From NCBI RefSeq assembly GCF_022669155.1, contig NZ_JALBVB010000052.1, positions 103,407 through 138,107 of the forward strand: DNA of 34,701 bases, read 5' to 3'. A program made the position numbers and the translations under genes. The notes beneath the pieces are model-generated. The model did not search any database. It was not told the DNA's origin and saw nothing but the letters and a program-made list of their open reading frames with translations. The DNA comes from Kineococcus sp. TRM81007. Lineage in GTDB: Bacteria; Actinomycetota; Actinomycetes; Actinomycetales; Kineococcaceae. Each line of letters opens with the position of its first letter. Positions within the stretch are counted from its first letter, which is position 1. Positions 1-34,701 of the stretch are shown piece by piece.

Positions 1-41
1 CCCCTCTCGGGGTGGCCGGGCCGTCGTGCGTCCGGTGCTGC

Positions 42-536
42 TCAGCCGTGCTCGACGGCGCGGCGCGCGTCCGGGTTCAGCACGCCCCAGGCGATGAACT
101 CGTCGCACAGGGTGGTGGCCGGGACGTCGTAGATCACGGCCAGGGTGCGCAGGTCGTCGGCGCGGATGCTCAGCACCCGGCCGTTGTAGTCGCCGCGCTG
201 GGACTGGATGGTCTTCGCGTAGCGGTCGAGGGGCCCGGCCTTCTCGGCGGGCACCTCCTGCAGGCGCTCGAGGTCGAGCACGAGCCGCGCCGGCGGCTCG
301 GTGCTGCCCTGAGGGGCGCCTTCGGGGAGGAGGGCCGAGACCGGGACCCCGTAGAAGTCCGCGAGCTCTGCGAGTCGCTGGACGGTCACTGCACGGTCGC
401 CTCGCTCGTAGGAGCCGACGACGACGGCCTTCCACCGTCCCTCGGACTTCTCTTCGACGCCGTGCAGGGACAGCCCCTGTTGGGTACGGATGGCGCGAAG
501 GCGCGATCCGAGTGCGCGGGAGTAGTCCGATGCCAT
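42..536 (-). CDS. bldD: BldD, c-di-GMP-responsive developmental transcription regulator
   Basis: This is a 164-residue DNA-binding repressor. An XRE-type helix-turn-helix fills about residues 9-70, with the family hallmark GLSLHGVEEKS and the run WKAVVVGSYERGDRAV. The C-terminal half carries the cyclic-di-GMP signature RxD-x8-RxxD as R114-G-D116 and R125-A-D-D128, the same numbering known for Streptomyces BldD, so ligand-driven dimerisation should be intact. The open frame extends 18 codons upstream to 590, but the start at 536 (MASDYSRALG) matches the usual BldD N-terminus. In Streptomyces BldD represses sporulation genes and its own promoter, and its gene also sits beside pyrR. Two BldD-box-like sites lie just upstream here. 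The family assignment is very secure; the role in this organism is inferred. Confidence 0.96.
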   Translation of the reverse strand: MASDYSRALGSRLRAIRTQQGLSLHGVEEKSEGRWKAVVVGSYERGDRAVTVQRLAELADFYGVPVSALLPEGAPQGSTEPPARLVLDLERLQEVPAEKAGPLDRYAKTIQSQRGDYNGRVLSIRADDLRTLAVIYDVPATTLCDEFIAWGVLNPDARRAVEHG

Positions 537-542
537 ACGAGA

Positions 543-572
543 ATGCTCACGGAGCGTGAACAACTTCGTCAA
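543..572 (-). promoter_or_regulatory. Candidate bldD promoter (possibly leaderless transcript)
   Basis: On the minus strand a TTGACG hexamer (572-567) is followed after 18 nt by GAGCAT (548-543), which has only the A2 and T6 of a -10 box. A start about 7 nt downstream would fall at the bldD ATG at 536, giving a leaderless mRNA; no convincing Shine-Dalgarno precedes that ATG. The -10 would be covered by the BldD-like box at 547-559, as expected for self-repression. The -10 match is weak. Confidence 0.35.
547..559. promoter_or_regulatory. BldD box-like operator 1
   Basis: TCACGGAGCGTGA matches the published Streptomyces BldD box (TNACNC(A/T)GNGTNA) at every fixed position except the sixth, where G replaces C. 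It lies 11 bp upstream of the bldD start codon and overlaps the candidate -10 region. Direct autoregulation is the simplest reading. Confidence 0.55.
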
Positions 573-632
573 GCTGACCCGCCGCATCATGGGCCTGTCC
601 AGGGACTTTCCACTCTCTCGGCACCAAGTTCA

Positions 633-645
633 TTACTCCGTGTGA
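633..645. promoter_or_regulatory. BldD box-like operator 2
   Basis: TTACTCCGTGTGA fits the BldD consensus at all fixed positions except the central A/T, which is C. It is about 100 bp upstream of bldD and about 80 bp upstream of the candidate pyr -10 box, so it could serve bldD, the pyr operon, or both. Confidence 0.6.
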
Positions 646-725
646 GCGCTTGACCTCACAACGACAGTGTCGGTGAGCCCGTCCGCGCTCCGCACGGGCC
701 GCCGGGGACGCCCGCGCACCCCCTG

Positions 726-731
726 TAGGGT
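726..731 (+). promoter_or_regulatory. Candidate -10 box of the pyr operon
   Basis: TAGGGT fits the actinobacterial TANNNT pattern. A start site near 738 would give a leader of about 75 nt carrying the PyrR hairpin. No clear -35 hexamer is visible at the right distance. The same hexamer precedes the ABC exporter genes at 9825. Confidence 0.45.
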
Positions 732-771
732 GACGCTGACCGCGGCCCGCTCCGGCGGACCGCACCAGACG

Positions 772-809
772 TCCTTTAAGGATCCGTCCCGTGAGGCGGG
801 GAAGGAGGT
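772..809 (+). promoter_or_regulatory. PyrR-binding RNA leader that can hide the pyrR Shine-Dalgarno
   Basis: The leader forms a PyrR-type binding hairpin: an upper stem of UCCCG (787-791) with CGGGG (797-801) and the conserved loop UGAGG (792-796), with an upstream UCC across an internal loop. A lower stem can form between UCCUU (772-776) and AAGGA (802-806), and the latter is part of the AGGAGGT ribosome site at 803-809. There is no U-run, so translational repression by uridine-nucleotide-bound PyrR, as described for Mycobacterium smegmatis, is more likely than Bacillus-style attenuation. Confidence 0.85.
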
Positions 810-814
810 CCGTG

Positions 815-1381
815 GTGACTGCTGCCCGGCGTGTCCTGCTCGAGGGAGCCGACGTCCAGCGGGCGCTGACGCGCATCGCCCACGAGCTGCTCGAGGCCAA
901 CAAGGGGGCCGCGGACCTGGTGCTGCTGGGGATCCCGCGGCGCGGGGTGCCGCTGGCGCACCGCCTGGCCGCCCGCATCGCCGACGTCGAAGGCGCCGAG
1001 GTCCCCGTCGGCTCGCTCGACGTGACCATGTACCGCGACGACCTGCGCCACCACCCCACCCGGACCCTGCTGCCCACCGAGCTGCCCGCCGGCGGTGTCG
1101 ACGGCAAGGTCGCCGTGCTGGTGGACGACGTCCTCTACTCGGGCCGCACCGTGCGCGCCGCCCTCGACGCCCTGAACGACCTGGGCCGCCCCCGCGCGGT
1201 GCGCCTGGCGGTCCTCGTCGACCGCGGCCACCGCGAGCTGCCCATCCGCGCCGACCACGTCGGGCGGAACCTGCCCACCTCCTCCGCCGAGCGCGTCGGG
1301 GTCCTGCTCTCCGAGACCGACGGGCGCGACGCCGTCGAGATCAGCACCCCCGGTGCGGCCGGGCAGGGGGGAGCGCGGTGA
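815..1381 (+). CDS. pyrR: PyrR, bifunctional pyr operon regulator / uracil phosphoribosyltransferase
   Basis: PyrR binds the pyr mRNA leader when UMP/UTP is plentiful and represses the operon; many members also make UMP from uracil and PRPP. The 188-residue product has a type I phosphoribosyltransferase fold, with the PRPP loop [12 protein letters not shown] at about residues 101-112 and the LLGIPRRG segment near residue 40. GTG codons at 812 and 815 are both possible starts; 815 is preferred because it sits 6 nt from GGAGG (804-808), against 3 nt for 812. It is first in an operon whose next gene overlaps its stop by 4 nt (GTGA at 1378). The start lies directly behind the PyrR-binding hairpin, consistent with autoregulation. 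Confidence 0.96.
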
Positions 1382-2373
1382 GGCGCCACCTGCTGTCCGC
1401 GGCCGACCTCGGCCGCGACGCCGCCGTGCGGGTCCTCGACGTCGCCGAGCAGATGGCGCTCACCCAGCGCCGCGAGATCAAGAAGCTGCCCACCCTGCGC
1501 GGGCGCACCGTGGTCAACCTCTTCTTCGAGGACTCCACCCGGACCCGCACCTCCTTCGAGGCCGCCGCCAAGCGGCTGTCGGCGGACGTCATCAACTTCT
1601 CCGCCAAGGGCTCCAGCGTCTCCAAGGGCGAGTCCCTGAAGGACACCGCGCTGACGCTGCAGGCCATGGGCGCCGACGCGGTCGTCGTGCGGCACCCCGC
1701 CTCCGGCGCCCCGCACCGCCTGGCGCACGCCGGCTGGACCAGCGGCGCCGTCGTCAACGCCGGCGACGGCACCCACGAGCACCCCACCCAGGCCCTCCTG
1801 GACGCCTACACGGTGCGCCGGCACCTGCGCCCCGGGCCCGGCGGCGCCGGGGTGGGCGAGGACCTCACCGGCGTGCACGTCACGATCGTCGGCGACGTGC
1901 TCCACTCGCGGGTCGCCCGCTCCAACGTGCTCCTGCTGCACACCCTCGGCGCCCGCGTCACCCTCGTCGCACCACCCACCCTGCTGCCGGTGGGCGTGGA
2001 GACCTGGCCGTGCGCGGTCTCCCACGACCTCGACGACGCGCTGCGCTCCGGCGCACCGGACGCGGTCATGATGCTGCGCGTGCAGGCCGAGCGGATGACC
2101 ACCGACGGCGGCGGGTTCTTCCCCTCCGCCCGCGAGTACAGCCGCCGCTACGGCCTGGACCGCCGCCGCGCCGCGCTGCTGCCCGAGCACGCCCTCGTCA
2201 TGCACCCCGGCCCCATGAACCGCGGCCTGGAGATCTCCGCCGACGCCGCCGACAGCACCCGCTCCACCATCGTGGAGCAGGTCGGCAACGGCGTGGCGGT
2301 GCGCATGGCCGTGCTCTACCTGCTGCTGGCCGGCGAGACGCCGGACGGCCGGACCCCCGGAGGCGACTCGTGA
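1378..2373 (+). CDS. pyrB: Aspartate carbamoyltransferase catalytic subunit
   Basis: This enzyme condenses carbamoyl phosphate with L-aspartate to N-carbamoyl-aspartate, the committed pyrimidine step. The 331-residue length is normal for the catalytic chain. The carbamoyl-phosphate loop [13 protein letters not shown] is at residues 49-61 (S53-T54-R55-T56-R57), followed by the mobile-loop motif SVSKGES, then HPTQALLD and the C-terminal HPGPMNRG. The GTG start overlaps the pyrR stop and the pyrC GTG overlaps its own stop, so translation is coupled. No regulatory pyrI gene is nearby, as in other Gram-positives. A loop of about ten extra residues ([10 protein letters not shown]) precedes the aspartate-domain strand, a common actinobacterial insertion. 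Confidence 0.97.
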
Positions 2374-3722
2374 GCACCACCCTGGTCACCGGCGCGCGCC
2401 TGCTCGGCGGCGAGGTCGCCGACCTGCTGCTGCGCGACGGCGAGATCGCCGAGGTCGGCACCGGCCTGACCGCCCCCGCTGGCGCCGACGTCCTCGACGC
2501 CAGCGGCCTGGTCGCCCTGCCCGGCCTGGTGGACCTGCACACCCACCTGCGCGAACCCGGTCGCGAGGACGCCGAGACCGTCGCCTCCGGCACCCGCGCC
2601 GCCGCCGCCGGCGGCTACACCGCCGTCTTCGCCATGGCCAACACCTTCCCCGTCGCCGACACCGCCGGCGTCGTGGAGCAGGTGCAGCGCCTGGGCGAGG
2701 AGGCCGGCTGGGCGCAGGTGCGGCCCGTGGGCGCCGTCACCACCGGCCTGGCCGGTCGGCAGCTCGCCGAGCTCGGCGCCATGGCCGACTCCGCCGCCGC
2801 CGTGCGCGTCTTCTCCGACGACGGGCACTGCGTCTCCGACGCCGTCCTCATGCGGCGGGCCCTGGAGTACGTGCGGGCCTTCGACGGCGTCGTCGCCCAG
2901 CACGCCCAGGAACCGCGCCTGACCGAGGGCGCGCAGATGAACGAGGGCGCCGTCTCCTCCGTCCTGGGCCTGCGCGGCTGGCCCAGCGTCGCCGAGGAGG
3001 CGATCATCGCCCGCGACGTGCTGCTGGCCGACCACGTCGGCTCCCGCCTGCACGTGTGCCACCTGTCCACCGCCGGGTCCGTGGAGATCGTCCGGTGGGC
3101 CAAGGCCCGCGGCGTGCAGGTCACCGCCGAGGTCACCCCCCACCACCTGCTCCTCACCGACGAGCTGGTGCGCGGCTACGACCCCGTCTACAAGGTCAAC
3201 CCGCCGCTGCGCACGCAGGCCGACGTGGAGGCCGTGCGCGAGGGCCTGGCCGACGGCACCATCGACGTCGTCGCCACCGACCACGCCCCGCACCCGGTGG
3301 AGGCCAAGGACTGCGAGTGGGCCGCCGCCGCGATGGGCATGACGGGCCTGGAGACCGCCCTGTCGGTCGTGCAGCACACGATGGTGGACACCGGCCTGCT
3401 CACCTGGGCCGACCTGGCCGACCGCATGTCCGCCGCCCCCGCCCGCATCGGCCGCCTCGCCGGGCAGGGCCAGCCCCTGGCCGTCGGCAGCGCCGCCAAC
3501 CTCGTGCTCGTCGACCCCGCGGCCCGCTGGACGGTCGAGCCCGAGGCCATGGCCACCGCCGGGCGCAACTCGCCGTTCCGCGGCACCGAGCTGCCCGGCC
3601 GGGTCGTCGCCACGTTCCTGCGCGGACGGGCCACCGTCCGCGACGGGCGCCCGGTCGACCGCGAGGCCCGGCACGACACCCGGCACGACACCCGGCACGA
3701 CACCGAGGGGAGCCGGTCGTGA
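2370..3722 (+). CDS. pyrC: Dihydroorotase
   Basis: Dihydroorotase cyclises N-carbamoyl-aspartate to dihydroorotate. The product is 450 residues, a class I zinc-dependent amidohydrolase. Metal-binding H57-T-H59 sits in [10 protein letters not shown], with later metal and catalytic motifs HVCHLST, EVTPHH and the ATDHAPHP block (D304). KVNPPLR and the C-terminal GRNSPFRG are also typical. The GTG start overlaps pyrB by 4 nt. The extreme C-terminus is odd: after the normal end of the fold (VRDGRPVD) come three tandem RHDT tetrapeptides encoded by 12-bp repeats, probably a disordered tail without catalytic role. Confidence 0.97.
3667..3704 (+). repeat. Three tandem 12-bp repeats in the pyrC 3' end
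   Basis: CCCGGCACGACA occurs three times in direct succession (3667-3678, 3679-3690, 3691-3702) and encodes R-H-D-T three times. The unit is a multiple of 3, so copy-number change by slippage would keep the reading frame and only lengthen or shorten the PyrC tail. Confidence 0.9.
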
Positions 3723-4237
3723 AGTTCGTCGGCACGATCATCCTGATCGTCGCGCTGCTGCTGCTGTGGCGGATGATGTTCACCGGCTACCGCGGCCGCG
3801 CGCTGCGCCAGAAGACCCTGCCGCGACCGGTCGGCTCCAAGGACTGGCAGGGCCTGCGCGACGCGGTCGAGGGCGTCTACGTGTCCACCACGGACGCGGA
3901 GAACTCCCTGGACCGCATCGCCGCCCACGGCCTGGGCACCCGCAGCGCCGTCGCCGTCGGCTTCGTCGACGAGGGCGTCGGGTTCCTGCGGCAGGGCGCC
4001 CGCTCGTTCGTGGTGCCCACCGCGGACATCGTCGGCGTCGGGCACGGGCCCGGCATGGTCGGCAAGTGGGTGGGCCGCGGCGACGGCCTGGTGATCCTGC
4101 GCTGGCGGCTGGGGGACCGCGTCGTCGACACCGGCGTCAAACCCCGCCACCCCGCACAGGGGGCGCGGTTCGCCGAACAGGTGGAAGAACTCGTGCGCGC
4201 AGCGCGCCGGGGCGAGGACAACGGAGGTGCCCAGTGA
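3719..4237 (+). CDS. Conserved membrane-anchored PH-like protein of the pyr operon (Rv1382-type)
   Basis: The 172-residue protein of unknown function has one N-terminal membrane helix (about residues 4-20, [15 protein letters not shown]), then a cytoplasmic domain of alternating strands ending in an amphipathic helix ([13 protein letters not shown]), compatible with a pleckstrin-homology-like fold. It lies between pyrC and carA and overlaps both by 4 nt. A small membrane protein holds the same position in other actinobacteria, for example Rv1382 in Mycobacterium tuberculosis, so the link to pyrimidine synthesis is old. It has no catalytic motif that I recognise. It might anchor the carbamoyl-phosphate enzymes at the membrane or sense lipids or nucleotides, but that is speculation. 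Confidence 0.85.
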
Positions 4238-5477
4238 CCACGACGGCCAGGCAGGAGCGGGGGACGCGCGTCCCCGCGGTCCTCGTGCTCGAGGACGGGC
4301 GCACCTTCCGCGGCCGCGCCTACGGTCGCGTCGGCGAGACCGTCGGCGAGGCGGTGTTCTCCACCGGCATGACCGGCTACCAGGAGACCCTCACCGACCC
4401 CAGCTACCACCGCCAGGTCGTCGTCATGACCGCCCCGCACGTCGGCAACACCGGGTACAACGACGAGGACGCCGAGTCCTCGCGCATCTGGGTCGCCGGC
4501 TACGTCGTGCGCGACCCCGCCCGCGTGCCCTCGAACTGGCGCTCGCAGCGCTCGCTGGAGCAGGAGCTGGACGCCCAGGGCGTCGTCGGCATCTCCGGCG
4601 TCGACACCCGCGCCCTGACCCGGCACCTGCGCGAGCGCGGCGCCATGAAGGTCGGCGTCTTCTCCGGCGAGGCCGCGCAGCGCCCCGACGCGGAGCTGCT
4701 GCGCGCCGTGCACGAGGCCCCGGACATGGTCGGCACCGACCTCGCCTCCCTCGTCAGCACCCCCGAGCCGTACACGGTGCCGGCGGTCGGCGAGCGGCGC
4801 TTCACGGTGGCCGCGGTGGACCTCGGCATCAAGTCGATGACTCCGCAGCGCCTGGCCGAGCGCGGCGTGGAGGTCACCGTGCTGCCCTCCACCGCCTCGC
4901 TGGAGCAGGTGCTCACCGCGGGCCCCGACGGCTCCGCCCCGGACGGGGTGTTCTTCTCCAACGGCCCCGGCGATCCCGCCGCCGCCACCCACGAGATCGA
5001 GGTCCTGCAGGGCGTGCTCGAGCGCCGCATCCCGTTCTTCGGGATCTGCTACGGCAACCAGCTCCTCGGCCGCGCCCTCGGGTACGGCACCTACAAGCTG
5101 AAGTACGGCCACCGCGGCATCAACCAGCCCGTGATGGACCTGGCCACCCGCAAGGTCGAGGTCACCGCCCACAACCACGGCTTCGCCGTCGACGGGAAGG
5201 CCGGTGAGGTGCGCGACACCCCGTACGGGCGCGCCGAGGTCAGCCACGTCGGCCTCAACGACGGCGTCGTGGAGGGCCTGCGCTGCCTGGACGCGCCCGC
5301 GTTCAGCGTGCAGTACCACCCCGAGGCGGCGGCCGGCCCGCACGACGCCTCCTACCTGTTCGACCGGTTCCTCGCCCTCATGGAGGGCGTCCCCGCCGCG
5401 CAGCTCGTGGACGACACGGGCGTCGCGGACACCACCGAGAACCCCGCCGCCACCGGCGCCACCGAGAAGGACGCCTG

Positions 5478-5478
<1 letters not shown>
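4234..5478 (+). CDS. carA: Carbamoyl-phosphate synthase small subunit (glutaminase)
   Basis: This is the class I glutamine amidotransferase subunit that hydrolyses glutamine and channels ammonia to CarB. Its 414 residues comprise an N-terminal CPSase small-chain domain (LEDGRTFRG to about residue 140, with [10 protein letters not shown]) and a C-terminal GATase domain. The nucleophile is C272 in GICYGNQ, with H362 and E364 in VQYHPEA completing the triad. [13 protein letters not shown] and TAHNHGFAV are diagnostic of CarA. The GTG at 4234 overlaps the previous stop, with an ACGGAGGTG ribosome site upstream. The last 25 residues are Ala/Thr/Glu-rich and look disordered. Confidence 0.97.
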
Positions 5479-8779
<3,301 letters not shown>

Positions 8780-8783
<4 letters not shown>

Positions 8784-9652
8784 GCGGCGCCGCGGCGGCC
8801 GGGGCGGGGGAGCGGTTCGGTGCCCGCCTCGCCGCGGCCGTCGCCGAGCACGGCCCGCTGTGCGTCGGGATCGACCCCCACGCCCCGCTGCTGGCGGCGT
8901 GGGGGCTGGGCGACGACGCCGCCGGCGTCGAGCGGTTCGGGCGCACCGTCGTCGAGGCGCTCGCCGGGAACGTCGCGGCCCTGAAGCCGCAGGCGGCGTT
9001 CTTCGAGCGGCACGGCTCGCGCGGCGTCGCGGCGCTGGAACGGGTCGTCGCCGACGCCCGCGACGCCGGGCTGCTGACGGTGGTCGACGCCAAGCGCGGC
9101 GACATCGGTTCCACGATGGCCGCCTACGCCGACGCGTTCGCCGGCGACTCCCCGCTCGCCGGGGACGCCGTCACCGCCTCCCCGTACCTGGGCTTCGGCT
9201 CGCTGCAGCCGCTGCTGGACGTGGCCGCCGAGCACGGCCGCGGCGTGTTCGTCCTCGCGCTGACGTCCAACCCCGAAGGCGCCGGCGTGCAGCACGCGCG
9301 CGGTGCCGACGGGCGCTCGGTGGCGCGCGCGGTCGCCGAGGCCGCCGCCGCGGAGAACGCCGGTGTGCCGCCGATGGGGGACGTCGGCCTCGTCGTCGGC
9401 GCCACCGTGGGCGATGCCGTGCGGGACCTCGGCATCGACCTGGCCGCCGTCAACGGGCCGCTGCTGGCGCCCGGGGTGGGGGCGCAGGGCGCCACCGCCG
9501 AGGGCCTGCGCACCGTGTTCGGCGACGCCCGCCGGTACGTGCTGGCCGCCAGTTCGCGCGAGGTGCTGGGCGCCGGCCCGGACCCGGGCGCGCTGCGCGA
9601 CGCGGCCCTGCGCTCGGCCGACGCGGTGCGCACGGCGCTCGGCGCCGGCTGA
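8780..9652 (+). CDS. pyrF: Orotidine 5'-phosphate decarboxylase (type 2)
   Basis: PyrF decarboxylates OMP to UMP, the last step of the pathway. The 290-residue length and the catalytic block D103-A-K105-R-G-D108-IGST place it in the longer actinobacterial type 2 group. The N-terminal LCVGIDPH and LKPQAAFFE (ligand-binding lysine) and the C-terminal [10 protein letters not shown] phosphate-binding motif are present. GTG overlaps the carB stop by 4 nt. In Streptomyces pyrD lies between carB and pyrF; here it does not, as in mycobacteria, and pyrE is also missing, so steps 4 and 5 are encoded elsewhere. Confidence 0.96.
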
Positions 9653-9673
9653 GGGGAGCTGCACGACAGGATC

Positions 9674-9695
9674 GGGGTCGAGAGGCTCGATCTTC
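9674..9695 (+). terminator. Candidate terminator of the pyr operon
   Basis: A stem can form from GGGGTCGAG (9674-9682) and CTCGATCTT (9686-9694) around a 3-nt AGG loop; five inner pairs are Watson-Crick and the outer four include three G-U pairs. It lies 22 bp past the pyrF stop and is followed by a short pyrimidine stretch. It is modest, but correctly placed. Confidence 0.45.
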
Positions 9696-9751
9696 AGGTA
9701 ACAATCGATTATGGCGGGTAAAGTAGCGCAAATCCTAATTCGCTGACAGCG
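9696..9751. other. Low-GC patch with a small palindrome between pyrF and the exporter genes
   Basis: Positions 9696-9740 are about 40% GC by direct count, far below the surrounding sequence. The patch contains AATCGATT (9703-9710), a TAAAGT hexamer (9719-9724) that could be a -10 box, and the palindrome CGCTG-A-CAGCG (9741-9751). It carries no ORF. It could be an upstream promoter and operator region or the scar of an insertion. Confidence 0.5.
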
Positions 9752-9824
9752 CTCGGGATGCAGCCGCAGGAGCTCGGAGGAGGCACGCAGCCGGGGATCC
9801 GGACCGGGGAGCGCCCTGCGCGGT

Positions 9825-9830
9825 TAGGGT
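9825..9830 (+). promoter_or_regulatory. Candidate -10 box giving a leaderless exporter mRNA
   Basis: TAGGGT ends 8 bp before the GTG at 9839, so transcription would begin at or next to the start codon. There is no Shine-Dalgarno upstream of that GTG, which fits a leaderless transcript. A clear -35 is not visible. Confidence 0.45.
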
Positions 9831-9838
9831 CACCTCCC

Positions 9839-11596
9839 GTGACCCCCTCGCGCCGGCTGCTGGCCGACGTCCTGCGCCGCCGCCGGCGCCCCGCCCTCGT
9901 CGGGTGCCTCGCCTCCACCGTGCACCAGACGTGCGAGGCGCTCGTGCCCGTCGCCATCGGCCTGGTCGTCGCGCGCGCCGTCGCCACCGGCGACACCACG
10001 GCGATCGCGTGGTCGGTGGCCGGGGTGCTGGCCCTGTTCGCCGTGCTCACCGCCGCCGGCGCCTACGCGTTCTGGACGATCGAGGGTGCCCAGCTGCGCG
10101 AGGCGCACCACCTGCGGGTGGTGGTGCTGCGCGCGGTCCTGCACCGCCCGCCCACGTCCGCGGACCTGCGCGACGGGGACGTCCTCAGCGTCGCCACCTC
10201 CGATACCCGCCACACCGCCGAGGTCCTGGCGCTGCTGGGGTACCTCTTCTCCGCCAGCGTCGGGATGGCCGTGTCCGCGGTGGTCCTGCTGCGCGTGGAC
10301 GCCCTGCTGGGACTGGGGCTGCTGGTGGCGGTGCCGCTGCTCGTGCTGGGCCTGCAGCGCCTGGCGCCGCGGCTGGAGCGGCGGGTGCGCACCCGGCAGG
10401 AGGCCGCGGGACTGGCGGCGGCCACCGCCGCGGACCTGCTCGCCGGGCTGCGCCCGCTGCGCGGCTTCGGCGGTGTGCCCGAGGCGGTGCGCCGCTACCG
10501 CACCGTCAGCCGCACCTCCCGCGACGCGGCCGTCGGCGCCGCCGGCGCCACCGCGGCGGTCGTCGGCGCCGGCACGCTGGCCACCGGCCTGCTGCTGCTG
10601 GGCACCGCCGCGGCGGCCACCGCGCTGGCCGTGCGCGGGCGCATCGACGTCGGTGAGCTCGTCACCGTCGTGGGCGCCGCCGCGTTCCTCGCCGACCCGG
10701 TGCGCACCATCACCTCGTGCGTGCAGGGCCTGGCCGTCAGCCGCGCCAGCGCCGCACGCGTTGCGGCCCTGCTCGCCGACGGGCCGGGCGACGTCCCCGG
10801 GCCGCGGAGCGCCGCGACCGGCGCCGGGGAAGCCGCTGCGGCGCCGGGGGAGCCCGCGCCGCTGGTGCTGGAGGGCGTCAGCGCCGGCCCGCTGCGGGGA
10901 CTGGACCTGACCGCCGCCCCCGGCGAGGTGCTCGGCGTGGTCACCACCGACACCGCGCTGGCCGACGCCCTCACCGGCGTGCTGGGCGGGCGGCGCACCC
11001 CCGAGGCGGGCACCGTGCGCCTGGGCGGGCTCGACCCGGCCCGCGACCCGGTCGCCACCGGCCGGCTGCTCGTCGAGCCGCACGCCGTGCACCTGCTGGG
11101 CGGCACCCTGCGCGAGGCCCTGAGCACCGGCACCCCCGGCGGTGCCGGTGGGCCCGGTGGGCGGGGACCGGCCCTGCTGGAGCGGGCGCTGACCGCCTCG
11201 GCCGCCGACGAGGTCGTGCGCGCCCGCCCCGGCGGGCTGGACGCCGAGCTCCTCGAACGCGGGGCGAACCTGTCCGGCGGGCAGCAGCAGCGCCTGGCGC
11301 TGGCGCGGGCGCTGGCCGCCGACCGGCCCGTGCTCGTGCTGCGCGACCCCACCACCGCCCTGGACGCCCTCACGGAGGACACCGTCGCCGCGGGCCTGCG
11401 CGACCTGCGCCACGGCCCCGGCGCTCCCGGTGGTCGCACCACCGTGGTGCTGACCACCTCCCCGCTGCTGCTGGCGCGTTGCGACCGCGTCGTGCTGCTC
11501 ACCGCGGACGACCCCCGCACCGGCACCCGCACCCTCAGCGGTACCCACGCCGAGCTGCTGGCCGAGCCCGCCTACGCGGCGGCGGTGCTGCGGTGA
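9839..11596 (+). CDS. ABC exporter half-transporter 1, degenerate Walker motifs (type IV, heterodimer)
   Basis: The 585-residue protein has an N-terminal membrane domain with about six helices (residues 1-320) and a C-terminal nucleotide-binding domain. The ABC signature is perfect (L478-SGGQQQR), but the Walker A region reads GVVTTDTALA (about 366-375) without the P-loop glycines or lysine. Walker B is VLVLRDPTTALD, with R502 and D503 in place of the usual Asp-Glu, and the H-loop histidine is T540. It therefore lends its signature to the partner but should not hydrolyse ATP itself. The next gene overlaps by 4 nt and encodes the complementary half. The frame could start at 9758, but 9839 gives a conserved-looking N-terminus and sits behind a -10 box. 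The substrate is unknown (drug, lipid or peptide). Confidence 0.9.
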   Translation: MTPSRRLLADVLRRRRRPALVGCLASTVHQTCEALVPVAIGLVVARAVATGDTTAIAWSVAGVLALFAVLTAAGAYAFWTIEGAQLREAHHLRVVVLRAVLHRPPTSADLRDGDVLSVATSDTRHTAEVLALLGYLFSASVGMAVSAVVLLRVDALLGLGLLVAVPLLVLGLQRLAPRLERRVRTRQEAAGLAAATAADLLAGLRPLRGFGGVPEAVRRYRTVSRTSRDAAVGAAGATAAVVGAGTLATGLLLLGTAAAATALAVRGRIDVGELVTVVGAAAFLADPVRTITSCVQGLAVSRASAARVAALLADGPGDVPGPRSAATGAGEAAAAPGEPAPLVLEGVSAGPLRGLDLTAAPGEVLGVVTTDTALADALTGVLGGRRTPEAGTVRLGGLDPARDPVATGRLLVEPHAVHLLGGTLREALSTGTPGGAGGPGGRGPALLERALTASAADEVVRARPGGLDAELLERGANLSGGQQQRLALARALAADRPVLVLRDPTTALDALTEDTVAAGLRDLRHGPGAPGGRTTVVLTTSPLLLARCDRVVLLTADDPRTGTRTLSGTHAELLAEPAYAAAVLR

Positions 11597-13506
11597 GCGC
11601 CGCCCCGGGCACCACCCCTGGCGCCCCCGCGGCGGCGGGCGCCGGCACCGCGCTGCCCGTCGCCACCGCCCGGCGGACCGGCGCCGTCCTGGTGGCCGCC
11701 GCGCGCGCCCACCGGCGCACCCTCGTCCTCGCCCTGGTCACCACCACCGTCGCCAGCGCCGGCCTGGTCCTCGTGCCGCTGCTGCTCGGCCGCGTCGTCG
11801 ACGCCGTCGTCGCCGACCTCGGTGCCACCGGGGGGCAGGACGCCGGGCAGCAGGGGCGGCTGTGGCTGCTGTTCGGCCTGCTCGCCGCGGCCGCCGCCGG
11901 CACCGCCGTCTTCGCGGCCCTGGCCCGGGCGCAGAGCGAGCGCCTCGGCGTGGAGGTCGCCGCCGACCTGCGCGAGCGGGTCGTGGACCGCTCCCTGCGC
12001 ATGGACGCCGAGCGCCTCGAGCGCGCCGGCGGCGGCGACGTGGCCTCGCGCGTGACCGAGGACGTGGAGCTGTTCACCTCCTCCACCGAACTGGTCGCCA
12101 CCGTGCTGACGTCCCTGGTGACCGTGGTGCTCGCCGCCGCCGGCTTCGCCGCACTGGACTGGCGCCTGGCCCTGGCGTTCTGCACCGTCTTCCCCGTCTA
12201 CGCGCTCGCGCTGCGCAGCTACCTGCCGCGCGCGGCACCGCTGTACGCGCGCGAGCGCGCCGTGGCCGCCGAGCGTTCCCGGGTGGTGCTGGAGTCCCTG
12301 CACGGGGCCCGCACCGTGCAGGCGTACGGCGCCCAGGAGCAGCAGACCGCCCGCGTCGAGGTGGCCTCCGGGCGCGGCGTCGGCGCCGCGCTGGACGCGC
12401 TGCGCACCTTCGCGCGGCTGTCGGTGTCGATGAACGCCGCCGAGGCGATCGGACTGTCGGCGCTGCTGCTCACCGGGTTCCACCTCGTGCGCGCCGGTGC
12501 CGTCAGCGTCGGCGACGTCACCGCCGCGGCCCTGCTGTTCCACCGCCTCTTCGGCCCGCTGGGGGTGCTGCTGCTCAGCTTCGACGACGTCCAGCGCGCC
12601 GGTGCCGCCCTGGCCCGCCTCGTCGGCGTCGCCGACACCGAGCCGCCGCCGGCGCAGCCGCACCGGGACGTGCGCCACCCGGCGACGCTGACCGCGCAGG
12701 GCCTGCTCCACGCCTACGCGCAGGGAGCGCCCGTGCTGCACGGCGTCGACCTGGAGGTGCCTGCCGGGGGCACCCTGGCGGTGGTCGGGGAGTCCGGTGC
12801 CGGCAAGTCCACGCTGGCGGCGCTGCTCGGCGGGGTGCTGGCACCGTCCGGCGGGCGCGTCCTGCTGGACGGGGTGGACCTGGCGCTGCTGGACCCGCAG
12901 CAGGTGCGCGAGCACGTGGCCGTGGTCACCCAGGAGGCGCACGTGTTCACCGGCACCCTGCGCGCGGACCTGACGCTGGCCGCCCCCGGTGCCGGCGACG
13001 TGGAGCTGCTGGCCGCGCTGGCCGTCGTGGGCGCCGACGCCTGGGCCGCCGCGCTGCCGCACGGGCTGGACACCCGCGTCGGCGCCGGGGCGCACCCGCT
13101 GACCGCCGCGCAGGAGCAGCAGCTGGCGCTGGCCCGCGTCGTGCTGCGCGACCCGGCGCTGGTGGTGCTGGACGAGGCCACCGCGGAGGCGGGCAGCGCC
13201 GGCGCGCGCGAGCTGGAGGACGCGGCCCGCTCCGTCCTGGCCGGGCGCACCGCCGTGGTGGTGGCGCACCGCCTCACCCAGGCGCGCGCCTGCGACCGCG
13301 TCGCGGTCCTCGAGCACGGGCGTCTCGTGGAGCTGGGCACCCACGACGAGCTGGTGGCTGCCGGTGAGCGCTACGCGCGGCTGTGGCGCACGTGGAGCGC
13401 GAGCGCACCGCCCGCCGCGGGCGGGTCGACGGGACACCCGGGTGTCACCGGACGTCAACCCCCCGGACACCCCGGGCACGACCGCGCGTGGGTGGTGGAG
13501 GGTTAA
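11593..13506 (+). CDS. ABC exporter half-transporter 2, consensus Walker motifs but altered signature
   Basis: The 637-residue half-transporter has a membrane domain at about residues 30-340 and an ATPase domain at about 360-600. Walker A is intact (G399-ESGAGKST, K405), as are Walker B with D527-E528 (VVLDEAT) and the H-loop H559 (VAHRL). In contrast the signature is LTAAQEQQ (503-510) instead of LSGGQ-QR, and the D-loop is AEAG instead of SALD. Paired with the upstream gene this gives one competent composite site and one dead one. The GTG start overlaps the first gene by 4 nt. The C-terminal 30 residues are Gly/Pro/His-rich and overlap a DNA palindrome probably used by the next gene. Confidence 0.92.
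13433..13472. promoter_or_regulatory. Perfect 14-bp palindrome plus a third half-site upstream of the nuclease gene
   Basis: GACACCC-GGGTGTC (13433-13446) is a perfect palindrome, and GACACCC recurs at 13466-13472. The array lies 73-112 bp before the nuclease start and inside the exporter 3' end, where it encodes only a low-complexity tail. It resembles an operator, but I cannot name the regulator. Confidence 0.4.
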
Positions 13507-13509
13507 CTT
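13504..13509 (+). promoter_or_regulatory. Candidate -10 box of the nuclease gene
   Basis: TAACTT fits TANNNT and overlaps the exporter stop codon. A start near 13516 would leave a leader of about 30 nt containing the AAGGA ribosome site. No good -35 is seen. Confidence 0.3.
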
Positions 13510-13544
13510 CGGCGCGTCCGTGTGCCCTCCCGGAAGGACCCGCC

Positions 13545-16151
13545 TTGCCCAGTCGTTCCCGCGTGACGCGCCTGACCGGCGGCTGCGCCGCCCTCGGCGT
13601 CGCCGGTGCCGCGCTCACCGCGCTCGGCCTGCCCGTCGCCTCCGCCTCCGCCGCGGAGCCGACCGCTCCGTTCGTCTCCGAGATCCACTACGACAACGCG
13701 GGTGACGACACCGGCGAGTTCGTCGAGGTGCAGCTGCCCGCCGGCACGAGCTCGGCCGGGCTGGAGGTCGTCGCCTACAACGGCAACGGCGGTGCCCGGT
13801 ACGGCACCCGCGCCCTGCCGGCCGTCACCGCCCCCGCCGACGCACCGGCCGTCGCCGTCGTCGACTTCCCCGGCCTGCAGAACGGGGCGCCGGACGGCCT
13901 CGCTCTCGTGCGCGGCGACGAGGTGCTGGAGTTCCTCTCCTACGAGGGGACGGTGACGGCTGCTGACGGACCCGCCGCCGGGCGAACCAGCACGGACATC
14001 GGCGTGAGGGAAGGCAGCGGCACCCCGGCCGGGCAGTCCCTGCAGCGCACCTACGACGCCGCCGCCGACGCCCTGGTGTGGTCCGGCCCCGCCGCGGCCA
14101 CCCCCGGCACGGTGAACGGCGCCGCCCCGACCGACCCCGAGCCCCCCGCACCGGGTGAGCCCGTCGAGATCGGTGCGGTGCAGGGCGCCGGCGCCACGAC
14201 CCCGCTCGCCGGGCAGCAGGTGACCGTCACCGGCGTCGTCGTCGGCGACACCCCCGGCCTGTCCGGGTTCCACCTGCAGGACCCCGACGGCGACGGCGAC
14301 CCGGCCACCTCCGACGGGATCTTCGTCTTCAGCCCCGACGCCGCCGTCGACCTCGGCGACACCGTCACCGTCACCGGCGAGGCGCAGGAGTACTACGAGC
14401 AGACCCAGATCTCCGCGCCCGCGGGCGTCACGGTCGTCGCCGACGGCGACGCCGCGGACCTGCCCGAGGCCGCCGTGCTGGACCTGCCCGCCGGCACCGA
14501 GGACCGCGAGCGCTACGAGGGGATGCTCGTCGCCCCGGCGGACACCCTCACCGTCAGCGAGGTGTACGACCTCACGGGCTACGGCGAGCTCACCCTGTCC
14601 GAGGGCGGGGTGCTCGTGCAGCCCACCGAGCTGGCCCGCCCCGGTGACGCCGCCGAGGCGATCGCCGCGGAGAACGCGCGGCGCAGCATCGTCCTCGACG
14701 ACGCGTCGACCGCCCGGCGCAGCGCGACCGACCGCCCGTACCTGAGCCCGGACACCCCGGTGCGCGTCGGCGACGAGGTGACGTTCACCGAGCCGCTCGT
14801 GCTCGGCTACGGGTTCGACGCGTGGCGCCTGCAGCCGGCCGACGGCACCGCCGACGGCGTGTTCGCGGCGCAGGACACCCGCCCCGACGCTCCCGAGGCC
14901 GTCGGCGGCGACGTGCAGGTCGGCGCCTTCAACGTCCTGAACTACTTCCTCACCTTCGGCGGGGCCGGCCGCGGCGCCGACGGCCAGGAGGAGCTGGAGG
15001 AGCAGGCCGGCAAGATCGTGCCGGCGATCCGGGCGCTGGGCGCCGACGTCGTGACCCTCATGGAGATCGAGGACACCGACTCCTCCGGCTTCACCCCCGG
15101 GAACGCCGACACCGCGCTCGCCGACCTGGTGCAGCGGCTGAACGCCGCCGCCGGGTGCGAGGAGTGGGCGTACGTGCCGATGCCGGAGGAGCTGTACGCG
15201 GTGGACCGCGACGTCATCCGCAACGCGATCATCTACAAGAAGGACGTCGTGCAGCCGGTGGGCGAGTCCGCCGGCCTGGTCGACGAGAGCGTGTGGTCCA
15301 ACGCCCGCGAACCGATCGCGCAGACGTTCGTCAAGGACGGCGACGCGTTCACCGTCGTGGCGAACCACTTCAAGTCCAAGGGCGGCGGGGACGACGCCAC
15401 CGGCGACAACACCGACACCGGCCAGGGCGCCTACAACGGCGACCGCGTCCGGCAGGCGGAGTCCCTGGCGGAGTTCGTCGCGCAGTTGCGCGAGCGCACC
15501 GGCGACGCGGACGTGGTGGCGATGGGCGACTTCAACGCCTACACGCAGGAGGACCCGGTCGAGGTGCTGCGCACCGCGGGCCTGACCGACCTGGGCAGCC
15601 GGTTCGACGAGGGCGGCTACAGCTACGTCTACGACGCGCTGTCCGGTTCGCTGGACCACGCCCTGGCCACTGCCGAGCTCACCGCGAAGGTCACCGACGC
15701 CACCCACTGGAACATCAACTCGGTGGAGTCCTTCGCGTACCAGTACTCCGGCGATCCGGCGCTGTACGCGGCGAACCCGTACCGCTCCAGCGACCACGAC
15801 CCGATCGTGGTCGGCATCGACCTCGACGAGCGTTGCCAAGGCCTGGTGCCCACCGTCCGCGGCACCGCGGGCGACGACGTGTTCGAGGGCACGAACGGCC
15901 GTGACGTGATCGTGGGGCTCGGCGGGAACGACGTCATCACCGGCGGCAACGGCGACGACGTCCTGTGCGGCGGCGCCGGGCAGGACCGTCTGGCCGGCGG
16001 CAACGGGGACGACGTGCTGCTCGGCGGGTTCGGCGACGACGTGCTCGCCGGCGGCAACGGCGCCGACAGCCTCGTCGGCGGCCCCGGCGCCGACTCCCTC
16101 GAGCAGGGCCGTGGCGAGGGTCCCGAGGAGCGGGACGGCGCGGAGTCCTGA
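13545..16151 (+). CDS. Secreted ExeM/NucH-type endonuclease with lamin-tail domain and RTX repeats
   Basis: The 868-residue product is probably an extracellular DNase, and DNA scavenging for phosphate is a plausible role. A signal peptide (about residues 1-36, cut near ASASAA) is followed by a lamin-tail-like domain ([13 protein letters not shown] onward), an OB-fold-like segment ([10 protein letters not shown]...[13 protein letters not shown]) and an endonuclease/exonuclease/phosphatase domain. Catalytic motifs of the last are GAFNVLNYF (460-468), LMEIED with E507, [13 protein letters not shown] (661-666) and SSDHDP (748-753). The end (about 767-855) has eight or so calcium-binding GGxGxDxxx-like nonapeptides. 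The TTG at 13545 is chosen because AAGGA lies 7-8 nt upstream; GTG at 13563 is an alternative that shortens the signal peptide. The gene converges on the stress-protein gene with only 4 bp between stops. Confidence 0.9.
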
Positions 16152-16155
16152 CCCC

Positions 16156-17031
16156 TCAGCGCGGCGGCGCAGCTCCCACGAGCGCGCCGCCGCGCACCTG
16201 CGCGGGTGGGCCGGGCGGGACCGTGAGGACGGGGCGGGCCATCCGCACCGCGAGGGTGTGCACCGTCGCGGTGGGCAGCAGGTGCTCCAGCGCGACGCCC
16301 TCGTCGGCCTCGCACACCACCACGTCGGCTCGTGCGACCGCGTGGGTCAGCGCCTCCGCCGGCGTGGCGAAGGGGAGGCGTCCGCCCGGGTCGTCGCCGG
16401 TGGCGGCGGTGCCCACCTCCGGTGCGGCGCCGCGCTCGGTGCGCACCAGGTGCAGGCGGCCACCGCCACGGCGGGCCAGCGCCGCGGCCGTGCGCAGCAC
16501 CACGGCGTCCCCGGCGTCGCCGGCCAGCGCTGCCAGCACCTCGGGCGCCGCGTCCGCGTCCTGCTCCAGCAGCACCGACCCGGCGCGGGCCACCAGGACC
16601 GGCACCGGCGAGAGCCGGCTCAGCTCCAGGGCGACCCCGCCCCAGGTGGCGCTCCACTCCTGCCCCGGCCCGCGTGCGCCGACCGCCAGCAGTCGCGCGC
16701 CGCGGGTCGCGGCCAGCACCGCCGGCACCACCGGTCCCGGTGCGGCGGAGAGCACCGTGCCCGCCGCGGGCGCGGCCTCGGCGATCACCTCGCGGGCGGA
16801 GTCGAGCAGCGCGCCCAGGGCGAGCGCGTCCGTGCCCGGGGCGCCGGGCACCACCACGACGTGCACGTCCGATCCGGTGCGCGCGGCGTCCAGCGACGCC
16901 AGGCGCAGCGCCGCCGCGCTGTCGGGGGAGCCGTCGTGGACGACGGTCACCGGCCGCGCGTCCTCCCACGGCTCGCCGTCGCGCCACTCGTGCTCCTGCC
17001 CGCCGTCCTGCTGCCACCCGTCCCGTCGCAC
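16156..17031 (-). CDS. Universal stress protein, tandem UspA-like domains
   Basis: The 291-residue protein has two UspA-type domains. The first (about residues 26-160) starts PVTVVHDGSPDSAAAL and has the ATP-binding signature G-x2-G-x9-G as GARGPGQEWSATWGG, where the final Ser/Thr is replaced by Gly. It continues into SPVPVLVAR. The second domain (about 170-275, VVLRTAAALARRGGG to RPVLTVPPG) lacks the nucleotide motif. Such proteins help cells endure hypoxia or starvation; the biochemical role here is unknown. The GTG at 17031 is chosen because GGGAGG lies 5 nt upstream; the frame stays open to 17154 without a better start. A possible Dos box lies 65 bp upstream of the start. Confidence 0.88.
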   Translation of the reverse strand: MRRDGWQQDGGQEHEWRDGEPWEDARPVTVVHDGSPDSAAALRLASLDAARTGSDVHVVVVPGAPGTDALALGALLDSAREVIAEAAPAAGTVLSAAPGPVVPAVLAATRGARLLAVGARGPGQEWSATWGGVALELSRLSPVPVLVARAGSVLLEQDADAAPEVLAALAGDAGDAVVLRTAAALARRGGGRLHLVRTERGAAPEVGTAATGDDPGGRLPFATPAEALTHAVARADVVVCEADEGVALEHLLPTATVHTLAVRMARPVLTVPPGPPAQVRGGALVGAAPPR

Positions 17032-17095
17032 GGTGTCCTCCCGAGCTCGTCGTCGTCCCCGCGTCCAGCACACCGCGGCGCGCCCCGGGTGCGAA

Positions 17096-17109
17096 GGGCC
17101 CTTGGTCCC
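17096..17109. promoter_or_regulatory. Possible Dos (DevR) box upstream of the stress-protein gene
   Basis: GGGCCCTTGGTCCC matches 11 of 14 positions of the mycobacterial core GGGACTWWAGTCCC and is itself an imperfect palindrome. It is 65-78 bp upstream of the usp start, a normal place for this hypoxia activator, and usp genes are classic members of that regulon. The GC-rich background makes chance matches more likely. Confidence 0.35.
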
Positions 17110-17178
17110 CCGCGCGGGTGCGTGCGGGGGCTGATCCTGTGACGTGAAGCACACCCTGCGGTGCTGTCCACGGCGTGG

Positions 17179-17200
17179 TCAGGGAAGGCTAAGCTTCCTG
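17179..17200. promoter_or_regulatory. Possible DtxR/IdeR iron box at the siderophore-uptake promoter
   Basis: The 19-mer at 17179-17197 matches 13 of 19 positions of the consensus TTAGGTTAGGCTAACCTAA, including AGGCTAA in full. It has dyad symmetry (GGAAG at 17183-17187, CTTCC at 17194-17198, and CAGG/CCTG at the ends). A TAAGCT hexamer (17190-17195) inside it could be the -10 box, so an iron-loaded repressor would block RNA polymerase directly. Confidence 0.5.
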
Positions 17201-17259
17201 GCATCGGGTCGCGCGGAACCGCGGGCCCCGCCCCTGCACCCTGCTCGAAAGGCGTTGCC

Positions 17260-18228
17260 GTGAACCACCTCCTGCCCCGGCGCACCGCAGCCGGTCTCGC
17301 CCTCGGACTCGCCGCGTGCCTCGGCCTCGCGTCCTGCTCCAGCGACGCGGAGGCGGACACGGACACGGGTGCCGCCGGGACCCGCACCGTGCAGACCAAC
17401 ACCGGTGCCGTGGAGATCCCCGCCGAGCCGGTGCGCGTGGCCGCCCTGGACAACACCTCCTTCGCCACCCTGAAGGCGTTCGGCATCACCCCCGTGGCGG
17501 TGCCCAAGCCGCTGCTGCCCGCGGAGGGCTTCGCCGAGTGGGCCTCCGACGAGTCCATCGCCGACGCCGGCAGCCACCGCGAGCCCGTGCTGGAAGCCAT
17601 CAGCGAGGCCGACCCGGACCTCATCATCGGCGGCTACCGCTTCGCGGAGCAGACCGAGGAGCTGTCGAAGATCGCCCCCACCGTCGACGTCTCGCCGTCC
17701 GCCGACGCCGAGGGCGGGTTCGTGGAGAGCCTGAAGGCGCAGACCACCACCCTGGGCGAGATCTTCGGGGAGGAGGAGCGGGCCGCCGAGCTCGTCGCCG
17801 CGCTGGAGGAGGCGCAGGAGAACGCCGCCGCCGAGACGGACGGGGAATCGGTGTTCCTCGCCGTGGCCAGCGGCGGCCACATCGACAACGGCTCCGAGCG
17901 CCTGGGCAGCATCACCGAACCGCTGGGCCTGACCAACGTGCTCGAGGCCGAGGGCGACTCCATCCACAACGACTCGGGGCTGGCTCCGGAGACCATCGCC
18001 CAGCTGAACCCCGACTGGATGGTCGTGCTCGACCGCGACGCCGCCATCGGCACCGAGGGCGCCTCCCCGGCGAAGCAGCTGGTCTCCGAGCAGGAGGCGT
18101 GGAAGGACACCACCTTCGTCTCGCAGGACCAGATCGTCTACCTGCCGCCGACCTTCTACGTCACCGAGGGCATCCAGGCCTACACCGAGGTGTACGACAT
18201 GATCACGGACGCGTTCGCGGCGGCGTGA
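17260..18228 (+). CDS. Iron-siderophore ABC transporter substrate-binding lipoprotein (YclQ/FatB-like)
   Basis: The 322-residue extracellular lipoprotein captures ferric siderophores for the importer encoded downstream. The signal peptide ends in lipobox L23-A-S-C26, so C26 is lipidated. The mature part is a two-lobed FecB-type fold: VEIPAEPVRVAALD, then ISEADPDLIIGG near the hinge helix and LNPDWMVVLDRD in the second lobe, with the C-terminal VTEGIQAYTEVYDMI helix typical of the YclQ/FatB petrobactin or catecholate group. The GTG start has AAAGG 7 nt upstream. The gene leads a four-gene operon and sits just behind the candidate iron box. The exact siderophore cannot be read from sequence. 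Confidence 0.93.
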   Translation: MNHLLPRRTAAGLALGLAACLGLASCSSDAEADTDTGAAGTRTVQTNTGAVEIPAEPVRVAALDNTSFATLKAFGITPVAVPKPLLPAEGFAEWASDESIADAGSHREPVLEAISEADPDLIIGGYRFAEQTEELSKIAPTVDVSPSADAEGGFVESLKAQTTTLGEIFGEEERAAELVAALEEAQENAAAETDGESVFLAVASGGHIDNGSERLGSITEPLGLTNVLEAEGDSIHNDSGLAPETIAQLNPDWMVVLDRDAAIGTEGASPAKQLVSEQEAWKDTTFVSQDQIVYLPPTFYVTEGIQAYTEVYDMITDAFAAA

Positions 18229-18300
18229 GCACCCCCACCCGCCGGGCAGTCGCGTCCCGCACCCCTGCGTCGGGTCCCCCTGGCCGCGGGGATCGTCGTC

Positions 18301-19227
18301 GTGCTCGCCCTCGTCGCGCTGTCCCTGGCGGTGGGCGGGTACGACATCACCCTCGAGACGTTCCTGCACGACGAGAAGGCGCGCGAGATGTTCTTCATCA
18401 GCCGCGTCCCGCGCACCCTGGCCCTCGTGCTCGCCGCCGCCGCCATGGGCGTGTCCGGCGTCGTGATGCAGGTCCTCGTGCAGAACAAGTTCGTCGAGCC
18501 CACCACGACGGGGTCCAGCCAGTGGGCGGCCCTGGGGATCGTGGGGCTCGCCGTCGTGCACCCCGGCGCCCCCACGATCGTGCGCATGGTGGTGGCGAGC
18601 CTGCTCGCCCTCGTGGGCACCCTGGTGTTCCTCGGCGTCCTGCGGCGCGTCTCGCTGCGCTCCTCGGTCGTCGTGCCGCTGGTCGGCATCATGCTCGGGT
18701 CCGTCGTGGGCGCCGTCACCACCTACCTCGCCTCGGACAACGACCTGCTGCAGATGCTGGCCTCGTGGCGCTCGGGCGGTTTCAACGACATCGTGCGCGG
18801 CCGGTACGAACCGCTGTGGATCGTCGGTCTCGTCGTCGTCGCCGTGTACGTCACCGCTGACCGGTTCACCATCGCCGGCCTGGGGCGGGACGTGGCCACC
18901 AACCTCGGCCTGCACCACGGCCGCGTGGTGTTCACCGGCACCGCGATGGTGGCACTGGCCACCGGCGTGACGACCGTGGTCGTCGGCTTCGTGCCGTTCC
19001 TGGGTCTGGTCGTGCCCAACGTGGTCTCCCTGCTGCGCGGCGACGACGTGCGCCGCAACCTGCCCTGGGTGGTGCTGGCCAGCGTGGCCCTGATGGTGGT
19101 GTGCGACCTCGTCGGGCGCACCGTCGTCTTCCCGCTGGAGGTCCCCGCGTCCGTGGTGCTGGGAGCGGTGGGTGCCACGGCGTTCGTCGTGCTGGTCCTG
19201 CGCCGGAAGGGGTCGCTGCGTGGCTGA
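18301..19227 (+). CDS. Iron-siderophore ABC transporter permease 1 (YclN/FatD-like), start uncertain
   Basis: This FecCD-family inner-membrane permease of about 308 residues has about eight to nine hydrophobic helices. RVPRTLALVLAAAAMGVSG and QNKFVEPTTTGSSQWAALG match the YclN/FatD branch. The N-terminus is problematic. From GTG 18301 the first helix would be only about 12 residues long. The same frame upstream, back to the previous stop at 18226, continues the helix (RRVPLAAGIVVV) but has no ATG, GTG or TTG; CTG at 18265 would give an ideal start (MRRVPLAAG). The usual GTGA overlap codon at 18225 exists but is in another frame. The true start may therefore be CTG, or there is a frameshift. 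The coordinates given are the conservative ones. Confidence 0.85.
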   Translation: MLALVALSLAVGGYDITLETFLHDEKAREMFFISRVPRTLALVLAAAAMGVSGVVMQVLVQNKFVEPTTTGSSQWAALGIVGLAVVHPGAPTIVRMVVASLLALVGTLVFLGVLRRVSLRSSVVVPLVGIMLGSVVGAVTTYLASDNDLLQMLASWRSGGFNDIVRGRYEPLWIVGLVVVAVYVTADRFTIAGLGRDVATNLGLHHGRVVFTGTAMVALATGVTTVVVGFVPFLGLVVPNVVSLLRGDDVRRNLPWVVLASVALMVVCDLVGRTVVFPLEVPASVVLGAVGATAFVVLVLRRKGSLRG

Positions 19228-20287
19228 GGACACCACCGTGCGGGAGGCTCCCGCTGCGCACCTCCCGCGCACGGGGCAGCGTTCGCGCCCACCCGCCCGC
19301 GGCGGGGCCGGTGCACGAGCGCCGCGGCTCGCGCGGCCCGCGCGGCCCTGGCTGCGCGTGGCGGTCGTCGGCGTCCTGGCCGCCGTGGCCGTGCTGTGCT
19401 ACCTGTTCCTGTTCGTGCGCGGCTCCTTCGAGTTCGCGATCGAGCGCCGCCTGACGGCCGTGGGCGCCATGGTGCTCGTCGCGTTCACGCAGGGCGTGGC
19501 GACCCTGCTGTTCCAGACGGTCACCCAGAACCGGGTGCTCACCCCCTCCATCATGGGTTTCGACTCCGTCTACACCCTGGCCCAGACCGCGATGGTCGTC
19601 GCCTTCGGCGGCGGTGTGCTGGCCGCCACCGACGGCGTGGGCAAGGTCGTGGCCCAGACGCTGCTCATGGTGGCCTTCGCCACGTTCCTGTTCCGCTGGC
19701 TGTTCTCCGGCCGCCACGCCAACCTGCACGTGCTGCTGCTGGTCGGTGTCGCCATCGGCATGGCCTTCGACAGCGTCGCCACCTTCGGCCAGCGCGTCCT
19801 GGCGCCCGCCGACTACGACCTGCTGTCCGCGCGCATGTTCGGCCGGCTCACCGCGGCCGACCCGCAGGTGCTGCCGCTGGCGGCGGGGGTGTGCGTCCTC
19901 GTCGGCGTCGTCGTGGTGCGCCGGCACGCCCGCCTGGACGTCCTGCACCTGGGCCGCGACGTGGCCACCAACCTCGGCCTCGACCACCGCCGCGAGCTCA
20001 CCCTGGCGCTGGTGTGCGTGTCCGTGCTGGTGGCCATGTCCACCGCCGTCGTCGGGCCCCTGACGTTCTTCGGGTTCCTCGTCGCGGTCCTCACCCACCA
20101 GGTCGCCGGCACCCACCGGCACGCCGTGCTGCTGCCGATGTCGTTCCTGCTGGGCGTGCTCGTCCTGGTGGGCGGGCAGTTCGTCATGGAGCACGTCTTC
20201 TACGCCACCGGCATGCTCACCGTCGTCCTGGAGTTCGTCGGCGGCACCGTCTTCCTCGTCCTGCTGCTGCGGAAGGGCACCCTGTGA
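19220..20287 (+). CDS. Iron-siderophore ABC transporter permease 2 (YclO/FatC-like)
   Basis: The second FecCD-family permease has 355 residues, with a basic, Pro/Ala-rich cytoplasmic N-terminus of about 45 residues before the first helix (LRVAVVGVLAAVAVLCYLFL). FQTVTQNRVLTPSIMGFDS is the characteristic YclO/FatC segment, and LGRDVATNLGL is the ATPase-contacting loop shared with permease 1. GTG at 19220 overlaps the upstream stop by 8 nt, with GGAAGGGG 8 nt before it. It should form a heterodimeric channel with the preceding gene product. Confidence 0.92.
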   Translation: MAEDTTVREAPAAHLPRTGQRSRPPARGGAGARAPRLARPARPWLRVAVVGVLAAVAVLCYLFLFVRGSFEFAIERRLTAVGAMVLVAFTQGVATLLFQTVTQNRVLTPSIMGFDSVYTLAQTAMVVAFGGGVLAATDGVGKVVAQTLLMVAFATFLFRWLFSGRHANLHVLLLVGVAIGMAFDSVATFGQRVLAPADYDLLSARMFGRLTAADPQVLPLAAGVCVLVGVVVVRRHARLDVLHLGRDVATNLGLDHRRELTLALVCVSVLVAMSTAVVGPLTFFGFLVAVLTHQVAGTHRHAVLLPMSFLLGVLVLVGGQFVMEHVFYATGMLTVVLEFVGGTVFLVLLLRKGTL

Positions 20288-21066
20288 TCACCGTCGACGC
20301 CGTCACCAAGGCCTACGGCGACACCCCCGTCCTCGGCCCCGTCAGCGAGGTGCTGGCCGACCGCGGCATCACCTCCGTGATCGGGCCCAACGGCGCCGGC
20401 AAGTCCACCCTGCTCACCATCGCCGGGCGTCTGGCCGAACCGGACTCCGGCACGGTGCACGTGCACGTCGACGACGCCGCGGGCGCGGTGGGGCTGGACG
20501 TGCACCGCGCCCGCTCCGCCGACGTCGCCAAGCTCGTCGCCGTGCTGCGCCAGGAGAACCACTTCACCGCCCGCCTCACCGTGCGCGAGCTGGTCTCCTT
20601 CGGCCGCTTCCCGCACAGCCGCGGCCGGCTGACCCCCACCGACGTCGCCGCCGTCGACGAGGCGCTGGGGTTCCTGGACCTGACGGCCCTGCAGGGGCGC
20701 CACCTCGACGAGCTCTCCGGCGGGCAGCGCCAGCGCGCCTACGTCGCCATGGTCCTGGCGCAGGGCACCCGCCACGTCCTGCTCGACGAACCGCTGAACA
20801 ACCTCGACATCCGCCACGCGGTGCGGATGATGCGGCTGCTGCGCCGCGTCGCCGACGAGCTCGGCCGCGCCGTCGCGCTGGTCGTGCACGACGTGAACTT
20901 CGCCGCCGCCTGGTCCGACCGCATCGTCGCCGTGCGCGACGGTCGCGTCGTCGCCCAGGGCACCCCCGAGGAGGTCGTGCGCGAGGACGTGCTGCGCGAG
21001 GTGTTCGACACCCCGGTGCGCGTGCACGTGCTCGACGGGGTGCCCACGGCGGTGTACTTCCGCTGA
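20284..21066 (+). CDS. Iron-siderophore ABC transporter ATP-binding protein (YclP-like)
   Basis: The 260-residue ATPase has Walker A GPNGAGKST (about residues 37-45), Q-loop RQENHF, signature LSGGQRQRAYVAMVLAQ, Walker B VLLDEPLNNLD and H-loop VVHDVNFAAAWSD. The DEPLNNLDIRHAVRMM wording is typical of the YclP/FatE petrobactin-type ATPases rather than the FepC type. GTG overlaps the permease 2 stop by 4 nt. It ends the operon and is followed by a hairpin. Confidence 0.94.
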   Translation: MITVDAVTKAYGDTPVLGPVSEVLADRGITSVIGPNGAGKSTLLTIAGRLAEPDSGTVHVHVDDAAGAVGLDVHRARSADVAKLVAVLRQENHFTARLTVRELVSFGRFPHSRGRLTPTDVAAVDEALGFLDLTALQGRHLDELSGGQRQRAYVAMVLAQGTRHVLLDEPLNNLDIRHAVRMMRLLRRVADELGRAVALVVHDVNFAAAWSDRIVAVRDGRVVAQGTPEEVVREDVLREVFDTPVRVHVLDGVPTAVYFR

Positions 21067-21075
21067 CCCGGCGCA

Positions 21076-21096
21076 CCGGACGCGGGACGGGTCCGG
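21076..21096 (+). terminator. Candidate hairpin terminator after the siderophore operon
   Basis: CCGGAC (21076-21081) and GTCCGG (21091-21096) form a perfect 6-bp stem 10 bp after the stop. An alternative pairing ACCCG/CGGGT (21065-21069 with 21088-21092) overlaps it. No U-run follows, as is frequent in actinobacteria. Confidence 0.4.
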
Positions 21097-21106
21097 GGTG
21101 TGCACC

Positions 21107-22102
21107 TCAGCAGGAGGGGCGCTCCGGCTCGTCGCGGGCTGTGGTGGTGAACTCGCCCGCGAGCGCTACGGGTGCGCTGTCGACGAGGGCGACGTCCGCC
21201 ACCAGGAGCACGAACCAGCTGTGGGCGTCGACGCAGCCGCGCGCCACGGCGGGTCGAGAGCGTTCGCCCCTCCCGGGTCGCCGGTGGCGCGGACCGCCTC
21301 TGCGGCGCGCAGTGCTGCCACGCTCCTCGTCTTCCCGGGATCGGCAGCCTCAGGCAGGACCGCGGCGCACCGGTTCCCGGAGCCCGGCGGGACCGGGGCC
21401 GACCGGGCGGGGGCGTGGATGAGCACCCACTCGGCCAGCGCTGCCCGCGAACCGGTCACGTCGCGGGTGCGCCGGCTCGACGACTCGGTGCTGAACGGGG
21501 CCTCGGCCACCGATCCCACCGGCGCTCGACGGTGGTGACCGTGGCGCCGGTGAAGGTCGTTCGCACGCCCTGCGCGAAGGCCCGTCGCTGCCGGGGGGCG
21601 GACACGCTCGACGCCGGGGCGTCGGGGTGCTGGACGGGCAAGGCGTTCAGCGGGCTGAACGGGCCGTGCCCGAAGCAGGCGGACTCGATCCGCTCCGCCA
21701 GGAATTCCCCTCCTGCCGGGGAGGGGACGCGCAGACGCCGCCGGCGGACGCTGCTCGGCTGCCCGCGTCGCTGTGGCGACGGGCGAGCAGTTGCTCGTCC
21801 GCCGGGCGTGGAGCTCGACGACGTCGATGCAAACCGGCGGCGCGCGTGGACCCCGCGGTGTGCGAGTCGGTAGGGCCGATGCCGATGCCGATGCCGGTGA
21901 GGGAGGGGCCGAAGGACTCCGCACCGTGTGGACCTCGGGGAGGAGCTGTGCGGGTGGCGCAGGAGCCGGGGCCTGACCGGTTCGCGTGGAGCTGCGGCTC
22001 CGCCCCGGGAATCGTGAGCACGACCTGAGCTCGGTCGATGGCCAGAAGGCGAAACACCGCTGTTACGTCGTCGTCATTCCCAGAAAATGTGGTGTGTGAC
22101 AT
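21107..22102 (-). pseudogene. Decayed, unrecognised minus-strand gene
   Basis: This is the only stretch of about 1 kb without an intact gene before the catabolic operon. No single frame is convincing, but minus-strand pieces in different frames read like protein: a start-like MSHTTFSGNDDDVTAVFRLL at 22102; EFLAERIESACFGHGPFSPL around 21700-21640, continuing to FAQGVRTTFTGATVTTVERR; ALAEWVLIHAPARSAP near 21440; and HSWFVLLVADVALVDSAP, ending at a stop at 21107. A total of about 330 codons would suit a divergent regulator of the operon at 22136, but no helix-turn-helix or other known domain is visible. Alternatives are several unrelated fragments or non-coding DNA. Confidence 0.4.
21875..21896. 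repeat. Short tandem GCCGAT repeat
   Basis: GCCGAT occurs three times in direct succession (21875-21892), followed by GCCG. It lies inside the decayed stretch and has no evident function. Confidence 0.85.
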
Positions 22103-22118
22103 AGTACCGAAACGTCAC
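22077..22118 (+). promoter_or_regulatory. Candidate promoter and operator of the cyclic-amide operon
   Basis: TTCCCA (22077-22082) and CATAGT (22100-22105), each 4 of 6 to consensus, are spaced 17 bp apart in the most AT-rich part of the region. An inverted repeat GTGAC (22096-22100) / GTCAC (22114-22118) with a 13-bp gap spans the -10 box and the expected start site, as a repressor site would. The ribosome site GGAGGA (22127-22132) precedes the ATG at 22136. Confidence 0.45.
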
Positions 22119-22135
22119 TGATCCGCGGAGGAACC

Positions 22136-23170
22136 ATGGAACGCAGCGTGAAGAAGTCCAGCCGTGCGACCCTCGTCGCCGCCGCGGTCAGCATCCTGGC
22201 CCTGCCGGCCTGCGGAGCAGCGGACGGCGCCGCCAGCGATGACGGGGGAGCGCTGAACATCGCCGTGCTCGCCTCCTCCAGCCAGAACGGCTACAACCAG
22301 GCCGTCTACGAAGGTGTGCGGAAGGCGGTGGAGGCGTCGGGCCAGGACGTCGAGCTCAAGCTGCTGGACGGGCAGTTCGACTCCAACACCCAGCTCTCGC
22401 AGATGCAGAACGTCACCAGCGGCGACGACTACGACGGAGTCGTCGTGGTGCCCAACGACGGTGTCAGCCTGGCCGCAGCCTTCCCGCTGTCCAGCGACGT
22501 GCCGGTGGTCACCGTCCTCAACCCCATCGGCCCGGACATCGACACCATGACGCCCCAGGTCGACGGCGTGGTCTCGACCGTGGCCGTCTCCCCGTCGGCT
22601 GCCGCCGAGAAGCAGGCCGAAGGGGTCCTGGAGCACTGCGCGGACATCGACCCCTGCAAGGTCGTCGAGCTCGTCGGCAACCTCTCCGCCACCCTCGACG
22701 TGGCGCGCAAGGACTCCTACGACGAGGTGCTGTCCACCGCCGCCAACATCGAGGTGGTCAGCGCCGTCGAAGGTCAGTACGACCGGGACACCTCGCTGAG
22801 CGCGATCAGCAACGTGCTGCAGGCGCACCCCGACATCGACGTCATCCTCTCCAACGCCGACCAGCAGACGTCCGGCGCGGTGATCGCCCTGCAGAACGCC
22901 GGGATCGACCCCGCCTCGCTGTACCTCACCGGTGGCGGTGGAACCGAGGACGCGGTGGCCGCGGTGCGCGCCGGGACCTGGAAGGCCGACTACATCAACT
23001 TCCCCGTCAGCATGGGCGAGGCGGCTGCCGAGCAGCTCCTGGCCGCGATCGCCGGTGAGGAGGTCACCGAGGTCGTCGACGCCGACGCGCTCGGTGGTGA
23101 TGTCGAGCCCTACGCCACGGCGGAGACCCTGGCGACGACCCCGGACTTCACCGGCGAGTGGAACGGCTGA
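22136..23170 (+). CDS. ABC transporter substrate-binding lipoprotein, RbsB-like (Peripla_BP_4)
   Basis: The 344-residue extracellular binding protein has signal peptide and lipobox L23-P-A-C26. The mature part has the ribose-type fold: LNIAVLASSSQNGYNQAVYEGVRKA at the first strand-helix, DYDGVVVVPNDG, then ATLDVARKDSYDEVL and the C-terminal VILSNADQQTSGAVIALQNAG block. The family binds pentoses, AI-2, polyols and, in some cases, nucleosides or purine-like heterocycles. With hydantoinase genes next door, a small cyclic amide or imide is a reasonable guess. The ATG has a strong GGAGGA site. It is the first gene of a seven-gene operon. Confidence 0.92.
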   Translation: MERSVKKSSRATLVAAAVSILALPACGAADGAASDDGGALNIAVLASSSQNGYNQAVYEGVRKAVEASGQDVELKLLDGQFDSNTQLSQMQNVTSGDDYDGVVVVPNDGVSLAAAFPLSSDVPVVTVLNPIGPDIDTMTPQVDGVVSTVAVSPSAAAEKQAEGVLEHCADIDPCKVVELVGNLSATLDVARKDSYDEVLSTAANIEVVSAVEGQYDRDTSLSAISNVLQAHPDIDVILSNADQQTSGAVIALQNAGIDPASLYLTGGGGTEDAVAAVRAGTWKADYINFPVSMGEAAAEQLLAAIAGEEVTEVVDADALGGDVEPYATAETLATTPDFTGEWNG

Positions 23171-23172
23171 GC

Positions 23173-24801
23173 GTGAGCGCCGACTCCGCTGCACCCGCTC
23201 AGAGCTCTCCGAGGCGCGCAGTCCTCGACCTGTCGGGCATCACCAAGCGCTTCGGAGGCACGCTCGCCCTCGACCGGGTGGACCTGACGGTCACCCCCGG
23301 CAGTGTGCACGCCCTGGTCGGGGAGAACGGAGCCGGCAAGTCCACCCTCGGCAAGATCGCCGCAGGCATCTACACCCCCGACGCCGGCGGGATCTCGGTG
23401 TCCGGTCGCTCCGTGGGGCGGTGGGACACCGTGCGCGCCCAGCGGCAGGGCATCGTGATGATCGCCCAGGAGTTGTCGCTGGTGCGCGACCTCACCGTCG
23501 CGCAGAACGTCTTCCTCGGCATCGAGGAGCACCGCGCCGGCATCCTGCGTCGCGACCAGCGGCGCAGGTTCGCGGCGCTCGACGAGGTCGCGCAGTTCGG
23601 TCTGGACCCCTCCGCCCGGCTGGGCGACCTGCGCATCGCCGATCAGCAGAAGGTCGAGATCCTCCGCGCCCTGGCACGGGACGCGAAGGTCATCGTGATG
23701 GACGAGCCCACCTCGTCCCTGACCGCGCACGAGACCCAGCGCCTGCACGAGGTCGTCCGCCGTCTGACGGCGCAAGGCCGCTCGGTCGTCTACGTGTCGC
23801 ACTTCCTGGAGTCCGTGCTGGAGGTCAGCGACACCGTGACCGTCATGCGCGACGGCAGGCGCATCCGCACCGGATCCGCCCGGGACGAGACCAAGCGGTC
23901 CCTGGTGGAGGCCATGCTGGGACGCGAACTGGCAGTCACCTTCCCTCCTCGACCGCCGGCGCCGGCAGCCGATGTCCAGCCGCTGCTGGTCGCGACCGAC
24001 ATGGCCAGTGACAACGGGGTCCGTTCAGCCACCCTCGCCGTCCGCCCCGGGGAGATCGTCGGTCTGCTGGGCCTCGTCGGCTCCGGGCGCACCGAGATCG
24101 CGCGGGCTCTGGTCGGCGTCGACCGGGTGACGGCGGGCACCGTCGTCCTGGACGGTCAGGGCCTGGGTCGCACGAGCCCTCGCCGCAGTCGCGACGCAGG
24201 TCTGGTGATGGTGCCCGAGGACCGCCACGGTCAGGGCCTGGTCCTGGCGCGCAGCATGAGCGAGAACATGACGCTGGCCTTCCTGGGGCGCTTCTCCCGG
24301 TGGGGCCTGGTGGACCGCCGGCGCGAACGGCGCCGCGTCGGTGAGCTCGTGGAGCAGTTGCAGGTCCGCCCGGCCCGGCCGGAGCTGCCCGTGCAGGGCT
24401 TCTCCGGAGGCAACCAGCAGAAGGCGCTCCTGGCGAAGTGGCTGGTGGGTGAGCCCCGCTTGGTGATCCTGGATGAGCCGACCCGCGGCGTGGACGTCGG
24501 TGCCAAGTTCGCCATCTACGAACTGATCGTCGCCCTGGCCCGCCGAGGAGTCGGCGTCCTGATCATCTCCTCGGAGCACGAGGAGGTGCTCGGCCTGGCG
24601 CACCGTGCTCACCTGGTCTGCGCAGGGCGGACCTTCGATGAGGTCGACCCCGCGCACCTGAGCCCGGAGGATCTCCTGCGCCGCCTGTTCGCAGCTCAGG
24701 ACGATGCCGCCGGCGAATCCGCGGACAGCGCCGCAGGAACGCACGACCCTGGTCTCGGCGTCGACGTGTCGACGTCCCACAGCGAGGAGCTCACGCGATG
24801 A
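23173..24801 (+). CDS. ABC importer ATPase with two fused domains, RbsA-like
   Basis: The 542-residue tandem ATPase belongs to the ribose/galactose class. Domain 1 has Walker A GENGAGKST (50-58, K56), signature-like LRIADQQKVEI and Walker B VIVMDEPTSSLT. Domain 2 has the usual degenerate P-loop GLVGSGRTEI (300-309, Arg in place of Lys), a good signature FSGGNQQKALLAKWL and Walker B LVILDEPTRGVDVG. This asymmetry is normal for RbsA/MglA. Start codons at 23158 and 23173 are both GTG; 23173 begins 2 nt after the lipoprotein stop and gives the expected short leader. The gene ends in an ATGA overlap with the permease gene. Confidence 0.93.
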   Translation: MSADSAAPAQSSPRRAVLDLSGITKRFGGTLALDRVDLTVTPGSVHALVGENGAGKSTLGKIAAGIYTPDAGGISVSGRSVGRWDTVRAQRQGIVMIAQELSLVRDLTVAQNVFLGIEEHRAGILRRDQRRRFAALDEVAQFGLDPSARLGDLRIADQQKVEILRALARDAKVIVMDEPTSSLTAHETQRLHEVVRRLTAQGRSVVYVSHFLESVLEVSDTVTVMRDGRRIRTGSARDETKRSLVEAMLGRELAVTFPPRPPAPAADVQPLLVATDMASDNGVRSATLAVRPGEIVGLLGLVGSGRTEIARALVGVDRVTAGTVVLDGQGLGRTSPRRSRDAGLVMVPEDRHGQGLVLARSMSENMTLAFLGRFSRWGLVDRRRERRRVGELVEQLQVRPARPELPVQGFSGGNQQKALLAKWLVGEPRLVILDEPTRGVDVGAKFAIYELIVALARRGVGVLIISSEHEEVLGLAHRAHLVCAGRTFDEVDPAHLSPEDLLRRLFAAQDDAAGESADSAAGTHDPGLGVDVSTSHSEELTR

Positions 24802-25793
24802 CCATCACCGAAACGGCGACCCCAGCGCGACCGAGCCCGTCGTCGACGCCATCGAGCGGCGCCCGGGTCCTGGCGTTCGCCCGGGACTACGCGGCGCTCG
24901 TCCTGCTCGTCGTCATCTTCGTCACGCTGTCGATCATCTCGTCCTCGTTCCTGTCGTTCACCAACATCATGAACATCCTCAACCAGAACACCCCGCTGGC
25001 CATCATCGCCGTCGCGGGGACGTTCGTGATCATCTCCGGTGCGTTCGACCTGTCGACCGCCGCGATGTACGCCGTGGCCAGCGTCGCCGTGGCCTGGATG
25101 GCGACTCACACCGACAACGCGGCCCTGGCTCTCCTGATCGCCCCCGTGCTCGGCGTCGTGATGGGGATCCTGAACGGCTTGGCGGTGACCAAGCTGCACG
25201 TCCACTCCTTCCTCGCCACCCTCGCCTCCAGCCTCGTGTACAAGGCGGTGGCCGTCCTGGTCACCGGCGGCTCGCTGATCACCGTCACCACCGAAGGCTT
25301 CAGCGACCTGGGCCGCGGCAGGGTCGGGGGTGTCTTCTACGCCGTCATCGTCCTGATCGGCATCGTCGCTCTCGGTTCCCTGCTGCTGCACAGCAGCGTC
25401 TTCGGCCGCCACGTCTTCGCCGTCGGCGGCAACTCCGACGCCGCCCACCTGTCGGGTGTCCGAGTCGACAGCACACGCGTCACCGTCTTCGCCCTCTCGG
25501 GCCTGGCCGTCGGCATCGCCGCTGCCATCGGGGTCTCGCGCATCGCCTCAGGTCAACCGCAGGCGGGAGCCGGGCTGGAACTTCAGGCCATCGCCGCCGT
25601 CATCCTCGGTGGCACGAGCATCTACGGCGGTGTCGGAGCGGTCTGGCGCTCCATCGTCGGGGTGTTCCTCATCGCCCTCATCGGCAACGGCTTCGACATC
25701 CTCAGCGTCAACCCGCAGATGAAGGACCTGGTGACCGGCGTCATCATCCTGGCGGCCGTCGCGCTGGCCGCCGCCGACCGCCGGCGCCGCTGA
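24798..25793 (+). CDS. ABC importer permease, RbsC-like
   Basis: The 331-residue BPD_transp_2 family permease has about eight to ten membrane helices after a Ser/Pro/Thr-rich N-terminus of about 25 residues. Diagnostic features are NIMNILNQNTPLAIIAVAGT, ISGAFDLS (the family's G-x-DLS motif) and AVILGGTSIYGGVGAVWRSI near the C-terminus, the coupling-helix region. The ATG overlaps the ATPase stop. It probably forms a homodimer with the RbsA-like protein. The gene is followed by a 94-bp spacer with two hairpins before hyuA. Confidence 0.93.
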   Translation: MTITETATPARPSPSSTPSSGARVLAFARDYAALVLLVVIFVTLSIISSSFLSFTNIMNILNQNTPLAIIAVAGTFVIISGAFDLSTAAMYAVASVAVAWMATHTDNAALALLIAPVLGVVMGILNGLAVTKLHVHSFLATLASSLVYKAVAVLVTGGSLITVTTEGFSDLGRGRVGGVFYAVIVLIGIVALGSLLLHSSVFGRHVFAVGGNSDAAHLSGVRVDSTRVTVFALSGLAVGIAAAIGVSRIASGQPQAGAGLELQAIAAVILGGTSIYGGVGAVWRSIVGVFLIALIGNGFDILSVNPQMKDLVTGVIILAAVALAAADRRRR

Positions 25794-25800
25794 CGAGGCC

Positions 25801-25833
25801 AGGTGCTCCCGCACCTCCGTGGCGTCTCGCCAC
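25801..25833 (+). promoter_or_regulatory. Two adjacent perfect hairpins between transporter and enzyme genes
   Basis: AGGTGC-tccc-GCACCT (25801-25816) and GTGGCG-tct-CGCCAC (25819-25833) are two perfect 6-bp stems only 2 bp apart. They sit 7 bp past the permease stop in the largest gap of the operon. They could attenuate transcription or protect the upstream mRNA end, so that transporter and enzymes are made in different amounts. Confidence 0.55.
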
Positions 25834-25887
25834 CGACCACCCGCACTCGAGCCGCATCCGGCCACGCCACGAAAGGCACCGCACACC

Positions 25888-27993
25888 ATGGCAGAAGTCC
25901 GCATCGCCGTCGACGTCGGAGGCACCTTCACCGACGTGGTGAAGCTGGTCCCCGACACCGGTGAACTGCGATTCGAGAAGGTGGCGACCACCCCCTCCGA
26001 GCCCACCCGCGGGGTTCTCGCCGCCTTCGACGCCGCGGAAGCGCCGCTGGGCGAGGTCAGCACCTTCAACCACGGGTCGACCCTGGGCCTGAACTCCCTG
26101 CTGACCCGCACCGGTGCGCGGGTGGCCGTCGTCGCGACCGCGGGCTTCCGTGACGTCTACCTGCTGGGGCGCACCGACCGCAAGGCGATGTACGACCTCA
26201 CCTACCGCAAGCCCGAGCCGCTGCTGCGCCGGCGCGACACCTTCGAGGTGGTCGAGCGGTGCACCTTCGACGGGGAGGTGCTCACCGCCTTCGACGAGCG
26301 GGACGCCCGCGCCGTCGCCCGCCGGATCGCCGAGGGCGGCTACGACGCCGTCGCCGTGGCCTTCCTGCACGCCTACGCCAACCCCGAGCACGAGCGGGCC
26401 ATGCGCCGGGTCCTGCAGGAGGTGGCGCCGCAGGTCGAGGTCACCCTCTCCCACGAGCTCTCCCGCGAGTACCGCGAGTACGAGCGGACCTCCACCGCCG
26501 TCCTGGACGCCTACATCAAGCCCGTCATGCGGACCTACCTGACGGCCTTGGGTCACGAGCTGGCCGACGGCGGCTTCACCGGCCGCTTCCTGATGTCCCG
26601 ATCGGGCGGCGGTGCCATGACCGCCTCGGCCGCGGCGCAGCAGCCGGTCAACCTCATCCTGTCCGGCCCCGCAGGCGGGGTCGTGGGGGCAGCGGCCCTC
26701 TCCAAGCTCATCGGCTACGAGAACCTCATCACCATCGACATGGGAGGCACCAGTCTGGATGCCTCCCTGGTCCTCGACGGCGAGCCGGTCCTGCACGCCG
26801 GCGCGCAGTTCGAGGGGATGCCCATCAACACCACCTCGCTGAACATCCACACCATCGGGGCCGGCGGCGGCTCGGTGGCCCACCTCGACGCCGCCGGCGC
26901 CCTGCAGGTCGGCCCGCGCAGCGCCGGTGCCGCACCGGGGCCGGCCGCCTACGGTCGCGGGGGCACCGAACCGACCTTCACCGACGCCGCCCTCGTGCTC
27001 GGTTACATGGGCAGCGACTCGCCCCTGGGTGGCTCCCTGCAACTGGACCACGACCTCGCCAGCAAGGCGCTGCAGCCGATCGCGCACCAGCTGGACATGA
27101 GCCTGCCCGCTCTGGCCCGCGGCATCGTGCGCATCTCCACCACGAAGATCGTCGGTGCGGTGCGCGCCATCACCGTCGAACTGGGCCGCGACCCCAAGGA
27201 CTTCGCCCTGCTGTCCTTCGGCGGCGGTGGCGGACTCGTCGCCGTCGACGTGGCGCGGGAGCTGAACATCCCCACCGTGGTCGTCCCCCCCGGCCAGGGC
27301 GCCTTCTCCGCGCTGGGCATGCTCATGGCCGACGTCCAGCACGACTACTCCCGCACCAGTGTCGTCGCGCTGGACGCGACGAGCCCGGCTGACCTCGAGG
27401 TCGCCTTCCAGCAGATGGAGGACCAGGCGCGGGTCACGCTGACCGAGGAGGGCTTCGCCGTGGGCGACCAGGAGATGCACCGCTCCGTGGACGTGCGCTA
27501 CGTCGGTCAAGAGCACGCGGCGACCGTGCCGTACCCCGGTGAGGGTGACGGCGGCGTCCTCACGAGCATCACCCGCGACTTCCGCGCGTTGCACGAGCGC
27601 CTGTACGGACACGTCATGGACGAACCGGCTGAGATCGCCACCCTGCGGCTGCGGGCGGTCGGCGTCGTCGACAAGCCGAAGCTGCCCGCGTGCCCGGTGC
27701 GCACGCAGGGTGCGCCGACGCCCTTCGGCCGGCGGCCCGTCTTCCTGTCCGGTGACGAGGGTGAGTACTACGACCTGTACACCCGCGAAGCGCTGCAGGG
27801 AGGGGACGTCGTGCACGGCCCGGCGGTCATCGCCGAGCACACCGCCACCACGGTGCTGCACCGCGGCGATCGCCTCGAGGTCGCCGCCCTCGGTGAGCTC
27901 GTCATCCACGTGCGCGTCGATGACACCGGTACCAGCACCGACGCTGCCACCAGGGTCGAGCGAGCGAACACCGACAGGAAGGACGCCCAGTGA
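25888..27993 (+). CDS. hyuA: Hydantoinase/oxoprolinase family protein, subunit A (ATPase-like)
   Basis: The 701-residue protein is the HyuA half of the ATP-dependent N-methylhydantoinase / 5-oxoprolinase / acetone carboxylase family. The N-terminal actin-like ATPase motif is VDVGGTFTDVV (residues 8-18), HyuA-type THG..G recognition is seen as FNHGSTLGLNSLL, and the second phosphate motif is TIDMGGTSLDASL (about 286-298). GAGGGSVAHLDAAGAL and GPRSAGAAPGPAAYGRGG are the characteristic HyuA signature. ATG 25888 is the only plausible start, with AAAGG about 11 nt upstream. hyuB overlaps by 4 nt, so the two should form a complex that opens a cyclic amide at ATP cost. Confidence 0.93.
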   Translation: MAEVRIAVDVGGTFTDVVKLVPDTGELRFEKVATTPSEPTRGVLAAFDAAEAPLGEVSTFNHGSTLGLNSLLTRTGARVAVVATAGFRDVYLLGRTDRKAMYDLTYRKPEPLLRRRDTFEVVERCTFDGEVLTAFDERDARAVARRIAEGGYDAVAVAFLHAYANPEHERAMRRVLQEVAPQVEVTLSHELSREYREYERTSTAVLDAYIKPVMRTYLTALGHELADGGFTGRFLMSRSGGGAMTASAAAQQPVNLILSGPAGGVVGAAALSKLIGYENLITIDMGGTSLDASLVLDGEPVLHAGAQFEGMPINTTSLNIHTIGAGGGSVAHLDAAGALQVGPRSAGAAPGPAAYGRGGTEPTFTDAALVLGYMGSDSPLGGSLQLDHDLASKALQPIAHQLDMSLPALARGIVRISTTKIVGAVRAITVELGRDPKDFALLSFGGGGGLVAVDVARELNIPTVVVPPGQGAFSALGMLMADVQHDYSRTSVVALDATSPADLEVAFQQMEDQARVTLTEEGFAVGDQEMHRSVDVRYVGQEHAATVPYPGEGDGGVLTSITRDFRALHERLYGHVMDEPAEIATLRLRAVGVVDKPKLPACPVRTQGAPTPFGRRPVFLSGDEGEYYDLYTREALQGGDVVHGPAVIAEHTATTVLHRGDRLEVAALGELVIHVRVDDTGTSTDAATRVERANTDRKDAQ

Positions 27994-29717
27994 CCGACGC
28001 CATCACCCTCGAGGTCATCCGCCACGCCCTGCTGGCCGCCGCCGAAGAGATGGCCCGAAACCTGTGCCGCACGGCCTACAACACCGTCGTCTACGAGATC
28101 CACGACTACGGCATCGGACTGCACGACGCCAACGGTGACGTCGTCGCCGATGCCCCCGGCATCGCCATCTTCACCCGCGGCAACGACCACGGCATCCACC
28201 GGGCCATCGAGCACCTCGGCCGCGACGCGATGGCCCCCGGTGACGTCTTCGTCCTGAACTACCCCTACTGGTCCTCCGCGCACACCCTCGATCCGCTGGT
28301 CTTCGCGCCCATCCACGTCGACGGTCAGCTGATCGGCTTCTCCTCCTGCCGCATCCACGTGCTGGACCTGAAGCAGAAGAACCCCGGCTACGTCCTGGAC
28401 TCCACCGACATGTACCAGGAAGGTCTCTTCTTCCCCGTCTCACGGCTGTACCGCGCCGGTGAGCCGAACCAGGAGATCTTCGACATCGTCCGGTTCAACT
28501 CGCGCATGCCCGAACGCACCATCGGGGACCTGCAGGCCCAGGTCTCGGCGTGCGTCACCGGCGTGCGCCGCACCCAGGACCTGGCGGCCAAGCACGGCGC
28601 CGACGTCCTGCTGCAGGCCATGGACTCCATCAACGCCCACGGCGAGCGCCTGGCCCGCCTCGCGCTGGCCGAACTGCCCCGAGGAACGTGGACGGCCACC
28701 GACATCGTCGACTCCGACGGGGTCGACCTGGACCGCGAGATCCTCATGAAGGCCACCGTCACCATCAGCGACGACGAGTTCGTCGTCGACTGGACGGGCA
28801 GCGAGAAGGACGTCCGCGGCCCCATCAACCTGCCCCTCGGGCAGACGATGGCCCTGTGCAGCCTGATCTTCAAGGCGCTCACCACCCCTGATTCCCCCGT
28901 CGTGGCCGGGAACTTCGCGCCTCTGCGCGTGGTCACCGAGGCCGGCAGCGTCATGCACGCCGTCCCGCCCATGCCGACGTTCACGCTGTGGACCGGCATC
29001 ATCGCCGGCGAGGTGATCCTCAAGGCGCTGGCGCAGGGCATGCCCGAGCGGGTACCGGCCAGCTCCGGCGGCGACGTCTCCTCGATGATGGGTCTGGGCG
29101 TCAACCCCCGCACCGGTGAGCACTGGCTGGAGGCGACCAACGAGGCCGTGGGCTTCGGCGGCCACGCCGGCGGCGACGGCGAAGACGGGATCATGCACCT
29201 GTCCGAGCCGGGCTGCCGCAACAACCCGGTGGAGGTGCTGGAGACGAAGTCGCCCATGGTGATCGACAGCTACGGCTACGTCCCGGACAGCGGTGGCGCC
29301 GGTCTGCACCGCGGTGGAGTGGGCGTGCAGCGCACCTACCGGTTCACCGCACCCTCCACGGGCATCTGCCTGGTCTACAAGACGAAGTCCGCACCGTGGC
29401 CGATCGCCGGCGGGCAGCCGGCCCGACCGGCGAGGATCGTCCTGAACCCCGGCACGCAGCACGAGGTCACCACGCGCGGCAGCTACAACCAGCTCGAGGC
29501 CGGTGAGGTCCTGGCCAACATCACCGGCGGCGGTGGTGGCTACGGCGACGCCTTCCAGCGCCCGGCCGAGGTGGTGTTGCGCGACGTCGTCGACGGCTTC
29601 GTCTCGCTGGAGGCGGCACGCACCGCTTACGGCGTCGTCCTCGTCCCCGCACCCGGCGCTGAGGGGGGCCTGGCCGTCGACGAGGCGCAGACCCTGGCTG
29701 CGCGCGCGGCGGCATGA
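27990..29717 (+). CDS. hyuB: Hydantoinase/oxoprolinase family protein, subunit B
   Basis: The 575-residue HyuB partner is of normal length for the family. It starts TDAITLEVIRHALLAAAEEM, the usual HyuB opening, followed by RTAYNTVVYEIHDYGIGLHD, PGDVFVLNYPYWSSAHTLD, a metal-site-like segment, and DWTGSEKDVRGPINLP. Near the end are SGGAGLHRGGVGVQRTYRF and NITGGGGGYGDAFQRP, both hallmark glycine-rich motifs. GTG overlaps hyuA by 4 nt behind GGAAGGAC. Together with HyuA it would hydrolyse a lactam or imide ring to an open amino or carbamoyl acid. The substrate is not decided by sequence. Confidence 0.94.
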   Translation: MTDAITLEVIRHALLAAAEEMARNLCRTAYNTVVYEIHDYGIGLHDANGDVVADAPGIAIFTRGNDHGIHRAIEHLGRDAMAPGDVFVLNYPYWSSAHTLDPLVFAPIHVDGQLIGFSSCRIHVLDLKQKNPGYVLDSTDMYQEGLFFPVSRLYRAGEPNQEIFDIVRFNSRMPERTIGDLQAQVSACVTGVRRTQDLAAKHGADVLLQAMDSINAHGERLARLALAELPRGTWTATDIVDSDGVDLDREILMKATVTISDDEFVVDWTGSEKDVRGPINLPLGQTMALCSLIFKALTTPDSPVVAGNFAPLRVVTEAGSVMHAVPPMPTFTLWTGIIAGEVILKALAQGMPERVPASSGGDVSSMMGLGVNPRTGEHWLEATNEAVGFGGHAGGDGEDGIMHLSEPGCRNNPVEVLETKSPMVIDSYGYVPDSGGAGLHRGGVGVQRTYRFTAPSTGICLVYKTKSAPWPIAGGQPARPARIVLNPGTQHEVTTRGSYNQLEAGEVLANITGGGGGYGDAFQRPAEVVLRDVVDGFVSLEAARTAYGVVLVPAPGAEGGLAVDEAQTLAARAAA

Positions 29718-30949
29718 GCCCCGACGAGAGCCTCGGCGCTGACGGGCGGTTCGCCCACCTCATCATCACGGATGCCCTGGTGCACGACGGTGGCCTCGGC
29801 GAGCCGTTCGAGGCCGATGTCGTGGTCTCCGCAGGACGGATCGTCGCCGTGGGCGCCGGCGCGGGCCGGGACCGCAGCGCGGCTCAGGTGCTGCCGGCGC
29901 AGGGCAGGTCCTTGCTGCCGGGCCTCATCGACGCGCACTTCCACGCCTACGCCACGACGCTGGACGCCTGGCAGCTGGAGACCCAGCGCCTCAGCTACGC
30001 CGCCCTGGTGGGGGCGCAGCGCCTCGGGCGGGCGCTGCGCCGGGGATTCACCACGGTGCGCGACGTCGCCGGCGGCGACGAGGGCCTGGAGCGAGCCTGC
30101 CGGGAGGGCCTGCTACCCGCCCCCCGCTACCTGTGGACCGGCCCGGCGATGAGCCAGACCGGCGGCCACGGTGACCCGCGACCCGGGGAGGTGAGCGTGT
30201 GCTTCCACGGCGGCCCCATGAACGAGGTGGTCGACGGTGTGGAGGCGCTGCGCGTGGCCACCCGCGACCGCTTCCGCCGGGGGGCGCACGCCGTGAAGAT
30301 CATGACGTCGGGTGGTGTCGTCTCACCCACGGACCCGATCCGCGTGCCGCAGTACTCCGCCGAGGAGGTCGCCGCCGTGTGCGGCGAGGCGCGTCGACGG
30401 GGCAGCTACGTCGCAGCGCACGCGTACTCACCCGAAGCGGTGCTGCACTCGGTGCGCTCCGGGGTGCGCTCGATCGAGCACGGCAACCTGCTGGACGCCG
30501 AAGCGGCCAGCGCCATGGCCACTGCCGGCGCGTTCCTGGTGCCCACGCTGGCGGCCTACGACGCCATGGCGCGCCGGCACGCCGAGGTTGGCCTCAGCCC
30601 CGTCCAGCGCGCCAAGAACACCGAAGTCCTCGAGGCGGGGAAGGCGGCCGTCGACACCGCGCGCAGCGCTGGAGTGCCGATCGGGTTCGGCTCGGACCTG
30701 ATGGCGCAGCTGGAAGACGACCAGCTCCGAGGCTTGCAGCTGCAGGCGGAGGTGCTGGGCGTCGACCAGACGATCCACTCGGCGACGCGGGTCAACGCAC
30801 GTCTGCTGGAGCGGGCCGACCTGGGCACCATCGCGGCCGGCGCCGTGGCGGACCTGCTGCTGCTCGACGGGCGCCTGCCGCAGGAGGGATCACTGCTGTG
30901 GAACGGGCAGCGGCCGAGGACCGTGGTGCAGGGCGGACGCGTCCTGTGA
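29714..30949 (+). CDS. Metal-dependent amidohydrolase (imidazolonepropionase/prolidase-like)
   Basis: The 411-residue amidohydrolase-superfamily enzyme resembles the COG1228 group (Xaa-Pro dipeptidase-like Sgx9260 members and imidazolonepropionase). The metal ligands are all visible: H75-F-H77 in IDAHFHAY, K195 in VKIMTSGG as the likely carboxylated bridging lysine, H236 in HAYS, H256 in IEHGN, and D328 in GSDL. ATG overlaps the hyuB stop by 4 nt. Its position after hyuAB suggests it cleaves a second amide, N-acyl or cyclic bond of the same substrate. Confidence 0.93.
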   Translation: MSPDESLGADGRFAHLIITDALVHDGGLGEPFEADVVVSAGRIVAVGAGAGRDRSAAQVLPAQGRSLLPGLIDAHFHAYATTLDAWQLETQRLSYAALVGAQRLGRALRRGFTTVRDVAGGDEGLERACREGLLPAPRYLWTGPAMSQTGGHGDPRPGEVSVCFHGGPMNEVVDGVEALRVATRDRFRRGAHAVKIMTSGGVVSPTDPIRVPQYSAEEVAAVCGEARRRGSYVAAHAYSPEAVLHSVRSGVRSIEHGNLLDAEAASAMATAGAFLVPTLAAYDAMARRHAEVGLSPVQRAKNTEVLEAGKAAVDTARSAGVPIGFGSDLMAQLEDDQLRGLQLQAEVLGVDQTIHSATRVNARLLERADLGTIAAGAVADLLLLDGRLPQEGSLLWNGQRPRTVVQGGRVL

Positions 30950-31863
30950 CGCATCGCCACAGCCGCCTGACCCTGTCCTGCGTCGTGCTCCCCGACCAGG
31001 CGCCGGAGGACTTCGTCCGTCAGGTGCGCGACGCCGAAGACGCCGGCGTACGCACGGTGTGGACGTACGACCACCTCTCCTGGAGGGCCTTGCGCGACGG
31101 GCCCTGGCACGCGACGGTGCCGCTGCTCGCCGCTGCGGCCACGGCCACCCGCACCGTGCGCCTCGGGCCACAGGTCGCCACCCCCAACTTCCGCCACCCG
31201 GTGCCGTTCGCCAAGGAGATCATGACGCTGGACCACCTCAGCGGTGGTCGGATCGATCTCGGCATCGGCATCGGCGCCGGTGCCCAGGACTCCGACGCCC
31301 GGGTCCTGGGGCAAGCCCCCCTCTCCCTGCGTGAACGGGCGGACCGCTTCGAGGAGTGGACCGCTCTGCTGACCGCGTGCTTCTCGCAGGAGCGCACGGA
31401 TCACCAGGGCACGTACTTCACGGCAGACGGTGCGCGAACCATCCCCGGCTGCCTGCAGCGACCCCGCGTACCCCTCACCCTGGCGGCCACCGGGCCACGC
31501 GGAATGCGCTTGGCCGCACGGTACGCCGACTCCTGGTTGACGTACGGCCCCTACGACGCCCGGCCTCGCCACGAGGAGTGGCTGGATGCCCTGGAGCGGC
31601 AGGTCCGGGCCTTCGACGACATCCGGGCACGAACTGCCCCCGAACGTCGTGTGCGCCGCATCGTGCAGGTGGCGCTCGACAGGATCGACCTGTTCGCTTC
31701 TGCGCACGCATACCACCGCACGTGTGAGGCGCTGGCTGCAGCGGGGTTCGATGAGATCTCCGTGCACTGGCCACGCGTGAGCGGCCAAGGCGTTCCGGCG
31801 GAACGCCTGGACGACGTCCTGAGTGCGCACTCACTACCGGCCCCCGCGGCGAACCAGGGCTGA
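30946..31863 (+). CDS. LLM class flavin-dependent (FMN or F420) oxidoreductase
   Basis: The 305-residue luciferase-like TIM-barrel protein has the characteristic blocks DAEDAGVRTVWTYDHLSW, TRTVRLGPQVATPNFRHP, and KEIMTLDHLSGGRIDLGIGIGAG, then GPRGMRLAARYADSWLTYG. The family includes F420-dependent reductases and FMN monooxygenases such as RutA, which opens the uracil ring. Whether it oxidises or reduces the operon substrate is not evident. GTG overlaps the amidohydrolase stop by 4 nt. It ends the operon, followed by a strong hairpin. Confidence 0.92.
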   Translation: MTHRHSRLTLSCVVLPDQAPEDFVRQVRDAEDAGVRTVWTYDHLSWRALRDGPWHATVPLLAAAATATRTVRLGPQVATPNFRHPVPFAKEIMTLDHLSGGRIDLGIGIGAGAQDSDARVLGQAPLSLRERADRFEEWTALLTACFSQERTDHQGTYFTADGARTIPGCLQRPRVPLTLAATGPRGMRLAARYADSWLTYGPYDARPRHEEWLDALERQVRAFDDIRARTAPERRVRRIVQVALDRIDLFASAHAYHRTCEALAAAGFDEISVHWPRVSGQGVPAERLDDVLSAHSLPAPAANQG

Positions 31864-31872
31864 GCGCCGATC

Positions 31873-31902
31873 CGGCCCTCACGGGTGGGGGTGAGCGGGC
31901 CG
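31873..31902 (+). terminator. Hairpin terminator of the cyclic-amide operon
   Basis: CGGCCCTCAC (31873-31882) pairs with GTGA (31891-31894) and GGGCCG (31897-31902), giving ten pairs with a 2-nt bulge and an 8-nt loop, 9 bp after the stop. It has no U-tract, but this is the strongest hairpin in that area. Confidence 0.6.
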
Positions 31903-31978
31903 CAGCGCCACCGCGTGGGGGTACGGCTGCTCCCACCAGGTGACGACCCGGCTGTGCTCCGCTGCTCACCGCACCGCC

Positions 31979-32128
31979 TCACCACCCTCGCTGGAGCACC
32001 TCCGGCTCGGGCAGCCCCTGCGCGCGCAGCGAGCGGTACAGCAGCAAGCGGGCGCTCGCCGCGACCGTCCACGTGTGCCCGGCCACGAGCGCCGTCCCGC
32101 GCCCGCGCCGTGCGGTCGCGCTCGCCTC
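31979..32128 (-). pseudogene. Unrecognised C-terminal coding fragment
   Basis: A minus-strand frame reads about 49 residues, including AGHTWTVAASARLLLYRSLR and ending PEVLQRGW before a stop at 31979. It has protein-like composition and very high GC at third positions. It abuts the transposase remnant in a different frame and has no start of its own. It may be the tail of a gene cut by the insertion; I do not recognise the family. Confidence 0.35.
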
Positions 32129-32130
32129 AC

Positions 32131-32421
32131 CGGGCGCGGGAGGCGGCGACGGTCGTCGTCCCCGCTGGAGGCGCCGATCGGCGCGGTGCCGTTCCAGGAC
32201 TCGACGTGAGTGCTGGTCGGGAACCGCGCGACGTCCCCGGCATCTCCCACCAGCAGCGCCGCCCCCGAGGGGCCGACGTCGTTCGGTGGCGGCAACCCGG
32301 AACCGGCGACAGCGACCACCTGGGCCGGTTCCTCCTCGGCCGCCTCGATCCTCCTGTCGATCACCACCAGCCCGGCGACCTCCTCCGCCGCCAGCGACCG
32401 CCGGGTCCTGCCGACGATGTC
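32131..32421 (-). pseudogene. IS110-family transposase remnant (C-terminal transposase_20 part)
   Basis: About 97 residues on the minus strand match the C-terminal domain of IS110/IS116/IS902 transposases: VIDRRIEAAEEE, then NDVGPSGAALLVGDAGDVAR and FPTSTHVESWNGTAPIGASSG, where the family has GxGPxTAARLLxExGDxxRF and ASYxGTAPxxxSSG. The N-terminal DEDD catalytic domain and the extreme C-terminus are missing and no start belongs to it, so it is a dead fragment. Substitutions such as LPPPND in place of the usual LxxIPG confirm decay. No clear ends or flanking repeats are visible. Confidence 0.85.
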
Positions 32422-32456
32422 GCGCGGGTGACCCGGTCGTCCACGGGCGCTGCGCC

Positions 32457-32462
32457 TATCCT
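32457..32462 (+). promoter_or_regulatory. Candidate -10 box of the FUSC-like gene
   Basis: TATCCT lies about 42 bp before the GTG at 32504 and fits TANNNT. The expected -35 region has no clear hexamer. Confidence 0.35.
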
Positions 32463-32503
32463 CGGGCCGCGGCCGCAGGGCCGCGCGGACGAGACGGAGG
32501 ATC

Positions 32504-33532
32504 GTGCGGGGAACGGCCTGGGAACTGCTCACGGTGCACCCGCACGACGCGGCCCACTGGGGTGCGCTGCGCGCAGCGTTGGGGTTGGCGGTACCGGCGC
32601 TGCTGCTGCTGACGACCGGGAACCTGGAGCACGCGCTGCCCGTGACGTTCGGCGCGCTCGCCGGGGTCTACGGCCGCCACGCCCGCTACCGCGCCCGGTT
32701 GCGCGTGCAGGCCGGTGCGGGTGCGCTCCTGGTGGGCTGCGTCGCCGCGGGGACCTCCGCCGCTGCCCTGGGGGTTGCCGCCCTGGCGCTGCTCGTCCCG
32801 GCGCTGGCCAGCGGTGCGGGCTTCCTCGCCGCGCGCCGCGGGGGCTGGCTGCCACCGGGCTCGCTGTTCGCCACCTTCGCCGCAGGAGCGTGCGCGGCGC
32901 ACCCGCGGTCGTGGGCGGACGTCGGTGCAGCGGTCGCGCTGAGCGCCGCAGCTGCGGCCTTCGCGCTGCTGCTGGGACAGGCGGGGGCGCTGCTGCCCGC
33001 CGGGCGGCGGCGGCCGAAGCGGGACGTGCCCGCCGGGCCGTCCGTGGGTGAGCAGGTGCGCGACCCCGCGGCGCGTGGCGACCTGCTCGCGCACGTCCTG
33101 GCGCCGCTGCTGGCAGGGGCACTGGCGACGGCCGCCGGGGGAGGGCACCCGTACTGGGCGATGGTCGCGGCCGTCGCGCCGCTGTCCGTGGCCGGTGCCC
33201 GCGACCGCCTCGCCCGCTCGGTGCACCGCGTGCTGGGGACGCTGGGCGGGGTGGCGCTGGCCTTCGCCCTGCTGTCGCTGGAACCGTCCCCGCTGGTCAC
33301 GATCGTGCTCGCCGCGCTGTTCCAGGCGTGGGCGGAACTGCTCGTGACCCGGCACTACGCCCTGGCGGTCGTGGGCATCACCCCGCTGGCGCTGCTCATG
33401 GTCCACCTCGCGGTCCCCGTCGACCCGGGCAGCGTGGCGGCCGACCGGGCCGTGCAGACGGTCCTCGGCTCCGCGGTGGCGGTGGCGCTGGTCCTGCTCG
33501 CCCCCCGCGGGTCCGCCCCCGCTCGGCGCTGA
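32504..33532 (+). CDS. FUSC-like membrane protein (aromatic acid exporter family)
   Basis: The 342-residue integral membrane protein has two similar hydrophobic halves of about five helices each (about residues 22-160 and 195-335), joined by a basic segment (AGRRRPKRDVPAGPS). GHPYWAMVAAVAPLS and RVLGTLGGVALAFALL in the second half, and ALPVTFGALAGVYGR in the first, follow the FUSC/YccS pattern, in which a conserved R.LGT..G region flanks the fourth helix. Relatives export aromatic acids or are uncharacterised. GTG 32504 has GGAGG only 3 nt upstream, a tight spacing. The gene stands alone, with a strong terminator after it and a transposase remnant before it. Confidence 0.82.
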   Translation: MRGTAWELLTVHPHDAAHWGALRAALGLAVPALLLLTTGNLEHALPVTFGALAGVYGRHARYRARLRVQAGAGALLVGCVAAGTSAAALGVAALALLVPALASGAGFLAARRGGWLPPGSLFATFAAGACAAHPRSWADVGAAVALSAAAAAFALLLGQAGALLPAGRRRPKRDVPAGPSVGEQVRDPAARGDLLAHVLAPLLAGALATAAGGGHPYWAMVAAVAPLSVAGARDRLARSVHRVLGTLGGVALAFALLSLEPSPLVTIVLAALFQAWAELLVTRHYALAVVGITPLALLMVHLAVPVDPGSVAADRAVQTVLGSAVAVALVLLAPRGSAPARR

Positions 33533-33568
33533 GGGCCCGGCACGGCGGGTCCGGTCCCGCCGGCGCCC
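33533..33568 (+). terminator. Strong hairpin terminator after the FUSC-like gene
   Basis: CGGCGGG (33543-33549) and CCCGCCG (33556-33562) form a perfect 7-bp stem with a 6-nt loop, extended by GGGC (33533-33536) with GCCC (33565-33568). It starts directly after the stop codon. Confidence 0.7.
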
Positions 33569-33642
33569 CTCTCGCTGGGCCGGCCGGGTGGTCGCCGCCC
33601 GTTCCGGTGCCGGCGGCCTTCAGGGGAGGAGGTAGGACGTCG

Positions 33643-33687
33643 ATGCCCCGGTCGAGCTGTCGTGCGGAGCGGGGGAGGGTGTGGTGA
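33643..33687 (+). CDS. Fourteen-codon upstream ORF coupled to the sensor gene
   Basis: An ATG at 33643, preceded by GGAGGAGGT (33625-33633), opens a 14-residue ORF (MPRSSCRAERGRVW) whose stop TGA overlaps the sensor GTG as GTGA at 33684-33687. It is rich in Arg and contains one Cys. The strong ribosome site and exact stop/start overlap suggest translational coupling or a regulatory leader peptide rather than a functional protein. It could also be chance. Confidence 0.4.
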   Translation: MPRSSCRAERGRVW

Positions 33688-34701
33688 CGCCGGTTCTCGG
33701 GCTGGCGTTCGCCTGCTCCGCCGTGGTGTGCGCGCTGACCGCCGTCCTCGCCTGGCGGCGGCGGGCGAACACCCCTGCGGCGGGGAGCCTGGCGGCCGCG
33801 ATGGCGGGGGTCGCCGTGTGGTCGGGGGCGGGTGTCCCCGCGCACCTGCCCGTGGACCTCGTCGTGCAGCGGATCAGCGGCATGGTCGGCTTCGCGGGCA
33901 TCCACCTGTCGGTCCTCGGCCTGTGGTGCCTGAGCCGGGCCGTGGCCGATCGCCACTGGCGGCTGCGGCGCGGCGTCGCGCTGCGCCTGGCGACGGCGTC
34001 CGCCCTGCTGGTGGCCGCGGTGGTCACCAACCCCTGGCACCACCTCGTCTTCCCCAGCGTCAGCGCCTCCGGGCCCGACCAGCGCCTGGACGTCAGCCTG
34101 GGACCGCTGTTCTGGGTCCACACGGGATACTGCTACCTCCTGCTGGGCTGGGGCCTGCAGCGTCTCGCCACCGCGTGGTGGCGCGCCAGGTCGGTCTTCC
34201 GCCGGCAGCTGACCCACCTGCTCGCCGCGGCGTGCGTGCCGCTGGTCGGCAACATCGCCGTCCTGATCGCGGCCCGCGGTGAGCACCCGGTGGACCACAC
34301 CCCCCTCTTCTTCGCCGTGACCGGTCTGATCGACGCGCGGGCGATCTTCCGGCACGGCCTGCTGCACCTGGTGCCGGTGGCGCGCGCCCGCGTCGTCGAC
34401 GGCATCGACGACGCCGTGGTGGTCGTCGACGACCAGGCGCGGGTCATCGACGCCAACCCCGCGGCGTCGGCGCTGCTGGCGCGCGGCGCCCCCGACGACC
34501 TCGTCGGCCGCCCGGCGGCGCAGGTGCTGCCGCCGGAGCTGGGCGACCTGCTGCGGGGCACGGTCGTGCGCGTGCACGCCGAACTGGCCGCCGGCGTGCA
34601 CGTCGACGCCCGCACCAGCGTCCTGACCGACCCCCGCGGGCACCCGTTCGGGTGGGTGGTCGTCCTGCGCGACGTCAGCGAGCTCGTCGAGCAGCGTGCG
34701 C
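33684..34701 (+). CDS. 7TM-PAS sensor protein, 3' end outside the window (histidine kinase or GGDEF-type)
   Basis: This partial gene runs past the window end, with 339 codons visible. About seven hydrophobic segments fill residues 1-225, with the TNPWHHLVFP motif typical of the histidine-kinase N-terminal 7TM region. The segment AIFRHGLLHLVPVARARVVDGI links to a PAS domain (about 235-339: DDAVVVVDDQARVIDANPAA, then GWVVVLRDVSE). The output domain is not visible. In this architecture it is usually a histidine kinase, sometimes a GGDEF domain, which would connect with BldD signalling. GTG 33684 is chosen over GTG 33681 because GGAGGG sits 4-5 nt upstream and because of the GTGA overlap with the small upstream ORF. 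Confidence 0.85.
   Translation, partial: MTPVLGLAFACSAVVCALTAVLAWRRRANTPAAGSLAAAMAGVAVWSGAGVPAHLPVDLVVQRISGMVGFAGIHLSVLGLWCLSRAVADRHWRLRRGVALRLATASALLVAAVVTNPWHHLVFPSVSASGPDQRLDVSLGPLFWVHTGYCYLLLGWGLQRLATAWWRARSVFRRQLTHLLAAACVPLVGNIAVLIAARGEHPVDHTPLFFAVTGLIDARAIFRHGLLHLVPVARARVVDGIDDAVVVVDDQARVIDANPAASALLARGAPDDLVGRPAAQVLPPELGDLLRGTVVRVHAELAAGVHVDARTSVLTDPRGHPFGWVVVLRDVSELVEQRA

What the first reader, a model, noticed from the sequence alone, without database searches (positions are those of the whole stretch)
22136..31863. Undescribed-looking operon: RbsABC-type importer with HyuAB, amidohydrolase and LLM flavin enzyme
Seven co-directional genes, mostly overlapping, join a sugar-class importer to an ATP-dependent ring opener (HyuAB), a carboxylated-lysine amidohydrolase and a luciferase-like oxidoreductase. 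This set predicts import and stepwise opening of a cyclic amide, imide or N-heterocycle as a nitrogen or carbon source. It does not match the complete creatinine, hydantoin, uracil (Rut) or oxoproline pathways that I know. A seeming drop in GC, the decayed gene on one side and the IS110 remnant on the other suggest it was acquired.
Basis: partly seen in the sequence, partly recalled or inferred. Interest (0 to 1): 0.75.

Follow-up and report, generated by a model that had tools for sequence, protein, structure and literature searches.

The report
Hydroxyproline-linked cyclic peptide uptake operon
A seven-gene bacterial operon that looked like a generic ring-opening pathway appears, from its control sequence and its relatives, to take up and break down a ring-closed hydroxyproline compound, most likely a cyclic dipeptide such as those formed from collagen.

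Summary

Best reading: import of a ring-closed Hyp compound, most likely a diketopiperazine cyclo(Xaa-Hyp). HyuAB opens the secondary amide with ATP, giving Xaa-Hyp; the prolidase-like enzyme releases Hyp. The Hyp link is strong (about 0.85, my judgement); the substrate is inferred. Pyroglutamyl-Hyp and a Hyp hydantoin remain open. 63 of 80 loci lack the Hyp set nearby, so the core enzymes may also serve other substrates. The LLM enzyme's role is unknown.

The parts
22096..22106 (-). HypR-type operator TACTATGTCAC in the promoter of the first gene
   Evidence: only site within 1 mismatch of TRCMATGTCAC in the window; one of 3 TRCNATGTCAC sites in the genome; shares GTGTGACATNGTAC with the genome's own Hyp-operon promoter
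22136..23170 (+). substrate-binding protein (lipoprotein-like, Peripla_BP_4, RbsB-like)
23158..24801 (+). double-cassette ATPase (RbsA/AraG class)
24798..25793 (+). permease (BPD_transp_2, AraH/RbsC class)
25888..27993 (+). HyuA: ATP-binding subunit of an ATP-dependent cyclic-amide hydrolase (ORF opens at 25819)
   Evidence: motifs DVGGTFTD, DMGGT, GAAPGP present
27990..29717 (+). HyuB: metal-binding hydrolytic subunit
   Evidence: Asp39, His98, Asp101, His123 align with the CapB metal ligands
29714..30949 (+). prolidase-like amidohydrolase (predicted Xaa-Hyp/Xaa-Pro dipeptidase)
30946..31863 (+). LLM-class flavin or F420 oxidoreductase, accessory, role unknown
   Evidence: found in 11 of 80 relatives

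Best explanation
The operon is a HypR-controlled uptake and degradation route for a hydroxyproline compound whose amide is closed in a ring, most likely a 2,5-diketopiperazine cyclo(Xaa-Hyp). The ABC importer brings it in. HyuA activates the secondary amide (Hyp C=O to Xaa NH) with ATP and HyuB hydrolyses it, giving the linear dipeptide Xaa-Hyp. The amidohydrolase, a Xaa-Pro-dipeptidase homologue, cuts the remaining imide bond to Xaa and Hyp. Hyp is then taken by the separate Hyp operon of the same genome (epimerase, D-Hyp dehydrogenase, deaminase, 2-oxoglutarate-semialdehyde dehydrogenase) to 2-oxoglutarate. Shown by computation: gene content, family motifs, operator match, co-location with Hyp genes in relatives, presence of the Hyp operon in the genome. 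Inferred: HypR binding, the substrate, the order of steps, the role of the LLM enzyme.
Against: No substrate was tested; nothing computed separates a diketopiperazine from other ring-closed N-acyl-Hyp compounds. 63 of 80 loci show fewer than 3 Hyp enzymes nearby (25 of the 80 loci are under 20 kb). Of the 29 loci with the window-type binding protein, 17 lack the Hyp set and 12 show neither the set nor an operator before the importer, 9 of them Microbacterium or Leucobacter. One of the three nearest named relatives (L032) has no Hyp enzyme nearby. 39 of 81 loci carry an S-methyl-thiohydantoin-desulfurase-like gene, so the core may act on other substrates there. Of the 17 Hyp-positive loci, 10 have no site within 1 mismatch at the start of a pathway gene. 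I saw the window's operator by eye before running, and chose the widened genome pattern after that. The window operon and the Hyp operon are on different contigs. The binding protein belongs to a sugar-binding class. The LLM enzyme is unexplained. Of four plasmid regions opened, one (L138) shows no proline gene or prolidase and one (L136) the amidohydrolase but no proline dehydrogenase.
Confidence: 0.54

Rival explanations
1. Pyroglutamyl-hydroxyproline (or pyroglutamyl-proline) is the substrate: HyuAB opens the pyroglutamyl lactam as a 5-oxoprolinase would, and the amidohydrolase cuts the Glu-Hyp or pGlu-Hyp imide bond.
For: Same link to Hyp; HyuAB belongs to the 5-oxoprolinase/hydantoinase family and the second enzyme is prolidase-like. 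It fits the plasmid parallel equally well.
Against: No pyroglutamate-specific gene was seen to recur among the families that I annotated (not all were). HyuA and HyuB score best in the PDB with N-methylhydantoinase and with 6yra, the caprolactamase entry, an enzyme without 5-oxoprolinase activity; no authentic 5-oxoprolinase structure was among the matches.
Confidence: 0.15
2. The substrate is the bicyclic hydantoin of hydroxyproline; HyuAB gives N-carbamoyl-Hyp and the amidohydrolase removes the carbamoyl group.
For: Nearest solved HyuAB relative is N-methylhydantoinase; many relatives carry S-Me-thiohydantoin-desulfurase-like genes; the plasmid clusters have Asp/Glu/hydantoin racemase-family genes; related prolidases also hydrolyse N-acyl-prolines (recalled).
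Against: An M24 Xaa-Pro peptidase, unrelated to the amidohydrolase, takes its place on pGEOTH01, which points to a dipeptide product; no carbamoylase was seen among the annotated recurring families.
Confidence: 0.08
3. Linear Xaa-Hyp or N-acyl-Hyp is the real nutrient; HyuAB handles a side product or another ring, so ring opening is not the entry step.
For: Prolidase-like enzyme and Hyp genes alone suffice for linear peptides.
Against: The amidohydrolase is found in 66 of the 81 loci that were picked by HyuB, mostly next to it, which implies a joint role.
Confidence: 0.12
4. As the first reader proposed in general form: a cyclic amide, imide or N-heterocycle unrelated to Hyp (hydantoin, lactam, creatinine, dihydropyrimidine).
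For: Family membership of HyuAB and LLM; many loci have no Hyp genes nearby.
Against: Operator and co-location results; prolidase identity of the amidohydrolase.
Confidence: 0.08

Closest known systems
HypR regulon / L-hydroxyproline operon of Streptomyces coelicolor (SCO6289-SCO6294)
   Same: Operator one mismatch from the published hypR-promoter site; the same Hyp enzymes and a GntR regulator next to them in relatives and in the own genome
   Different: The paper's regulon table has no HyuAB, amidohydrolase or RbsABC-type importer, and 'hydantoin' and 'amidohydrolase' do not occur in its text (PMC6608401: abstract, passages and section 20 read)
Caprolactamase CapAB and N-methylhydantoinase (HyuAB-type ATP-dependent cyclic-amide hydrolases)
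   Same: HyuA ATP motifs and HyuB Asp-His-Asp-His metal tetrad kept
   Different: Far below the CapA/CapB equivalog cut-offs (480 and 222 of 1000 bits); different operon and control
Cog1228 prolidases Sgx9260 (PDB 3feq/3n2c, 3mkv; the name Sgx9260 is recalled)
   Same: Same fold, about 40% identity over the chain, catalytic residues kept
   Different: Below the curated cut-off of the NCBIfam Xaa-Pro dipeptidase model (194 of 500 bits); activity untested; Hyp preference is inferred
Proline/hydroxyproline cluster on plasmid pGEOTH01 of Parageobacillus thermoglucosidasius C56-YS93
   Same: HyuA-HyuB with a Xaa-Pro peptidase and proline-ring catabolism; PMC4593210 already suggests in one passage a cluster for proline and hydroxyproline use with four oxoprolinases and a hydantoin racemase
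   Different: HyuB only 35% identical, peptidase of another family (M24), other transporters, proline dehydrogenase instead of the Hyp pathway in the stretch seen

Membership tests
HyuAB ATP-dependent cyclic-amide hydrolases | Hydant_A_N, Hydantoinase_A and Hydantoinase_B domains above gathering score | tested here: met
HyuAB ATP-dependent cyclic-amide hydrolases | ATP motifs in HyuA; Asp-His-Asp-His metal ligands in HyuB | tested here: met
   motifs in HyuA and HyuB Asp39, His98, Asp101, His123 (ligands named in PMC8453981, passages)
HyuAB ATP-dependent cyclic-amide hydrolases | ATP-dependent ring opening | not testable with these tools
   needs an enzyme assay
Caprolactamase CapAB | NCBIfam equivalog cut-off (1000 bits each) | tested here: not met
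   480.3 and 222 bits
Cog1228 Xaa-Pro dipeptidases (3feq/3n2c type) | fold and metal/catalytic residues HxH, Lys, His, His, Asp | tested here: met
Cog1228 Xaa-Pro dipeptidases (3feq/3n2c type) | NCBIfam NF051886 Xaa-Pro dipeptidase cut-off | tested here: not met
   194.4 of 500 bits
Cog1228 Xaa-Pro dipeptidases (3feq/3n2c type) | cleavage of Xaa-Pro or Xaa-Hyp | not testable with these tools
   needs an enzyme assay
HypR regulon | HypR operator in the promoter | tested here: met
   22096-22106, one mismatch to the published hypR-promoter site
HypR regulon | HypR-type GntR regulator in the genome | tested here: inconclusive
   a GntR protein at L122:10721-11386 closes the own Hyp cluster, 60% to the GntR of L032; SCO6294 itself was not compared
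HypR regulon | binding and regulation | not testable with these tools
   needs gel shift or reporter
Hyp catabolic pathway in the same genome | epimerase, D-Hyp dehydrogenase, deaminase, KGSA dehydrogenase genes | tested here: met
   all at L122 = G000:C54:128000-147500
RbsABC-class sugar importers | domain set | tested here: met
RbsABC-class sugar importers | sugar specificity | tested here: inconclusive
   no equivalog cut-off reached; at the alignment positions of the ribose contacts Asn190, Asp215, Gln235 (numbers recalled) the window protein has Ala, Gly, Asn
TIGR03560 F420-dependent LLM subfamily | curated cut-off | tested here: not met
   129.6 of 231.4 bits

The most novel reading that the evidence does not exclude
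A HyuAB subfamily that is an ATP-dependent diketopiperazine hydrolase, working in series with a Xaa-Hyp dipeptidase under HypR control: a dedicated bacterial pathway for collagen-derived cyclic dipeptides, spread across Actinomycetota, with a proline counterpart in other bacteria and an LLM enzyme that reduces or oxidises modified rings before opening.
Probability: 0.44. Interest if true: 0.8.

Novelty: new variant of a known kind. Interest (0 to 1): 0.6.

Why it matters
Cyclic dipeptides are widespread and resist peptidases. [quoted passage not shown] two recombinant D-hydantoinases cleaved none of nine diketopiperazines, and whether that enzyme class can do it was left open (PMC3852281, abstract and section 22 read). 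This operon is a concrete, testable candidate: two enzymes in the chemically required order, an importer and a known regulator. It would also give a function to a HyuAB subfamily in many actinomycetes that domain searches name only hydantoinase/oxoprolinase.

Tried and rejected
Generic hydantoin, creatinine, uracil or caprolactam pathway: CapAB cut-offs not reached; RutA appears only as a weak PDB match of the LLM protein; no neighbours of such pathways were noticed among the families annotated (most small clusters were not annotated).

Sugar uptake: the binding protein is RbsB-like (best fold matches about 24% identical), but no sugar equivalog cut-off was reached and three ribose-contact positions differ.

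Third operator site in the genome (C39:130968): it lies between ORFs that read like cheB and cheR (translations) and was treated as chance.

Literature. Searches cover only the held open-access library, and for 48, 49, 68, 69 and 82 only part of the matching papers was listed. PMC6061476 says in one passage that genes annotated as 5-oxoprolinase might be cyclic dipeptide hydrolases. PMC8546597, PMC11321411 and PMC7431475 (passages) hold nothing on it. Other papers: PMC6608401 abstract, passages, section 20; PMC3852281 abstract, section 22; PMC8453981 passages; PMC6213548 search listing only. Prolidase substrate profiles and ribose-contact numbers are recalled.

Limits. Loci come from one scan with patterns from the window's HyuB (80 best of 126 relatives), which favours close relatives. 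Gene families came from my own script, with some wrong ORF starts and spurious antisense ORFs; the counts used come from tblastn, where aldehyde-dehydrogenase and DapA-type hits could include unrelated members. The genome search scored at most 6 or 3 candidates a genome, so paralogue counts are lower bounds. mis-cut the upstream region of loci whose binding-protein gene starts at the locus end; redid it without L099, L100, L101 and L104.
Full report
Observation. The seven genes exist at the stated coordinates, on one strand and with mostly 4- to 13-nt overlaps. Third-position GC is 0.85-0.93 in the operon against 0.95-0.99 in ten genes of the left flank. An IS110-type fragment lies to the right; the left 'decayed gene' stays unidentified. 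The window is G000:C51:103407-138107 of a 4.22-Mb, 60-contig genome. Of the 10 other genomes of the genus in the order set, none has an orthologous HyuB (one has a 30% paralogue) and none a strong proline-racemase match (three have 20-22-bit matches).

Relatives. A scan with HyuB gave 80 loci, 59-85% identical, nearly all Actinomycetota by record title. tblastn over these 80 and the window (81 in all) found HyuA in 79, the prolidase-like amidohydrolase in 66, an importer ATPase in 64 and the LLM protein in 12. The nearest named relatives (Streptomyces, L032, L034, L046) have the window's gene order.

Hydroxyproline genes. Clustering of neighbouring ORFs brought out families whose representatives Pfam and NCBIfam place as proline racemase/4-Hyp epimerase, DAO-type dehydrogenase, a Pyr_redox/BFD subunit, a DHDPS-type deaminase and an aldehyde dehydrogenase. 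These correspond to the Hyp pathway described for S. coelicolor and P. aeruginosa (PMC6608401, section 20). Three or more of the five lie beside HyuAB in 17 of 80 loci, 14 of the 55 loci that are at least 20 kb long, 12 of the 29 with the window-type binding protein (window included) and 5 of the other 52. In L034 and L046 four of them sit directly upstream of the binding-protein gene on the same strand; L032 has none. The window has none, but its genome holds the set with a GntR regulator at G000:C54 (L122).

Controls for co-location. In 198 genomes of the order, 6 have orthologous HyuB (60% or more) and all 6 a strong racemase match, against 43 of 198 overall (46 by the call's own cut-off; Fisher 7.9e-5; four of the six share a genus, so the test overstates independence). 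Three of the 6 have it within 15 kb; none of 72 listed paralogous HyuB places outside those islands does. In 394 genomes of the class, 4 have the orthologue and all 4 the racemase (108 of 394 overall); in G215 and G382 it is about 11 kb away, in G000 and G523 on another contig.

Operator. HypR of S. coelicolor recognises TACAATGTCAC in its own promoter, consensus CTNTGC(A/C)ATGTCAC (PMC6608401, abstract and passages). The window has one site within one mismatch of TRCMATGTCAC: TACTATGTCAC at 22096-22106, about 30 bp before the first start codon. I had noticed it by eye before that scan, and widened the pattern to TRCNATGTCAC for the genome search afterwards; so the tests that were open when made are those on the own Hyp operon and on the relatives. 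In the genome the widened pattern occurs 3 times (reversed control 0): this site, the start of the own Hyp operon (TACAATGTCAC) and a junction between ORFs that read like cheB and cheR. The two promoter sites share GTGTGACATNGTAC. In relatives, 8 of 29 upstream regions of window-type binding-protein genes (window included) carry a site and 0 of 28 of the other binding-protein genes; 0 of 300 permuted motifs reach 8. Nine exact sites occur in the 80 loci: before binding-protein genes (L037, L041, L061, L071), before LLM-hyuA (L038), before hyuA (L068), before GntR or Hyp genes (L067, L068), and before a proline-racemase-family gene (L085). So the operator stands before this system in three different gene orders. 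Against it, 10 of the 17 Hyp-positive loci show no site within one mismatch at the start of a pathway gene.

Parallel case, found while checking. A passage in PMC4593210 led to plasmid pGEOTH01, where a distant HyuB (35%) is followed by a cupin, an M24 Xaa-Pro peptidase, P5C dehydrogenase and proline dehydrogenase. On pYJN5-3 a distant HyuB (34%) is followed by an amidohydrolase 57% identical to the window's and by PutA. On Rue61a p232 the same amidohydrolase follows, with an M9-collagenase N-terminal domain about 3 kb beyond, but no proline dehydrogenase in the stretch; on the Natrononativus plasmid no such gene is annotated. I opened these four of 766 matching records because of the paper, the amidohydrolase hits, or top rank. 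An unrelated Xaa-Pro peptidase in the same place suggests that HyuAB delivers a Xaa-Pro-type dipeptide.

Mechanism. Opening the secondary amide of cyclo(Xaa-Hyp) gives exactly Xaa-Hyp, the kind of bond a prolidase cuts, and the released Hyp feeds the HypR pathway. This order is chemical inference. cyclo(Pro-Hyp), reported in human blood after collagen intake (PMC6213548, listing only), has no secondary amide and would be a poor substrate on this mechanism. pGlu-Hyp fits nearly as well; a Hyp hydantoin less so.

Against. 63 of 80 loci lack the Hyp set nearby. 39 of 81 carry an S-methyl-thiohydantoin-desulfurase-like gene, and 27 a PucR-type regulator, often with another importer in opposite orientation; there the core may serve another substrate, or Hyp genes may lie elsewhere. 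Twelve of the 29 loci with the window-type binding protein show neither the Hyp set nor an operator before the importer (L032, L069, L076, L078, L079, L081, L082, L084, L085, L093, L105, L108); of these L032 has a HypR-type GntR gene, L093 a ProC, and L078, L081 and L085 a proline-racemase-family hit.

Verdict. The link to hydroxyproline is well supported (about 0.85 in my judgement); the diketopiperazine substrate is the best single guess (0.54). HyuAB enzymes, prolidases and the Hyp pathway are known; a loose link between oxoprolinase genes and hydroxyproline has been suggested once in print that I saw (PMC4593210), and their union under HypR was not seen in the searches listed under Tried and rejected.

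Noticed in passing
L122 (G000:C54:128000-147500): The genome's own Hyp operon is followed on the same strand by an oligopeptide-type ABC transporter (binding protein 8676-10373, permease 7725-8522, read from translations), a likely route for linear Hyp peptides.
   Followed up: partly
L035, L036, L039, L043, L045, L047-L049, L054-L056, L058, L060 and others: A second architecture: HyuAB-amidohydrolase divergent from another RbsABC-type importer with an S-Me-thiohydantoin-desulfurase-like protein, a HyuA-N-terminal-like protein and a PucR-type regulator.
   Followed up: partly
L135, L136, L137 (plasmids pGEOTH01, p232, pYJN5-3): Distant HyuAB clusters with an Asp/Glu/hydantoin racemase-family gene, an MFS transporter, DUF917 and HyuA-N-like proteins, and proline-related peptidases or dehydrogenases: a likely proline counterpart.
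   Followed up: partly
L110:3169-3522 and 27 other loci: A small ABM-domain protein of about 117 residues recurs beside the importer or HyuA in 28 of 81 loci; function unknown.
   Followed up: no
L085:14693: An exact HypR-type site lies directly before a proline-racemase-family gene in Leucobacter sp. Ag1, whose locus otherwise lacks the Hyp set.
   Followed up: partly
L040, L042, L059, L092, L093; L040, L042, L055, L074, L097, L109, L111: Pyrroline-5-carboxylate reductase (5 loci) and ornithine-cyclodeaminase/pyrroline-2-carboxylate-reductase-like genes (7 loci) sit near HyuAB, further proline-ring enzymes.
   Followed up: partly
window 1390-9652: Pyrimidine operon pyrB-pyrC-carA-carB-pyrF, read from translations; unrelated to the finding.
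   Followed up: no
window 13470-16151: Large secreted nuclease-like protein ending in glycine-aspartate-rich repeats of RTX type, read from translation.
   Followed up: no
window 17161-21066: Siderophore-type iron ABC importer (binding protein, two permeases, ATPase), read from translations.
   Followed up: no
window 32504-33532: FUSC-family membrane protein (PF13515) right of the IS110 fragment.
   Followed up: no
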